64,000 nucleotides of DNA from Phytopseudomonas punonensis (GTDB taxonomy: Bacteria > Pseudomonadota > Gammaproteobacteria > Pseudomonadales > Pseudomonadaceae), in NCBI RefSeq assembly GCF_900142655.1, contig NZ_FRBQ01000002.1:380918-444917 (forward strand), in the 5' to 3' direction. Positions 1 through 64,000 of this stretch are shown piece after piece. The notes beneath the pieces were generated by a model. That model ran no database searches. It saw only the letters and a list, made by a program, of their open reading frames with translations, and was not told where the DNA came from. The position numbers and the translations under genes were made by a program. Each line of letters starts with the position of its first letter. Position 1 is the first letter of the stretch.

Positions 1-1112
<1,112 letters not shown>

Positions 1113-1143
1113 GAATCCGCCAAAGGCTGCTGCGCGTCGGCTC

Positions 1144-1207
1144 TGCTGCGTTAAAAGTAGACTCGAAATGCTCATTTACATCAGTAAACTGCGCTTTTCT
1201 CGCCTGA
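1144..1207. repeat. Interspersed intergenic repeat, copy A
   Basis: This stretch starts CTGCTGCGTTAAA and contains TTTACATCAGTAAACTGCGCTT; a diverged copy lies at 40599-40662 upstream of rne. The core can fold into a small hairpin (TTTAC/GTAAA). It sits in the 3' untranslated region of fadA. Such elements are common between genes in Pseudomonas; I see no coding capacity. Confidence 0.6.
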
Positions 1208-1268
1208 TTTTGCCTTGCATAGCTCTAGCTCGCGCACCTTTGAACGGATTCGCGGTATCTGTTGCACA

Positions 1269-1297
1269 GCCGGGGCTTCTGCCCCGGCTTTTGTTTT
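1269..1297 (+). terminator. Rho-independent terminator after fadA
   Basis: GCCGGGGC (1269-1276), a TTCT loop and GCCCCGGC (1281-1288) form an 8-bp GC-rich stem followed by TTTTGTTTTT. It lies 157 bp after the fadA stop, so the fadBA transcript would carry a long 3' tail containing the repeat at 1144-1207. Confidence 0.85.
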
Positions 1298-1395
1298 TAG
1301 GAGCCTGCCATGTCGCATGGCTACCCAGGTTCGGCCCGTTGCACGAAATACCGGCCGACCTTTCTATCGAACGAAAAATATTTCCAGGAAATTGA

Positions 1396-1635
1396 ATGAT
1401 GTCGCTGCAGCCCGGTCTCTACCGTCATTACAAAGGTCCCGAGTACCGTGTGTTGGGTGTGGCCCGGCACTCGGAGACGCAAGAGCAGGTTGTCGTCTAT
1501 CAGGCGCTGTATGGCGAGTTTGGGCTCTGGGTGCGGCCGCTGGAGATGTTTACCGGCGAGGTCGAACTGGACGGCAAGCACGTTCCGCGCTTTGCTTTTG
1601 TCGAAGCCGAAACGAGCGTTCTGCGTCGTCCCTGA
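1396..1635 (+). CDS. DUF1653 family protein
   Basis: A 79-residue cytoplasmic protein with the DUF1653 signature: GLYRHYKGPEYRVLGVARHSET near the N-terminus, VVYQALYG in the middle, and LWVRPLEMFTGEV followed by PRF toward the end, covering almost the whole protein. The biochemical role of the family is unknown; the fold resembles small beta-barrel domains. Two adjacent ATG codons (1396 and 1399) are possible starts; both give essentially the same protein. It lies alone between fadA and topA in the same orientation, behind the fadA terminator, so it probably has its own promoter. Confidence 0.85.
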   Translation: MMSLQPGLYRHYKGPEYRVLGVARHSETQEQVVVYQALYGEFGLWVRPLEMFTGEVELDGKHVPRFAFVEAETSVLRRP

Positions 1636-1903
1636 GGTCGATCTCGAAGATACTCGCCCTTGACCTTGCTGCGACCGCCACTATATATAGCGGGGCCAAA
1701 GCAGGTCGCAGGGCGCTCTTGCAGTCCGCCGCATGACGGCAAGACTGGGGTAGCACCAGCGGCCGCGCCACGTTTCTTGGCGTTCGCTCTTTCGGGCGAG
1801 CGCCGTCATCGTCGACGCGTTAGGCGTTGACTCGATACGCCTCATAGTGTTTTCAGGCAGTTGCTTGCCTTTCAATTTATCGAATTCAGGAATTTTCCAA
1901 TCC

Positions 1904-4507
1904 ATGGGTAAATCGCTGGTCATCGTGGAATCCCCGGCCAAGGCCAAGACCATCAACAAGTATCTGGGTAGCCAGTACGTGGTGAAGTCGAGCATCGGCC
2001 ACATCCGCGACCTGCCCACCAGTGGCGGCGCTGCCAAGGAGCCTGCCAAACGCGGCAAGGCTGCTGCCGGCGAAGCGCCTGCTCTGTCGCCCAAGGAAAA
2101 AGCCAAGCGTCAGCTGTTCAACCGCATGGGTGTCGATCCCGAGCACGGCTGGAAGGCCAAGTACGAGATCCTGCCCGGCAAGGAAAAAGTGGTCGAGGAG
2201 TTGCGTCGCCTCGCCAAGGAAGCCGACACCATCTATCTCGCGACCGACTTGGATAGAGAGGGGGAGGCCATCGCCTGGCACCTGCGCGAGTCCATCGGTG
2301 GCGATGACAGCCGCTACAAGCGCGTGGTGTTCAACGAGATCACCAAAAAGGCCATTCAGGAGGCGTTTTCCGCGCCGGGTGAGCTGGACATCAATCGTGT
2401 CAACGCCCAGCAGGCGCGCCGCTTCCTCGATCGCGTAGTGGGTTACATGGTCTCGCCGCTGCTGTGGTCGAAGATCGCCCGTGGCCTGTCGGCGGGCCGC
2501 GTGCAGTCGGTTGCGGTCAAGCTGGTGGTCGAGCGCGAGAAGGAAATCCGCGCCTTCGTACCCGAAGAATACTGGGAAGTGCACGCCGACCTCGGTACCG
2601 CCAAGGACGCCAACGTGCGCTTCGAAGTGGCTCGCGAAAATGGCGCTGCCTTCAAGCCGCTGAACGAAGCACAGGCCATGGCTGCGCTGGCGACCCTCAA
2701 GGCGTCGAGCTACAGCGTCGCCAAGCGTGAAGACAAGCCGACCAGCAGCAAGCCATCGGCGCCGTTCATCACCTCCACGTTGCAGCAGGCCGCCAGCACG
2801 CGCCTGGGCTTTGGGGTGAAGAAAACCATGATGATGGCCCAGCGTCTCTATGAGGCCGGCTACATCACCTATATGCGTACCGACTCGACCAACCTGTCGG
2901 CCGATGCCATCGAAATGGTACGCGGCTTCATCGACAGCGAGTACGGCAAGAAATACCTGCCGGAGAAGCCCAACTTCTACTCCAGCAAGGAAGGCGCCCA
3001 GGAGGCGCATGAAGCGATTCGTCCTTCTGACGTCAACCTGCGTCCGACTCAGCTGTCGGGGATGGAGCGTGATGCCGAGCGTCTGTACGAGCTGATCTGG
3101 CGCCAATTCGTGGCCTGCCAGATGCCGCCGGCCGAGTACCTGTCGACTACCGTCACGGTCACCGCTGCCAGGTTCGAGCTGCGCGCCAAGGGCCGCATCC
3201 TCAAGTTCGACGGTTATACCCGTGCGTTGCCGCAAATCAGCAAGCCGGGCGATGACGCCGTGCTGCCGGAAATGAAGGAAGGCGAAGCGCTCAAGCTGAT
3301 CAAGCTCGACCCCAGCCAGCACTTCACCAAGCCGCCGGCGCGTTATTCGGAAGCCAGCTTGGTCAAGGAAATGGAAAAGCGTGGAATCGGTCGTCCGTCC
3401 ACCTACGCGGCGATCATTTCCACTATTCAGGATCGTGGCTACGTGGCGCTGCATAACCGCCGCTTCTACTCGGAGAAGATGGGCGACATCGTCACCGAGC
3501 GCCTCAGCGAAAGCTTCTCCGACCTGATGGACTACGGCTTCACCGCCGGCATGGAAGAGAACCTCGACGATGTGGCCCAGGGCGAGCGCGAGTGGAAGCA
3601 CCTGCTCGACGAGTTCTATGGCGACTTCAAGAAGAAGCTCGAAGTGGCGGCCGATGGTGACAATGGCATGCGTGCCAACACGCCGACGCCAACCGACATT
3701 CCCTGCCGCGATTGCGGCCGGCACATGATGATTCGTACCGCCTCCACGGGCGTTTTCCTCGGCTGCTCGGGCTACGCCCTGCCGCCGAAAGAACGCTGCA
3801 AGGCCACGGTCAACCTGGTGCCGGGCGACGAGATCGCTGCCGATGACGAGGGTGAGTCGGAATCCCGCGTGCTGCTCGGCAAGCATCGCTGCCCGATCTG
3901 CGCCACTGCGATGGACGCCTACCTGCTGGATGAAACCCGCGAACTGCATATCTGTGGTAACAACCCGGATTGCACCGGTTATGAGATCGAGCAGGGTCAA
4001 TTCCGTATCAAGGGCTACGAAGGCCCGAGCCTGGAGTGCGACAAGTGCGGTAGCCAGATGCAGCTCAAGACCGGCCGTTTCGGCAAGTTCTTCGGCTGCA
4101 CCAACAGCGAATGCAAGAACACCCGCAAGTTGCTGCGCAATGGCGAACCCGCACCACCCAAGATGGATGCGGTGAAGATGCCAGAGCTCAAGTGCGAGAA
4201 AGTCGACGACACCTACGTACTGCGCGACGGGGCGTCGGGGCTGTTCCTGGCTGCCAGCCAGTTCCCGAAAAACCGCGAGACTCGTGCGCCGCTGGTGCTC
4301 GAGCTGTTGCCGCACAAGGACGAGATCGACCCGAAGTATGAGTTCCTATTCTCGGCGCCAACCAAGGACCCTGAGGGCCGTGCGGCGGTGATCCGCTACA
4401 GCCGCAAGACCAAGGAGCAATACGTGCAGACCGAGGTGGACGGCAAGCCAACCGGCTGGAAAGCGTTCTACGACGGCGGCAAGTGGAAGGTCGAAGACAA
4501 GCGTTGA
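1904..4507 (+). CDS. topA: DNA topoisomerase I (type IA)
   Basis: Relaxes negatively supercoiled DNA by transient single-strand cleavage. The 867-residue protein starts with the family-typical [17 protein letters not shown] at 1904; the frame is open upstream, but an earlier ATG at 1847 would add 19 unrelated residues. Seen: Toprim acidic motif [10 protein letters not shown] (residues 111-120), the Arg-rich segment ending [11 protein letters not shown] (196-206), the catalytic Tyr323 in [10 protein letters not shown], and the GRPSTYA motif. The C-terminal third carries cysteine zinc ribbons (CRDCG...C, CPIC...C, CDKCG...C) as in gammaproteobacterial TopA. It precedes a DUF6586-type gene as in P. 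aeruginosa PA3011-PA3010. Confidence 0.98.
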
Positions 4508-4561
4508 TCGGCGCCCGGCACGCTCTGGTGGAGCGTGCCGGGCGTTATCTGGAGAGTGCAT

Positions 4562-5083
4562 ATGGCTGGCGAACTGTACACCCGCACCAATCAGAAGATT
4601 TTCTACGCCGGGCTCTCTCTGGAGTCCTGGCGCAAGGCCGAAGAAGGTCGGGCGATGAATGCTCAGGCGCTGGTGCAGGCCGAGCGAGAAGCCACGCTAT
4701 TTCACCTCTATGGCGCGCTTTTGGGGCTCTGTCACGAGATCGCTGGCTTCTATCGGCTGGCCAACAGCACTGCGCCGCGAGCTGAAGTACTGCTCGATAG
4801 GCAGAGTCTGGCTGCTGCGCCGAGCCCTGAATTGGCCGAGTTGATTGAGCTGTCCGAAAACACCCACACCTGGTTGGGGCAGCTATTGTCTGCTCATGCC
4901 GAGTTGTTCAAGCCGCCGCGCCCACCGCGAGAGGCCAAGGCAGACCCTGCCGCTTCACCGCTGATTCAGGCTGTCAGCCTCGATGAGGAAGCACCGTTGT
5001 TGTCTCGTGAAACGCTGGAAAGCTGGCGGCAAGAGCTCAAGGTGCTGGCGCAGCGTTTTCGAGTTGGCCTGAGCGAGTGGTAG
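4562..5083 (+). CDS. Conserved hypothetical protein (DUF6586-like, PA3010 homologue)
   Basis: A 173-residue soluble protein beginning MAGELYTRTNQKIFYAG, matching by position and sequence the Pseudomonas gene immediately downstream of topA. It is predicted mostly helical, with a central helix-rich segment (HLYGALLGLCHEIAGFYRL, about residues 47-65) and a Pro/Arg-rich linker near residue 120. No signal peptide, membrane segment or catalytic motif is visible. The start at 4562 was chosen because GGAGAG precedes it at the right spacing. Function unknown; it is probably co-transcribed with topA (54-bp gap). Confidence 0.8.
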   Translation: MAGELYTRTNQKIFYAGLSLESWRKAEEGRAMNAQALVQAEREATLFHLYGALLGLCHEIAGFYRLANSTAPRAEVLLDRQSLAAAPSPELAELIELSENTHTWLGQLLSAHAELFKPPRPPREAKADPAASPLIQAVSLDEEAPLLSRETLESWRQELKVLAQRFRVGLSEW

Positions 5084-5195
5084 AAGGGAAGCCTGCCAAA
5101 CTTTGAAAGTCCGTTCAGCGCCTGGTGGGCTTTTCGCCAAGCGACTGAGCGGAGCGGCTGCTACAATGCGCGGCCTTTCGTGGAGAAACCGATTT

Positions 5196-5432
5196 ATGCC
5201 TACTTCCTTCCTTGAAATCGTCGAACTGCCCGATGGGCGTATCGCCCTGCGTCGAGCCGATGATGAGGAAGCGCTGGTGGTGTTGGATTTCTCCGAAGAT
5301 GCCAAGGCCTTTCTCCAGGGCCAGCATGTGGAAGTCGCCAAAGCGATGCTCAATGTCGGCGTGCAAATGGCCGGCAAAATGGCAGAGGGCGATTTCGAGC
5401 ACGAAGACGAACAGCCTCGCGTCCTTCACTGA
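5196..5432 (+). CDS. Small conserved hypothetical protein (PA3009 homologue)
   Basis: A 78-residue acidic cytoplasmic protein, starting MPTSFLEIVELPDGRIALRR and ending in an acidic tail (EGDFEHEDEQ). An upstream in-frame Met at 5103 exists, but the 31 extra residues look non-coding and the conserved part begins at 5196, preceded by GGAGAAA. It contains a short beta-rich N-terminal half (ALVVLDF) and a helix AKAFLQGQHVEVAKAMLNVG. No known domain recognised. The gene ends just before a strong hairpin shared with the convergent sulA. Confidence 0.75.
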   Translation: MPTSFLEIVELPDGRIALRRADDEEALVVLDFSEDAKAFLQGQHVEVAKAMLNVGVQMAGKMAEGDFEHEDEQPRVLH

Positions 5433-5469
5433 CAGACCCTAGCCCCGGTTAAGCGAAAACAGATAAATA

Positions 5470-5505
5470 AAAGGCCAGCATGATTCGCTGGCCTTTGCTT
5501 TTTAG
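5470..5505. terminator. Bidirectional terminator between the 5196 gene and sulA
   Basis: AAAGGCCAGC (5470-5479) pairs with GCTGGCCTTT (5487-5496) around a short loop, followed on the plus strand by GCTTTTTAG. The perfect 10-bp stem has T/A runs on both sides, so it can stop transcription from both converging genes. Confidence 0.8.
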
Positions 5506-5530
5506 CGGATTCTTGCTCGCCGCCGCTATC

Positions 5531-5986
5531 TCAACCTAGGCTGATATTCAGGCTTTGCGCCTTGCCGGTGCGGGCTGCTGCTTCCAGCTGCTGACGTGCG
5601 TGCTGGGGCAGGGGATGCAGCCAGCTGACAACGGTATGGCTACGGCCAAGCTTCAATGCTTCCTGAGCAAGTTGCAGCGCACTCTGGCCGCTTCGTGGCT
5701 GCAGCAGCAGAATCCGCTCGCGATTGAGGCCCGCATCGCGCAGCCAGCTCTGAGTCAGGCTGGCCGGTGGTGCGATCAGAGTCAGCCAGCGTTCGTCATT
5801 CTTCTCGCTCAGTTCCCTTAGCATGGGCGCCAGTAGCGTCAGACAATGCCCAGCCGCACCACGCAGAGAGACTTCGCTGAAGGTTTCTTCCTGGCTTGCT
5901 GGATCCTCTGCGAATGCTATGGTCGATGCCAGAAATGCATCGAACAGGGGCAACTGGTTACGGCTCAACGACTGGGGGAACTGCAT
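5531..5986 (-). CDS. sulA: SOS cell-division inhibitor SulA
   Basis: A 151-residue RecA-fold-like protein that blocks FtsZ polymerisation during the SOS response. It is identified by position directly after lexA (11-bp gap), as in P. aeruginosa PA3008, and by the central LTLLAPMLRELSEKNDERWLTLIAPP and GRSHTVVSWLHPL segments typical of the family. It is co-transcribed with lexA from the doubly LexA-controlled promoter at 6644-6671; no separate LexA box was seen in the short lexA-sulA gap. In enterobacteria sulA is monocistronic, so the lexA-sulA operon arrangement is the Pseudomonas form. Confidence 0.92.
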   Translation of the reverse strand: MQFPQSLSRNQLPLFDAFLASTIAFAEDPASQEETFSEVSLRGAAGHCLTLLAPMLRELSEKNDERWLTLIAPPASLTQSWLRDAGLNRERILLLQPRSGQSALQLAQEALKLGRSHTVVSWLHPLPQHARQQLEAAARTGKAQSLNISLG

Positions 5987-5997
5987 GACGCCTCCAA

Positions 5998-6609
5998 TTA
6001 GCGGCGGATGACGCCGACACTCAAACCTTCGATGATCAGATCCTGTTCTTCCAGGTTCACTTCGATCGGCGCGAACTCGGGGTTTTCCGCCAGCAGCCAG
6101 ACGGTATTGCCCTCGCGTTTGAAGCGCTTGACCGTGACTTCGTCGTCGATGCGCGCCACTACCACCTGGCCGTTACGGGCTTCGCTGGTGGCGTGCACGG
6201 CTAGAAGGTCGCCGTCGATGATGCCGATGTCCTTCATGCTCATGCCGCGTACGCGCAACAGGTAGTCGGCTTTGGGGCGGAAAAAGTCCGGGTTGATCCG
6301 GCAAGCTTCCTCGACGTGCTGCTGAGCGAGGATGGGCGCGCCAGCTGCCACGCGGCCAATCACCGGCAGGCCTTCTTCCTCGATCTGATTGGGTTCGAAG
6401 CCAGGAATACGGATGCCGCGTGAGGCGCCAGGGGTCATTTCGATAGCGCCTTTGCGCGCCAACGCCTTGAGGTGCTCTTCGGCAGCATTTGGTGACTTGA
6501 AGCCGAGCGCCTGAGCGATCTCTGCACGAGTCGGCGGGTAACCGTTATCTTCCAGGCACTGCTTGATGATGGCGAGGATTTCGGCTTGGCGGGGCGTCAG
6601 CTTGATCAT
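5998..6609 (-). CDS. lexA: LexA repressor
   Basis: Represses SOS genes and undergoes RecA-stimulated self-cleavage. The 203-residue protein has an N-terminal winged helix-turn-helix (residues 1-65, with [23 protein letters not shown]), the scissile Ala89-Gly90 in GRVAAGAPI, and a C-terminal S24 peptidase-type domain with Ser124 (GMSMKDIG) and Lys161 (VTVKRF). All residues for autoproteolysis are present. Two LexA boxes overlap and follow its promoter, so it autoregulates and controls the downstream sulA. Confidence 0.98.
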
Positions 6610-6619
6610 GTAGATGGCT

Positions 6620-6635
6620 CTGTCTTTTTATACAG
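6620..6635 (-). promoter_or_regulatory. LexA box 1 (SOS operator)
   Basis: The 16-bp palindrome CTGTCTTTTTATACAG fits CTG-N10-CAG with an AT-rich centre. It ends 11 bp upstream of the lexA start codon, just downstream of the predicted transcription start. Confidence 0.9.
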
Positions 6636-6638
6636 TTG

Positions 6639-6654
6639 CTGGGATTATATACAG
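6639..6654 (-). promoter_or_regulatory. LexA box 2 (SOS operator overlapping the -10)
   Basis: CTGGGATTATATACAG fits CTG-N10-CAG. It lies 3 bp from box 1 (19-bp centre-to-centre) and contains the -10 hexamer of the lexA promoter, so LexA binding would directly exclude RNA polymerase. Confidence 0.88.
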
Positions 6655-6671
6655 TAAGTTCCGATTGGCAA
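6644..6671 (-). promoter_or_regulatory. lexA-sulA sigma-70 promoter
   Basis: On the minus strand, TTGCCA (6671-6666), a 16-bp spacer and TATAAT (6649-6644) form a near-consensus sigma-70 promoter, with the -10 inside LexA box 2. Confidence 0.75.
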
Positions 6672-6823
6672 TCCACAGATGCGCGTGGCGAGCTGTTATT
6701 CGCCAGACGGCTGATAAAGGCAGTGCAACGAGCTATGCTCAGCCAGCTCATCTGGCAGGTATGCCGTCACGTCGACGCTATCGCCAAATGATGACTAGGC
6801 ATCCAGAATACGGCTATCGCGAC

Positions 6824-6853
6824 TTGACAGAAGATCGCGCTAAAACGTATGTT
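6824..6853 (+). promoter_or_regulatory. psrA promoter
   Basis: A perfect -35 TTGACA (6824-6829) and TATGTT (6848-6853) are separated by 18 bp. The downstream end abuts the PsrA operator, suggesting autorepression. Confidence 0.65.
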
Positions 6854-6854
6854 T

Positions 6855-6868
6855 CAAACACTTGTTTG
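6855..6868 (+). promoter_or_regulatory. PsrA operator
   Basis: CAAACACTTGTTTG is a perfect CAAAC-N4-GTTTG inverted repeat, matching the published PsrA recognition pattern (G/C)AAAC-N2-4-GTTT(G/C). It lies 14 bp upstream of the psrA start and overlaps the likely transcription start, consistent with the known autoregulation of psrA. Confidence 0.9.
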
Positions 6869-6881
6869 TCGGATGGATGTC

Positions 6882-7586
6882 ATGGCGCAATCGGAAACCG
6901 TTGAACGCATTCTGGATGCCGCGGAGCAGTTGTTCGCGGAAAAAGGGTTTGCCGAAACGTCGCTGCGCCTGATTACGAGCAAGGCTGGGGTGAACCTGGC
7001 TGCCGTCAACTATCACTTCGGTTCCAAGAAGGCGCTCATTCAGGCAGTCTTCTCCCGCTTCCTCGGGCCGTTCTGCACCAGCCTCGAACGCGAGTTGGAC
7101 AAGCGCCAAAGCAAGCCAGGGGTGACCTTCAGCCTCGAAGAGCTGCTCGAGCTGCTCGTCGAACAGACCTTGGCGGTAAAGCCGCGTAGTGGCAACGACC
7201 TGTCCATCTTCATGCGCCTGCTCGGCTTGGCATTCAGCCAGAGCCAGGGTCACCTGCGCAAATACCTCGAAGAAGTGTACGGGAAGGTGTTCCGCCGCTA
7301 CATGCTGCTGGTGCACGAAGCTGCGCCTGGCATTCCACCTCTCGAATTGTTCTGGCGCGTGCACTTCATGCTGGGCGCCGCGGCGTTCAGCATGTCCGGT
7401 ATCAAGGCGTTGCGAGCCATGGCCGAAAGTGACTTTGGCGTCGACACCTCCATCGAGCAGGTGATGCGCCTGATGGTGCCGTTCCTGGCGGCCGGCATGC
7501 GCTCGGAAAGCGGTGTAACCGATGAACGCCTGGCAGCCGCACAAGTGATTCCCCGCAGTAAGGGGCCTGCCATCATCAAGGGCTGA
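6882..7586 (+). CDS. psrA: TetR-family regulator PsrA
   Basis: Long-chain fatty-acid-responsive regulator that represses beta-oxidation genes (including fadBA) and itself, and activates rpoS in Pseudomonas. The 234-residue protein has a TetR helix-turn-helix at residues 7-55 (ERILDAAEQLFAEKGF, then NLAAVNYHFGSKKALIQAVF), followed by a helical ligand/dimer domain containing LSIFMRLLGLAFSQSQGHLRKYL, nearly identical to known PsrA. The start MAQSETVERIL at 6882 was chosen; a Met at 6849 lies inside the promoter and cannot be transcribed from it. It diverges from lexA. Confidence 0.96.
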   Translation: MAQSETVERILDAAEQLFAEKGFAETSLRLITSKAGVNLAAVNYHFGSKKALIQAVFSRFLGPFCTSLERELDKRQSKPGVTFSLEELLELLVEQTLAVKPRSGNDLSIFMRLLGLAFSQSQGHLRKYLEEVYGKVFRRYMLLVHEAAPGIPPLELFWRVHFMLGAAAFSMSGIKALRAMAESDFGVDTSIEQVMRLMVPFLAAGMRSESGVTDERLAAAQVIPRSKGPAIIKG

Positions 7587-7894
7587 TGCCTTGCCCGGCT
7601 TGCGAGGGGCTCGCTGCTGCCCCTAAGCTAGCGCACATTCCAGCAGCCAATCCCCATAGCTCCGCATTCGCGTATCTCTATCAAGAGATGGAGTAGTTTT
7701 GCCTGCAACTGAGCGTCTTAATCTCTCGTATGCTTGGCGAGTACGGAACCTGTGTCCACCGCAATGTCCCATGGCTGTGCACATCGTTGTCTGCTGCAAA
7801 CCTTTTCTGGCGCCCGCTCTATTTGCCTGGCGCTATCGATGAAGCGCGTCGTTCCAACTGGTCGGCGCGGTCACTCAATTAAGGATTCCCCGTT
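7587..7894. other. psrA-nagZ intergenic region, no gene seen
   Basis: 308 bp between psrA and nagZ. I found no supported reading frame, no clear terminator and no convincing RNA structure. It presumably holds the nagZ promoter; AAGGA at 7881-7885 serves as the nagZ ribosome-binding site. Confidence 0.5.
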
Positions 7895-8905
7895 GTGAGT
7901 ACACTTTTGTATGGCTCCCTGGTGGTCGATATCGCTGGCACTTGGCTGACCGCCGAAGACCGGCAGTTGCTGCGCCAGCCCGAGGTCGGTGGCCTGATAA
8001 TTTTCGCCCGCAATATCGAAAATCCGCGTCAGGTGCGTGAGCTATCCCAGGCCATTCGTGCTGTACGTCCTGATCTGCTGCTTGCAGTGGATCAAGAGGG
8101 CGGTCGTGTTCAGCGGCTGCGCGAGGGGTTCGTAAAGTTGCCAGCCATGCGTGCCATTGCCGGCTGCGCCGATGCAGAAAACCTGGCACGGCAATGCGGC
8201 TGGTTGATGGCCACCGAAGTACTGGCGGTGGGGCTGGATCTTAGCTTCGCGCCGGTGTTGGATCTGGATCATGAGCGCAGCGCGGTGGTTGGTCATCGCG
8301 CCTTCGAGGGCGACCCCGAGCGTGCTACGCAGCTCGCTGGCGCCTTTATCCGTGGCATGGCTGAGGCGGGCATGGCGGCGACCGGCAAGCATTTTCCGGG
8401 GCATGGTTGGGCAGAGGCCGACTCCCATGTGGCGATTCCCCTTGATGAGCGCAGCCTGGAGGAAATCCGCCAGAACGATTTGCGGCCCTTCGCGGCGCTG
8501 AGTCGTGACCTGGCGGCCGTGATGCCGGCTCACGTCATCTACTCGCAGGTCGACAGCCAGCCAGCCGGTTTCTCGCGCCGCTGGCTGCAGGACATTCTGC
8601 GAGGCGAGCTGGGCTTCGAGGGGGTGATTTTCAGCGATGACCTGTCGATGGCCGGCGCCCATGTGGTCGGCGACGCCGCCAGCCGCATCGAAGCAGCGCT
8701 GAGCGCCGGCTGCGACATGGGCCTGGTGTGCAATGATCGGGCGGCAGCTGAGCTGGCATTGTCGGCAGCGCAGCGTCTCAAGGTTGTTGCACCGAAAGGC
8801 CTGGAGCGTATGCGTCGCCGGGCTTTTCCGGGCGTCGACTATCGCCAGGATCCGCGTTGGGCGCAGGCGCTTTCGGCGTTGCGGGCGGCGCAGTTGGTGG
8901 AGTGA
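7895..8905 (+). CDS. nagZ: Beta-N-acetylglucosaminidase NagZ
   Basis: Cytoplasmic glycoside hydrolase family 3 enzyme of peptidoglycan recycling; it removes GlcNAc from GlcNAc-1,6-anhydroMurNAc-peptides, whose products influence AmpR and beta-lactamase induction. The 336-residue protein shows the GH3 motifs LLAVDQEGGRVQRL and GKHFPGHG (His166 region) and the nucleophile Asp in FSDDLSM. It starts at GTG 7895 behind AAGGA. It is not preceded by a signal peptide, as expected. In P. aeruginosa mtnP follows; here a repeat-rich gap and the convergent mfd follow instead. Confidence 0.96.
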   Translation: MSTLLYGSLVVDIAGTWLTAEDRQLLRQPEVGGLIIFARNIENPRQVRELSQAIRAVRPDLLLAVDQEGGRVQRLREGFVKLPAMRAIAGCADAENLARQCGWLMATEVLAVGLDLSFAPVLDLDHERSAVVGHRAFEGDPERATQLAGAFIRGMAEAGMAATGKHFPGHGWAEADSHVAIPLDERSLEEIRQNDLRPFAALSRDLAAVMPAHVIYSQVDSQPAGFSRRWLQDILRGELGFEGVIFSDDLSMAGAHVVGDAASRIEAALSAGCDMGLVCNDRAAAELALSAAQRLKVVAPKGLERMRRRAFPGVDYRQDPRWAQALSALRAAQLVE

Positions 8906-8969
8906 GGCGAGAGCATTTGTCTGGTTTACCCGGCTGCTGCAAAGTGGGGCGGATTCAGCCGGCCGTTCG

Positions 8970-9050
8970 CGATCGTGGGAGGGGCTTTAGCCCCGAGCTC
9001 TTCGTTTGTCTTGCTAAAAACTCGAGGCTAAAGCCTCTCCCACGAGATCG
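8970..9050. repeat. Inverted pair of short REP-like repeats
   Basis: Two arms of about 28 bp (8970-8997 and 9021-9050) are reverse complements of each other with few mismatches. Each contains GTGGGAG.GGCTTTAGCC, typical of Pseudomonas REP-type intergenic palindromes. They lie between the convergent genes nagZ and mfd and could form a long stem. Confidence 0.75.
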
Positions 9051-9133
9051 CTGGATGTCCGCTTTTGCCTTGTAGCAGTCGTTATAGGGCAGCAAGCAGG
9101 CTCGGCGTATCGGTTCGCCAGGGCCGCGCCACA

Positions 9134-9167
9134 AACAATCAGGGCCGCGCAAGCGGCCCTGATTGTT
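9134..9167. terminator. Terminator of mfd (bidirectional)
   Basis: AACAATCAGGGCCGC (9134-9148) pairs perfectly with GCGGCCCTGATTGTT (9153-9167), a 15-bp stem ending 2 bp before the mfd stop codon. T-rich flanks occur on both sides. Confidence 0.85.
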
Positions 9168-9168
9168 T

Positions 9169-12100
9169 TCAGCTCTTCACTGTCGCCAGCAGGCGTTCGA
9201 GCAGCGCTTCCAGCGTGTTGAAGCGTTCCTCTGCTCGCTCCATCGGCACCGAGAAGCGGAACAGGGTGGCGCCTTCGAACTTGTAGCGGTTCGGCGCGCT
9301 CTGGATCAGCTTGATCAGCGTCAGCGGATCGACCGGCGTTTCGGCGGCGAACTCGATTCGCCCACCCTGCGGCCCTGCGTCGATCTTCTTGATGCCCAGG
9401 CGCTCGGCTTGCAGCTTGAGCAGCGTGATGCGTACCAGATGTTTGGTCGGGTCGGGGAGCAGGCCGAAGCGATCAATCATCTCCACCTGCAGCTCTTTCA
9501 AGCCGTCCTCGTCGGTGGCGTTAGCGATACGTTTGTAGAGAATCAGCCGCGCATGTACATCTGGCAGGTAATCCTCGGGAATCAGCGCCGGTACGCGCAG
9601 ATTGATTTCCGGCCCACCGCCGAGTGGCTGGTCGAGGTTCGGCTGTTCGCCCTTGCGGATCGATTTGACCGCGCGCTCGAGCATTTCCATGTACAGCGTG
9701 AAGCCGACAGCCTGGATCTGCCCGCTCTGGCCGTCGCCGAGCAGTTCGCCGGCACCGCGGATTTCCAGGTCGTGGGTGGCCAGCACGAAACCGGCACCGA
9801 GATCCTGAGCGTTAGCGATGGCTTCGAGGCGCTTCTGCGCATCGTCGGTCATCTGCTTGCGTGGTGGCGTCAGCAGGTAGGCGTAGGCCTGGTGGTGGCT
9901 ACGGCCGACCCGGCCCCGTAGCTGGTGCAACTGGGCCAGACCGAACTTGTCGGCGCGCTCGATGATGATGGTGTTGGCGCTCGGCACGTCGATACCGGTC
10001 TCGATGATGGTCGAGGCGATCAGCACGTTGAAGCGCTTGTGATAGAAGTCGCCCATCACCTGTTCCAGCTCGCGCTCGTGCATCTGCCCGTGGCCGATAC
10101 CGATGCGTGCTTCCGGCACCAGTTCGGCGAGATCGGCGGCGCACTTCTCGATGGTCTTCACGTCGTTGTGCAGGTAGTACACCTGGCCGCCGCGCAACAG
10201 TTCGCGCAGTAGTGCTTCTTTGATCGTCGGGTTGTTCTGCTCCATGACGAAGGTTCGCACCGACAGGCGCCGTGCCGGCGGCGTGGCGATGATCGACAGG
10301 TCGCGCATGCCCGACACCGCCATGTTCAGCGTGCGCGGAATCGGCGTGGCGGTGAGGGTGAGAATGTCCACTTCACTGCGCAGCGCCTTGAGCACTTCCT
10401 TCTGGCGCACGCCGAAACGGTGTTCTTCGTCGATGATCACCAGGCCCAGGTTCTTGATCTTGACGTCGTCCTGCAAGAGCTTGTGGGTGCCGATGATGAT
10501 GTCGATCTTGCCCTCGGCCAGTTGCTGCACGGCCGCGCTGATTTCCTTGGCGCTTTTGAAACGGCTCATCACCTCGACCGTTACCGGCCAGTCGGCGAAG
10601 CGGTCACGGAAGCTGTTGTAGTGCTGCTGGGCGAGCAGGGTGGTCGGCACCAGAATCGCCACCTGGCGACCGCCGTGCACGGCGATGAAGGCCGCGCGCA
10701 TAGCCACTTCGGTCTTGCCGAAGCCGACGTCGCCGCACACCAGGCGATCCATTGGTTTGGGCGCGAGCATGTCGTCGCGCACCGCTTCGATGGCGCTCTG
10801 CTGGTCCGGTGTTTCCTCGAACGGGAAGCCGGCGCTGAAGGTCTCGTAGTCGGCTTTCGGGTCGTTGAAGGCGTAGCCTTCGCGTGCTGCGCGGCGGGCG
10901 TAGATGTCGAGCAGCTCGGCAGCCACGTCGCGAACCTGTTCGGCCGCTTTGCGCTTGGCCTTTTGCCAGACTTCCGAGCCCAGCCGATGCAGCGGTGCCA
11001 GAGCGTCGTCACTGCCGGTGTAGCGGGCGATCAGATGCAGGCTGGCGACCGGTACGTAGAGCTTGGCTTCCTCGGCGTACATCAGGGCGAGAAATTCGGC
11101 GGCCTGGCCGTCGAACTCCATCGTCACCAGGCCCAGGTAGCGGCCTACGCCATGATCGATATGCACCACCGGCGCGCCTTCGCGCAGCTCGGTGAGGTTC
11201 TTGATCACGTTGTCGCCGGCGTCTCGAGTCTTTTCACGACGGCGGCGCTGCATGACGCGTTGACCAAACAGCGGGCTTTCGGCGATGAGAGCGATGTCGG
11301 TTAGCTGCAGGCCTTCATCGAGCGGCGCGATGGTGATACCCAGGCGTTCCTTGCTCGCGCAGAACTGCGGCCAGCCATCCACTTCCTTGGGCTTGAGCTT
11401 GAGGCGTGCGAGCAGCTCCAGCAGCACCTCACGGCGACCTGCAGATTCTGCGCAGAACAGCACGCGCCCGGGATATTCCTCGATAAAACGGCGCAGCGCT
11501 GCCAGCGGTTCGCTGGTTTTCGCCTGGATCGCCAGGTCGGGCAGGGCGCTGGCTTCGAAGCGCGTGCGGCCAATACCGGTCTCGATGTCATCCTGGCTGA
11601 CGACTACCCGCGGCCAGTCTTTCAGGCGCGCAAAGCAGTCTTCGACCGGCAGGAAGATATCGGCTGGCGGCAGCAGCGGCCGCTCGGGATCGACGCGACG
11701 CTCCTCGTAGCGGTTGCGCGCATCGGTCCAGAACTGTTCCGCGGCCTTTTCGATACCGGGCAGCGAGAACACCTGGGTGTCCTGGGGCAGGTAGTCGAAG
11801 AGTGTGGCGGTTTCTTCGAAGAACAGCGGCAGGTAGTACTCGATACCGGCTGGGGTGATGCCGGTGGAAAGATCCTGATAGATCGGGCAGCGGCGGAAGT
11901 CGACGTCGAAGCGCTCGCGGAAGCGTCCGCGGAAATCGGTGACGGCTTTTTTCTCCAGCGGAAATTCGCGGGCTGGCAGCAGCTTGATCGACTCGACCTT
12001 GTCGATCGAGCGTTGGGTCTCCGGGTCGAAGGTGCGCAGGGTTTCGATCTCGTCGTCGAACAGGTCGATACGAAACGGCTGCTTGCTGCCCATCGGAAAC

Positions 12101-12612
12101 AGGTCGATCAGCGCGCCACGCACGGTGAATTCGCCATGCTCGTAGACGGTATCGACATAGCGATAACCGGTGGCTTCCAGACGCGCGCGCATGTCATCGA
12201 CATTGATGCGCTGACCGACATCCAGCACCAGGCTGCTGCCGAGCAGAAAGCGTGTGGGCGCGAGGCGATGCAGCGCCGTGGTGATCGGCACGACGAGAAT
12301 GCCGTGCTTGAGCTCCGGCAAGCGGTACAGCGCGGCGATGCGCTGGGAAATGATGTCCTGGTGCGGCGAGAACAGATCGTAGGGCAGCGTTTCCCAGTCG
12401 GGGAAATGCAGTACCGGCAACTCCGGCGCGAAGAAACTCAGCTCCTGCTCCAGGCGCTCGGCGCTCTGGCTATCGGCGGTGAGCAGCAGGGTGAAGCGCT
12501 TGGCAGCGCTGGCCGCTTCGGCAACGGCCAGGCTCAGTGCGGCACCGGGCAGGTTGCCCCAGTGTTGTTTACCGGCGGTGGCCGGCAAGGACGGCAGACG
12601 CAGTACAGGCAC
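9169..12612 (-). CDS. mfd: Transcription-repair coupling factor Mfd
   Basis: ATP-dependent translocase that removes RNA polymerase stalled at lesions and recruits UvrA. At 1147 residues it is full length. The order is an N-terminal UvrB-like module (about 1-340), the RNA polymerase-interacting domain (about 490-560), superfamily 2 helicase lobes with Walker A GDVGFGKTEVAMR (about residue 625) and DEEH box in VIIDEEHRFG (about 727), then the TRG motif region (QLRGRVGRSHHQAYAYLL) and the C-terminal TRCF domain (from about 1000). It is transcribed convergently to nagZ and divergently from the GAPDH gene. Confidence 0.98.
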   Translation of the reverse strand: MPVLRLPSLPATAGKQHWGNLPGAALSLAVAEAASAAKRFTLLLTADSQSAERLEQELSFFAPELPVLHFPDWETLPYDLFSPHQDIISQRIAALYRLPELKHGILVVPITTALHRLAPTRFLLGSSLVLDVGQRINVDDMRARLEATGYRYVDTVYEHGEFTVRGALIDLFPMGSKQPFRIDLFDDEIETLRTFDPETQRSIDKVESIKLLPAREFPLEKKAVTDFRGRFRERFDVDFRRCPIYQDLSTGITPAGIEYYLPLFFEETATLFDYLPQDTQVFSLPGIEKAAEQFWTDARNRYEERRVDPERPLLPPADIFLPVEDCFARLKDWPRVVVSQDDIETGIGRTRFEASALPDLAIQAKTSEPLAALRRFIEEYPGRVLFCAESAGRREVLLELLARLKLKPKEVDGWPQFCASKERLGITIAPLDEGLQLTDIALIAESPLFGQRVMQRRRREKTRDAGDNVIKNLTELREGAPVVHIDHGVGRYLGLVTMEFDGQAAEFLALMYAEEAKLYVPVASLHLIARYTGSDDALAPLHRLGSEVWQKAKRKAAEQVRDVAAELLDIYARRAAREGYAFNDPKADYETFSAGFPFEETPDQQSAIEAVRDDMLAPKPMDRLVCGDVGFGKTEVAMRAAFIAVHGGRQVAILVPTTLLAQQHYNSFRDRFADWPVTVEVMSRFKSAKEISAAVQQLAEGKIDIIIGTHKLLQDDVKIKNLGLVIIDEEHRFGVRQKEVLKALRSEVDILTLTATPIPRTLNMAVSGMRDLSIIATPPARRLSVRTFVMEQNNPTIKEALLRELLRGGQVYYLHNDVKTIEKCAADLAELVPEARIGIGHGQMHERELEQVMGDFYHKRFNVLIASTIIETGIDVPSANTIIIERADKFGLAQLHQLRGRVGRSHHQAYAYLLTPPRKQMTDDAQKRLEAIANAQDLGAGFVLATHDLEIRGAGELLGDGQSGQIQAVGFTLYMEMLERAVKSIRKGEQPNLDQPLGGGPEINLRVPALIPEDYLPDVHARLILYKRIANATDEDGLKELQVEMIDRFGLLPDPTKHLVRITLLKLQAERLGIKKIDAGPQGGRIEFAAETPVDPLTLIKLIQSAPNRYKFEGATLFRFSVPMERAEERFNTLEALLERLLATVKS

Positions 12613-12764
12613 AGGTGGCTCGCGATTGGTAACGATTTGGCCCCCGATTGTAACTATCCGCGAGGATGACTGTCAGTGTTTCGACCGCTGCAGATTGCCG
12701 ACCAATCCCTGTGTCGTCATAATGTAGCCCCTTTTTTCAGCCCCTACATGTGGAAGGTATTGCC

Positions 12765-14213
12765 GTGACTCAGAAGCCCGACCAGTGTCTTGGTGAATGG
12801 ATTGACCGTGAAGCTCTCGCCGAGGCGATGATTCCGCTGATTGGTCAGCTGTACCGCAACAACAACGTGGTGCTGTCGATCCATGGCCGCAGCCTGATCA
12901 ACCGCTCGGTCATCGAGATTCTCAAGGCGCACCGTTTCGCCCGTCACCGTCAGGCTGACGAGAGCGGCCTGGCTGTGCATGACTCCTACGCCGTACTCAA
13001 AGCCATGAGCGAGCTCAAGCTGGGTGCCGCGTCCGTCGACCTGGGCAAGATGGTCGGCAAGTTCAAGGCTGAAGGTAACGGCCGCAGCATCGAGCAGTTC
13101 GTCAAGGACGAACTGGCTGACGTAGCCAACCAGCAGAACGCTTCGCCACGCAAGGGCACCGACGTTGTTCTTTATGGTTTCGGTCGTATCGGCCGCCTGC
13201 TGGCTCGCATCCTGATTGAACACACCGGTGGTGGCGACGGCCTGCGTCTGCGTGCGATCGTCGTGCGTAAAGGCGCCGAAAACGACTTGGTCAAGCGCGC
13301 TAGCCTGCTGCGCCGCGACTCGGTACACGGCAAGTTCAATGGCACCATCACCATTGATGAAGAAAACAGCACACTGACTGCTAACGGCAACCTGATTCAG
13401 GTGATCTACGCCAAGGACCCGTCGGCTATCGACTACACCCAGTACGGTATCAAGGATGCACTGCTGGTCGATAACACTGGTGTATGGCGTGATGCCGACG
13501 GTCTTGGCCAGCACCTCAAGTGCCCGGGTATCGATCGTGTGGTTCTGACCGCTCCGGGCAAAGGCGCGCTGAAGAACATCGTGCATGGCATCAACCACGG
13601 TGAAATCACTGCTGACGACAAGATCGTTTCGGCGGCTTCGTGCACCACCAACGCCATCGTGCCGGTGCTCAAGGCAGTCAACGACAAGTACGGCATCGTC
13701 AACGGTCACGTTGAAACCGTTCACTCGTACACCAACGACCAGAACCTGATCGACAACTTCCACAAGGGCAGTCGTCGTGGCCGCAGCGCCGCGCTGAACA
13801 TGGTCATCACCGAAACTGGTGCTGCCACTGCTGCTGCCAAAGCACTGCCGGTTCTCAAGGGCAAGCTGACTGGTAACGCGATTCGCGTGCCGACGCCAAA
13901 CGTGTCGATGGCCATTCTCAACCTGAACCTCGAGAAAGCCACCAGTCGCGAAGAAATCAACGAGTACCTGCGCCAGATGGCCATGCACTCCGACCTGCAG
14001 AAGCAGATCGATTTCGTCAGCTCTCAGGAAGTGGTTTCTACCGACTTCGTCGGCTCGCGCCATGCCGGTGTAGTGGACGCTGAGGCGACCATCTCCAACG
14101 ACAACCGTGTTGTGCTGTACGTTTGGTACGACAACGAGTTTGGCTATAGCTGCCAGGTGATTCGCGTGATGGAAGAAATGGCTGGGGTCAACCCGCCGGC
14201 TTTCCCGCGTTGA
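12765..14213 (+). CDS. gap: N-terminally extended glyceraldehyde-3-phosphate dehydrogenase (PA3001 type)
   Basis: NAD(P)-dependent GAPDH homologue of 482 residues. An N-terminal extension of about 125 residues precedes the Rossmann domain, whose GFGRIGR motif follows RKGTDVVLY. The catalytic Cys293 is in SAASCTTNAIVP, and the C-terminal WYDNEFGYS motif is intact. GTG 12765 was chosen because GGAAGG precedes it by 7 bases and the product matches the known Pseudomonas N-terminus TQKPDQCLGEW; a GTG at 12750 has no ribosome-binding site. The extension distinguishes it from the standard glycolytic Gap. Its physiological direction is not evident from sequence. Confidence 0.93.
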   Translation: MTQKPDQCLGEWIDREALAEAMIPLIGQLYRNNNVVLSIHGRSLINRSVIEILKAHRFARHRQADESGLAVHDSYAVLKAMSELKLGAASVDLGKMVGKFKAEGNGRSIEQFVKDELADVANQQNASPRKGTDVVLYGFGRIGRLLARILIEHTGGGDGLRLRAIVVRKGAENDLVKRASLLRRDSVHGKFNGTITIDEENSTLTANGNLIQVIYAKDPSAIDYTQYGIKDALLVDNTGVWRDADGLGQHLKCPGIDRVVLTAPGKGALKNIVHGINHGEITADDKIVSAASCTTNAIVPVLKAVNDKYGIVNGHVETVHSYTNDQNLIDNFHKGSRRGRSAALNMVITETGAATAAAKALPVLKGKLTGNAIRVPTPNVSMAILNLNLEKATSREEINEYLRQMAMHSDLQKQIDFVSSQEVVSTDFVGSRHAGVVDAEATISNDNRVVLYVWYDNEFGYSCQVIRVMEEMAGVNPPAFPR

Positions 14214-14226
14214 TTGCATTGGCATG

Positions 14227-14257
14227 AAAAATGGGAGCCCTTGGGCTCCCATTTTTA
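14227..14257 (+). terminator. Terminator after the GAPDH gene
   Basis: AAAAATGGGAGCCC (14227-14240) pairs with GGGCTCCCATTTTT (14243-14256) around a 2-nt loop, ending in a T run. Confidence 0.9.
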
Positions 14258-14341
14258 TTGGTATTCCGCGAGCAAGTCGAGCTGCTGGACTCGGCTCGCG
14301 ATAGTGTTCGGAGAGGGAGCTATTGGCGAACCAGGAGGCAT

Positions 14342-15316
14342 ATGAACAGAGAAATGCTGGAGCAGCAGCAGATTCCGGTCTACTTCGCTGCTATCGCGGT
14401 TGCGGCTCTTGGTGGAACGCTGGCGCCAGTTGTGTTTCAGGGGATGGCGGTTCTGGTGACGCCCTCTATTGCGCTGCTGATGTACGCCATGTTTCTGCAG
14501 ATTCCATTTCTGGATCTGCGAAAAGGCTTGAGCAACAGGCGTTTTTTGGCGGCGCTGCTGGTCGCCAATTTCATTCTGGTCCCGATGCTCGTCTGGATGT
14601 TGACCCGAAGTCTGGTCGACCAGCCTGCGTTGTTGGTAGGTGCCTTGCTGGTTCTGCTCACTCCGTGTATCGACTATGTCGTGGTGTTCACGCACATCGG
14701 TAAGGGTGATTCGCAGCGGATGTTGGCGGCGACACCCTTACTGCTGTTGCTCCAGTTGCTGTTACTGCCTCTGTATTTGAGCCTCATGCTGGAGGCGGGG
14801 GCTCCACTGGTTATTGCCATCGAGCCCTTCGTACAGGCGTTTCTTGTCCTGATTGTTCTGCCGCTGGTGCTGGCTGTTGTCACTTGTGGGGTAGGGCGTA
14901 GACGGCAAGCTGTGCAGCGCTGGAACGATGCATGGGCCTGGGCTCCGGTACCTGCCATGGCGATTGTGTTAATTGTTGTGATCGGCTCGCAGATCGACTT
15001 CGTCATGCAAGAACTTGGCAAGCTTCTACCAGTCGTGCCCGTCTATCTCGGTTTCATGTTGCTGGCGCCTTTGCTTGGTGCCTTGGCCGCCTGGATTGCC
15101 AGGCTACCGGCTGGGACGGCACGCTCGGTGGTGTTCAGCAGCTCGACGCGGAACTCGTTGGTGGTATTGCCGCTGGCGCTGGCGCTGCCCGAAGGCGTTC
15201 GCGAGTTGGCCGCAGCGGCTGTCATTACCCAAACGCTTATAGAGCTGATAAGTGAGCTGATCTATATCCGTGCAGTGCCGGCGCTGATCTGGCGCAAGCG
15301 CAGGCCACCTCGGTGA
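14342..15316 (+). CDS. Bile acid:sodium symporter / arsenite-permease-like (BASS superfamily) transporter
   Basis: Inner-membrane protein of 324 residues with about ten hydrophobic segments in two halves, as in the BASS/ACR3 superfamily. Seen: VLLTPCIDYVVVFTHIGKGD in the first half and [20 protein letters not shown] in the second, the unwound-helix repeats that carry substrate. The start at 14342 follows AGGAGGCAT; a longer frame from 14231 would begin in the preceding terminator. No arsenic genes are nearby, so the substrate cannot be inferred. P. aeruginosa has the amino-acid permease aroP1 at this locus, so this gene replaces it. Confidence 0.8.
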   Translation: MNREMLEQQQIPVYFAAIAVAALGGTLAPVVFQGMAVLVTPSIALLMYAMFLQIPFLDLRKGLSNRRFLAALLVANFILVPMLVWMLTRSLVDQPALLVGALLVLLTPCIDYVVVFTHIGKGDSQRMLAATPLLLLLQLLLLPLYLSLMLEAGAPLVIAIEPFVQAFLVLIVLPLVLAVVTCGVGRRRQAVQRWNDAWAWAPVPAMAIVLIVVIGSQIDFVMQELGKLLPVVPVYLGFMLLAPLLGALAAWIARLPAGTARSVVFSSSTRNSLVVLPLALALPEGVRELAAAAVITQTLIELISELIYIRAVPALIWRKRRPPR

Positions 15317-16964
<1,648 letters not shown>

Positions 16965-16967
16965 TCC

Positions 16968-18179
16968 GTGGGTATCCGTGCATTTCTCGACAAGATCGAG
17001 CATAACTTCGAGAAGGGTGGCAAGTACGAGAAGTGGTACGCCCTCTACGAGGCGGCTGACACTTTCTTTTACCGTCCAAGCAGCGTGACCAAGACCACCG
17101 CTCATGTGCGTGATGGCATCGACCTCAAGCGCATGATGATCACGGTATGGGCCTGTACCTTCCCGGCGATGTTCTTCGGTATGTGGAACACCGGTTATCA
17201 GGCCAACCTGATCTTCGCTCAGAGCCCTGAGCTACTGGCTGCACAGGATGGCTGGCGTTTCGGCCTGATTGGCGCGCTTGCCGGGTTTGATCCGAACAGC
17301 CTGTGGGATAACTTCATTCAGGGGGCGGCGTACTTCCTGCCCGTGTATGCGGTGACCTTCATCGTTGGCGGGTTTTGGGAAGTGTTGTTCGCTTCGATCC
17401 GGCGCCATGAGGTCAATGAGGGTTTCTTCGTCACGTCCGTGCTGTTCGCGCTGATTCTGCCGCCGAGCATTCCGCTCTGGCAGGTAGCGCTGGGTATCAG
17501 CTTTGGCGTGGTGATCGGCAAGGAAGTATTCGGCGGTACTGGCAAGAACTTCCTCAACCCTGCACTGACCGGCCGTGCTTTCCTGTTCTTTGCCTACCCG
17601 GCGCAGATGTCTGGTGATCAGGTGTGGACGGCAGTCGACGGCTTCGCTGGTGCCACTTCGCTGAGCCTTGCGGCTTCCGGTGGCATGGACAATGTCATCA
17701 ACAGTGGCATTACCTGGATGGACGCTTTCATCGGCACCATTCACGGTTCCATGGGCGAAACCAGCACGCTAGCGATCTTCATCGGTGGTGCGGTGCTGTT
17801 GCTGACCAAGATTGCGTCCTGGCGCATCGTCGCCGGGGTGATGCTTGGCATGATCGCCTTGAGCTCGCTGTTCAATGCCATCGGTTCGGATACCAACCCG
17901 ATGTTCGCCATGCCCTGGTATTGGCATCTGGTGGTCGGCGGCTTTGCTTTTGGCATGATCTTCATGGCCACCGATCCGGTATCAGCTTCTATGACCAACA
18001 CCGGCAAGTGGATCTTCGGTGCTCTGATCGGTGTGATGGTCGTGCTGATCAGGGTGGTCAACCCGGCGTTCCCCGAGGGCATGATGCTGGCGATTCTGCT
18101 AGCCAACCTGTTTGCTCCTCTGATCGACCACTACGTGGTTCAGGCCAACATCAAGCGGAGGCTGGCACGTAATGTCTAG
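16968..18179 (+). CDS. nqrB: Na+-translocating NADH:quinone reductase subunit B
   Basis: Integral membrane subunit carrying riboflavin and covalently bound FMN and forming part of the Na+ pathway. It has 403 residues with about ten membrane helices after a cytoplasmic N-terminus. The covalent FMN acceptor is visible as Thr230 in [11 protein letters not shown], the target pattern of ApbE flavin transferase, which is encoded in the same operon. It starts at GTG 16968 behind a strong AGGAGGG. It overlaps nqrC by 8 bases. Confidence 0.97.
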
Positions 18180-18960
18180 TCAAAAAGAATCCACCGCTCG
18201 CACGCTGACCGTCGCTCTGCTGGTCTGCCTGGTGTGCTCGGTGTTTGTTGCCGGTGCAGCCATCGCGCTGAAACCGACTCAAGTGGAAAATCGCCTGCTC
18301 GACAAGCAGCGCAGCATCCTGGCGATTGCCGGGCTGGCCAAGCCAGGCATGAGCGGTGCTGAAGTCAAGGCCGTGTTTGACGAGCGCATCAGTGCTCGCC
18401 TGGTGGATCTGGACAGTGGCAAGTTCAGTGATGTCAAAGACCCGCTGACGTTCGATCCTCTGGCCGCTGCCAAAGATCCGCAACAGTCCGAAGCCCTGAG
18501 TGGCAGCGAGGACATTGCTTCCATCAAGCGTCGCGAGAATCTCACCACCGTTTACCTGGTGGAGCGCGATGGTCAGATGGAAACGCTGGTGCTGCCGGTG
18601 CGTGGCTACGGCCTCTGGTCGACGCTGCACGGGTTCATGGCACTTGAGGGTGACCTGAATACCGTGGCCGGGTTCGGGTTCTACCAGCATGCCGAGACAC
18701 CCGGGCTGGGCGGCGAAGTCGACAATCCCAAGTGGGTAGGGTTGTGGCCGGGCAAGACCCTCTATAACGATCAGGGCGACCTGGTCATTCGCATCATCAA
18801 GGGTAACGTCGATGCCCAGAGTCCGCAGGCTACTCACCAGGTCGATGGCCTGGCCGGTGCCACGCTGACCAGCAACGGCGTGAATAATCTGTTGCACTTC
18901 TGGCTCGGCAAAAACGGCTTTGCCCGTTTCCTGGCCAATCTGCAGAAAGGGGAGGCCTGA
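18172..18960 (+). CDS. nqrC: Na+-translocating NADH:quinone reductase subunit C
   Basis: A 262-residue subunit with one N-terminal membrane helix ([21 protein letters not shown]) and a large periplasmic FMN-binding domain. The acceptor Thr231 lies in [12 protein letters not shown], the same D-G-x-A-G-A-T flavinylation signature as in NqrB. The middle region [14 protein letters not shown] and [19 protein letters not shown] are typical. The ATG overlaps the nqrB end, implying translational coupling. Confidence 0.97.
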
Positions 18961-18962
18961 TC

Positions 18963-19630
<668 letters not shown>

Positions 19631-19631
<1 letters not shown>

Positions 19632-20239
19632 TGGAACACTATCTCAGCCTGCTGGCCAAGGCCGTGTTCGTCGAGAACATGGCACTCGCCTTCTTCCTTG
19701 GCATGTGTACCTTCATCGCCATTTCCAAGAAGGTAGAAACGGCCATCGGCCTCGGCATCGCCGTGATCGTGGTGCAGGTCATCACCGTGCCGGCCAACAA
19801 CCTGATCTATACCTACCTGCTCAAGGACGGTGCACTGGCCTGGGCCGGTCTGCCGGACGTGGACCTGAGCTTCCTTGGTCTGCTCAGCTATATCGGTGTG
19901 ATCGCCGCTATCGTGCAGATTCTCGAAATGCTCCTCGACAAGTACGTACCAGCGCTCTACAACGCGCTCGGTGTGTTCCTGCCGCTGATCACGGTTAACT
20001 GCGCCATTATGGGCGGCACCCTGTTCATGGTCGAGCGTGACTACAACCTGGCGGAAAGTACCGTGTATGGCTTCGGCTCCGGTCTTTCCTGGGCGCTGGC
20101 TATCGCCGCGTTGGCAGGCATCCGCGAGAAGCTTAAGTACAGTGATGTGCCCGCAGGCCTGCAAGGCCTGGGCATCACCTTCATCACCATCGGTCTGATG
20201 TCGCTAGGCTTCATGTCCTTCTCCGGCGTGCAGTTGTAA
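19631..20239 (+). CDS. nqrE: Na+-translocating NADH:quinone reductase subunit E
   Basis: A 202-residue polytopic membrane subunit, homologous to NqrD and to RnfA. Seen: [20 protein letters not shown] near residues 17-37 and [17 protein letters not shown] near residues 120-136, each supplying a membrane Cys for the NqrD/E iron-sulfur centre. It starts at 19631 within the TAATG overlap. Confidence 0.97.
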
Positions 20240-20254
20240 GGAAGGGATGAACAG

Positions 20255-21478
20255 ATGAACTATGAAATCTTTCTGGCGATCGGCATGTTCACGGCCATCG
20301 TCTTGGCGCTGGTGTTGCTGATCCTGATGGCCCGCGCCAAGCTGGTTTCCAGCGGCGACGTGAACATCGAGATCAACGGCGAAAAAACCATCGTGGTGCC
20401 TGCCGGCGGTAAGCTGTTGCAAACGTTGGCAGCGAACAACGTGTTCCTGTCTTCAGCCTGTGGTGGCGGTGGTACCTGCGCGCAGTGCAAATGTATCGTC
20501 GAGAGCGGTGGCGGCGAAATGTTGTCTACCGAGGAATCGCACTTCACCAAGCGCGAGGCCCGCGAGGGCTGGCGCCTTTCCTGCCAGACCGCGGTCAAGC
20601 AGGACATGAAGATCGAAGTACCGGAAGAAGTGTTTGGCGTCAAGAAGTGGGAGTGCACGGTGGAGTCCAACCCCAACGTCGCCACTTTCATCAAGGAGCT
20701 GACGCTCAAGTTGCCGGAAGGCGAGAACGTCGACTTCCGTGCGGGCGGTTACGTGCAGCTGGAATGCCCGCCGCACGAAGTGCACTACAAGGACTTCGAT
20801 ATCCAGGAGGAATATCGCGGCGATTGGGACAAGTTCAATCAATGGAAGTACGTATCCAAGGTCAACGAGACCGTGATTCGTGCTTACTCCATGGCCAACT
20901 ATCCCGAAGAGCGCGGTCTGGTTAAATTCAACATCCGTATCGCCTCCCCACCGCCAGGCAAGGATCATCTGCCACCAGGCCAAATGTCGTCCTATGTGTT
21001 CAGCCTCAAGCCAGGCGACAAGATCACCGTGTACGGACCGTTTGGCGAATTCTTCGCTAAGGATACCGATGCCGAGATGATCTTCATTGGTGGTGGTGCC
21101 GGCATGGCGCCAATGCGCTCGCACATCTTCGACCAGCTCAAGCGCCTCAAGTCGACGCGCAAGATCAGCTTCTGGTACGGCGCACGCTCCATGCGCGAAG
21201 CGTTCTACAACGAAGAGTACGACCAGTTGCAGACGGAGAACTCAAACTTCGAATGGCACCTGGCACTGTCCGACCCGCAGCCGGAAGATAACTGGACCGG
21301 TCTCACGGGCTTTATCCACAACGTGTTGTACGAGAACTACCTCAAGGATCATCCGGCACCGGAAGACTGTGAGTTCTACATGTGCGGTCCGCCCATGATG
21401 AACGCTGCGGTTATCAAGATGCTCACCGAGCTGGGTGTGGAGTCCGAGAATATCCTTCTCGACGACTTCGGCGGTTGA
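20255..21478 (+). CDS. nqrF: Na+-translocating NADH:quinone reductase subunit F
   Basis: NADH-oxidising entry subunit of NQR, 407 residues. It has an N-terminal membrane anchor (residues 4-27), a plant-type 2Fe-2S ferredoxin domain with Cys69, Cys75, Cys78 and Cys110, an FAD domain ([11 protein letters not shown]) and an NADH domain ([19 protein letters not shown] and the C-terminal [10 protein letters not shown]). It ends LLDDFGG, as is characteristic. Confidence 0.98.
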
Positions 21479-21480
21479 GG

Positions 21481-22506
21481 ATGAGTAGAGCTGTACTTCA
21501 GCCCGTTATCGCTGTCGCCCTGGTGGCAGCCCTAACGGGCTGCTTGCATTCGGAGAAAATCGAAAGCTTCGGTGGCCCGACCATGGGCAGCACTTATTCG
21601 GTCAAGTACGTGCAGGCCGAGGGCGTCGCTCCCAAGGCCGAGCTGCAGGCCGCGACCGAGGCGATTCTCGCCGAGATAGACGAGCAAATGTCCACGTATC
21701 GTTCGGATTCGCTGATCGAGGTGTTCAACCGCTCGCCTTCCGGAAGCTGCCAGGACATGCCCGAGGGCGTGTTAGATCTGGTGGCTGCTGGCAATCGTCT
21801 GCATGAGGAGAGCGGTGGCGCCTTCGACCTGACTTTGGAGCCTTTGCTCGACCTCTGGGGCTTTGGCCCTAAGGGCCAAGGCGAAGCAGTGCCGAGCGAA
21901 CAGCAGTTGGCCGAGGTACGTCAGCGGGTTGGTCAGCAACATCTGCGTATCGAAGACGGCAAGCTGTGCAAAGACGCCGACATCGAGGTGGATTTCAATA
22001 GCATTGCTGCCGGCTATGCGGTCGACCGGATCATCGCCAGGCTGGGCGAGCTGGGCGTGCGCAGCTACCTGGTCGAGGCCACTGGCGAGCTCAAGGCCGC
22101 CGGCCTGAAGCCGGATGGCAAGCACTGGCGCATCGGTTTGGAAGAGCCGCGCGATGATCAGCGGGTGGCGCAACGTATATTGCAACTCGACGGGTATGGT
22201 ATTTCCACATCAGGGGATTACCGCAACTACTTTGAAGAGGGCGGCCAACGCTATTCCCACACGCTCGATCCCATGAGCGGCAAACCGGTCAATCACACGT
22301 TGGCAGCGGTGACGGTGGCGGATCCATCGACCTTACGTGCCGATGGCCTATCCACCCTGTTGATGGTACTCGGTCCGCAGGCAGGCATTGCGTTTGCCGA
22401 GCGCAACCAGCTCGCAGCGTTCTTCGTGACCCGAGAGGGTGATGGCTTTGCCACGTACAGCACAACCGAATTCGAGCAGCTTTTCGCTGCAGGAGATGAG
22501 CAATGA
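21481..22506 (+). CDS. apbE: FAD:protein FMN transferase ApbE
   Basis: Periplasmic lipoprotein that attaches FMN through a phosphoester bond to Thr of NqrB and NqrC. It has 341 residues with a lipoprotein signal peptide ending LTGC (Cys21). Seen: GGPTMGSTYSVKY, the conserved DLTLEPLLDLWGFGP, DFNSIAAGYAVDRI, and SHTLDPMSGKPVNHTLAAVTV with the metal/FAD-site residues. The start at 21481, two bases after the nqrF stop, gives the lipoprotein signal directly. The operon location links it to the flavinylation motifs of NqrB and NqrC. Confidence 0.97.
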   Translation: MSRAVLQPVIAVALVAALTGCLHSEKIESFGGPTMGSTYSVKYVQAEGVAPKAELQAATEAILAEIDEQMSTYRSDSLIEVFNRSPSGSCQDMPEGVLDLVAAGNRLHEESGGAFDLTLEPLLDLWGFGPKGQGEAVPSEQQLAEVRQRVGQQHLRIEDGKLCKDADIEVDFNSIAAGYAVDRIIARLGELGVRSYLVEATGELKAAGLKPDGKHWRIGLEEPRDDQRVAQRILQLDGYGISTSGDYRNYFEEGGQRYSHTLDPMSGKPVNHTLAAVTVADPSTLRADGLSTLLMVLGPQAGIAFAERNQLAAFFVTREGDGFATYSTTEFEQLFAAGDEQ

Positions 22507-22736
22507 CATTCGTAATCGTCTTTCTAGTCATGGCCCTGGTCGTCGGCATGATGGCCATTGGCGTGATCATGGGCCGCAAGCCTATAGCAGGTTCCTGCGG
22601 CGGCATCGCCAATCTGGGCATCGAAAAAGAGTGCTCGATTTGTGGCGGTGACCGGCAAAAATGCGATGAAGTGACAAGCGAGGCAAGGCAGGGCAGTGAC
22701 GCGGGCGTGCAAGCCTATGACGCTACCAAGCGCTGA
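22503..22736 (+). CDS. nqrM: Na+-NQR maturation factor NqrM
   Basis: A 77-residue protein with one N-terminal membrane helix (FVIVFLVMALVVGMMAIGVIMG) and a cysteine cluster C-GG-IANLG-IEKEC-SIC-GG..KC, needed to deliver iron for the NqrD/NqrE centre. Four cysteines are visible. It overlaps the apbE end by 4 bases and closes the operon. Confidence 0.95.
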   Translation: MTFVIVFLVMALVVGMMAIGVIMGRKPIAGSCGGIANLGIEKECSICGGDRQKCDEVTSEARQGSDAGVQAYDATKR

Positions 22737-22790
22737 TCGCCAATTGGCGCATTGAGCGTTACCCTATGCGCCTTTGCAAGATATTGCATG

Positions 22791-22817
22791 CCAGGCCGCC
22801 CCTTCGGCCTGGTTGTT
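22791..22817 (+). terminator. Probable terminator of the nqr operon
   Basis: CCAGGCCG (22791-22798) pairs with CGGCCTGG (22805-22812), followed by a short T-rich TTGTT. It lies 55 bp after nqrM and 50 bp before sthA. Confidence 0.5.
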
Positions 22818-22862
22818 CCGAGAGCGTGGCATAAGCGCTCCGGCGTGATCTGAGGAGTAAAC

Positions 22863-24257
22863 ATGGCGGTCTACAACTACGATGTGGTGGTATTGGGTTC
22901 CGGCCCGGCAGGAGAAGGGGCAGCGATGAACGCGGCCAAGGCCGGTCGCAAAGTAGCGGTAGTCGACGACCGCCGCGAGGTTGGCGGTAATTGCACCCAC
23001 CTTGGCACCATCCCTTCGAAAGCGCTGCGCCACTCGGTGCGGCAGATCATGCAGTTCAACACCAACCCCATGTTCCGCCAGATCGGTGAGCCGCGCTGGT
23101 TCTCCTTTCCTGACGTGCTGAAAAGCGCTGAGCGGGTGATCGCCAAGCAGGTCACTTCGCGTACCGGTTACTACGCGCGCAACCGTATCGATGTGTTCTT
23201 CGGCACCGGCAGTTTCGCCGACGAGCAGACCATCGAAGTGGTCTGCCCCAATGGCGTGGTGGAAACCCTGTCGGCCAAGCAGGTGATCATCGCCACCGGC
23301 TCGCGCCCCTATCGTCCGGCGGACGTCGATTTTAATCACCCGCGCGTGTATGACAGTGACACCATCCTGACCCTCAGCCACACGCCGCGCCGTCTGATCA
23401 TCTACGGAGCCGGGGTGATCGGCTGCGAGTACGCGTCGATTTTCAGTGGCTTGGGCGTGCTGGTCGACCTGATCGACAACCGCGATCAACTGCTGAGCTT
23501 CCTCGACTCGGAAATTTCCGATGCGCTGAGCTACCACCTGCGTACCAACAACGTGCTGATTCGCCACAACGAAGAGTACGAGCGCATCGAGGGGCTGGAT
23601 AACGGTGTGATCCTGCACCTCAAATCCGGCAAGAAGATCAAGGCTGACGCGCTGCTGTGGTGTAACGGGCGTACCGGCAATACCGACAAGCTGGGCCTGG
23701 AAAACATCGGCATCGGCGTCAACAGCCGCGGCCAGGTGCAGGTCAACGAGTACTACCGTACCGAAGTCGACAACATCTATGCCGCGGGTGACGTGATTGG
23801 CTGGCCGAGCCTTGCCAGTGCCGCGGCGGATCAGGGCCGCTCTGCCGCGGGCAGCATCGTCGACAACGGCAGCTGGCGTGTGGTCGACGACATCCCGACG
23901 GGCATCTACACCATTCCCGAGATCAGCTCGATCGGCAAGAACGAGCACGAACTGACCAAGGCCCAGGTGCCGTACGAAGTCGGCAAGGCGTTCTTCAAGA
24001 GCATGGCGCGGGCGCAGATCTCCCACGAGCCGGTCGGCATGCTGAAGATCCTTTTCCACCGTGAAACCCTGGAAGTGCTCGGCGTGCACTGCTTCGGTTA
24101 TCAGGCGTCGGAGATCGTGCACATCGGCCAGGCGATCATGAACCAGAAGGGAGAGGCGAATACCTTGAAGTATTTCGTCAACACCACCTTCAACTACCCG
24201 ACTATGGCGGAAGCCTACCGGGTAGCCGCGTTCGATGGCCTCAACCGGCTTTTTTGA
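22863..24257 (+). CDS. sthA: Soluble pyridine nucleotide transhydrogenase
   Basis: FAD enzyme that interconverts NADPH and NADH in the cytoplasm. The 464-residue protein has the FAD motif [15 protein letters not shown], the second dinucleotide site [15 protein letters not shown] and the C-terminal dimer domain ([22 protein letters not shown]). In the disulfide-reductase active-site region it reads [17 protein letters not shown]: one Cys is present but the second is Thr, the normal state of STH enzymes, separating it from lipoamide or mercuric reductases. A strong terminator follows. Confidence 0.97.
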
Positions 24258-24352
24258 GCGGCTCCGGCCGGTGGCCTGAGCCGGTCGGGGATCCTTTCGC
24301 CGACTCCCGCGACTGGCGCTGGCCAAACCGCGAGAGCTTCTAAGCAGGCCAT

Positions 24353-24382
24353 AAAAACCGATCCCTGGTGGATCGGTTTTTT
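24353..24382 (+). terminator. Terminator after sthA
   Basis: AAAAACCGATCC (24353-24364) and GGATCGGTTTTTT (24370-24382) form a stem with U-tract; the A-run on the other side may also serve the convergent 24424 gene. Confidence 0.9.
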
Positions 24383-24423
24383 ATGGGCTCCGCGTGTGTT
24401 TGCTTCCTGGTGCGCTCGGCTGT

Positions 24424-24942
24424 TTAGTCGCCTGTTGGCGGGGAAGTGGCTAGATACTCTGCCAGTAACGCCAGCGCTGCTTCGGGTGTAGTCAGCGCAG
24501 TGTCGATGGTGAGCGGTGCCTGCTCCCAGGGCTCGTATTCATGAGCCACGACCGATTGCCAATCGGGAACCACGAGGCCAGGTACGTCGCTGACTCGCGA
24601 CTCTACTCGCTGTCGATGTTGGATCGCGTCCGAACAGATGATCTGCACATTCAGCAACTGGCATCCCGCATGTGCGGCGGTGTCAGCCCATGCCTCGCGG
24701 CTTTCCGATACCGGATTGACACAGTCGGCGACCACGCTAAGTCCAGTCTTGAGGTTATCCAGCGCGATGGCGTTGGCCACCTGATAGCCGCTGGCGTCGA
24801 CGTCCTGCCCCAGCGCACCGCTGTTACGCAGTGCCTGCTCGATGCTGTCGATGCGCAGGTAGACGGCGCCGAGATGAGTGGCCAGGGTCTTGGCTACGGT
24901 GGTCTTTCCCGTACCGGGCAGGCCGCTGAAGACGATCAGCAT
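24424..24942 (-). CDS. P-loop kinase-like ATPase (AAA_33 type)
   Basis: A 172-residue cytoplasmic protein with an N-terminal Walker A GLPGTGKTT (residues 7-15) and the small-kinase pattern AVYLRIDSIEQAL (Asp acceptor region) and VADCVNPVSESREAW. This layout fits the AAA_33/shikimate-kinase-like family of small-molecule or tRNA/antibiotic kinases; the substrate is unknown. The start at 24942 (MLIVFSGLPG) was chosen because AGAAGGA lies 7 bases upstream; a longer frame to 24969 lacks a binding site. A REP element lies directly upstream. Confidence 0.75.
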   Translation of the reverse strand: MLIVFSGLPGTGKTTVAKTLATHLGAVYLRIDSIEQALRNSGALGQDVDASGYQVANAIALDNLKTGLSVVADCVNPVSESREAWADTAAHAGCQLLNVQIICSDAIQHRQRVESRVSDVPGLVVPDWQSVVAHEYEPWEQAPLTIDTALTTPEAALALLAEYLATSPPTGD

Positions 24943-24986
24943 GCTTCGATCCTTCTGTTGCCAGCGCATCTATCTTGGGGCAGGAA

Positions 24987-25034
24987 GTGGGAGCGGGCCA
25001 TGCCCGCGAAATCACGGGCATGGCCCGTTCCCAC
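24987..25034. repeat. REP/BIME palindrome, copy 1
   Basis: Imperfect palindrome from GTGGGAGCGGGCCATGCCCG to GGGCATGGCCCGTTCCCAC. A copy in inverse orientation, differing mainly by a 2-base loop insertion, lies at 60625-60676. It is a typical Pseudomonas REP element between genes. Confidence 0.85.
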
Positions 25035-25051
25035 ATAAGTAGCCGTATCGC

Positions 25052-25771
25052 TTAGCCGCGCAGCGTACTGACGGCGATACCGGGAAAGTCAGTGATGATG
25101 CTGTCCACGCCGAAGTCGGCGAGGCGACGCATCAGCGCAGGCTCGTTGACTGTCCACACCGACACGTGCAAGCCGGCTTTCTGCGCCTTGAGCAGGCGTT
25201 CCGGGGTGCACAGCGTCCAGTTCAGAGCCAGCAAATCGCAGCCGTAGTTGCGGGCGACCTTGATGGGGTCCAGCCAGGCGTATTCGGCGACCAGGCCGCG
25301 GCCCAGGTGCGGCGTCAGGCGCTTGGCGGCGCTGAGCACTTCGCGGGAGCTGGAGGTGATGGTGATCTTGTCGTCCAGCCCGAAGCGCCGGCTGAGCAGG
25401 GCGATGGCTTCCACCGTGCGCGCGGCGCGTACCTTGGAGGCGCTCTTGACCTCCAACTGCCAATGTTCGAAATCGCATTGCTCGAACAATTCGCTCAGCC
25501 GTGGAATGGGGCAGGGGTGACGCCAGCCCGGGCCGCCACGGCGAGCGTCGTAGTGCACCAGGTCGGCGGCGTCGTGCTCGACGACCTTGCCACGCTGGCC
25601 GGTGGTGCGCTTGAGCGTTGGGTCATGAATGACCATCAGCTCACCGTCACGTGACAGGTGCAGATCCAGTTCGCAGCGGCGTACGCCGTGCTCCAGGCAC
25701 TGCTGAAAACTGACCAGGGTATTTTCCGGGGCTTCGCCTTTGGCGCCGCGATGGCCGTAGATCAGGGTCAC
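25052..25771 (-). CDS. Glycerophosphodiester phosphodiesterase
   Basis: A 239-residue GDPD-family hydrolase that releases glycerol-3-phosphate from deacylated phospholipids. The catalytic motifs are YGHRGAKGEAPENTLVSF at the N-terminus (His-Arg and Glu-Asn), ELDLHLSRDGELMVIHDPTLKRTTG (metal Glu/Asp and catalytic His) and LEVKSA. No signal peptide is visible, so it is a cytoplasmic UgpQ-like form. It is followed after 26 bases of minus-strand spacing from the upstream hypothetical gene, suggesting an operon PilZ-hypothetical-GDPD. Confidence 0.93.
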   Translation of the reverse strand: MTLIYGHRGAKGEAPENTLVSFQQCLEHGVRRCELDLHLSRDGELMVIHDPTLKRTTGQRGKVVEHDAADLVHYDARRGGPGWRHPCPIPRLSELFEQCDFEHWQLEVKSASKVRAARTVEAIALLSRRFGLDDKITITSSSREVLSAAKRLTPHLGRGLVAEYAWLDPIKVARNYGCDLLALNWTLCTPERLLKAQKAGLHVSVWTVNEPALMRRLADFGVDSIITDFPGIAVSTLRG

Positions 25772-25780
25772 GGTTACTCC

Positions 25781-26077
25781 TTACTCGGTGGCGTTGGTGC
25801 GCGGTTGCTGATGACGCACGCTGTCGATCACGTGGTCGTATTCGAAATAAACGCTGAACTCGCGGTAGTCCCAGCGGGTTATTGGCGGCTTGCCGACTGC
25901 GGGATGCTCTTCATCGGCCAGACCAAAGCGCTCCAGCACCGAAAGCTTGGACTGGCCTTTTTCCGGTAGATTCGTGAGGTCCGCGCCTTGCTGGCCAATG
26001 GGGATTTTCAGGGTGTCGGCCTGAGCGGCCAGCGGCAGCAACAGAACCAGTGAAAGCAGCAGTCGGGAAGGGGTCAC
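25781..26077 (-). CDS. Small exported hypothetical protein
   Basis: A 98-residue protein with a clear Sec signal peptide (SRLLLSLVLLLPLAAQA-DTLKIPIG, cleavage about residue 20). The mature part contains LSVLERFGLADEEHPAVGKPPITRWDYREFSVYFEYDHVIDSV, a compact beta-rich domain conserved next to the GDPD gene in Pseudomonas. It resembles in outline small periplasmic BamE/SmpA-like domains, but I cannot assign it. It overlaps the PilZ gene by 4 bases, so the two are translationally coupled. Confidence 0.8.
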   Translation of the reverse strand: MTPSRLLLSLVLLLPLAAQADTLKIPIGQQGADLTNLPEKGQSKLSVLERFGLADEEHPAVGKPPITRWDYREFSVYFEYDHVIDSVRHQQPRTNATE

Positions 26078-26646
26078 GTGAGTTCCTCGCGGGCCTGGCG
26101 GCGCTCCTGCGCCTGACGCTGCAGAATATGCCGGGCAAGCAACTGGCGCTGTGCGTCAGTCAGCGCTTCGAACTCGGCGCCAATCTCGAATTGGCCTTCG
26201 CGCTCGTTGCAATGCAGTACCTTGGCGCGCAGCAGCAGGCCGAGCGCCTGGGGCATGAGCACCATCTTCATGGCCAGGTGGCTGTCGACTGTTACCGGTT
26301 GTGTGTTGAGAAAACTGATGCCGCCTTCGGACAGCGTCACCCGCTTGGGCGGGCCGATATCGCGCAGCAGGCTCTGGGCCATGGCCTGGCCAAGCAGGTC
26401 GATACGTTTATTGACCACTTTCAGGTAATTGGCCAGGGTGCGATCACGCTCGCTGATGTTGCGCAGCAGGTGTTGGGATTCGAAATCCATCACATGCAGT
26501 TCGCTGAGCAAGTTGAACAGCGGCGAGGCGTCGTGAAGCTCGTCACTGGCCAGGGCTTCGGCGCCAGCCAACGGGGTGAAATCCAGTGCGATCGTGTCCT
26601 CGATACGGTAGTATTCGCGGCGATCGTTTTCGTCTTGAGTCGACAT
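26074..26646 (-). CDS. PilZ-domain protein (PA2989 homologue)
   Basis: A 190-residue cytoplasmic protein. The N-terminal RREYYRIEDTIALDF contains the RxxxR-type c-di-GMP signature, and residues around 113-121 (LSEGGISFL) match the D/NxSxxG element with Asp/Asn replaced. Helical residues lie between the two, an atypically long separation, so c-di-GMP binding is plausible but not certain. It diverges from lolC and is first in a three-gene run with the exported protein and GDPD. Confidence 0.8.
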   Translation of the reverse strand: MSTQDENDRREYYRIEDTIALDFTPLAGAEALASDELHDASPLFNLLSELHVMDFESQHLLRNISERDRTLANYLKVVNKRIDLLGQAMAQSLLRDIGPPKRVTLSEGGISFLNTQPVTVDSHLAMKMVLMPQALGLLLRAKVLHCNEREGQFEIGAEFEALTDAQRQLLARHILQRQAQERRQAREELT

Positions 26647-26741
26647 GGCGAACCCATGGCAGCAGTGGTAGTCAGAGTGTAAGGCCGCTCGCCAGGCCCC
26701 GCCACAAGGACGTTTCTCTTTCCCTCGAACAAGCGCCCCAC

Positions 26742-27992
26742 ATGTTCAGACCCCTGTCCGTTTTTCTCGGTACGCGCTACACGCGGGCCAAGCGTCGCAA
26801 CCACTTCGTTTCGTTTATTTCCCTGACCTCGATGATCGGGCTGGCACTCGGTGTGCTGGTGATGATCCTGGTGCTGTCGGTGATGAACGGCTTCGACCAT
26901 GAAATGCGCACTCGTGTGCTGGGCATGGTGCCCCACGCGACCATCGAGAGCGCCACGCCGATCACCGATTGGCGGCGCCTGGCCGACCGTGCGCTGAAGA
27001 ATCCTCAGGTGCTCGCCGTGGCCCCGTTCAGCCAGATGCAAGGGCTGCTGACCAACGATGGCAAGGTGCAGAAAGTGCTGATCAATGCCGTGGATCCCAC
27101 CGAGGAGCCCAAGGTGTCGATCATCGGCGACTTCTTCCGTGAGGGCAGCCTGCAGGATTTGCAGCCCGGCACCTTCGGGATCGTCATCGGCGACAAGGCC
27201 GCAAACAAGCTCGGCGTTGGCCTGGGCGACAAGCTCACCTTCGTGGCGCCGGAAGTGACCGTCACCCCGGGCGGCGTATTCCCGCGTCTGAAGCGCTTTA
27301 CCGTGGTCGGCATCTTCCATGTCGGTGCCGGTGAAATCGACGGCTTCATGGCCATGACCCATATCCAGGATCTGGCCCGTCTGCAGCGCCATCAACCGGA
27401 TCAGGTGCAGGGCATTCGCTTGAAGTTCGCCGATCTGTTCCAGGCGCCGCGTACTGCCTGGCAGTTGGCTGAAAGCTTCGGCCAGCAGGATTACCTGGCC
27501 CGCGACTGGACCCGCACCCACGGCAACCTCTACCAGGCCATCCGCATGGAAAAAGCCATGATCGGGTTGCTTTTACTGCTGATCGTCGCCGTTGCTGCGT
27601 TCAACATCATTTCCACGCTGGTGATGGTGGTTACCGACAAGAAGGGCGATATCGCCATCCTGCGTACCCTCGGCGCCACGCCGATGCAGATCATGGCCAC
27701 CTTTATGGTGCAGGGCACGGTGATTGGCGTGATCGGTACCGCCATCGGCGCGGTGCTGGGCATTCTTGCTGCGCTGAACATCAGTTCGATCATCGCTGGT
27801 GTCGAGCGCCTGCTCGGCTTCAAGTTTCTCAACGCCGATGTGTACTTCATCGACTATCTGCCGTCGCAGCTGATGCTCGCCGACGTGGTGCAGGTCTGTG
27901 GTGCGGCATTGGTGTTGAGTTTTCTCGCTACTCTTTATCCGGCCTGGCGCGCGGCGCGCACCCAGCCCGCGGAGGCATTACGTTATGAGTGA
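26742..27992 (+). CDS. lolC: Lipoprotein-releasing system permease LolC
   Basis: Inner-membrane subunit of LolCDE, which extracts outer-membrane lipoproteins and passes them to LolA. The 416-residue protein starts [22 protein letters not shown]. It has one N-terminal helix, a large periplasmic domain (about residues 50-270) and three C-terminal FtsX-type helices ([18 protein letters not shown], then [20 protein letters not shown] and a last segment before [17 protein letters not shown]). Start 26742 was chosen by this family N-terminus. It is a close paralogue of LolE. Confidence 0.97.
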
Positions 27993-28689
27993 TCCGGTCG
28001 TGCAGGCGCAGGCGAATGCCGTGCTCAGTTGCCGCAACCTGAGCAAGCGCTACGAAGAAGGCCCGCAGTCGGTCACCGTGCTCGATGATTTGCAACTGGA
28101 GTTGCTGCCCGGCGAGCGTGTTGCCATCGTCGGCAGTTCCGGCTCGGGCAAAAGTACCCTGCTGAACATGCTTGGCGGCCTCGATACGCCGAGCAGCGGC
28201 AGCGTGTGGCTGGCTGGTGAAGAACTGTCTGCGCTCAACGAGAAGCAGCGCGGCCTGCTGCGCAATCGCGCCTTGGGCTTCGTTTACCAGTTCCACCACC
28301 TGCTGGCCGAGTTCACTGCGCTGGAAAACGTGTGCATGCCGCTGTTGATCGGCAAGACCTCGATAGGCGAGGCGCGCCAGCGTGCTACTGAGCTGCTCGA
28401 GCGCGTTGGCCTTGGCCATCGCCTGAGCCACAAGCCTGCAGAGTTGTCCGGTGGCGAGCGTCAGCGTGTGGCGATTGCCCGGGCGCTGGTCAATCGTCCT
28501 GGTCTGGTGCTGCTCGACGAGCCGACCGGCAACCTCGACAACCATACCGCGCAAGGCATTCAGGATCTGATGCGTGAGCTGAGTTCGCAGTCGCAGACCG
28601 CTTTTCTGGTGGTGACCCACGACCTGCAACTGGCCCGGCAGATGGACCGGGTGCTGAGCCTGGAAGACGGCAAGCTGGTGCACGCCTGA
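27985..28689 (+). CDS. lolD: Lipoprotein-releasing system ATPase LolD
   Basis: A 234-residue ABC ATPase powering LolCDE. Walker [19 protein letters not shown], the Q-loop [16 protein letters not shown], signature [15 protein letters not shown], Walker [14 protein letters not shown] and the H-loop VVTHD are intact. The ATG overlaps the end of lolC by 8 bases, and its stop overlaps the lolE start (TGATG). Confidence 0.98.
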
Positions 28690-29933
28690 TGTTTCGCCCG
28701 CTGAGTGTATTCATCGGCTTGCGTTACACCCGTGCCAAGCGCCGTAACCACTTTATTTCGTTCATTTCGCTGACCTCGATGATCGGCCTGTCGCTCGGCG
28801 TGCTGGCGATGATCGTGGTGCTGTCGGTGATGAACGGTTTTCACCGGGAAATGAGTTCGCGGATTCTCGGCATGGTGCCCCACGCGACCATCGCCGGCTC
28901 GCCAGCCCTGGCGGACTGGCAGGCGCCTGCCAAGGTTGCTCTGCAAAACTCGCAGGTCGAGGCAGCGGTACCCTTTGCCGAGCTGGAAGGCATGCTGTCC
29001 TACCGCGGCGTGATGCAGCCGATTCAGCTGCACGGCATTGATCCAGTGCTGGAGCCGAAGGTGTCGATCATTGGCGACCATATGGTGCAGGGCCGCCTCA
29101 GTGATCTGCGCGAAGGCGAGTACGGGGTGGTCATCGGCGAAATCACTGCGCGGCGCTTCCAGCTGCAAATTGGTGATCGTCTGGCCTTGATCGTGCCGGA
29201 AATTAGCTCGGTGCCCGGCGGGATCACGCCGCGCATGCAACGCCTCAACGTGGTTGGCATCTTTAAGGTCGGCGCCGATCTGGACAGCTCGCTGGCACTG
29301 ATCAACGTCGCCGATGCGGCGCAGATTCAGCGTCTGGATCCGGGGTCGGTGCAGAGCATTCGCCTCAAACTGAAGGATCTGTATCAGTCGCCTCAGGTTG
29401 CTGCGGCGATCGCCAAACAATTGGGCGAGGGCTACCACGCCAGCGACTGGACGCAGACCCAGGGCAGTCTGTTCAGCGCTATGAAGATGGAAAAGACCAT
29501 GATTGGCTTGTTGCTGTTGCTGATCGTCGCGGTAGCGGCCTTCAACATCATCGCCACGCTGATCATGGTGGTTGCCGACAAGGGCGCCGACATCGCAATC
29601 CTGCGCACGCTGGGCGCCACCCCACGGCAGATCATGGGTGTTTTCATGGTGCAGGGCACGGTGATTGGGGTGATCGGTACATTGATCGGCGGCGTACTCG
29701 GTGTACTGGCGGCGCTGAATGTCAGTGAGCTGGTGGGCTGGCTGGAGCGGGTCAGCGGCCAGCATGTGTTCAGCTCGGATGTGTACTTCATCAGTACCTT
29801 GCCGTCGGAGCTGCAGGTCGCCGACGTGGTGTTGATCTGCACTGCAGCACTGACCCTGAGCTTCCTCGCTACGCTATACCCGTCCTGGCGCGCGTCGCGC
29901 ACCCAGCCTGCCGAGGCATTGCGTTACGAGTGA
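28689..29933 (+). CDS. lolE: Lipoprotein-releasing system permease LolE
   Basis: The second permease of LolCDE, 414 residues, with the same FtsX/MacB architecture as LolC and high similarity in the N-terminal ([21 protein letters not shown]) and C-terminal ([16 protein letters not shown]) segments. Having both lolC and lolE is the gammaproteobacterial arrangement with distinct subunits. A perfect hairpin terminator follows. Confidence 0.97.
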   Translation: MFRPLSVFIGLRYTRAKRRNHFISFISLTSMIGLSLGVLAMIVVLSVMNGFHREMSSRILGMVPHATIAGSPALADWQAPAKVALQNSQVEAAVPFAELEGMLSYRGVMQPIQLHGIDPVLEPKVSIIGDHMVQGRLSDLREGEYGVVIGEITARRFQLQIGDRLALIVPEISSVPGGITPRMQRLNVVGIFKVGADLDSSLALINVADAAQIQRLDPGSVQSIRLKLKDLYQSPQVAAAIAKQLGEGYHASDWTQTQGSLFSAMKMEKTMIGLLLLLIVAVAAFNIIATLIMVVADKGADIAILRTLGATPRQIMGVFMVQGTVIGVIGTLIGGVLGVLAALNVSELVGWLERVSGQHVFSSDVYFISTLPSELQVADVVLICTAALTLSFLATLYPSWRASRTQPAEALRYE

Positions 29934-29967
29934 TGGCCGCCCGTTGGTCATCTACCTGCTAGGCTCG

Positions 29968-30000
29968 AAAGGCCGCTATGAAAATAGCGGCCTTTGCGTT
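29968..30000 (+). terminator. Terminator of the lolCDE operon
   Basis: AAAGGCCGCTAT (29968-29979) and ATAGCGGCCTTT (29984-29995) make a 12-bp perfect stem with a 4-nt loop, followed by GCGTTTCT. An in-frame ATG at 29978 lies inside the stem. Confidence 0.85.
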
Positions 30001-30046
30001 TCTGCACCTTTATATCCAAGGTTTGGTTTTCAAGAATAGGGCGCCC

Positions 30047-32293
30047 ATGGACGGGACTCGATCAGGCAACCTGCGTACCGGGTTGCTGGCACTGGCAGCA
30101 GGGCTGTTTTTACTGCGCTTCGTACCGCAACTGCCACCGGTGCCCGCAGTCGCGGTGCTGGCGCTGCTCGGGCTGGCGTTGTTGCCGTTTCGCAGTTATC
30201 CGCTTGGCCTGTTTCTGCTCGGTTTCAGTTGGGCCTGCACGTCTGCGCAGTGGGCGCTGGACGATCGCCTCGACCACACGCTGGACGGCCGCACGCTGTG
30301 GCTGGAGGGCCGGGTGGTCGACTTGCCGGATGTGCGTGAAGGTGTAGTGCGTTTTCAGCTGGCCGAGCCGCATTCGCGTAGGGCCGAGCTGCCGCAGCTG
30401 TTGCGGTTGTCGTGGTACGACGGGCCAGAGATTCGCGCTGGTGAAACTTGGCGGCTGGCGGTGAACCTCAAGCGGCCCCATGGGCTGGTCAATCCGCAAT
30501 CCTTCGATTACGAGGCCTGGTTGCTGGCGCAGCGTATCGGCGGCGTAGGTACAGTCAAATCAGGTCAACGCCTGAGCGAGGCTGACGGTAGTGCGGCCTG
30601 GCGCGACAGGCTACGTCAGCACATGCTGGCCGACGATCCCCATGGCCGCGCCGGTGGCCTGGCTGCGCTGGTGCTGGGCGACAGCTCTGGCCTCTCGGTA
30701 GCCGACTGGCGTGTGCTGCAGGACACCGGCACGGTGCATCTATTGGTGATCTCCGGTCAGCACGTGACACTGGTCGCCGGTATGTTCTACGGATTAGTGT
30801 CCTGGTTGGCTCGAATGGGCTGGTGGCCGCGATCCCTGCCGTGGCTGCCAGTGGCCTGCTTGTTGGCGTTTTCGTCGGCGTTGAGTTACAGCCTGCTGGC
30901 CGGCTTCGAAGTGCCGGTGCAGCGCGCCTGCGCGATGATCGGCCTGGTACTGCTCTGGCGTTGGCGCTTTCGCCACCTGGGCATCACCTTGCCGCTGCTG
31001 GTGGCGCTGGCCGCTGTGCTGCTGCTTGAGCCTTTGGCCGTTCTGCAGCCTGGTTTCTGGCTGTCGTTCGGCGCGGTTGGCCTTTTGATTCTGATCTTTG
31101 CCGCACGCCTTGGCGCCTGGGCCTGGTGGCGGACGCTGGGCCGCGCGCAGTGGGCGATGACCGTGGGGCTGTTGCCGATGCTGCTGGCGCTCGGCTTGCC
31201 GGTCAGTGCCAGCAGTCCGTTGGCCAACTTGATCGCTGTGCCCTGGGTCGGCTTCGTCGTGGTGCCGATGGCGTTGCTCGGCACGGTGTTGTTGCCGGTG
31301 CCCTGGCTGGGCGAGGCGCTGCTCTGGGTTGCCGGCTTTTCTCTGGAGTGGTTGTTCCACCTGCTTGGGCTGATAGCCGACTGGCTGCCAGCCTGGCTGC
31401 CCAGTGCCTTGCCGTTCTGGGCGTGGCTATTGGTTGCGCTGGGCGCCTTTTTGATTCTTTTGCCGGTCGGTGTGCCGTTTCGCAGCCTGGGGCTGATTAT
31501 GCTGTTGCCTCTATTGTTCACGCCGGTAGAGCGGCCCGCCGAGAGGCGTGCCGAGGTATGGATGTTGGATGTCGGCCAAGGTCTGTCGATGCTGGTGCTA
31601 ACCCGCAACCACGCGTTGCTGTATGACGCCGGCCCCAGCTTTGGCGATTTCGACATGGGCGAGCGAGTCGTGCTGCCGTCGTTGCGGGCATTGGATGTAC
31701 GTGCACTGGACATGCTGCTGATCAGTCATTCAGACAATGACCATTCCGGCGGAGCCGAGGCGGTTGCGCGCGGTATACCGGTGAAGCGTGTAGGCAGCGG
31801 CGAAGCGCCGGCGCTACCAGCTGCGCTCAGCGCCGAGCCTTGCGTAGATGAGAAATGGACATGGGACGGCGTGAGCTTCCGCACCTGGCGCTGGGCCGAT
31901 GCGACGGATAGCAACCAGTCATCCTGCGTATTGATAGTCGAGGCGGGCGGCGAGCGCATGCTGCTTACCGGCGATATCGACAGCCGAGCCGAGCGCGCGC
32001 TGACTGACAGTGGCCTTGAGCTGCAGGCGCACTGGTTGTTGGCGCCGCATCATGGCAGCCGCAGCTCGTCATCCTGGGCGTTGCTCAAGTCGGCCGCGCC
32101 CGCTGCGGTGCTGTATTCGCGTGGCAAGCACAACGCATACGGCCATCCCCATCCAACGGTTGTCTCGCGTTATCAGGCGTTCAGCGCCACAGCTTACGAC
32201 AGCGTCGAGACCGGTGCGCTACGTATCCGGCTCGGTGCTTTCGACGCACCGTACGCCTTGCGTGAAATACCGCGTTTCTGGCGGGAAAAATGA
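30047..32293 (+). CDS. comEC: DNA internalisation protein ComEC/Rec2
   Basis: Polytopic inner-membrane channel that carries single-stranded DNA into the cytoplasm in natural transformation. The 748-residue protein has two N-terminal helices, an OB-like domain (about 60-170), a competence-domain membrane bundle (about 200-500; VLGDSSGLSVADWRVLQDTGTVHLLVISGQHV) and a C-terminal metallo-beta-lactamase-like domain with ISHSDNDHSGGAEAV and LLAPHHGSRSSS. All parts are intact. Start 30047 (MDGTRSGN, after TAGGG) is preferred because an earlier Met at 29978 lies within the upstream terminator stem. Confidence 0.94.
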   Translation: MDGTRSGNLRTGLLALAAGLFLLRFVPQLPPVPAVAVLALLGLALLPFRSYPLGLFLLGFSWACTSAQWALDDRLDHTLDGRTLWLEGRVVDLPDVREGVVRFQLAEPHSRRAELPQLLRLSWYDGPEIRAGETWRLAVNLKRPHGLVNPQSFDYEAWLLAQRIGGVGTVKSGQRLSEADGSAAWRDRLRQHMLADDPHGRAGGLAALVLGDSSGLSVADWRVLQDTGTVHLLVISGQHVTLVAGMFYGLVSWLARMGWWPRSLPWLPVACLLAFSSALSYSLLAGFEVPVQRACAMIGLVLLWRWRFRHLGITLPLLVALAAVLLLEPLAVLQPGFWLSFGAVGLLILIFAARLGAWAWWRTLGRAQWAMTVGLLPMLLALGLPVSASSPLANLIAVPWVGFVVVPMALLGTVLLPVPWLGEALLWVAGFSLEWLFHLLGLIADWLPAWLPSALPFWAWLLVALGAFLILLPVGVPFRSLGLIMLLPLLFTPVERPAERRAEVWMLDVGQGLSMLVLTRNHALLYDAGPSFGDFDMGERVVLPSLRALDVRALDMLLISHSDNDHSGGAEAVARGIPVKRVGSGEAPALPAALSAEPCVDEKWTWDGVSFRTWRWADATDSNQSSCVLIVEAGGERMLLTGDIDSRAERALTDSGLELQAHWLLAPHHGSRSSSSWALLKSAAPAAVLYSRGKHNAYGHPHPTVVSRYQAFSATAYDSVETGALRIRLGAFDAPYALREIPRFWREK

Positions 32294-32365
32294 GAACCGC
32301 AGCCGTCGGCGACATCACGACCCTATGCTAGAGTGGCGCCACTTTTGCGAAGGGGATCTGCCACC

Positions 32366-33022
32366 GTGTGGGAACTGGTTAAAGCTGGCGGCTGGGTGAT
32401 GCTGCCGATCATTTTGTGTTCAATTGCCGCCCTCGGCATCATTGCCGAGCGCCTGTGGACGCTGCGCGTCAGTCGAGTTACACCGCCGCATCTGCTCGGG
32501 CAGGTATGGCGCTGGATAAAGGACAAGCAGCTCAATAGTCAGAAGCTCAAGGAGCTGCGCGCCGACTCGCCGCTGGGCGAGATTCTCGCGGCAGGTCTGG
32601 CCAACTCCAAACATGGTCGTGAGATCATGAAAGAGTGCATCGAGGAGGCTGCGGCCCGTGTGGTCCACGAGATGGAGCGCTACCTCAATGCTCTGGGCAC
32701 CATCGCCGGCATCACGCCGCTGCTCGGTCTGCTCGGCACGGTGATCGCCATGATCGATATCTTCGGCTCGTTCATGGGCGGCAGTACGGCCAACCCTGCG
32801 CTGCTCGCGGGCGGTATTTCCAAAGCCCTGATCACTACGGCCTCAGGCTTGGTTGTGGCCATTCCGGCGCTGTTCTTCCATCGCTTCCTGCAGCGCCGCG
32901 TCGATGAGCTGGTGGTCGGCATGGAGCAGGAAGCGATCAAGCTGGTGGAAATGGTGCAGGGCGAGCGCGATGTCGACCTGGCCGAGGAGCCCAAACCGGC
33001 CAAGGGGAGCAAGAAGGCGTGA
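32366..33022 (+). CDS. exbB: MotA/TolQ/ExbB proton channel protein
   Basis: A 218-residue inner-membrane protein with three transmembrane helices (about residues 10-30, 110-135 and 155-178) and the family segment LGLLGTVIAMIDIFGSF followed by GGISKALITTASGLVVAIPALFFHRFL. With ExbD it forms a proton-driven motor. It starts at GTG 32366 behind AAGGGGA. The pair lies directly upstream of lpxK, as in other pseudomonads, rather than beside a tonB gene, so its partner (TonB-like or otherwise) is unclear. Confidence 0.92.
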   Translation: MWELVKAGGWVMLPIILCSIAALGIIAERLWTLRVSRVTPPHLLGQVWRWIKDKQLNSQKLKELRADSPLGEILAAGLANSKHGREIMKECIEEAAARVVHEMERYLNALGTIAGITPLLGLLGTVIAMIDIFGSFMGGSTANPALLAGGISKALITTASGLVVAIPALFFHRFLQRRVDELVVGMEQEAIKLVEMVQGERDVDLAEEPKPAKGSKKA

Positions 33023-33447
33023 AGTTCAGGCGTAGACGGCGCGAGCAGGTCGAGATCAATCTCGCCTCGCTGATCGACGTGGTGTTCATCCTGCTGCTGT
33101 TCTTCGTGGTGACCACCACTTTTACCCGCGAAACCCGCATGCAGGTCGACCTGCCCGAGGCTGCCAGCGGCACGCCGCCGGAGCAGAGCGAGCTCAAGCA
33201 GCTGGAAGTGGTGATCTCGGCAGATGGCACCTTCTCGCTCAACGGCCAGGCCCTGATCAAGAATGATCTGGATAACCTGATGGCTGCCTTGCAGAAGGAA
33301 TCCGGCGGTGACAACAGTCTGCCGTTGACCATCAGCGCAGACGGCAAGACCAGCCACCAGTCGGTGATCACTGCCATGGACGCCGCCGGCAAACTGGGCT
33401 TCGCACACTTGCGCATGACCACGGTCGAGACCCAGGCAGCGCCCTGA
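33019..33447 (+). CDS. exbD: ExbD/TolR family protein
   Basis: A 142-residue protein with a single N-terminal membrane helix ([18 protein letters not shown]) preceded by basic residues and containing the essential Asp of the ExbD/TolR motor (SLIDVVF), then a periplasmic domain. It begins at a GTG that overlaps the exbB stop and ends in a TGATG overlap with lpxK. Confidence 0.93.
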
Positions 33448-34454
33448 TGGCGAGCTTTGCCGACCGCTTGGTTAAAGCCTGGTATGAAGGGCATCCGGCG
33501 CTGGCGCTGCTGCGTCCGCTGGAGGCCTTGTACCGTGGCGTGGTGGCGCGCAAGCGCGCGCGCTTCCTGGCGGGCGATGGGGAGATTTATCGCGCACCCG
33601 TGCCGCTGATCGTGGTGGGTAACGTTACCGTCGGCGGCACTGGCAAGACACCGCTGATTCTCTGGCTGGTCGAGCGGTGTCAGGCCCGCGGCCTTCGTGT
33701 GGGCGTGATCAGCCGCGGTTATGGCGCCAAGCCGCCGAGCCTACCCTGGCGGGTTCGCGCCGAGCACAGTGCCGAGCAGGCAGGCGACGAGCCGTTGTTG
33801 ATCGTGCAGCGCAGCGGCGTGCCGCTGATGATCGACCCGGATCGCAGTCGTGCCGCTCGCGCCTTGCTAGCCGAGGAGCCGCTGGACCTGCTGCTCAGCG
33901 ACGACGGTTTGCAGCACTACCGCCTGGCCCGCGACGTTGAGCTGGTGCTGATCGACGCCGCGCGCGGCCTCGGCAACCGCCGCTGCCTGCCGGCCGGGCC
34001 GCTGCGCGAGCCGGCCGAGCGCCTGCAGAGCGTGGATGCCTGCCTCTATAACGGTGCGCCCGAGGATCCTCCAGGCGGCTATGCCTTCAGCTTAATGCCG
34101 AGCGCGCTGGTCAACCTGCGCAGCGGCGAGCGACGCCCGCTCGATCACTTTCCGCCCGGTCAGGCCGTGCACGCGGTAGCCGGTATCGGCAACCCGCAGC
34201 GTTTCTTCACGACCCTCGAGGCGCTACACTGGCGGCCTGTCGCACATGCCTTCGCCGACCACGCCGCCTACAGCGCCGAGCTGCTGAATTTCTCGCCGGC
34301 GCTGCCGTTGGTGATGACCGAGAAGGACGCGGTGAAATGCCGGGCCTTCGCGGCTGACGACTGGTGGTATCTGGCCGTCGATGCTCAGCCCTCTGCGACG
34401 TTCCGGGCCTGGTTCGATGCTCGCCTGGAGCGTCTGCTGGGCGAGCGGCAGTAA
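33447..34454 (+). CDS. lpxK: Tetraacyldisaccharide 4'-kinase LpxK
   Basis: Phosphorylates the lipid A precursor DS-1-P at the 4' position to give lipid IVA; a membrane-associated P-loop kinase. It has 335 residues, with Walker [18 protein letters not shown], the conserved VISRGYG and DEPLLI, and [16 protein letters not shown] with its catalytic-site Asp residues. Start overlaps the exbD stop. Confidence 0.97.
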
Positions 34455-34495
34455 CCGCGTCACGCGCTTACCTCTCTTGTTCTCAAGGATTTCCC

Positions 34496-34681
34496 ATGGA
34501 CCCGAAACTGCTCGATATCCTGGCCTGCCCGATCACCAAAGGCCCGCTCAAGCTCAGTCAGGACAAGACCGAACTGATCAGCAAAGGCGCCGGTGTGGCC
34601 TATCCGGTTCGTGATGGCATTCCGGTGATGCTGGAAAGCGAAGCCCGCACCCTCACCGACGACGAACGCCTGGACAAGTAA
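34496..34681 (+). CDS. Trm112 family protein (YcaR-like)
   Basis: A 61-residue Trm112-fold protein, [18 protein letters not shown]...[12 protein letters not shown], commonly encoded between lpxK and kdsB. Of the Zn-binding Cys pairs found in eukaryotic homologues only one Cys (CPITKG) is retained. Possible role as a small accessory or methyltransferase-activating protein; unproven in this group. An AAGGA precedes the ATG. Confidence 0.9.
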
Positions 34682-34682
34682 G

Positions 34683-35447
34683 ATGAGCAACGCCTTTACC
34701 GTGGTGATTCCGGCGCGTTACGCGTCCACACGCCTGCCCGGCAAACCGCTGCAGGATATCGCTGGCAAACCGATGGTCCAGCACGTCTGGGAGCAGGCCT
34801 GCAAAAGCAGCGCGGCCCAGGTGGTGATCGCCACCGACGACGCGCGCATCGTCGAGGCCTGCCAGAGCTTTGGTGCCAAGGTGTTGCTGACCCGCGTCGA
34901 TCACAACTCCGGCACTGACCGTCTGGCCGAAGTGGCTGCTGCCCTGGGCCTGGGCGCCGATGCCATCGTGGTCAACGTGCAGGGCGATGAGCCGCTGGTG
35001 CCACCAGCGATAATCGACCAGGTAGCGGCCAACCTGGCTGGCAATCCCCAGGCTGCCATCGCCACCCTGGCCGAGCCGATCGAAGATGTCGCTGCGCTGT
35101 TCAACCCCAATGTGGTCAAGGTCGCCAGCGATCTGAATGGCCTGGCGCTGACCTTCAGTCGCGCGCCGCTGCCCTGGGCGCGTGATGCCTTTGCCGCTGA
35201 TCGCGGCAGCTTGCCGGCTGGTGTTCCCTATCGCCGGCATATCGGCATCTACGCTTATCGCGCGGGCTTTTTGCAGGACTTCGTCGCCTGGGGGCCGTGC
35301 TGGCTGGAAGACACCGAATGCCTGGAGCAGCTGCGCGCGCTTTGGCATGGCGTGCGCATTCATGTCGCCGATGCGCTGGAAGCGCCGCCCGCCGGTGTCG
35401 ATACCCAGGAAGACCTCGACCGCGTACGCCGGCTGCTGGGTGCCTGA
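34683..35447 (+). CDS. kdsB: CMP-Kdo synthetase KdsB
   Basis: Transfers CMP to Kdo for lipopolysaccharide core assembly. The 254-residue protein contains [25 protein letters not shown] at the N-terminus (nucleotide site), [17 protein letters not shown] (metal Asp) and the [15 protein letters not shown] motif. It follows the Trm112 gene by one base; its TGA overlaps the next ATG (TGATG). Confidence 0.98.
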
Positions 35448-35911
35448 TGCGCGTTTTGTTCGTTTGCCTGGGTAATATCTGCCGTTCGCCCACCGCTGAG
35501 GCGGTCATGCGGCAGCGGCTGCAGCAGGCTGGGTTGGCCGAGCGTATCGAAGTCGACTCTGCCGGCACCGGCGACTGGCACATCGGCAAGGCGCCGGACT
35601 CGCGGACCCAGGAGGCGGCCAAGCATCGTGGTTATGACCTGTCCAGCCTGCGCGGTCGCCAGGTCTCGGCTGACGACTTCGCGCGCTTCGACCTGATCCT
35701 GGCCATGGACGCCGCCAACCTTCGTGATCTGCAACGACTGCGCCCGGCCCAGGCCAAGGGCGAGCTGGATCTGTATCTGCGCCGCTTCGGCCTGACCGAG
35801 GACGAGGTGCCGGATCCGTATTACGGCGGCAGCGAAGGTTTCGAGCAGGTGCTGGATCTGCTCGAGCAGGCCAGCGATGCCCTGCTGGTCGAGCTCAAGG
35901 GGCGTTTATGA
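35447..35911 (+). CDS. Low-molecular-weight protein-tyrosine phosphatase
   Basis: A 154-residue phosphatase with the P-loop VCLGNICRSPTAEA (nucleophile Cys7, Arg13) and the general acid Asp123 in DPYYGG. The family includes bacterial-kinase antagonists in exopolysaccharide control (Wzb/PtpA), but no kinase gene is adjacent. The gene is embedded between kdsB and murB with overlaps at both ends, as in P. aeruginosa PA2978. Confidence 0.95.
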   Translation: MRVLFVCLGNICRSPTAEAVMRQRLQQAGLAERIEVDSAGTGDWHIGKAPDSRTQEAAKHRGYDLSSLRGRQVSADDFARFDLILAMDAANLRDLQRLRPAQAKGELDLYLRRFGLTEDEVPDPYYGGSEGFEQVLDLLEQASDALLVELKGRL

Positions 35912-36927
35912 GCCTGCAGGTACGCTCTGATGTGTCGCTCAAGGCCCACAACACCTTTGCTGTGGATGTGGCAGCGCGCTACTTTGCCGAGGCGGATGAC
36001 GATGGGCAGGTCCGCCAGGCGCTCGACGCTGCCCGCGAGCGGCAGGTGCCATTGCTGGTGCTGGGCGGTGGTAGCAACCTGCTGCTGACTGCCGATGTCG
36101 ATGCCCTGGTGTTGCGCATGGCCAGCCGTGGTATTCGCCTGTTGGCCGATGATGGTCAGCGTGTGGAGATCGAGGCGGAGGCAGGGGAACCCTGGCACCC
36201 ATTCGTGCAGTGGACCCTGCAGCAAGGCTTTGCCGGGCTGGAAAACCTCAGCCTGATTCCCGGTACGGTCGGCGCCTCGCCGGTGCAGAACATCGGTGCC
36301 TATGGCGTCGAACTGAAGGATTGCTTCCTCGGCCTGACGGCGCTGGATCGGCAGAGCGGCGAGATCCGCGCGTTCGATCTGCAGGCATGCGCCTTCGCCT
36401 ATCGCGACAGCCTGTTCAAGCGTGAAAGCGGGCGCTGGATCATTCTGCGCGTGCGCTTCGCCCTGAGCCGCGCCGTAGCCCTGCATCTCGATTACGGCCC
36501 GGTGCGTCAGCGCCTGGCGGAGCAGGGCATCGAGTCGCCGAGCGCCAGTGATGTCAGTCGGGCCATCTGCGCGATCCGCAGCGAGAAGCTACCGGACCCT
36601 GCGGTGCTCGGCAACGCGGGGAGTTTTTTCAAGAATCCGCTGGTGCCGGCCGAGCTCGCCGGGCGGCTACAAGCCGAGTATGCCGACCTGGTGGCCTACC
36701 CGCAGGCCGATGGCCAGGTGAAACTGGCTGCCGGCTGGCTGATCGAGAAGGCTGGCTGGAAGGGCTTTCGCGACGGCGATGCCGGCGTCCACCGGCTGCA
36801 GGCCCTGGTGCTGGTCAACTACGGCAACGCCACCGGGCAGCAACTGCTCGCGCTGGCCCAGCGCATTCAGGCGGATATCGCCGAGCGCTTTGGCGTAAGC
36901 CTGGAAATAGAGCCGAACGTGCTCTGA
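35908..36927 (+). CDS. murB: UDP-N-acetylenolpyruvoylglucosamine reductase MurB
   Basis: FAD/NADPH enzyme making UDP-MurNAc in peptidoglycan synthesis. 339 residues, type I MurB. Seen: LGGGSNLLLTAD, the FAD-site LSLIPGTVGASPVQNIGAYG, the active Ser in GSFFKNPLV and the C-terminal Glu in SLEIEPNV. It overlaps the phosphatase gene by 4 bases and ends the envelope operon before the terminator at 37118. Confidence 0.98.
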   Translation: MSLQVRSDVSLKAHNTFAVDVAARYFAEADDDGQVRQALDAARERQVPLLVLGGGSNLLLTADVDALVLRMASRGIRLLADDGQRVEIEAEAGEPWHPFVQWTLQQGFAGLENLSLIPGTVGASPVQNIGAYGVELKDCFLGLTALDRQSGEIRAFDLQACAFAYRDSLFKRESGRWIILRVRFALSRAVALHLDYGPVRQRLAEQGIESPSASDVSRAICAIRSEKLPDPAVLGNAGSFFKNPLVPAELAGRLQAEYADLVAYPQADGQVKLAAGWLIEKAGWKGFRDGDAGVHRLQALVLVNYGNATGQQLLALAQRIQADIAERFGVSLEIEPNVL

Positions 36928-36998
36928 CTCTTCTGCGTAGCCCAGCCGCATTGGTGGGGCTACGTAGGTCTCCTTATCCCATCTTTCTTGTTGCTCCC

Positions 36999-37070
36999 GG
37001 GTATCGCTGCGCTCAACCGCAGGCTACAGAGTTTTGCTGTTCGTAGCTTGGGTTGAGCAGAGCGATACCC
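36999..37070. repeat. Long imperfect inverted repeat
   Basis: GGGTATCGCTGCGCTCAACC... (36999-37027) pairs with ...GGTTGAGCAGAGCGATACCC (37043-37070) leaving a short loop. It sits in the convergent murB-rne spacer. The GGTTGAGC..AGCGATACCC pattern is a common pseudomonad intergenic palindrome. Confidence 0.7.
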
Positions 37071-37117
37071 AGGGTCGGCTATAGCCATAGGCGCCGTTTT
37101 CAGGAATCCCAGGCAAT

Positions 37118-37147
37118 AAAAAAGGGATGCCTAAGCATCCCTTTTTG
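37118..37147. terminator. Bidirectional terminator between murB and rne
   Basis: AAAAAAGGGATGC (37118-37130), loop CTAA, GCATCCCTTTTTG (37135-37147): the stem ends in T-runs on both strands, serving murB and rne. Confidence 0.9.
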
Positions 37148-37163
37148 TTTTGCGCGTTAGCTA

Positions 37164-40100
37164 TCAGGCTTGCGGCTTGGGCGCATCCTGATCGCGCTGA
37201 GCGCTTTCGTCGACCGGCGTGACGATAACCTCGGCTTGCTCAGCTGGCGCATTGGCCGGCTGAGTGTCGGCAACGGCTTCGTTCTCAACTGCCGGAGCAG
37301 CTTCGACTACCGCTGCAGCTGGAGCAGCCTTGGCGGCCTCTTCAGCTTCGCGAGCCAGACGCTCTTCTTCACGCTTGCGGCGACGCACTTCACGCGGGTC
37401 GTTCGGCGCACGCCCGTTGCTTGCCACCGGTGCGGCTGCGGCAACTGGTTCTTCGGTTACCGGAGCTTGTACCGCTGCTTCTTGCACTGCCGGAGCAGCT
37501 TCGGGAGCAGTGAAGGTGGTCTCGGCGACTGGCGCTTCGATGCTCTTCGTTTCGACAGCTGGCGTTTCGGCAACAGGCGTTTCAGTAGCAGCCGCTTCGA
37601 CAACGACTGCTTCGCTTACTGGCTCAGCGGCTACAAACGCGTCCTGCGGCGCGGGTTCGAATGCCGGCGCGGAAGCGCGTGGGCGTTCGATTTCCGGGAG
37701 CGGTTCGATCACTGCATCAGCACGCTCGGCAACTGCTTCGGCCGGAGCCTCGACAACCGCTGGAGCTGCTTCTACTGCGGCTGCGTCGGCAGGAGCTTGC
37801 TCCGCTTCGACAGCGACCGGGGCTTGCTGGACAGCGACAGGCTCGGCGGCTTCAGCAGCGACAGGTGCGCTGACTTCAGCTGCTGGCTGTTGCTCGGCAG
37901 GCTGCTCGGTTTCCGCGATCACGGCGGCAACGGTGGCGGCCGCAGCGATGCTTGCACCCGCTACCGGCTCTTCGTTGTTGTCGTCACTGCCTTCGATCGG
38001 GTTGCCGTCGGCATCACGTTGACGCTCACGACGATTGCTGCGGCGACGCTGGCCACGGGAGCGACGACGTGGGCGGTCACCACCTTCGTTACCGTCCTGA
38101 TCGTCGTCTTGCTGCTCTTCGCTGTTCAGCACTTCTTCTTCAGCGCTGTCGGTCTGAACCTGCTCGGCACGTGGCTGACGCTCTTCGCGCGGCTGGCGTG
38201 GCTGACGCGGTTCACGTTGCGGACGCTCGGCGCGGGCTTCTTCACTGACGGCTACGGCAGCATTTTCGTTCTGCGGCTCGGCGTCCAGCGGGGCACGCAG
38301 TTCACGCGGCTGACGCTCTTCACGCGGGCGACGCTCGCGACGGTTTTCCTGGCCTTCGCGCGGCGGACGGGACTGACGCACTTCCTGGGGCTCGCGGACT
38401 TCCACGTTCTCACGCGGCTGGCGATCTTCACGCGGTGCGCGCTCTTCACGCGGCGCACGTGGCTGACGCTCTTCACGCGGTGCACGCTCCTCGCGGGGCG
38501 CACGTTCCTCGCGCGGGGCGCGGTCTTCACGTGGTGCGCGCTCTTCACGGGGCTTGCGGTCGTCGTCACGGCGGTTGCTACGGTTACGGTTCTGCTGGCG
38601 ACCGTTACGACGCTCGTCGCCACGCGGCTGACGCTCGCCCGGCTTCTTCTCGACCACGGTAGGTTTCTGCGGCTCTTCGGCGCTGGCGAACAGGCCGACC
38701 AGGGACTTCACCAGGCCTTTGAACAGGCCGCCGGTCGGTGCAGCAGCTGCGGCAACCGGGGCGGCTGGAGCGACTTCACTGACCGGGGCTGGCGCGCTAC
38801 GCGGCGGCGCGGCCTTGATGGCGGCTTCCTGGCGAACCAGGGTGCGGGTAGCGGCTGCCGGTTTTTCTTCCTCGACTTCGACCGTGGCCATTTCGTAGCT
38901 GGTCTGGGTGCTCTGGGCTTCCGGGCTGTCGTCACGGATGCGCTGCACTTCGAAGTGCGGCGTTTCCAGGTGATCGTTCGGCAGGATGACGATGCGCGCA
39001 CGGGTACGCAGTTCGATCTTGGTGATCGAGTTGCGCTTCTCGTTGAGCAGGAAGGCGGCGACCGGGATTGGCACCTGGGCACGTACTTCAGCGGTACGGT
39101 CTTTCAGGGCTTCTTCTTCGATCAGGCGCAGAATCGCCAGGGACAGCGACTCGACGTCACGGATGATGCCTTGACCGTTGCAGCGCGGGCAGACGATGCC
39201 GCTGCTTTCGCCCAGGGACGGACGCAGGCGCTGACGGGACATTTCCAGCAGGCCGAAGCGCGAGATGCGGCCGACTTGCACGCGGGCACGGTCGGCTTCC
39301 AGGGCTTCGCGAACTTTCTCTTCGACGGCGCGCTGGTTCTTGGCCGGCGTCATGTCGATGAAGTCGATGACGATCAGGCCGCCGATGTCGCGCAGGCGCA
39401 GCTGGCGGGCGATTTCTTCGGCGGCTTCCAGGTTGGTCTGCAGCGCGGTTTCTTCGATGTCGCTGCCTTTGGTGGCGCGCGCCGAGTTGATGTCGATGGA
39501 CACCAAGGCTTCGGTCGGGTCGATGTAGATCGAACCACCGGACGGCAGCTTCACTTCGCGCTGGAAGGCGGTTTCGATCTGGCTTTCGATCTGGAAACGG
39601 TTGAACAGCGGCACGCTGTCTTCGTACAGCTTGATCTTGCTGGCGTACTGCGGCATCACCTGGCGGATGAAGGTCAGGGCTTCTTCCTGGGCTTCGACGC
39701 TGTCGACCAGTACTTCGCCGATGTCCTGGCGCAGGTAGTCGCGGATGGCGCGGATGATGACGTTGCTTTCCTGATAGATCAGGAACGGGGCAGGGCGATC
39801 GAGGGAAGCTTCCTTGATGGCGCTCCACAGTTGCAGCAGGTAGTCGAGATCCCACTGCATTTCTTCGCTGGAACGGCCCAGGCCGGCGGTGCGCACGATC
39901 AGGCCCATGTCGTTGGGGATATCCAGACCGTTCAGCGCTTCGCGCAGTTCGTTGCGCTCTTCACCTTCGATGCGGCGGCTGATGCCACCGGCACGCGGGT
40001 TGTTGGGCATCAGCACCAGGTAACGACCGGCGAGGCTGATGAAGGTGGTCAGGGCTGCGCCCTTGTTGCCACGTTCTTCTTTCTCGACCTGAACGATGAC

Positions 40101-40391
40101 TTCCTGGCCTTCCTTGAGCACGTCCTTGATATTGACGCGGCCTTCGGGAGCCTTGCTGAAGTATTCGCGGGAAATTTCTTTGAGGGGGAGGAAGCCGTGA
40201 CGCTCGGAGCCGAAGTCGACGAATGCCGCTTCGAGGCTGGGTTCTACGCGGGTGATACGACCTTTGTAGATATTGGATTTCTTCTGTACACGGGCGCCGG
40301 ACTCGATGTCCAGGTCGTACAGGCGCTGGCCATCTACCAGCGCAACACGCAACTCTTCGGGTTGAGTTGCGTTAATCAGCATTCTTTTCAT
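37164..40391 (-). CDS. rne: Ribonuclease E
   Basis: Essential endoribonuclease and degradosome scaffold, 1075 residues. The catalytic half contains the S1 domain (about 36-118), the 5'-sensor region, DNase I-like domain with metal-binding Asp300 (VSIDINSA) and Asp343 (IVIDFIDM), and the Zn-link Cys401/Cys404 (CPRCNGQG). The non-catalytic tail starts near residue 520 and includes a strongly Arg/Glu-rich segment of repeated PREERAPRE units (roughly 590-770), followed by Ala/Glu/Pro/Val-rich sequence to near the end, where a basic [17 protein letters not shown] stretch occurs. Start 40391 ([15 protein letters not shown]) is the family N-terminus; an upstream in-frame Met at 40436 is not conserved. 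Confidence 0.98.
38390..38560. repeat. Degenerate 15-24-bp tandem repeat within rne
   Basis: Repeated CTCTTCACGCGG(T/C)GC(G/A)CG-type units encode the Pro-Arg-Glu-Glu-Arg-Ala repeats of the RNase E arginine-rich RNA-binding tail. Unit sequence drifts and copy number is likely variable between strains. Confidence 0.7.
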
Positions 40392-41132
40392 GTGGTACCA
40401 GTGGTTTCCGGTGCTGCCGGAAGCCGCGTTAGGCACACACGACGCTCAGGGTCGGTGTCAGGTGCGTCAGAAGCGGGCGTAAATCGCTTCATTGTCTAGC
40501 GGCAGCAGCCAGTTGTGCTGGGCCGCGACGGACGTCTCCTGCTTGCTGTATGTGACAGAAAGCACTCAGAACTCGCTGGCGATCGGCTAAGCATGGCCTG
40601 CTGCGTTAAACCGGCTTGGAGTGCTCGTTTACATCCGTAAACTTCGCTTCTTTGCCCGCCTCGATATGGAGGCTGTCAGTAACGTAGCGTCTTGCGTGGC
40701 GCTAACTTGCGAGACCGTAAACAGGTTCTCAGTCAGGAGGAGGAATCAAGGGTCGGTAGCGGACGATATGAAGCGTCTCGTATAAAGCTGTTTGCTACGC
40801 AGGCCGACCGTTGTGCATCTCCACCCTACACGTATCGCTGAAAATCGGGTGCCGCTCACGAAAATCCGCAGCGGGTTGGCATTACCGCGACCGTCCAAAT
40901 GGGCAGGTCACGCATCTTGTGTCTCAGGCCTAATTTCCGAGTTTCTCGAGCAGCCATGCTGGCCTAATTGCTCTCTGAGATGCCCGTCGGACGGCCTTAC
41001 GTCCTGAATGGGTTGCTTGATTCACGATGGCGGTTTGGCAACATCCGCGAATCAGGCCGCTTTTGGCGGCATTCGCGACTATAGCAGCAATGATTAAGTG
41101 CTTCAAATCCATAAAAATTGTATGATCGCGGC
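40392..41132. other. Divergent rne / rluC spacer with long rne leader
   Basis: 741 bp without a supported protein gene. In other bacteria the rne leader mediates RNase E autoregulation, so the conserved long spacer probably includes a structured 5' untranslated region on the minus strand. It holds the repeat at 40599-40662. A -10-like TATGAT at 41121-41126 faces rluC. Confidence 0.55.
40599..40662. repeat. Interspersed intergenic repeat, copy B
   Basis: Shares CTGCTGCGTTAAA, TGCTC(A/G)TTTACATC(A/C)GTAAACT(G/T)CGCTT and CGCCT with the copy at 1144-1207, in the same plus-strand orientation, with two small length differences. Confidence 0.6.
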
Positions 41133-42086
41133 ATGACGACACCCACTACTCCTACCTCCGGCGTTCAGCTGATTGAGGTTGCGCCTGAACTCGCGGGTCA
41201 GCGCATCGACAACTTCCTTCGTACCCAGCTCAAGGGCGTGCCCAAGACCTTGATCTACCGCATCCTGCGCAAGGGTGAGGTGCGGGTCAACAAAGGCCGA
41301 ATCAAGCCCGAATACAAGCTGCAGGCTGGCGACATCGTGCGGGTTCCGCCGCTGCGCCTGGCCGAGCGCGACGAGCCCGAGCCGCTGGCCCAGGGCCTGT
41401 TGCAGCGCCTCGAAGCCGCCATCGTCTATGAAGACAAGGCGCTGATCGTGCTCAACAAACCGGCCGGTATCGCCGTGCACGGTGGCAGCGGTCTCAATTA
41501 CGGGGTGATCGAAGCCTTCCGCCAGTTGCGTCCGGACGCCAAGGATCTGGAACTGGTACACCGCCTCGACCGCGACACTTCCGGCCTTTTGATGATCGCC
41601 AAGAAGCGCAGCATGCTGCGTCATCTGCACGAGCAACTGCGCGGCGACGGCGTCGACAAGCGCTACATGGCGCTGGTGCGCGGCCACTGGGCGACCGCCA
41701 AGAAGCAGATCAACGCGCCATTGCTCAAGAGCAACCTGCGCTCCGGCGAGCGTATGGTCGAGGTCAACCCCGAGGGCAAGGAAGCATTGACCGTGTTCCG
41801 AGTGCTGCGCCGTTTCGGCGAGTTCGCCACCCTGGTCGAAGCCAAGCCGGTGACCGGCCGCACCCACCAGATTCGCGTGCATGCCCAGTACGGCGGGCAC
41901 TGCATCGCCGGGGACAGCAAATACGGAGATGACGACTTCACCCGCGAGATCCGCGAGCTGGGCGGCAAGCGCCTGTTCCTGCATGCCTACGAGCTGAACA
42001 TCCCGCTGCCCGAGGGTGGCGTGCTGAAGCTCGAGGCACCGGTCGATGAGATGTGGGCACGCACCGTGGAGCGCCTGAGTGCGTGA
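41133..42086 (+). CDS. rluC: 23S rRNA pseudouridine synthase RluC
   Basis: Makes pseudouridine at positions 955, 2504 and 2580 (E. coli numbering) of 23S rRNA. The 317-residue protein has an N-terminal S4 domain (about 20-80; [31 protein letters not shown]) and the RluA catalytic domain with Asp146 in HRLDRDTSG. Start 41133 is supported by homology. There is no Shine-Dalgarno sequence ahead of it, and the nearest -10-like hexamer ends only 6 bases upstream. Divergent from rne, as in many gammaproteobacteria. Confidence 0.96.
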
Positions 42087-42774
42087 CTACAGCCTGCTGA
42101 TCTTCGACTGGGACGGTACGCTGGTCGATTCCATCGGCCGTATCGTCGCCGCCATGCATCAGGCGGCAGACCGATGTGGCATACCGCGGCGTAGTGACGA
42201 AGCGGTCAAGGGCATCATCGGTCTGGCGCTGCCTCAGGCGATCACCACGCTTTATCCGGAACTCGACGAAGCGGCGCACGTCGAACGCATCCAGGCCAGC
42301 TACAGCGACTGTTACGTGGCGATGGATCAGACTCCGTCAGCGTTCTTTCCTGATGTGGAACGGAGCCTGGCGAGCTTTCGCCAGCAGGGTTACCAATTGG
42401 CGGTTGCCACTGGCAAGAGCCGACGTGGCCTGCAGCGGATTCTCGACACGCTGGGCTGGCAGGATTATTTCGATATCACCCGTTGCGCCGATGAAACCGC
42501 GAGCAAGCCTGACCCGATGATGTTGCAGGAGATCCTTGAGCACTGCGGTGTGCCTGCTGAGCAGGCGCTGATGGTCGGCGACTCTTCGTTCGACCTGCTG
42601 ATGGCACAGCGAGCGGGTATGGATTCGGTAGCCGTGGGCTATGGTGCACAAACGCTGTCGGCATTGAGCGCCTATCAACCGAAGTTGTCGATCGACCATT
42701 TCATGCAATTGAGTACCTGGCTGAGCAGCCGAGTAGCCGAGACCCGAACCGAGGAGAGTGAGCATGTGGGGTGA
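42079..42774 (+). CDS. HAD-superfamily phosphatase (PA2974 homologue)
   Basis: A 231-residue HAD hydrolase with motif [12 protein letters not shown] (nucleophile Asp), motif II region VATGKSRRG, motif III Lys (SKPDP) and motif [13 protein letters not shown]. It resembles phosphoglycolate phosphatase-like enzymes, but the substrate cannot be fixed from sequence. It begins with GTG 42079, overlapping the end of rluC by 8 bases, so it is probably translated with rluC. Confidence 0.93.
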
Positions 42775-43741
42775 GAGAAAGACGTCGTCGGTCTCCGAGA
42801 GCGACCCGAAGAGCTGGAAGCTTCTCGAAAAGACGTTGCTGGCCAGTGTTCACGAGCAGCGCCGGTCGCGCCGCTGGGGCATTTTCTTCAAGCTGCTGAC
42901 CTTTATTTACCTGTTTGGTGCACTGGCGTTGTTCTCGCCGTTGCTCAGCACCCAGGGTGGCGGTAGCAGTTCGCCTCACACGGCCGTCGTCGAAGTGCGT
43001 GGCATGATCGCCGATAAGGAAGCGGCCAGCGCCGACAACATCGTCGGCAGCCTGCGCGCCGCGTTCAAGGATCCCAACACCAAGGGTATCATCCTGCGCA
43101 TCAACAGCCCGGGTGGCAGTCCGGTGCAGTCTGGCTACATCTATGACGAGATTCGCCGCCTGCGAGGCGAGAACCCGAACATCAAGGTGTACGCGGTCAT
43201 TTCCGACCTCGGCGCTTCGGGTGCTTATTACATCGCCAGCGCCGCCGATCAGATCTACGCCGACAAGGCTAGCCTGGTGGGTTCCATCGGTGTCACGGCG
43301 GCAAGTTTCGGCTTCGTGGACACCATGGAGAAGCTCGGCGTCGAGCGACGCGTGTACACCTCGGGTGAGCACAAGGCGTTCCTCGACCCGTTCCAGCCGC
43401 AGAAGGACGAGGAAACCCGTTTCTGGAAAACGGTGCTGGAAACCACCCACAAGCAGTTCATCGACAGCGTTAAAAAGGGGCGTGGCGATCGACTCAAGGA
43501 TGCCGAGCATCCCGAGCTGTTCTCCGGCCTGATCTGGTCTGGCGAGCAGGCCTTGAGCCTCGGTCTGATCGACGGGCTGGGCAGCACTAGCTACGTGGCC
43601 CGCGAGGTGATCGGCCAGGAAGAAATGGTCGACTTCACCGTGCAGGAAAGCCCGCTGGACCGCTTCACCAAGAAGCTCGGTGCCAGCGTGGCAGAGCATC
43701 TGGCCTTATGGATGGGCTTCCAAGGCCCAACGCTGCGTTGA
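42764..43741 (+). CDS. sppA: Signal peptide peptidase SppA (short form)
   Basis: Membrane-bound S49 serine protease that degrades cleaved signal peptides. It has 325 residues, the single-domain form, with an N-terminal membrane helix (about 41-62) and catalytic Ser152 (LGASGAYY) and Lys204 (SGEHKAFLDPF); the 52-residue Ser-Lys spacing equals that of B. subtilis SppA. ATG 42764 was chosen, 6 bases after GAGGAGA. It overlaps the HAD gene. It is the last backbone gene before the sulfur cluster. Confidence 0.96.
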   Translation: MWGERKTSSVSESDPKSWKLLEKTLLASVHEQRRSRRWGIFFKLLTFIYLFGALALFSPLLSTQGGGSSSPHTAVVEVRGMIADKEAASADNIVGSLRAAFKDPNTKGIILRINSPGGSPVQSGYIYDEIRRLRGENPNIKVYAVISDLGASGAYYIASAADQIYADKASLVGSIGVTAASFGFVDTMEKLGVERRVYTSGEHKAFLDPFQPQKDEETRFWKTVLETTHKQFIDSVKKGRGDRLKDAEHPELFSGLIWSGEQALSLGLIDGLGSTSYVAREVIGQEEMVDFTVQESPLDRFTKKLGASVAEHLALWMGFQGPTLR

Positions 43742-43757
43742 TGGCGGCTTTGTAAAT

Positions 43758-43789
43758 AAAGAGCCCTGGCCAGGTGCCGGGGCTTTTTA
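43758..43789 (+). terminator. Terminator after sppA (backbone/cluster boundary)
   Basis: AAAGAGCCCTGGC (43758-43770) pairs with GCCGGGGCTTTTT (43776-43788) with one mismatch. The A-run may also terminate the convergent monooxygenase operon. Confidence 0.85.
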
Positions 43790-43830
43790 TTGGTTTCGAA
43801 GATCAACACACGTTGCCTAGATAGAGAGCG

Positions 43831-44937
43831 TCAGGCGTTGCTGATGCTCTTGGCGTTGTTCTGCTGCTCGACCAATGCGCGAATGCGCGGTAGTAGATTC
43901 TGACCGTATTCCACGGCGTCGCGCATTTGCTCGAAGCCGCGGAACAGGAAGGTGGTCACGCCAATGTTGTAGTACTCCAGCGCGGCCTCGGCGACCTGCT
44001 CCGCTGTGCCGACCAGCGAGGTTGAGTTGCCAGCACCACCGCTGAGTGCGGCGATCTCGGTCCATAGGCGTTTGTCATGCACCTTGCGCTGGCCCGCTAG
44101 TTCCACCAGGCGCGAGGAGCCAGCGTTGCTGGTGCCGAAGTTCTTGTCGCGCCGTTTGCCCTGGCGCAGATGGATCAGCTCGCGTGCATCAAGCAGGGTG
44201 CGCTCGGCGCGGGCCCAGGCTTCTTCCTCGGTAGCGCCGAGGATCGGTCGCAGCGACAGGCTGAAGCGGATGTGCTTTTCGCGGCCGTACCTGGCCGCGG
44301 CCTTGCGCACCTTGGCGATCCGCTCACGGACCTGTTCCAGCGGTTCGCCCCACATCATGTACACGTCGGCGTGTTTGGCGGCGACCTCCACGGCAGCGTC
44401 GGATGCGCCGGAGAAGTAGATAGGTACGTGTGGTTTCTGGACCGGCTTGACCAGCGTCAGGTTGTCTTCGATCCGGTAGTGCTCGCCCTGATGATCGAAG
44501 GGCTCGGTGCTCGTCCAAGTCTTGCGGAAGATGTCCAGGTATTCCTCGGTGCGGGCGTAGCGAGCGTCCTTGTCGAGGTAGTCGCCGTCGCGCTGCAGGT
44601 CACCGCTGTCGCCGCCTGTGATCACGTTGATCGAGGCGCGGCCGCGGCTCAGGTGGTCGAGGGTGGCGAACTGCCGGGCGGCGAAGGTAGGCGCCTGAAA
44701 GCCCGGGCGGTGGGCGACCAGCAGGCCCAGCTTGTCCGTCACCGCGGCCACGTAGCTGGCCAGGATCATCGAGTCCGCTGCGCTGGTGTTGACGGCCAGC
44801 AGGGCTTTGTCGAAACCACCATATTCCTGGGCTTGGGCGAAGGCCTTGATGAAGTCGATGTCCACCACCGGGCCGCGTGGCGCCTGGGACTCGCTGCTTT
44901 CCTGAGGGCCGATCAGGCCGATGAATTCGAGGCTCAT
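43831..44937 (-). CDS. FMN-dependent alkanesulfonate-type monooxygenase (SsuD-like)
   Basis: Luciferase-like (LLM) flavin monooxygenase, 368 residues, close in length to SsuD (about 380). SsuD-type enzymes use reduced FMN and O2 to cleave the C-S bond of sulfonates, giving an aldehyde and sulfite. Seen: AARQFATLDHLSRGRASINVITGGDSGDLQRDGD, ARTEEYLDIFRKTW and PHVPIYFSGASDAAVEVAAKHADVYMMWGEP, diagnostic of this family. The ATG at 44937 follows AAGGAG. It is the distal gene of the 46.3-43.8 kb minus-strand run, and is a paralogue of the gene at 63316. The exact substrate is unknown. Confidence 0.88.
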   Translation of the reverse strand: MSLEFIGLIGPQESSESQAPRGPVVDIDFIKAFAQAQEYGGFDKALLAVNTSAADSMILASYVAAVTDKLGLLVAHRPGFQAPTFAARQFATLDHLSRGRASINVITGGDSGDLQRDGDYLDKDARYARTEEYLDIFRKTWTSTEPFDHQGEHYRIEDNLTLVKPVQKPHVPIYFSGASDAAVEVAAKHADVYMMWGEPLEQVRERIAKVRKAAARYGREKHIRFSLSLRPILGATEEEAWARAERTLLDARELIHLRQGKRRDKNFGTSNAGSSRLVELAGQRKVHDKRLWTEIAALSGGAGNSTSLVGTAEQVAEAALEYYNIGVTTFLFRGFEQMRDAVEYGQNLLPRIRALVEQQNNAKSISNA

Positions 44938-45003
44938 GGTTGCTCCTTTCAATCGAAGTGGGCTGCCACCGGCCCGCCTGGCGAGCTCAGCGGCGGGCGA
45001 TGC

Positions 45004-46338
45004 TCAGGCCACTCGGCCTTCCAGGCGGCGCTCCGTGTTGCGGTTGGCGGGTACGGCCAGGCCGAAGTTGTCGCGCAGTGTCTGGCCTGCGTATTCACGG
45101 CGCAGTAGGCCGCGCTCCTGCAGCAAGGGCACTACCAGCTCGGTGAAATACTGCAGGCCGTCGGGCAGCAGCGAGTTGACGATAAAACCATCGGCGGCGC
45201 CGTCCTCGAACCAGTCCTGCAGGGCGTTGGCGACCGCTTGCGGGGTGCCGACGAAATCGCGACGCGGGCGCGAGAACTGCAAGGCCACTTCGCGCAGGGT
45301 CAGGTGCTCGTCGCGGGCACGCTGCTTGATCTGTTCCGACATGCCCTTGTGGCTGTTGCTGCCCAGGTCGCCCAGGTCAGGGAAGGGCGCATCCAGTTCG
45401 TGACGGCTGAAGTCGTAGTCGTTGAATGGGCGGCCAAGTGCGACGATGGCGTCCTCAATGCTGACCAGTTCGACGGCCTGCTGGTAGCGACTCTCCACTT
45501 CCTCGGTATCGCGGCCGATGATCGGGCGAATGCCCGGCAGGATGAACAGCTCGTCCGGGTTGCGGCCAGCCTTGGCAGCGCGCTGCTTGAGATCGGCGTA
45601 GTAGGCGCGTGCCTCGCTGAAGGATTCCGGGCTGACGAAGATCGCATCGGCATTCTGGGCAGCGAAATTGCGGCCGTCCTCGGAGGTGCCGGCCTGGAAG
45701 ATCAGCGGCTGGCCCTGGCGCGAGCGCTGGATGTTGAGCGGGCCTTTGACCTTGAAAAATTCGCCCTGGTGATCGAGGGTGTGCAGCTTGCTTGGGTCGA
45801 AGAATTCGCCGCTCTGCTTGTCGCGGGTAAAGGCGTCGTCTTCCCAGGAGTCCCACAGGCCCTTGACCACGTTCACGTGCTCGCGGGCGATGCGGTAGCG
45901 GGTGGCGTGGGGCGGGTGCTCGGCCTTGCCGAAGTTGTCGGCGGTGCCGGAGAGCCACGAGGTGACCACGTTCCAGCCAGCGCGCCCGCCGCTGATGTGA
46001 TCGAGCGAGGCGAACTGACGAGCGACCTGGAACGGCTCGCTATAGCTCACCGTCACGGTGGCCACCAGGCCGATGTTTTCGGTCACAGCGGCCAGCGCCG
46101 AGAGAATGGTCAGCGGCTCGAAGCGGTTGAGGTAATGCGGGCTGGATTTGGCATGGATGTGCAGGCTATCGGCGATGAACGCGAAGTCGAACTTGGCGCC
46201 TTCGGCCAGTTTGGCCTGCTGTTTGTAGAAGCCGAAATTGACGCTGGCATCGGCCAGCGCGTTCGGGTGGCGCCACTCGCCCCAGCCGTGGCCGACACCG
46301 TGAATCATTGCGCCCAGTTTGATCTGTCGTTTGCTCAT
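45004..46338 (-). CDS. NtaA/SnaA/DmoA family FMN-dependent monooxygenase
   Basis: A 444-residue LLM flavoprotein of the group that includes nitrilotriacetate monooxygenase, DszA and dimethyl sulfide monooxygenase. Seen: [21 protein letters not shown] at the N-terminus, [39 protein letters not shown], and [24 protein letters not shown]. Its location with a sulfonate-type binding protein suggests oxidative desulfurisation of a sulfone, thioether or similar compound. It is a paralogue of the divergent gene at 47677. No flavin reductase gene is adjacent. Confidence 0.87.
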
Positions 46339-46357
46339 GGAGAATGCTCCTGCCGGT

Positions 46358-47341
46358 TTACTGAGGTTGCACTTGGGCAACCGCTTTGCCCGGCTGGTCG
46401 GCGCGGGCAGCGTTAAAACTCGGATCGAAGCCGTGGGAGACGTCCACGGCGCGGGCCAGCACGCCTTCTTCGAGATAGATGTCGGAAACCTGCTGCAGAC
46501 CGGCGATGACCTCGTCGGTGATTTCCGCGCGCGAATGGACGGTGGCCTTGACCGATTCCAGATGCACCTCGACCGGCAGGCCGGTCACCCGCGCCTGGGC
46601 CTCTGCGTACGCCTGGTGATGGTCGTTAGCCCACAGGAAGGCGCGTTCGACCCGTTTGACGAAGTCTTCGAGCTGCACGCGCTTGTCGTCGACGGCGGTC
46701 TGCGTGGCGGCCAGGTAGAAATGGTTGGTCAGCAGGTTGTCACTGCTGCGCAGGATGCGTGCGCCGTTCTGGGTGATGGCGATGGTGGTGTACGGGTCCC
46801 AGGTCGACCAGGCATCGGCGGCGCCGCTTTCCAGAGCACTGCGGGCATCGGTGGGCAGCAGATTGACGAAGGTTACGTCGGAGGTTTTCAAACCGGCTTC
46901 GCGCAGCGCGCGGATCACCAGGAAGTGGCCGATGGAACCGCGGTTGGTGACGATGCGTTGGCCCTTGAGGTCGGCCACGGTCTTTAGCGGCGAATCCTTC
47001 GGCACCAGGATCGAAGTGGTGTAGCGACCATCGCGCTTGATGATTTCCACCACCTTGAGTGGCGCGCCGGCGCCCAGGGCGAACACATAGGGCGCATCGC
47101 CCAGGCCGCCGATGTCCACTGCGCCAGCGTTCAGCGCCTCGCCCAAGGGAGCTGCGGCCGGGAACTCGGAGAAGTCGATTTCGTACGGCACGTCGTCGAG
47201 TTCGCCGGCGGCCTCCAGCAGCAGCTTGATGCCCGATTTCTGATTGGCGACACGTAGCGGCTCGAGGTCCGCGGCGCTGGCGTAGCCGCCGAGCAGCAGG
47301 CTGCTGCCCAGCAGAGTGGTGAGGAGGGTACGGATCAGCAT
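46358..47341 (-). CDS. Taurine/aliphatic-sulfonate-type ABC substrate-binding protein
   Basis: Periplasmic binding protein of 327 residues, SsuA/TauA/AtsR-like (NMT1 fold). It has a Sec signal peptide ([18 protein letters not shown], cleaved about residue 23), then [40 protein letters not shown] and LEAGA-like [12 protein letters not shown], which shape the anionic pocket in this family. It lacks adjacent permease and ATPase genes; the matching SsuC/SsuB type pair is 7 kb away at 54537-56159. First annotated gene of the unit transcribed to 43831; motif copy 1 lies upstream. Confidence 0.9.
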
Positions 47342-47472
47342 GGGTGAGCTCCGGTCAGGCCGCCAGCACGGCCAAGTTGGTCAAATAAAGGGTGCGCGTG
47401 AGCGATGCCGCGTCGTCGTGGGCACGGATTGCGCCACGGGAAATCTGCGGGAATGAAGGCGGGGTCAGGCAT
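47335..47472 (-). CDS. Candidate 45-residue leader ORF overlapping the binding-protein start
   Basis: Reads MPDPAFIPADFPWRNPCPRR then [24 protein letters not shown]. Its stop codon overlaps the start region of the 46358 gene (ATG at 47341, stop at 47335), the layout of translational coupling. AGGAG lies 10 bases upstream of the Met. Motif copy 1 ends 88 bp upstream, like the spacing at the other three motif-controlled genes. I do not recognise a family; the frame could equally be fortuitous in GC-rich DNA. Confidence 0.35.
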   Translation of the reverse strand: MPDPAFIPADFPWRNPCPRRRGIAHAHPLFDQLGRAGGLTGAHPC

Positions 47473-47559
47473 GGGCGTAGCGCTCCTGGCATGGGTCGGG
47501 GTGCGGCCTCCGCCAGGAAAGGGGTCGGTCTGCAATCGACCTTATAGAGCTAAGAAAGG

Positions 47560-47593
47560 GCTGTGAAAGTCTTTTTGGTTCTAAGCTAATTAT
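47560..47593 (-). promoter_or_regulatory. Sulfur-cluster motif, copy 1
   Basis: A 34-bp segment identical at 33 of 34 positions to copy 2 at 59253-59286. Read on the minus strand it begins ATAATTAGCTTAGAACC and continues with AAAAAGACTTT. It points at the 46358-43831 transcription unit. A TATAAG -10-like hexamer (plus-strand CTTATA, 47541-47546) lies 13 bp downstream. Confidence 0.8.
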
Positions 47594-47676
47594 GTAATTT
47601 CATTATCTAATCTGTTTTGAAATATCAGTAATGGGTATTTAATGCGGGTATCTTTAGAGTGTTCGAGAGTTCTCCC

Positions 47677-48999
47677 ATGAGCAGCAAGAGGCAGATAAAA
47701 CTGGGCGCGGTGCCGATGGGGGTGGGCGGGCCAGGACGCCATAATCTATGGCACGACCCCGAAGTGCCGGCCGATGCCAGCGTCAGTGTCGAGTGGTTCA
47801 TCGACTTGGCGCAGCAGGCCGAGGCCGCGCTGTTCGATCTGATCTTCATCGTCGACAGCCAGTTCATCACGCCGGATTCGCCGCCCCATTACCTCAACCG
47901 CCTGGAACCCCTGACGCTGCTCTCGGCCCTCGCGGTGACTACCCGCCACATCGGCCTGGTCGGTACCCTGACCACCTCCTACAACGAGCCTTTCAACGTG
48001 GCGCGCCGGCTGGCCTCGCTGGATCTGATCAGCAAGGGGCGGGCGGGCTGGAACGTGGTCACCAGTGGCGATGCCGGCACCGCGGGCAACTACGGGCGCG
48101 ACGAGCATTACGACTACGACACCCGTTATGGGCGTGCGCTGGAACATGTCGAAGTGGTGCAGAAGCTCTGGCGCTCCTACGAGGACGATGCGCTGGTGCG
48201 CAACCGCGAGACCGGGCAATTCCTCGACCGCAGCAAGCTGCATGCGCTGCATTACAAGGGAGAGCACTTCTCGGTGGTTGGCCCGCTGAACATCCAGCGC
48301 TCGCCGCAAGGACAACCGGTGATCTTCCAGGCGGGCGACTCGCACCAGGGGCGCGACCTGGGCGCCAACGTCGCCGATGTGGTGTTCACCCATGCACCGA
48401 GCGTGGAGAAAGGCCAGGCCTTTTACCGTGATATCAAGGCCCGCGCCGAGCGCCTGGGGCGTAATGCCGATGACATCATCATCCTGCCAGGTGCGCAGAT
48501 CTACATCGGTGACACCGACGCCGAGGCGCGTGAGATCGAGCGGCACTATCATGCCGTCGACCACAGCTTCGAGCAGGCGCTGGCCGAATATGGCCGCAGC
48601 TTCGGCTGGCACGATTTCCGCCAGTACGACCTCGACGCACCGTTCCCGGTTGAGGCGCTCGAACATGCCCGCAGCAGTTTCTACACCGCCGCCAAGGCTG
48701 CCACCGACCAGGCCGTCGCCAATGGCTGGACGCTGCGCCAGGCGGTGGCCGCCGGCTTGCAGCTGAGGCCCAACGCCTTCGTCGGGTCGGCCGAGACGGT
48801 CGCCAACGAGATGATTCGCTGGTTCGAGGCGCGGGCACTGGATGGCTTCAACCTCTACATCGGCCACCCGGAGCAGTTCCGGCGCTTCACCAGGGAGGTG
48901 GTGCCGATCCTGCAGGAGCGTGGGGTTTATCGCCGTGCGTACGAGGGCAGCACCTTGCGTGAGAGCCTGGGGCTGGAGATTCCTCGCAATCTTCGGTGA
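47677..48999 (+). CDS. NtaA/DmoA family FMN-dependent monooxygenase, second copy
   Basis: A 440-residue LLM flavoprotein with the same layout as the 45004 gene: [78 protein letters not shown]. It belongs to the group including DmoA, DszA and NtaA. The ATG at 47677 is preferred over a GTG at 47659 because the conserved N-terminus starts there; ribosome-binding signals are weak for both. It is divergent from the binding-protein operon and monocistronic, facing the dipeptide-transporter operon convergently. Confidence 0.87.
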   Translation: MSSKRQIKLGAVPMGVGGPGRHNLWHDPEVPADASVSVEWFIDLAQQAEAALFDLIFIVDSQFITPDSPPHYLNRLEPLTLLSALAVTTRHIGLVGTLTTSYNEPFNVARRLASLDLISKGRAGWNVVTSGDAGTAGNYGRDEHYDYDTRYGRALEHVEVVQKLWRSYEDDALVRNRETGQFLDRSKLHALHYKGEHFSVVGPLNIQRSPQGQPVIFQAGDSHQGRDLGANVADVVFTHAPSVEKGQAFYRDIKARAERLGRNADDIIILPGAQIYIGDTDAEAREIERHYHAVDHSFEQALAEYGRSFGWHDFRQYDLDAPFPVEALEHARSSFYTAAKAATDQAVANGWTLRQAVAAGLQLRPNAFVGSAETVANEMIRWFEARALDGFNLYIGHPEQFRRFTREVVPILQERGVYRRAYEGSTLRESLGLEIPRNLR

Positions 49000-49064
49000 C
49001 TTACTCACGACCGGGGCAGGGGTATTACCCGCCCCAGTCGCTGGGGGCAGAGAGTGTCGAGCCT

Positions 49065-50690
49065 TCAGGCCGCCACGCCAGCCGTGTGATGGCCTGGTAT
49101 GGCCGCGATCAGCTCCCGGGTGTAGTCGCTGGCCGGATGGTCGAACACTTGCGCCACAGAGCCTTGCTCGACCACTTGCCCGTTGCGCAGCACCAGTATC
49201 TGATCGGCGACGTTGGCGACCACTGCCAGGTCGTGGGACACCAGCACATAGGCAATACCCAGTTCGCGCTGCAGCTCGTCGAGCAGGTCGAGAATCTGCG
49301 CCTGCACGGAAACGTCGAGCGCCGATACCGGCTCGTCGAGCAGCAGGTCGGGTTTCAGCGCCAGGGCACGGGCGATAGCGACGCGCTGGCGCTGGCCGCC
49401 GGAGAGTTCGCGAGGCAGGCGATCCAGATAGCTGACGGGCAGGTGCACGCGGCTGATCAGCTCGCGCGCGGCCTTTTCCAACGCTTCGCCCTTGAGTAGG
49501 CCAAAGGACACCAGCGGTTCGACGATACTGTCGAAAATCGTGAAACGCGGATCGAGGGCGGCGAAGGGGTTTTGCTGCACCAGCTGAATACGTTGGCGCA
49601 GCGGGCGGAATTCACGCCAGCTGAGATTGGTCACGTCCCGCTGCTCGAACTGCACGCGACCCTGGCTGGGTTTTTCCAGACCGAGGGCTATGCGCAGGGC
49701 GGTGCTCTTGCCCGAGCCGGATTCACCGACGATGGCTAGGGTCTGGCGGGGGTAAACGTTGAGGCTGAGGTTCTGCAGAGCGATGAACTGGCTGTCTTCA
49801 CCCTTGACCCTCGGCAGCTCGAAGGTTTTGCCAACATTATTCAGGCTGAGGATTGGTGTCTGCTCGGCGTGGCTAATAGTCGCGCGCGGCTTGCGCCGAT
49901 TGGCAAAAGCCGGTGCGGCGGCGAGCAGGGCACGGGTGTAGTCATGCTGCGGCGCATCCAGAATCTGCTTTGGCTGGCCCTGTTCGACCAACTCGCCCTG
50001 TTTCATCACGAGGATACGATCGGCGCGGTCCGTTGCCACGCCCAGGTCATGGGTGATGATCAGCAATGAAATACCGCGCTCGGCGACGAGGCGCTGCAGG
50101 TGGTCGAGAATCTTGCGCTGCACGGTAACGTCCAGGGCGCTGGTCGGCTCGTCGGCAATGATCAGCCGCGGGTTGCCGGCCAGCGCGATGGCAATCAGTA
50201 CACGCTGGCGCATGCCGCCGGACAGCTCATGGGGATATTGGCGGGCGCGCAGCACCGGTTTGTCGAGGCCGACCTGTTCCAGCAACTCGACGATATCGGC
50301 GTCTACGCCCGGATAACGGCGGCCATGGGCAAGAATCAGCGCTTCGCCGATCTGCTGGCCAATACGCAGCGTCGAGTTGAGGCTGACCATCGGGTCCTGC
50401 GGTACCAGGCCGATGGTACGTCCGCGCAGGGCAAGCTTCTGTTTCTCGCTGGCGCTGCTTAGCTCGGTGCCATCGACCAGCAACTGGCCATCGGTGATCT
50501 GCGCATTTTCCGGCAGCAGGCCGAGAATGGCGTTGGCCAGGGTCGACTTGCCCGAGCCAGATTCGCCAACGATGGCCACGGTCTCGCCCTGGTCGACGCT
50601 GAATGAAACGTTACGCACCGCCTGGTTCGTCTGCCCGGCGATGCGGTAGCTGACCGCCAGATTGCGAATATTGATCAACAGGCTGCTCAT
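49065..50690 (-). CDS. Dipeptide/nickel-type ABC transporter, fused double ATPase
   Basis: A 541-residue protein with two complete ABC modules, equivalent to DppD plus DppF fused (YejF/GsiA-like). First module: [33 protein letters not shown], Walker [13 protein letters not shown]. Second: [44 protein letters not shown]. Each H-loop (ITHD and VSHD) is present, so both halves look active. It energises the permeases encoded just upstream; its ATG overlaps the permease gene by 4 bases. Confidence 0.93.
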
Positions 50691-51589
50691 CGGGTGTTCT
50701 CCTCGAAGGTGCGGGCGATGTGGTTGAGGCTGAACACCACTGCGACCACGAACAGCCCCGGCAGCAACGACACCCAGGGTGCGGTGATCAGAAAGTGCCG
50801 GCCGTTGGCGATCAGTGTGCCCCATTCGGCAGCGGGTGGCGCGGCGCCAAACCCAAGAAACGACAAGCCGGCGGTGGCCAGAATCGCCGCGCCAAAATCC
50901 AGGGTGGCGAGCACCGCCACCGGGCCCCAGGCGTTGGGCAGAATGTGCCGCAGCAAGGTGCGGCCCCAGCTGGCGCCGCCCAGTCTTGCAGCTTCCACAT
51001 AAGGCAGCGTTTTCACCCGCAGCACTTCGGCGCGGGTGGTGCGGGCAAAGCCGGGAATGATGCCAACGCCCACGGCGATGGCCACCGGGATGGTGCCAAA
51101 GCCGATGGCAGTGACGATGGCCAGGGCCAGCAGCAGGCCGGGTAGGGCCAGCAGCACGTCGACGAAACGCATGATCACGGCATCGATACGTCCACCGGCA
51201 AACCCGGACAGCACACCGAGGCCGAGCCCGCCGACCAGGGCGATGCCGACGGCCAGCAACGCAGCCTGCACCGACAGGCTGGAGCCGTAGACCACCCGGG
51301 TATACAGATCGCGGCCCAACTCATCGGTGCCGAACCAGTGAACCAGGTTCGGTGCGGTGAGCTTGTCGGTGGGCGAGGTGGCGTAGGGGTCGAAACCCGT
51401 CAGCAATTGCGGCACCAGCGCCGAAACCAGTGCGAACAGCACGATCAGCGCCGCCAGGCTGAAACCGGGGCGGCGCAGCAACGGGCGTAACGCGGTGACC
51501 GCGCGCTGTAAACGGCTGCGGCGCCGCCAGGTGAGCGACACGTTGGCGGGCGAATGGGAGAGCGAGGCAATGCGGCTGTCGGCGTTCAT
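50687..51589 (-). CDS. Dipeptide-type ABC permease (DppC-like)
   Basis: A 300-residue inner-membrane permease with an N-terminal cytoplasmic tail, a first helix (about 44-62), the conserved HWFGTDELGRDLYTRVVYGSS and the binding-protein-dependent transport domain with the EAA loop EAARLGGASWGRTLLRHILPNAWGP. It pairs with the 51593 product. Confidence 0.92.
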   Translation of the reverse strand: MNADSRIASLSHSPANVSLTWRRRSRLQRAVTALRPLLRRPGFSLAALIVLFALVSALVPQLLTGFDPYATSPTDKLTAPNLVHWFGTDELGRDLYTRVVYGSSLSVQAALLAVGIALVGGLGLGVLSGFAGGRIDAVIMRFVDVLLALPGLLLALAIVTAIGFGTIPVAIAVGVGIIPGFARTTRAEVLRVKTLPYVEAARLGGASWGRTLLRHILPNAWGPVAVLATLDFGAAILATAGLSFLGFGAAPPAAEWGTLIANGRHFLITAPWVSLLPGLFVVAVVFSLNHIARTFEENTR

Positions 51590-51592
51590 GGG

Positions 51593-52543
51593 TCAGGACA
51601 CCTTTGGCGTGTGGGCGATGCGCGGATCGAAGTAGGGATACAGCAGGTCGACGATCAGGTTGACCAGCACGAAGGCCGCAGCGGACACCGCGACGATGGC
51701 CAGCACCACCGGAATGTCCTGGCGCAACACCGCTTCCTGGGCCAGGCGGCCGACGCCGTTGCGGGCGAAGATGGTTTCCACTAGCACCGCGCCGGATACC
51801 GTGTTGCCGACCTGCAGGCCGATCAGGGTGAGAATCGGCAGCGCGGCATTCTTGAACGCATGGCGCGCCTGCACCTGAGCACGGCTCAGGCCCTTGGCGT
51901 ACGCCGTGGCGATGTAGGGCTCCTGCCACACGCCCTGAAAGCCGCGTTGCAGCACCTGGGCGTACACCGCGGCGCTGGGAATAGCCAGGGTCACGGCCGG
52001 CAGGATCAGGCTGTCGAAGCCGCGGCTGCCGGTGGCCGGAAACCAGCCGAGGCTGAACGCGAATACCTGAATCAGCAGCAGGCCCATCCAGAACACCGGC
52101 ACCGAGAAACCCAGTGACGGCAGGCGCGCCAGTGCGACTTTCAACGGCCGCCAGCGGGTGTAGGCCGTCAGGTAGGCCAGGCCGATGCCGCCGATCAGCG
52201 ACAGCACGATGGCCAGGCCGGCTAGCGACAGGGTTTGTGGCAGGCGCTGCACCAGCAGCTCGTTGACCGGGCGGTTGAGCGACAGCGATTGCCCGAAGTC
52301 GCCCTGCACGGCGTTCCACAGCAAGCTGAAGTACTGCTCGAAGATACCCTTGTCGAGGCCGTAGTAGGCCTGTGCCCTGGCCAGGTCCTCGGGCGATAGC
52401 GAATCGACTTCCATGCCCGAGGCGCTGAGCATGATCGACAGGGTGTCACCCGGCAGCAGGTAAAGGATGAAGTAGGTGATGCTGTAGGCGCCCCAGAGCA
52501 CCAGCAGCGCCTGGCCGACGCGGCCGATCAGGTAGCGGCTCAT
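51593..52543 (-). CDS. Dipeptide-type ABC permease (DppB-like)
   Basis: A 316-residue inner-membrane permease starting RYLIGRVGQALLVLWGAYSI with six predicted helices. The EAA-like loop is EPYIATAYAKGLSRAQVQARHAFKNAALPIL, and the C-terminal YPYFDPRI motif is typical of DppB. It overlaps the substrate-binding-protein gene by 4 bases. Confidence 0.92.
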   Translation of the reverse strand: MSRYLIGRVGQALLVLWGAYSITYFILYLLPGDTLSIMLSASGMEVDSLSPEDLARAQAYYGLDKGIFEQYFSLLWNAVQGDFGQSLSLNRPVNELLVQRLPQTLSLAGLAIVLSLIGGIGLAYLTAYTRWRPLKVALARLPSLGFSVPVFWMGLLLIQVFAFSLGWFPATGSRGFDSLILPAVTLAIPSAAVYAQVLQRGFQGVWQEPYIATAYAKGLSRAQVQARHAFKNAALPILTLIGLQVGNTVSGAVLVETIFARNGVGRLAQEAVLRQDIPVVLAIVAVSAAAFVLVNLIVDLLYPYFDPRIAHTPKVS

Positions 52544-54168
52544 GGTTCATCCACCTCGATATCGCCCAGCAGCGCGAAGCCTTCGGCGGTCCAGCGGAAG
52601 TTCTTCACCCGCGGCGCGGTGGCGGCCTGCCAGACGCGTTCGTAGATTGGAAATGCGGAGGCTTCGTCGACCAGCAAGTCCTGCAGCTGCCCGTAGGCCT
52701 CGGCGCGCTGCTCGGCCTGGGTGGCGGTGATGCCAGCATCGAACAGCGCCTTGGCCCGTTCCAGGGTTTGCGGCTCGTAGAGGTTGGTGGCCAGCGTCGA
52801 GCTGTTGGCGGTGCGCGGATCGAGGATGGTCTGCAGGATGATCGGGTCGGCGCGGGTCATATAGGTGGAGGTCAGATCATAGTTGCCTTGAGCGTTGGCC
52901 GTGACCCATTCGGCGCGCGTGACTACGGCGAGCTTCAGCTCGATGCCGAGCTTGCGCAGTTGATCCTGCACCAACACATCGCCGGCAGTTTCCGCACCAT
53001 TGATGTTGTAGCTCAGGCTCAGGCGCTTGCCGTCCTTGCTGCGGTAACCATCGACGCCCTTGCTCCAGCCCGCCTCGTCGAGCAACTGCTCGGCGCCCTG
53101 TGGGTCGTACGCCAGCTTGGCACTCTGATCCTTGAAGAACGGCGTGGTCACGTCATAGATGCTGCGCACCACCGGAAACTCGGCGTTGTACACGGTGCTG
53201 GCGTAGGTCTTGCGGTCGATACCTTTCTGCAGTGCCAGGCGCACGCGTTTGTCTTCCAGCACGCGGCCGTTGCGGGTGTTGGGGAACAGGTTCAGCGACG
53301 GCCCCGGCAGCGCCCGGCTCTGGATGGTCGCGCCCTTGGACTGAAACAGCTTCAGGTCCACTTCCGAGAACGGGTTGCGAGGCCACAGGATGTCGGCCTC
53401 GCCCTGCAGGAACAGGCCATTGCGCACACTTTCCTCGGGGATGTAGCTGATCTCCACGGTATCGAGATGGGCTTCACCCTTGTTACTGACGTTGGCTGAC
53501 GGCCAGGCGTAGCCGCTGCGCTTGACCAGCTTGGCACCCACCTCCGGTGTGTAATGCTCTAGCACGAATGGGCCGCTGCCGATGATCTTGCCGAGCGAGC
53601 GCTCCTTTGGTGTCAGTGCGTAGGACGCTGGTGCGAGAATCGCCAGATTGGTGGTCGAGGTGGCCTGCAGAAAGCCGGCGTTGGGCCGAGACAGCATCAG
53701 TTTGACGGTAAAGTCGTCGACCACTTCGGCGTGATCAAAGCCTGCCAGGTAGGTGGCGCCAAAGGTCGCTGGCTGGTCGGTGGCCAGCGCCTTGTTACTG
53801 TCGAAGGCGGTCTTCACGGCCCTGGCGTCGAAGCGTTCGCCATTGCTGAATGTCACGTCGTCACGCAACTGAAAGGTGTAGGTCAGGGCGTCGTCGCTGA
53901 TGGTCCAGCTTTTCGCCAGCCAGGGAATGATCTCGCCATTCTTCGGGTCCTGATCGGTCAGGCTTTCGGCGACATTGCGCAGCAGCACGCGGTGCTCCAG
54001 CCAATAGACCTGGAACGGGTCGACGCTGACCAGCGTGGTGTTGTCGCCGAAGAAGGCGATGTTCAGGGTTTTGCTGGCGGCTTCGTCGTCAGCAGGCGAG
54101 CAGCCGATCAGCGCGGCGGCGATAGCGCAGGAAGCGAGCAGGTGGAGCGCGGAGTAAGTTTTTTTCAT
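52540..54168 (-). CDS. Dipeptide-type ABC substrate-binding lipoprotein
   Basis: SBP_bac_5 family, 542 residues. A lipoprotein signal peptide ends at Cys23 (AAALIGCSPAD). The mature protein has the family segments LLRNVAESLTDQDPKNGEIIPWLAKSW, YTFQLRDDVTFSNGERFDA and GSGPFVLEHYTPE. Location in a sulfur cluster suggests a sulfur-containing peptide, glutathione-like or thioether ligand; the specificity cannot be read. It is first of the four ABC genes, after a 218-bp gap from the small ORF at 54387. Confidence 0.9.
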   Translation of the reverse strand: MKKTYSALHLLASCAIAAALIGCSPADDEAASKTLNIAFFGDNTTLVSVDPFQVYWLEHRVLLRNVAESLTDQDPKNGEIIPWLAKSWTISDDALTYTFQLRDDVTFSNGERFDARAVKTAFDSNKALATDQPATFGATYLAGFDHAEVVDDFTVKLMLSRPNAGFLQATSTTNLAILAPASYALTPKERSLGKIIGSGPFVLEHYTPEVGAKLVKRSGYAWPSANVSNKGEAHLDTVEISYIPEESVRNGLFLQGEADILWPRNPFSEVDLKLFQSKGATIQSRALPGPSLNLFPNTRNGRVLEDKRVRLALQKGIDRKTYASTVYNAEFPVVRSIYDVTTPFFKDQSAKLAYDPQGAEQLLDEAGWSKGVDGYRSKDGKRLSLSYNINGAETAGDVLVQDQLRKLGIELKLAVVTRAEWVTANAQGNYDLTSTYMTRADPIILQTILDPRTANSSTLATNLYEPQTLERAKALFDAGITATQAEQRAEAYGQLQDLLVDEASAFPIYERVWQAATAPRVKNFRWTAEGFALLGDIEVDEP

Positions 54169-54386
54169 CTATTTGTCCCGATTTTTCTAATGAGGTGCAT
54201 GCAAGGCTGAGGGCGGCCACCTGTAAGGCTGCGTCCGCGGTGGGGGGCGCTGCTGTACATGGGCGTACGAAGCCTCGACGCGCCGGCTTTCACAGGTGCG
54301 GTTCGTGGCTTTGGTGGGAGCGACAAGACGGTGGTAGATCGCTCAAGGTGTTGCAGGTCTGTCCGGCGGGATATCCGGTTAGACGA

Positions 54387-54521
54387 TCACTGTCGGCGAC
54401 ACATTCGTTCATCGTCACGCTGGGCCGGCGGCAGCCCCGGCCAGCCGATCAGGACGCTGGCGCTGTTCCCATGCAGGTTGTCGAGCAGGCGACTGACTAG
54501 ACGTGAGAGATAGCGTTTCAT
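54387..54521 (-). CDS. Candidate 44-residue small protein
   Basis: Starts 15 bases after the stop codon of the SsuB-like gene, with AGGA 9 bases before the ATG. It reads MKRYLSRLVSRLLDNLHGNS, ASVLIGWPGLPPAQRDD and ERMCRRQ: a basic amphipathic N-terminal helix followed by a short hydrophobic patch and a basic end. It lies between two transporter operon parts. I know no family match; its position and ribosome-binding site are the only support. Confidence 0.4.
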   Translation of the reverse strand: MKRYLSRLVSRLLDNLHGNSASVLIGWPGLPPAQRDDERMCRRQ

Positions 54522-54536
54522 GAGGTACGTCCTGCC

Positions 54537-55331
54537 CTAGATTGCGATGGCGCTGAGCGGGTAGCCCTGCGCCAGAAACGGGTTGTGGTCACGACCGATG
54601 CTTTGCGGGTCGTCCTTTTCCACACCGAGCAGTGCCAGCAGGCGTGTGCGGATGGCGTTGAAACCGGCCTGGCCGTTGTCACGCGGGCGATCCAGATCGA
54701 CACGCAGCTCTTCGGCGATGCGACCGTCCTGCAGCACGATGATGCGGTCGGCGAGCAGAATGGCTTCGTCGACATCGTGGGTGACCAGCAGCACCGCCGG
54801 TGTGTGCTTCTGCCACAGGTCGATGATCAGCCGATGCATGCGGATGCGGGTCAGCGCATCGAGGGCGGCGAAGGGTTCGTCGAGCAGCAGCAGTTTGGGT
54901 TCGCGAACCAGGCTACGCGCCAGTGCCACACGCTGGGATTCACCGCCGGAAAGAGTGGCGGGAAACGCCTCCAGGCGATGAGCCAGGCCGACTTCTGTGA
55001 GCGCCTGCACGGCGCGCTCCTTGGGGTTGGCCACGCGCAGGCCGAGGGTGACGTTCTTCCAGGCACGTTTCCAGGGCATCAGCCGTGGCTCCTGGAACAC
55101 CGCGGCGCGGGCCTGCGGGGCGGTCAGTTCGCCGCCCTCGATGGGGTCGAGGCCGGCCAGGGAACGCAACAGAGTGGTCTTGCCGGAGCCGCTGGCGCCA
55201 AGCAGGGCGACGAACTCGCCTGGAGCGATGTCCAGGTCCAGTTCATCGATCACCCGGTTGTCGCCGAACTGACGTACCACGCCGCGCAGGCTGACGGCCG
55301 GCGAGAAATCGATCTTGCTGTGCGCATTCAT
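54537..55331 (-). CDS. Sulfonate/taurine-type ABC ATPase (SsuB-like)
   Basis: A 264-residue ABC ATPase of the SsuB/TauB/NrtD group. Walker A GASGSGKTTLLRSLAGLD, signature LSGGESQRVALARSL, Walker B LLLLDEPFAALD and H-loop VTHDVDEAI are all present. The 3-bp spacing to the SsuC-like permease gene and family type identify it as that permease's ATPase. Confidence 0.92.
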   Translation of the reverse strand: MNAHSKIDFSPAVSLRGVVRQFGDNRVIDELDLDIAPGEFVALLGASGSGKTTLLRSLAGLDPIEGGELTAPQARAAVFQEPRLMPWKRAWKNVTLGLRVANPKERAVQALTEVGLAHRLEAFPATLSGGESQRVALARSLVREPKLLLLDEPFAALDALTRIRMHRLIIDLWQKHTPAVLLVTHDVDEAILLADRIIVLQDGRIAEELRVDLDRPRDNGQAGFNAIRTRLLALLGVEKDDPQSIGRDHNPFLAQGYPLSAIAI

Positions 55332-55334
55332 GCA

Positions 55335-56159
55335 TCAGGTCCTTATGAACGATGGGCGCCAGGCCAGGGCCAGGCGTTCCAGAGTGCGGATCAAACCGTC
55401 GATGAGCAGACCCAACAAGCTGTAGATCAGCAGGCAGATGACGATCACGTCGGTGCGCATGAAATCCCGCGCATCGCTGGCCAGGAAGCCGATGCCAGCG
55501 GTGGTGTTGATCTGCTCGACAAACACTAGCGCCAGCCAGGAAATGCCCAGGGAATAGCGCAGGCCGACGAAGAATGAGGGCAGGGCGCCGGGCAGGATCA
55601 CGTGCCAGATCAGCTCGCGACGGTTTAGGCCAAGGGTGTTGGCCGCCTCCACCAGTTTCGGGTCGATGTTGCGGATGCCGGCGAACAGGTTGAGGTAGAT
55701 CGGAAAGGTGGTGCCCATGACGATCAGCGCCACCTTGGTGAACTCGCCGATGCCGAACCACAGGATGAACAGTGGCACCAGAGCCAGGGACGGGATGGTG
55801 CGCAGCATCTGCATGGGCGAGTCGAGGGCGATCTCGCCGCGTTTCGACAGGCCGGTGATCAGCGCGGCGCTGACGCCAATGGCCACGCCGATGCTCAAGC
55901 CAGTGACGGCGCGCTGCAGCGAGACCAGCAGATGGCGCAGCAGCTCACCACTGCGGATCAGCTCCCACAGCGTGGTGCTGATTTCGCTCGGCGCGGCGAT
56001 CACCCGGGTGGGAATCAGCCCGGTCCGCGAGGCGATTTCCCAGAGCAGCAGAATGGCCAGGGGGCTGAGCAGGCGCAGCACGAAATCCGGTGCCGTCCAT
56101 GTCCGGCGGTGGGCGGACGCTGTCGCGCGGCTTACGGTGATGGTGCTGGTATCGCTCAT
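55335..56159 (-). CDS. Sulfonate/taurine-type ABC permease (SsuC-like)
   Basis: A 274-residue inner-membrane permease with five to six helices (first about 29-50) and the cytoplasmic EAA motif KLVEAANTLGLNRRELIWHVILPGALPSFFVGLR. It belongs to the SsuC/TauC group. The binding protein is not adjacent; the nearest candidate is the 46358 product. Confidence 0.92.
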   Translation of the reverse strand: MSDTSTITVSRATASAHRRTWTAPDFVLRLLSPLAILLLWEIASRTGLIPTRVIAAPSEISTTLWELIRSGELLRHLLVSLQRAVTGLSIGVAIGVSAALITGLSKRGEIALDSPMQMLRTIPSLALVPLFILWFGIGEFTKVALIVMGTTFPIYLNLFAGIRNIDPKLVEAANTLGLNRRELIWHVILPGALPSFFVGLRYSLGISWLALVFVEQINTTAGIGFLASDARDFMRTDVIVICLLIYSLLGLLIDGLIRTLERLALAWRPSFIRT

Positions 56160-56175
56160 CAGGATCTCCCGCCAC

Positions 56176-56970
56176 TCAGTGTTTGTAGCTATGGCCCGAG
56201 GCGCGCTCGAGCTGACGAATCAGCGCGTCCCAGTGCAGCTTGATGCCCGGCCCCTTGCCGTCGGAAAAGCGCGCCGACTGCTGGCGCACCTTCTCGATGG
56301 CTTCGGCCGGCGCGTGCAGTAGGTCGGCGTTACCGCCGGCCTGGGCGGCGATCTGGATGTTGCAGGCGCGCTCCAGCCCATGCAGCTCGCGAAACGCATG
56401 CTCGACGCTGATGCCGCCGGTGAGCAGTCCGTGGTTGCGCAGGATGAAGATGTTGCTGTCGCCCATGTCCGCGACCAGCCGTTCCTGCTCGTCGAGATCC
56501 AGCGCCACCCCTTCGTAGTCGTGGTATTTCACCCGGCTGTAATAGCCCAGCGCGTGTTGCGAGAGCGGCAGCAGGCCGCCGCGCTGAGCGGAGACCGCAG
56601 CGCCGTCGCGGGTGTGGGTGTGCAGCACCGCCTGCAAATCAGGGCGTGCACGGTGAATGGCGCTGTGGATCACGTAGCCAGCCTGGTTGATGCCCAGGTT
56701 CAGCGGGTCGTCTATGATCGTGCCATCGACGTCGACCTTCACTAGGTTCGAGGCGGTGATCTCGTCGAACAGCAGGCCGAAGGCGTTGATCAGAAAGTGC
56801 TCGTCCGGCCCCGGTACGCGGGCGGAGAAGTGTGTGTAGATATGATCCGTCCAGCGAAACAGCGCGGCCAGCTGGTAGGCGGCAGCCAGCTTGACGCGTA
56901 CTTCCCATTCTTCAGGGCTGACGCGCTCCCGGACCGACGGGGTGCTGTGTAGGGTGGCAAGTGAACTCAT
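56176..56970 (-). CDS. Class II aldolase/adducin-family protein
   Basis: A 264-residue cytoplasmic protein with the class II aldolase fold. The zinc-binding His117, His119 (LHTHTRDG) and His180 (LRNHGLL) are present. Aligned by eye to fuculose-phosphate aldolase, the catalytic Glu position appears to be Gly98 (NQAGYVIHSAI), so the true reaction may differ from retro-aldol cleavage, as in adducin-like or decarboxylase members. Start 56970 (MSSLATLHST, after AGGAGATT). It is embedded between the SsuC-like permease and a D-2-hydroxyacid dehydrogenase, suggesting it processes the carbon skeleton of an imported sulfur compound. Confidence 0.85.
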   Translation of the reverse strand: MSSLATLHSTPSVRERVSPEEWEVRVKLAAAYQLAALFRWTDHIYTHFSARVPGPDEHFLINAFGLLFDEITASNLVKVDVDGTIIDDPLNLGINQAGYVIHSAIHRARPDLQAVLHTHTRDGAAVSAQRGGLLPLSQHALGYYSRVKYHDYEGVALDLDEQERLVADMGDSNIFILRNHGLLTGGISVEHAFRELHGLERACNIQIAAQAGGNADLLHAPAEAIEKVRQQSARFSDGKGPGIKLHWDALIRQLERASGHSYKH

Positions 56971-57001
56971 GGCAATCTCCTGGCCTCGATGGGCAATCTG
57001 T

Positions 57002-57952
57002 CTAGTAACCGCGTCCGATATCGACGAGGTTTTCCAGTTGCGCTTGCGTCTGGAAACGCTGGAAGTTGGCGACGAAATCGTCGACGAACTTGCGCTTCCC
57101 GTCGGTGGACAGGGCACTGGTGTGGGGTGAAATACGTACCCGCGGATGCACGTACAACAGGTGATTGTTCGGTAGTGGTTCGGGGTCGGTAACATCCAGG
57201 GTGGCGCGGCCGATGCTGCCGTTGTCCAGGGCCTCGAGCAGGGCGTTTTGATCGAGCAGGCCGCCACGAGCCAGGTTGATCAGGTGCAGGCCGGGCTTGG
57301 CGCTGCCCAGCACGTCGCGGTCAAGCAGGTGGCGGGTATCTGCGGTCAGTGGCGTCACCACCACTAGGTGATCGGCTTCGGCGAACAGATGGTGGATATC
57401 ACGCGCGGCCTCGATGCCGGGAATTTCGGCGAGGGCGTGACCGGGGCGCCCTAGGGCGATGACGCGCATGCCCAGGGCCAGCGCCTTTTGCGCCAGGCTC
57501 TGGCCAATCGAGCCTAGGCCCAGGATACCCAGCGTCGCGCCCTTGACCGGCTGCAGGTAGGTGAAGTGCCAATCGTCGTTCTTTACCCAGATGTCCGGAA
57601 GCTGCTTGGCCGCGCTGAAGATCGCCGCCAGGGCGAATTCGGCGACATGGTTGGCGTTGGCACCCTTGGCGCTGGCAACCTGCTCTACGTCGAACAGCCA
57701 GCTCGGGTAGAAATCGATGCCGGAGGAGGCCAGTTGCACCCACTGCAGCGACCACGGCCAACCGGCTGGCGCATCCTTGAGTTCGACGCCGCGCACGTTG
57801 ATGGGGCGTACGATCAGCGTGCTGGCGTCAGCAGGAATTTGCGCCAGGCCTTCCGGGCCAAAGGGGATTTCGACGATACGCTGTTGCGGCAGGCGCTCGC
57901 GCAGATAGGCGTTGGCCTCGGCATCTAGCTGGCTGACGATGGTCTGGCTCAT
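57002..57952 (-). CDS. D-isomer-specific 2-hydroxyacid dehydrogenase
   Basis: A 316-residue NAD(P)-dependent dehydrogenase. The Rossmann motif is LGILGLGSIGQSLAQKALALG, and the catalytic Arg (INLARGGLLDQ), Glu (TDPEPLPNNH) and His (ISPHTSAL) are present. It converts a D-2-hydroxyacid and its 2-oxoacid or a similar pair; the substrate is unknown. It overlaps the upstream flavoprotein gene by 4 bases. Its presence in a desulfurisation operon is unusual and hints at a sulfur-bearing or sulfur-derived hydroxyacid. Confidence 0.9.
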   Translation of the reverse strand: MSQTIVSQLDAEANAYLRERLPQQRIVEIPFGPEGLAQIPADASTLIVRPINVRGVELKDAPAGWPWSLQWVQLASSGIDFYPSWLFDVEQVASAKGANANHVAEFALAAIFSAAKQLPDIWVKNDDWHFTYLQPVKGATLGILGLGSIGQSLAQKALALGMRVIALGRPGHALAEIPGIEAARDIHHLFAEADHLVVVTPLTADTRHLLDRDVLGSAKPGLHLINLARGGLLDQNALLEALDNGSIGRATLDVTDPEPLPNNHLLYVHPRVRISPHTSALSTDGKRKFVDDFVANFQRFQTQAQLENLVDIGRGY

Positions 57953-59148
57953 CGTGCGGCCTCCCGAGCCTGGGCGAAGGCGCTACGGCCGACGGCGCTG
58001 AGCGCCACATCGTCCTGCGGGGTGTGGATGCGGCTGCACAGCACGTCACGGAAATGCCGTTCCAGCGGGTTCTTGCGCGACAGGCCCGGGTTGCCGGATG
58101 CCTCGATGGCGAGTTCTACGGCACGGATTGCGTTGCTGCTCACCAGTTGCTTGATCTGTCCGGCGTGCGCCGCCTCGACCTGGCCGGCGGCAGCCGAATC
58201 GAGCAGGGTGCGGTTGGCAAACAGCAGGGTATCGATGCGCCCGACGATCTCCTGAAAGCGCGGCAGGCTGGAGAGCGGCGCTCCGAGGTTGGAGGGCGTA
58301 CGTTGTTCGAGAAAGCCCACCAGCCAGTCCCGCGCCGCCTGGGCGACGCCATCGTAGATGGCCGGCAGCAATACCGACATCCACAACATGCCTTCACCGT
58401 CCAGTTCCGGCCTGGGTGCGCTCCAGGGGCTGACACTGACAGCGTGCTCGAGGGGGATCAGCACGTCGTCGAACTGCACTTCATGGCTGCAGGTGGCGCG
58501 CATGCCCAGGTGATCCCAGTCGTCGACTATACGAATGCCGGGGGTGTCGCGATGGACCAGGTAACCGCCAACCAGTGGGTCGGCATCGTCGCTGCGCGCC
58601 CACACCAGGTACCAGGTCAGGCCGTGGCTGCCAGTCGAATAGATCTTGCGGCCGCTCAGGCGCCAGCCTTCGCTGGTACGTCGGGCAGTCGTCGCTGGCA
58701 GACCGCCGCGCGCCGGCGTGCCGAGTTCGGGTTCGACGCGAAAGGCGTTGATCAGCGCGCCGTTCTCTACCGCATCGATACCCACCTGGCGACGCAGATG
58801 CTCGGGCCAGTTGAGGTTCTGCTGCAGGCGAAAATGCTGCAGGTACTGCATTACTAGAATCAATGCGGTAGACGGCTCGCCCTTGGCCACCGCACTGACG
58901 ACCTGCCGCGCTATCAGCAGGTCGGCGCCGCTACCGCCCAGGCTTTTCGGTACCGTCAAGGCTAGCAATCCGTGGTGCTGCAGCAGTGCGAAGTTCTCCG
59001 CTGGAAACTCGCCACTGCGGTCGAAACGCTCGGCGCTGGCGGCCAGCGTACGGGTTATTTCAGCCAACAGGCGGGCGAAGTGGGCCGCGTCTCGCTCAGG
59101 GGCTTGGCATTGGGCGGTAAAGGCGAGGGTGTCGGCGAGGTGCGTCAT
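57949..59148 (-). CDS. Acyl-CoA dehydrogenase-fold flavoprotein (SfnB/DszC-like)
   Basis: A 399-residue acyl-CoA dehydrogenase-fold protein. Seen: GLLALTVPKSLGGSGADLL, the beta-barrel region WRLSGRKIYSTGSHGLTWYLVWARS, and the C-terminal RHFRDVLCSRIHTPQDDVALSAVGR. The C-terminal acyl-CoA dehydrogenase base (Glu in a YEGT-like context) is absent; this fits the DszC/SfnB sulfur-acquisition group that acts as FMN-dependent monooxygenase. It is first gene of the long operon downstream of motif copy 2. Confidence 0.88.
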   Translation of the reverse strand: MTHLADTLAFTAQCQAPERDAAHFARLLAEITRTLAASAERFDRSGEFPAENFALLQHHGLLALTVPKSLGGSGADLLIARQVVSAVAKGEPSTALILVMQYLQHFRLQQNLNWPEHLRRQVGIDAVENGALINAFRVEPELGTPARGGLPATTARRTSEGWRLSGRKIYSTGSHGLTWYLVWARSDDADPLVGGYLVHRDTPGIRIVDDWDHLGMRATCSHEVQFDDVLIPLEHAVSVSPWSAPRPELDGEGMLWMSVLLPAIYDGVAQAARDWLVGFLEQRTPSNLGAPLSSLPRFQEIVGRIDTLLFANRTLLDSAAAGQVEAAHAGQIKQLVSSNAIRAVELAIEASGNPGLSRKNPLERHFRDVLCSRIHTPQDDVALSAVGRSAFAQAREAAR

Positions 59149-59252
59149 GGGTCTCTCATCACTAGCGCAGAGGGCAGGCGATGCCTGTCTGGTTTCTGAG
59201 CGCCCCAGGGTGATGAGGTGGCCTGAGTGAGACCGTATTCTTATAACTTAAC

Positions 59253-59286
59253 GCTGTAAAAGTCTTTTTGGTTCTAAGCTAATTAT
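59253..59286 (-). promoter_or_regulatory. Sulfur-cluster motif, copy 2
   Basis: Matches copy 1 at 33 of 34 positions. It lies 105 bp upstream of the 59148 start and points toward it. A TATAAG -10-like hexamer (plus-strand CTTATA, 59240-59245) follows 7 bp downstream. Confidence 0.8.
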
Positions 59287-59424
59287 CAGCGTTGCTGATT
59301 TATAATTTTAATCTTTATGCGCTAATGGAATTATTAGTGGTCAAAAAAAGGGCGCTGTTGCACCCATGGTCGTGTAGAGGGCGTAGCGCTATCAAAGCGT
59401 TAATCGCTCTGACAGCCTACTGCG

Positions 59425-60318
59425 TTAAGTCGAGCGCAGGCGCTCGGCAGCGACATCGCTGAACAGGTTCACGGCATCCTGAAGGTTGCCCAGGTACTGC
59501 GGATGCAGCAGCCAGAGGTCGATCATCGGTTTGAAGTCGCCAACGCTGATCACGTCCAGTTGCTCGCGATGGCCGCTGCGCTCGAGCAAGGGCGCCGGCA
59601 CCAGGCCCAGCCCCATGCCGCTGGCGACTAAGCCCAGCTGCAATTCGGTGCCAAAGGTTTCCAGGTTGATTTGTAGCGACAGGCCTTGTTCGGACAGTGC
59701 GCGTTGCAGGCCGGCGCGGAAGCCGCAACCATCCGGGTTGAGCACCCAGCCCTGCGCGTAGCAGTCCTTGAGCTTGCAGCTGCGCTTGCGCATCGCGCCC
59801 TTCGCGGCCACCACCAGTAGCGGCATGCGGCCGATGGAGCGGCTGGCGATGCCTTCGGGAAAAATCTTGCCGGCAGGGAAGAGCACCGCGGCCGCATCCA
59901 GCTCACCATTTTCCATGCGCGTGATCAGGCTACTGCCCCAGCCATTGATGACCTGGGTCTTCAGCTCCGGGAAGGTCTCGCGAATCTGCTGCAAGGCATC
60001 GAGCAGCACCACATCACTGATGGTTTGGGGCACACCCAGGCGCAGCGAGCCGCTGGGCGAACCATCGCTGGCGACCAGCTCACGCAGTGAGTCGATTTCG
60101 CGCAGGATCGCCTTGCACTGTTCGTAGACGCGCAGGCCCATGGGCGTCGGCTTGAGCGGCTTGGTGTTGCGGTCGAGCAGGTTGGCGCCCAGGTCTTCCT
60201 CGAAGTTCTGTACGCGCCGGGTGATGGCTGGCTGGGTCAGTTGCAGCGCATCGGCCGCCAGCTTGGTCGATTGACAGCGGATTACCGCAACGAATGCATC
60301 CATGTCATCGATCTTCAT
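59425..60318 (-). CDS. LysR-family transcriptional regulator
   Basis: A 297-residue LysR-type regulator: N-terminal winged helix-turn-helix (MKIDDMDAFVAVIRCQSTKLAADALQLTQPAITRRVQNFEEDLG, residues 1-45) and a C-terminal inducer-binding domain (from about 90). A GTG 12 bases further upstream (60330) is a possible alternative start, but the ATG has the better context. It is transcribed toward, and separated by 276 bp from, the operon beginning at 59148, with motif copy 2 between them. It is the only regulator in the cluster and the prime candidate for its control, possibly with CysB. Confidence 0.9.
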   Translation of the reverse strand: MKIDDMDAFVAVIRCQSTKLAADALQLTQPAITRRVQNFEEDLGANLLDRNTKPLKPTPMGLRVYEQCKAILREIDSLRELVASDGSPSGSLRLGVPQTISDVVLLDALQQIRETFPELKTQVINGWGSSLITRMENGELDAAAVLFPAGKIFPEGIASRSIGRMPLLVVAAKGAMRKRSCKLKDCYAQGWVLNPDGCGFRAGLQRALSEQGLSLQINLETFGTELQLGLVASGMGLGLVPAPLLERSGHREQLDVISVGDFKPMIDLWLLHPQYLGNLQDAVNLFSDVAAERLRST

Positions 60319-60754
60319 CTTTGCGCTCACATATTAAGAGTTGGAAAAAATACGCTTATAGAATAACTCGCTGGATCGAACCAGAGCACGGATCGATTTG
60401 GGAATGTGACCGACAAGGCTGGGGCGTTATGGCGAAGCACTGAGTCTCCAACCAGCTTTTGCGTAGTGGCCGGGAAAGGAGCGGATAGGGTGGCGGTGCG
60501 GGGCCTCTACCGCGGCCATTGGATAACGTGATGGGCGAGAGCAATAGGGCTTGGCGAGAGTCCCTCTGGTGCAGCTTTCATGAAGCGGCAACCACAAGGC
60601 AGAAGCGGCCACTCAGCGATTCATTGTGGGAACGGGCCATGCCCGTGATTTTTCGCGGGCATGGCCCGCTCCCACAGGTAATGCTCCTACGGCCGCTTGC
60701 GCCACTTAGCTGCCAAAGTCGACGAACCTGGGCTGAAAGATTATGAACAGGTTC
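60319..60754. other. LysR-rhodanese spacer, no gene seen
   Basis: About 430 bp. It holds the REP palindrome at 60625-60676. I found no supported reading frame and no clear terminator for the rhodanese gene whose 3' end it follows. Confidence 0.5.
60625..60676. repeat. REP/BIME palindrome, copy 2
   Basis: TGTGGGAACGGGCCATGCCC ... GGGCATGGCCCGCTCCCACA. It is the reverse complement of the copy at 24987-25034 apart from a 2-base longer loop. Confidence 0.85.
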
Positions 60755-62338
60755 TCATATCACCTGAAAGTGATGGGTTCCATCGCGGCCCAGTTGCTCG
60801 ACCAGGCCGAACTCCCAATCCAGGTAGCCCTGCATGGCTTCGTGCGGGTTATCGGTGCCCTCGTAAGGGCGGCGATAGCGGTCGCTACGGGGTACTGCCA
60901 GGTGCTGATCGCCACTCTCCGTCGGCAGGCCGGCAGCGACCCAAGCCGCCGTGCCTCCTTCGAGCAGCGCCACTGGCTTGCCGGTCAGCTCCTCCAGTTC
61001 GCTGACCACGAAGCGGGCCAGCAGGCTACTGCCACAGGTAAGCACGTAGCGCTCTGCCACCGGTAGTTTTTCAAGCGCTTGTGGTAGCTGCGACCGTAAT
61101 GCCCACCAGGCGCCGGGAATATGCCGGGCGACATGGTTGGCGCTGGCAGTGAAGTCCAGTACCAGGGTGTCACCTTCGGCCAGCCGGGCGGCCAGCGTCT
61201 GCGCATCGATAGCGGCAGGTTGCGGCAGGGCCGGCAATGGTGGCTGCCAGGCGCCGCGCGCGGTGAAGTCGCTGTCCTGCAGGCCATCGAGCACGTGTAC
61301 TTCCCAGCCCAGCTGCGCCAACCAGGAGGCGCTCATGTTGGCGCGCACGCCATCATCGTCGGCGAGCACCACGCGGGCGCCGCGCACGCTGGCGAAGTGG
61401 TCGGTTTCCTGCACCAGCTGGCCGCCTGGCGTAGAGCGCGCGCCCGGTAGATGGCCGGCCTCGTATTCCTCGGGGGTGCGGACGTCAAATAGGTAGGTGG
61501 TGCGAGTGTTCTCGGCCTGCCAACGTGTCAGGTCCTGCAGACTGGCGCGGCCGACTCCAGCCTTGTCTGCCACGGCGCGTGCCGACTGCGCGGCTTGTTG
61601 GTGATTGTGCTCGCTCACCTCGCCAAAGCGCCGCGCCTGGCCGTGCTCCAGCTGCTGGCCGGCCAGGGTCCAGCCGATGGTGCCATTGCGTAGCGCCGCC
61701 ACCGGGTTGGGCAGGCCGGCGTTGACCAGCGACTGGGTGCCGATGATGCTGCGAGTTCGGCCGGCGCAGTTCACCACGATACGGGTAGCCGGATCGGGCG
61801 CCAGTTCGCGGGCGCGCAGCACCAGCTCGGCGCCCGGCACGCTGATGCCGGTAGGAATGCTCATGGTCTGGTATTCATCGAAGCGGCGGGCGTCGAGCAC
61901 CACCACGTCGGCCTTGGCATCGAGCAGGGTTTTGACTTCTTCGGCAGCCAGCGACGGCGTGTGGCGCACGCTCTCGACCAGCTCACCAAACGCCTTGCTC
62001 GGCACGTTGACGTCGCGAAACAGCTCGCCGCCGGCATCACGCCAGCCCGCCAGGCCGCCGTCGAGCAGCGCCACCTGGCTGTAACCCAAGGCGACCAGGC
62101 GTTTGAGCGCTTCCCGCGCCAGGCCCTCGCCGTCGTCATACAGGGTTACAGCGGTATCGCGCCGCGGGATGCGCGCGTAGACCTCCAGTTCCAGCTTGGA
62201 TAACGGAATATTGGCCGCGAACAACGGATGCGCTTCGGCGAACGGCGCCTCTTCGCGGACATCGATCAGCGCCACTTCCTGCTTGTCGAGCAGGGCCTGG
62301 CGGATGGCGTGGAAGGAGCGGGTGGCGATCTGGCTCAT
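60755..62338 (-). CDS. Four-domain rhodanese sulfurtransferase
   Basis: A 527-residue protein made of four rhodanese-like domains (about 1-115, 125-235, 265-365, 375-475) and a 50-residue tail. Catalytic cysteines occur only in domains 2 (Cys191, NCAGRTRS) and 4 (Cys435, TCGSSLLA); the equivalent loops of domains 1 (YDDGEGLA) and 3 (ADDDGVRA) have Asp instead. Thus it is an active/inactive tandem repeated twice. It would transfer sulfane sulfur. It overlaps the thiol dioxygenase gene by 4 bases and is expressed with it. Start 62338 gives the conserved MSQIATRSF. Confidence 0.9.
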   Translation of the reverse strand: MSQIATRSFHAIRQALLDKQEVALIDVREEAPFAEAHPLFAANIPLSKLELEVYARIPRRDTAVTLYDDGEGLAREALKRLVALGYSQVALLDGGLAGWRDAGGELFRDVNVPSKAFGELVESVRHTPSLAAEEVKTLLDAKADVVVLDARRFDEYQTMSIPTGISVPGAELVLRARELAPDPATRIVVNCAGRTRSIIGTQSLVNAGLPNPVAALRNGTIGWTLAGQQLEHGQARRFGEVSEHNHQQAAQSARAVADKAGVGRASLQDLTRWQAENTRTTYLFDVRTPEEYEAGHLPGARSTPGGQLVQETDHFASVRGARVVLADDDGVRANMSASWLAQLGWEVHVLDGLQDSDFTARGAWQPPLPALPQPAAIDAQTLAARLAEGDTLVLDFTASANHVARHIPGAWWALRSQLPQALEKLPVAERYVLTCGSSLLARFVVSELEELTGKPVALLEGGTAAWVAAGLPTESGDQHLAVPRSDRYRRPYEGTDNPHEAMQGYLDWEFGLVEQLGRDGTHHFQVI

Positions 62339-62937
62339 GCAGGGTTCTCTTTGGACAGGTCCCAGAGGTTGGGAAGAAGGCTGTTGGAATAGCCGGAAAT
62401 GAATGGCTTCTCGCTGCCGTCGTCGAGGTAGACGGCACGCCTTACCGCGCCGATGTTGGCGCCATAGACGTGGATGCTGATCGAGGTGCGATCGTCGAAG
62501 GCGTTGCTGACCCGATGGATATCGCCGATGCGTGGCGACACGGCTTCTACCTGGCCAGGTTGCAGGCGCACCGCCGGCCCTTCGGGGCGCAGCCCGGCGG
62601 CATCGCGGACAAACCCCTGGGACAGCTCCGCGCCACGCAGCATGCCGATCAGGCCCCAGACGCGGTGATCGTGCACCGGCGTGCTTTGGCCAGGCCCCCA
62701 CACGAAGCTGACGATGGAAAAGCGATGGCGCGAATCGGCGTGCAGCAGAAATTGCTGATAGCGCTGCGGGTCGGGCTGGGCGAAGGCGGGCGGTAGCCAG
62801 TCGTCGTGGCGAACCAATTGATGCAGCAGCTCGGCGCCGCGCTCAAGCACCAGGCTTTCGTCGGGCGAGCTGTCGAGCAATTGCGCCAGTTCATTGATGA
62901 ACTGACGCAGGCGTTGCAGATTGGGTTGGGCGCTCAT
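62335..62937 (-). CDS. Cysteine dioxygenase-family thiol dioxygenase
   Basis: A 200-residue cupin with the 3-His iron site His89, His91 (VHDHRVW) and His141 (GDIHRV), at the spacing reported for P. aeruginosa 3-mercaptopropionate dioxygenase (His89/His91/His142). It would oxidise a thiol to a sulfinate with O2. Pairing with rhodanese and LLM monooxygenase suggests thiol detoxification or use. Start 62937 (MSAQPNLQRLRQF); motif copy 3 lies 76 bp upstream. Substrate (cysteine, 3-mercaptopropionate or other) not resolved. Confidence 0.9.
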   Translation of the reverse strand: MSAQPNLQRLRQFINELAQLLDSSPDESLVLERGAELLHQLVRHDDWLPPAFAQPDPQRYQQFLLHADSRHRFSIVSFVWGPGQSTPVHDHRVWGLIGMLRGAELSQGFVRDAAGLRPEGPAVRLQPGQVEAVSPRIGDIHRVSNAFDDRTSISIHVYGANIGAVRRAVYLDDGSEKPFISGYSNSLLPNLWDLSKENPA

Positions 62938-63012
62938 GCAGATATCCGGTGGTTTGCTTAAGGCCCTGCTGGGCATCGAGCGCTCACGGTAGCAAACCGT
63001 TTATGCTCATAA

Positions 63013-63041
63013 AAATTCAATTTATGCATAAGCTAATATGC
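63013..63041 (-). promoter_or_regulatory. Sulfur-cluster motif, copy 3
   Basis: Minus-strand GCATATTAGCTTATGCATAA followed by ATTGAATTT. It matches copy 4 at 26 of 29 positions and shares TTAGCTTA plus the spaced AAA..GA.TTT with copies 1 and 2. It contains the palindrome TTATGCATAA. It points at the 62937 gene, 76 bp away. Confidence 0.75.
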
Positions 63042-63172
63042 GAATTAAGAATTTACTGGGCGGGCTCGTAAGGCTTGCTGGCTGCTTCAGCGGCTGGCTA
63101 GCGCTCGCCAGATACTTTCGCTGAGCAAACCTGCAAGCCAGGAGGCGATGAAAAATACCGACTGCTGTTTAT

Positions 63173-63201
63173 GCATATTAGGTTATGCCTAAAATGAATT
63201 T
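63173..63201 (+). promoter_or_regulatory. Sulfur-cluster motif, copy 4
   Basis: Plus-strand GCATATTAGGTTATGCCTAA followed by AATGAATTT. It is in divergent orientation to copy 3, 131 bp away, and points at the 63316 gene, 115 bp downstream. Confidence 0.75.
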
Positions 63202-63315
63202 CCTAACTGAATGCCGCTTGCGTAGCGTTATAAGTATTCGTTAGGCACTGACGCGCTTTTATAAAGAAAATGCTCTGTCGTGCTGGCGCTTGCCCATCTC
63301 AATCAGGAGCGCGAC

Positions 63316-64000
63316 ATGAGCGTGGAAATCATCGGCATGATTACCGCCACTCCCAGTTCGGAAGTGGACCAACCTCTGGGCGACGCGGTGGATGCCGACT
63401 TCGTCCGGCGTTTCGCCCAGGCCCATGAGCGCGCGGGCTTCGACCGCGCCTTGGTCGGCTACTTCTCCAATGGTGCTGAAGGTGCGGTAGTCAGCTCGTT
63501 CATCGCCGCTGCCACCGAGAGACTGGGTATCCTGCTGGCCTACCGGCCTGGGGTGATCGCACCGCCGCTCGCGGCCCGCCAGTTGGCGACTCTGGATCAG
63601 TTCAGCAACGGGCGCCTGGCACTCAACGTGATCAGCGGTGGCAGCGATGCCGATCAGCAGCGCGACGGCGACTGGCTCAACCATGACCAGCGTTATGCCC
63701 GCACCGACGAATACCTCGATGCCCTTAAGGCGATCTGGACTGCTCGGGGGCCGGTTGATCACCACGGGCATTACTACCGCTTCAAGGGGGCGCTGCCCAG
63801 CGTGCGCACACTGCAGAAGCCGCACATCCCCATCTATTTCAGTGGCTCCTCACCTGCCGCCATCCAGGTAGCGGCGCGGCACGCCGACACCTACATGCTG
63901 TGGGGTGAGCCGCTCGCGGATTTCGCCGAGCACGTGCAGCAGGTGCGCGCTGCGGCCCAGCGTCAAGGGCGTAGCCCACGGGTGTCGGTGTCCTTCCGGC
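63316..64000 (+). CDS. SsuD-like FMN-dependent monooxygenase (3' end cut by window edge)
   Basis: An LLM-class flavoprotein whose first 228 residues are visible; the frame is open to the window end (about 130-150 residues missing). Seen: MSVEIIGMITATPSSEVDQP, AARQLATLDQFSNGRLALNVISGGSDADQQRDGDW, HIPIYFSGSSPAAIQVAARHADTYMLWGEP. It is a paralogue of the 43831 gene. ATG at 63316 follows CAGGAG. It diverges from the thiol dioxygenase-rhodanese operon and has its own motif copy. Confidence 0.9.
   Translation, partial: MSVEIIGMITATPSSEVDQPLGDAVDADFVRRFAQAHERAGFDRALVGYFSNGAEGAVVSSFIAAATERLGILLAYRPGVIAPPLAARQLATLDQFSNGRLALNVISGGSDADQQRDGDWLNHDQRYARTDEYLDALKAIWTARGPVDHHGHYYRFKGALPSVRTLQKPHIPIYFSGSSPAAIQVAARHADTYMLWGEPLADFAEHVQQVRAAAQRQGRSPRVSVSFR

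Follow-up and report, generated by a model that had tools for sequence, protein, structure and literature searches.

Among the organosulfur systems closest to the locus studied here are those with which Pseudomonas scavenges sulfonates and sulfones (ssu, msu and sfn) and the Acinetobacter baylyi DMS pathway (PMC13352529), which share with it an SsuABC-type importer, LLM-type FMN monooxygenases, and a flavin monooxygenase of the acyl-CoA-dehydrogenase fold. Neither a hydroxyacid dehydrogenase nor a thiol dioxygenase appears in the sections of that paper considered here, and its main text nowhere uses "aldolase". Catabolism of mercaptosuccinate and of 3-mercaptopropionate/DTDP in Advenella and Variovorax involves a CDO-type thiol dioxygenase with a LysR regulator, a rhodanese and an ABC transporter near Msdo, and an acyl-CoA-dehydrogenase-superfamily enzyme adjoining mdo; as far as the consulted sections of the source go, these systems differ from our locus in their CoA-dependent desulfination and in their transporters (TctC, PAAT), and its main text does not contain "class II aldolase" or "hydroxyacid dehydrogenase" (PMC5373536). 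A pair in which a sulfurtransferase gene comes after a dioxygenase gene was described as 3mdo-tst in P. protegens CHA0 and as PA2602-PA2603 in PAO1 (PMC12947264), and in PAO1 the LysR gene PA2601 adjoins PA2602 (PMC8151288). PMC12947264 states that what 3-MPA does in pseudomonads is still unknown, and its consulted parts mention no sulfur-island context. The main text of a study of sulfur starvation in PAO1 (PMC12581299) uses "aldolase" once, for Eda, and contains none of the other terms looked for. Among the literature matches listed, none appeared from the listing to describe the gene set reported below, and none of those listed for four strings of its DNA element concerned pseudomonad sulfur genes by title.

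In this work, a 64,000-nt stretch of the Phytopseudomonas punonensis genome (the window) was analyzed. A run of five minus-strand genes, 59148 to 54537, encodes an acyl-CoA-dehydrogenase-fold flavoprotein (57949..59148; Pfam Acyl-CoA_dh N, M and 2), a D-2-hydroxyacid dehydrogenase (57002..57952), a class II aldolase/adducin-type protein (56176..56970), an SsuC-like ABC permease (55335..56159; NF008470, 255.5 bits, cut-off 347) and an SsuB-like ABC ATPase (54537..55331; NF008420, 248.1 bits, cut-off 395). The first two genes overlap by 4 nt, and the following gaps are 31, 16 and 3 nt. A peptide-type importer, OppA-OppB-OppC-OppDF (54168-49065), continues on the same strand 368 nt beyond the SsuB-like gene and, because of this gap, may form a separate transcript. 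It comprises a family 5 solute-binding protein (52540..54168; PF00496, 235 bits; TIGR04028, 290 bits, cut-off 468.5), permeases B (51593..52543; NF045470, 263 bits, cut-off 350; PF00528) and C (50687..51589; NF045474, 240 bits, cut-off 300; PF00528), and a fused ATPase with two ATPase domains (49065..50690, with a start codon picked in this analysis; PF00005 in two stretches and oligo_HPY). The genes named in an earlier, sequence-only reading of this DNA are thus all present on one strand and as tightly packed as it had claimed; position 53000, at which its region began, falls within OppA. Its proposal of one operon is too narrow in scope, since two operons carry a common element and further linked genes lie alongside.

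The additional genes include, upstream of the flavoprotein and also on the minus strand, those for a LysR-type regulator (59425..60330; HTH_1 and LysR_substrate), a rhodanese with four matched domains and a putative 3-mercaptopropionate dioxygenase. A second minus-strand operon (47341-43831) encodes an SsuA-family binding protein (46358..47341; TIGR01728, 198.4 bits, above the cut-off of 163.5), an NtaA/DmoA-family FMN monooxygenase (45004..46380; TIGR03860, 546 bits, above the cut-off of 279.7) and an SsuD-like FMN monooxygenase (43831..44952; PF00296; TIGR03565, 264 bits), and another NtaA/DmoA-family enzyme is encoded on the plus strand (47659..48999; 497 bits against the same TIGR03860 cut-off). 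The SsuA-family protein is a possible partner of SsuBC and could fill the missing binding-protein role. The locus differs from the ssu and sfn systems in that its proteins fall below the SfnB, SsuC, SsuB and SsuD equivalog cut-offs; for SsuD (TIGR03565, cut-off 518.2), the island copies scored 263.6 and 225.5 bits and the canonical copy on contig C11 scored 628.2. The family names SsuA, DmoA, apt and Fnr, first given by reading, were upheld by later tests. Scans of 54000-60800 for sigma-70 promoters and terminators gave matches at about the level of shuffled sequence, and no Rfam family matched at gathering score in 43000-64000.

On balance, and with modest confidence, we favour the view that these genes make up one half of an organosulfur-scavenging regulon of two operons under LysR control. 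Flavin monooxygenases would liberate sulfite, and the carbon skeleton would be left to the dehydrogenase and the aldolase-like protein. The two operons share a 33-bp element on the minus strand, located 105 nt ahead of the flavoprotein gene (59254..59286) and 219 nt ahead of the ssuA-like gene (47561..47593); the copies agree at 32 of 33 bases, and the second heads the SsuA/DmoA/SsuD-like operon. Genome-wide searches used a fixed pattern written from sites of related loci with a reversed-pattern control, and with up to 3 mismatches only these two sites were found in the 4.81-Mb genome (control, 0). Within the window, the element is missing ahead of both the dioxygenase-rhodanese genes and the Opp importer. 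A matrix derived from the same loci on which its sites were mapped identified 73 sites in 40 of 42 locus windows, of which 63 lie within 450 nt upstream of matches to island-type genes (ssuD-like 19, aldolase 14, flavoprotein 12, ssuA-like 9, DmoA-like 5, LysR 3, dehydrogenase 1) and 10 were assigned to none. A palindrome, ATCAGC-N3-GCTGAT (59285-59299), is perfect in the window and was rejected because it was not found ahead of the flavoprotein gene at related loci.

The adjacent LysR protein is the likely regulator; among the best 25 of the 50 NCBIfam models that it matched, none exceeded its cut-off. The element could instead bind CysB or a different general sulfur regulator, in which case co-regulation would reflect sulfur starvation rather than one pathway. 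One of the 46 element-bearing genomes (G119) has no island LysR that passes the applied cut-off, which agrees with such a site; against it, the island LysR is found in the other 45, a near-complete co-distribution, and neither the 14 kb surrounding the canonical ssu genes nor any other part of the genome contains a further site. We regard a general regulator as rather improbable.

Among 149 Pseudomonas genomes, the element was found in 46, the adjacent LysR in 54, the aldolase-like gene in 43, the dehydrogenase in 40 and the neighbouring dioxygenase in 53, while 93 had none of these. Element and LysR occurred together in 45 genomes against 16.7 expected, in counts that ignore relatedness. All 43 genomes with the aldolase ortholog have both LysR and element, and all 40 with the dehydrogenase have LysR and dioxygenase; the flavoprotein adjoins the dehydrogenase in each of the 20 Pseudomonas windows with both. 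Outside the genus, 15 windows centred on the flavoprotein contained SsuD-like (14), rhodanese (9), dioxygenase (7), aldolase (4, only 32-42% identical) and dehydrogenase (1) matches, compared with 1 SsuD-like, 1 dehydrogenase and no rhodanese, dioxygenase, aldolase or flavoprotein match in 20 control windows taken elsewhere in 20 genomes. Azospirillum sp. B510 has named homologs of the core set, and the same families are present on annotated plasmids of other genera. The grouping exceeds chance, because it recurs in Pseudomonas and in other proteobacterial genera and those four families are missing from the control windows. Conserved co-occurrence, whose absence had been set beforehand as counting against the earlier proposal, is thus present within and beyond the genus.

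The dehydrogenase and aldolase-like genes could nevertheless be passengers, with the flavoproteins scavenging sulfur and these two performing an unrelated or general clean-up function. Consistent with this, 10 of the 43 aldolase genomes lack the dehydrogenase and 7 of the 40 dehydrogenase genomes lack the aldolase, so that 17 of the 50 genomes with at least one of these genes have just one; a close relative (G147, 97% aldolase identity) retains flavoprotein and aldolase without the dehydrogenase; and one of two arrangements places aldolase and flavoprotein in different transcripts. The aldolase gene also stands by itself in two complete 20-kb windows from Pseudomonas (L065, L068), and two others (L101, L117) have it without dioxygenase and rhodanese. 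Against passengers speak the invariable company of LysR and dioxygenase in dehydrogenase genomes, the 14 element sites ahead of aldolase genes and the adjacency of dehydrogenase and aldolase also in Rhizobium lusitanum, Azospirillum sp. B510 and G838. We consider the passenger explanation unlikely. Because of the common element and common distribution, the data suggest that scavenging enzymes of known type and two unexpected enzymes of carbon metabolism belong together. Sulfur scavenging as a theme, and the odd set as a unit, as put forward by the sequence-only reading, are supported by the conserved neighbourhood, the co-distribution, the element and the plasmid-borne copies. The cluster probably harvests sulfur from an organic sulfur compound.

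The flavoprotein is probably an FMNH2-dependent (group D) monooxygenase. Its top PDB sequence matches are 5gj7/5z8t (208 bits), followed at a distance by the FAD-dependent oxidoreductases 3m9v/4kcf (115 bits), nitrososynthase 3mxl (99 bits), short-chain acyl-CoA dehydrogenase 1jqi (91 bits) and the DszC entries (just 38-40 bits). The C-terminal YEG motif, which we take to hold the catalytic Glu of acyl-CoA dehydrogenases, is replaced by HTP, with H375 and P377 kept in 57 of 57 homologs. Same-genome relatives have YEG (L144, L145), GAG (L143) or API (L146) at this position, so that two of these four family members likewise lack the motif, which counts against the assignment. The structure model is poor (mean pLDDT 46, from a 7-sequence alignment). 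The earlier label "DszC/SfnB-like" is valid at the superfamily level alone and fails for the family, as the protein scored 111.4 bits against SfnB (TIGR04022, cut-off 430.9) and 49.4 bits against DszC (NF043015, cut-off 850).

Its top NCBIfam match is 3-sulfinopropanoyl-CoA desulfinase (NF042439, E 2.4e-32), which raises a dithiodipropionate-type route, as in Advenella mimigardefordensis: here the dioxygenase would form 3-sulfinopropionate and the flavoprotein would act as 3-sulfinopropionyl-CoA desulfinase. The score of 112.1 bits is nevertheless far below the 600 required by the model, and 5af7/5ahs, named acyl-CoA dehydrogenase in the PDB listing and taken here to be the Advenella desulfinase, gave 60 bits against 208 for 5gj7. 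Furthermore, no CoA ligase or CoA transferase was recognised on reading the island ORFs, and in other genera the flavoprotein adjoins SsuD-like genes. Gene order provides some support, since mdo and the desulfinase gene are neighbours in Advenella and a LysR protein is encoded two genes away, according to the part of PMC5373536 consulted. Taken together, we find this route the least probable of the explanations considered.

The dehydrogenase (PF02826, 154 bits, cut-off 25.1) has an NAD-binding domain and an intact R229, E258 and H277 (kept in 39, 38 and 38 of 39 homologs), which we take as the Arg-Glu-His catalytic set of D-2-hydroxyacid dehydrogenases, and belongs to this family. The aldolase-like protein (NF005451, 352 bits, above the curated cut-off of 207) is probably a metalloenzyme, as its metal-binding His117, His119 and His180 are present in 62 of 62 homologs. 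It differs from FucA-type class II aldolases in having Gly (58) or Ala (4) among its homologs at the position that we presume to align with FucA Glu73. It scored 429 bits in one comparison and 499 in another against 3ocr, a solved structure of this aldolase/adducin subfamily for which we know of no function, 208 and 134 bits against adducins, 126 bits against 4xxf (named fuculose-1-phosphate aldolase by its depositors), 94 bits against TqaM, 86 bits against NovR, and about 24 bits or less against E. coli FucA entries. The protein is therefore nearer in sequence to TqaM and NovR, presumably Fe-dependent enzymes, than to E. coli FucA, and 4xxf and the adducins are nearer than TqaM. Its structure model is also poor (mean pLDDT 40, from a 6-sequence alignment). 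The role of Glu73 in FucA is covered in the consulted part of PMC5216522, as is pyruvic oxime dioxygenase, which shares with TqaM, NovR and our protein the three metal-binding His and the lack of a FucA-type Glu (for TqaM, by alignment); the difference lies in 3ocr, the adducins and 4xxf outscoring TqaM and NovR against the window protein.

The putative 3-mercaptopropionate dioxygenase (62335..62976, minus strand) has no NCBIfam match and is assigned by close, nearly full-length similarity to named enzymes (3uss/4tlf, 319 bits; 4wvz, 315 bits; 6xb9, 325 bits). The rhodanese gene (60755..62338, minus strand, with a start assigned in this analysis; PF00581 in four stretches) adjoins it in 23 of 23 Pseudomonas windows with both, and the LysR gene adjoins it in at least 36 of the 52 Pseudomonas genomes having both. 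The order of the two genes (62976-60755) resembles that of 3mdo-tst and PA2602-PA2603.

In the two-operon regulon that we favour, the adjacent LysR would control both operons, and SsuA (47341-46358) with SsuBC would import an organosulfur acid. FMNH2, for which a flavin reductase encoded close to the canonical ssu genes is a possible source, would power S-oxygenation by the flavoprotein and C-S cleavage by the SsuD/DmoA-like enzymes, yielding sulfite. Cleavage beside a carboxylate would leave a 2-oxo acid, which the NAD(P)-linked dehydrogenase could interconvert with a D-2-hydroxy acid before the aldolase-like metalloprotein splits or oxidatively decarboxylates the skeleton, and the linked dioxygenase and rhodanese would serve a thiol branch. 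That the substrate gives a hydroxy or oxo acid, as proposed earlier, is an inference, and a close relative has no dehydrogenase. A more speculative variant, which we hold to be very improbable, treats the two carbon-metabolism enzymes as a chain-shortening pair: the dehydrogenase would reduce a sulfur-bearing 2-oxo acid, such as mercaptopyruvate or the 2-oxo analogue of methionine, to a D-2-hydroxy acid, and the aldolase-like protein, as an Fe(II) oxygenase, would decarboxylate it oxidatively in the manner of NovR, TqaM and pyruvic oxime dioxygenase. If true, the pair would yield a short thio-acid that is oxidised towards sulfite by the flavoprotein and the 3-mercaptopropionate dioxygenase, and would explain where the orphan substrate of the latter comes from.

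The island gives the aldolase/adducin subfamily of 3ocr a context in sulfur metabolism. The link of the dioxygenase to a LysR regulator, a DNA element, monooxygenases, a dehydrogenase and an aldolase-like protein makes the question of 3-mercaptopropionate tractable by a few deletions and binding assays.

The sequence-only reading had described a packed flavoprotein-aldolase-transporter operon followed by a dipeptide-type importer; these genes are real and tightly packed, and their superfamilies were borne out by family scans. All lie on the minus strand. The gene for the flavoprotein, an acyl-CoA-dehydrogenase-fold protein (59148-57949), overlaps by 4 nt the D-2-hydroxyacid dehydrogenase gene (57952-57002), which is followed after 31 nt by the class II aldolase-like gene (56970-56176), after a further 16 nt by ssuC (56159-55335) and after 3 nt by ssuB (55331-54537). 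The Opp-type importer (54168-49065) begins 368 nt past ssuB, and this gap (54536-54169) holds a short candidate ORF with the start ATGAAACGC at about 54521. The window (C12:380918-444917) belongs to a genome of 4.81 Mb, which its nearest named relative places close to P. flavescens, with 96% identity in the dehydrogenase.

The operon is part of a single sulfur island extending from 43831 to past the window end. Three minus-strand genes lie upstream of it: a LysR gene (60330-59425), a rhodanese gene whose product has four matched domains (62338-60755), and a gene that overlaps the rhodanese gene by 4 nt and, by similarity, encodes a 3-mercaptopropionate dioxygenase (62976-62335; 3uss is matched at 319 bits, 6xb9 at 325). 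Oriented divergently from the dioxygenase gene, another SsuD-like gene and two genes for binding proteins cross the window end (63280-64000; 4198-7305 in locus L077); in L077 one of the two binding proteins belongs to the SsuA family, and apt and fnr-family genes come after this set. On the downstream side, a convergent gene at 47659-48999, on the plus strand, encodes a monooxygenase of the NtaA/DmoA family, and three minus-strand genes (47341-43831) encode an SsuA-family protein (198 bits, cut-off 163.5), an NtaA/DmoA-family protein (546 bits, cut-off 279.7) and an SsuD-like protein that scores 264 bits, under the cut-off of 518.2. The canonical ssu locus lies on a separate contig, C11, where SsuD reaches 628 bits against a cut-off of 518; a flavin-reductase-family match 1.2 kb from it scores 94 bits, under the cut-off of 212.5. 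No flavin reductase was recognised among the island genes, and FMNH2 is therefore presumed to be supplied from elsewhere. The same genome has a second cluster (G000:C13:258000-272000), perhaps a sulfide/sulfone oxidation locus, with three consecutive acyl-CoA-dehydrogenase-family matches and an LLM-type monooxygenase match.

Two operons of the island share a DNA element. When the LysR-flavoprotein intergenic regions of the window and of 13 loci were aligned, a block of strong conservation emerged, which two of the aligned loci (L043 and L044) lack. Its 33-bp core lies at 59254-59286; a second copy, differing at one of the 33 bases, precedes the SsuA operon (47561-47593). Downstream of the core, a putative promoter, TTTACA-N17-TACGGT, may be read from the alignment. 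With up to three mismatches allowed, the fixed core pattern has exactly two sites in the whole genome, both inside the island, and the reversed-pattern control has none; among 149 genus genomes the pattern occurs in 46 and the reversed control in 0. In windows around the aldolase orthologs of 42 other genomes, 73 element sites were found in 40 windows. For 63 of these, an island gene follows within 450 nt (ssuD-like 19, aldolase 14, flavoprotein 12, ssuA-like 9, DmoA-like 5, LysR 3, dehydrogenase 1); the other 10 were left unassigned. The shared element links the SsuA operon, and with it a candidate binding protein, to the SsuCB half-transporter; it also connects the aldolase gene with the other island genes, even in loci where that gene has a transcript of its own.

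Co-distribution in the 149 genus genomes points the same way. The element is present in 46, LysR in 54, the aldolase in 43, the dioxygenase in 53 and the dehydrogenase in 40; all five occur together in 33 genomes and none in 93. LysR and the dioxygenase coincide in 52 genomes, all 40 dehydrogenase genomes carry both, and all 43 aldolase genomes carry LysR and the element. Fisher p values range from 6e-16 to 2e-36, and overstate the evidence because related genomes are not independent. Against a fixed pathway, the dehydrogenase is missing in 10 of 43 aldolase genomes and the aldolase in 7 of 40 dehydrogenase genomes, while 9 of 54 LysR genomes are without the element and 1 of 46 element genomes is without LysR. 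One genome without the dehydrogenase is that of the close relative G147: at its locus L031 the aldolase and flavoprotein matches lie about 91 nt apart, and the other orthologous island genes there are 86-98% identical.

Class II aldolase matches as such are widespread, occurring at E 1e-40 in 133 of the 149 genus genomes; the orthologs were delimited at 72% identity or more, above a break in the best identities between 72% and 58%. In the 42 ortholog windows, several of which end early at contig ends, tblastn (E 1e-10, half coverage, no identity limit) detected LysR in 33, SsuA-like in 33, SsuD-like in 31, flavoprotein in 27, dioxygenase in 24, rhodanese in 23, dehydrogenase in 22, DmoA-like in 22, SsuB-like in 19 and OppDF (the fused Opp-type ATPase) in 14. 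The aldolase stands without island neighbours in two uncut windows (L065 and L068). By tblastn, four windows around 51-58% identical paralogs contained no island genes, bar one dehydrogenase-family match. Two gene orders recur in Pseudomonas, that of the window and ssuD> <aldolase <LysR dioxygenase> rhodanese> ssuA> DmoA> flavoprotein> dehydrogenase>. The flavoprotein adjoins the dehydrogenase in 20 of 20 windows with both, as does the dioxygenase the rhodanese in 23 of 23.

Outside the genus, close aldolase relatives are rare: at E 1e-85 two genomes out of 398 in the phylum have one (62-63% identity in both), and at E 1e-95 none of 369 class genomes does except the genome itself. A flavoprotein match at E 1e-80 or below occurs in at least 19 of the 398 phylum genomes, a lower bound with a maximum of four candidates scored per genome. 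Flavoprotein-anchored windows were taken from 17 of the 19 (the own genome and G083 are not among them). The 15 windows outside the genus contained SsuD-like (14), rhodanese (9), dioxygenase (7), aldolase-like (4) and dehydrogenase (1) matches. Twenty control windows, from elsewhere in 16 of the 17 genomes and from 4 other genomes, yielded SsuB-like (5), OppDF-like (2) and single SsuD-like, dehydrogenase-family, SsuA-like and SsuC-like matches, and by tblastn no rhodanese, dioxygenase, aldolase, flavoprotein or LysR. Of three further aldolase-anchored windows, L116 has dioxygenase and rhodanese, and L101 and L117 have neither. By gene names, a plasmid of Azospirillum sp. B510 carries dioxygenase, rhodanese, LysR, LLM monooxygenase, hydroxyacid dehydrogenase, class II aldolase and acyl-CoA dehydrogenase family genes, and the set is also visible on annotated plasmids of Paraburkholderia sprentiae, Klebsiella pneumoniae and A. 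ramasamyi. In an unannotated locus of Rhizobium lusitanum, tblastn matches to the dehydrogenase, aldolase, flavoprotein and SsuD-like protein are consecutive; Pantoea and Paracoccus retain just parts of the set, and Palleronia has a dehydrogenase homologue in an unrelated context. The K. pneumoniae clinical-isolate plasmid NZ_CP079608.1 (L092) bears rhodanese, thiol dioxygenase, LysR, flavoprotein and importer genes of the same kind, and similar flavoprotein matches occur, among the matches listed, on at least three more Klebsiella plasmids.

The flavoprotein has HTP where two acyl-CoA dehydrogenases of the same genome have YEG; two other family members in this genome likewise lack YEG there, so the difference is not diagnostic by itself. 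In the PDB the flavoprotein matches 5gj7/5z8t best (208 bits), then 3m9v/4kcf (115) and a nitrososynthase (99), with 91 bits to short-chain acyl-CoA dehydrogenases and 38-40 to DszC entries. Taken together, the alignment and these matches suggest that it is probably a flavin monooxygenase. One study reports that Acinetobacter baylyi uses group D enzymes with this fold to oxidise dimethyl sulfide (PMC13352529). Homolog alignment shows an intact catalytic set in the dehydrogenase. In the aldolase-like protein, the three metal His are kept in 62 of 62 homologs, with Gly or Ala at the position that we take to correspond to Glu73 of FucA. TqaM, adducin and 4xxf share this pattern in a separate alignment. 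Pyruvic oxime dioxygenase likewise keeps three His and lacks the FucA-type Glu, as stated in the excerpted source (PMC5216522).

No description of the whole gene set was found in open-licence literature, among the matches listed. Precedents for parts of it are provided by Advenella, where, in the accessible portion of the report, a thiol dioxygenase is accompanied by rhodanese and LysR and mdo adjoins a desulfinase gene of the acyl-CoA-dehydrogenase superfamily (PMC5373536), and by P. protegens with its 3mdo-tst pair, as given in an extract (PMC12947264). The chemistry proposed for the island genes is what we infer; the best-supported statement is a genomic and regulatory one, namely that a single LysR-linked gene set for organosulfur use includes the D-2-hydroxyacid dehydrogenase and the aldolase-like protein.
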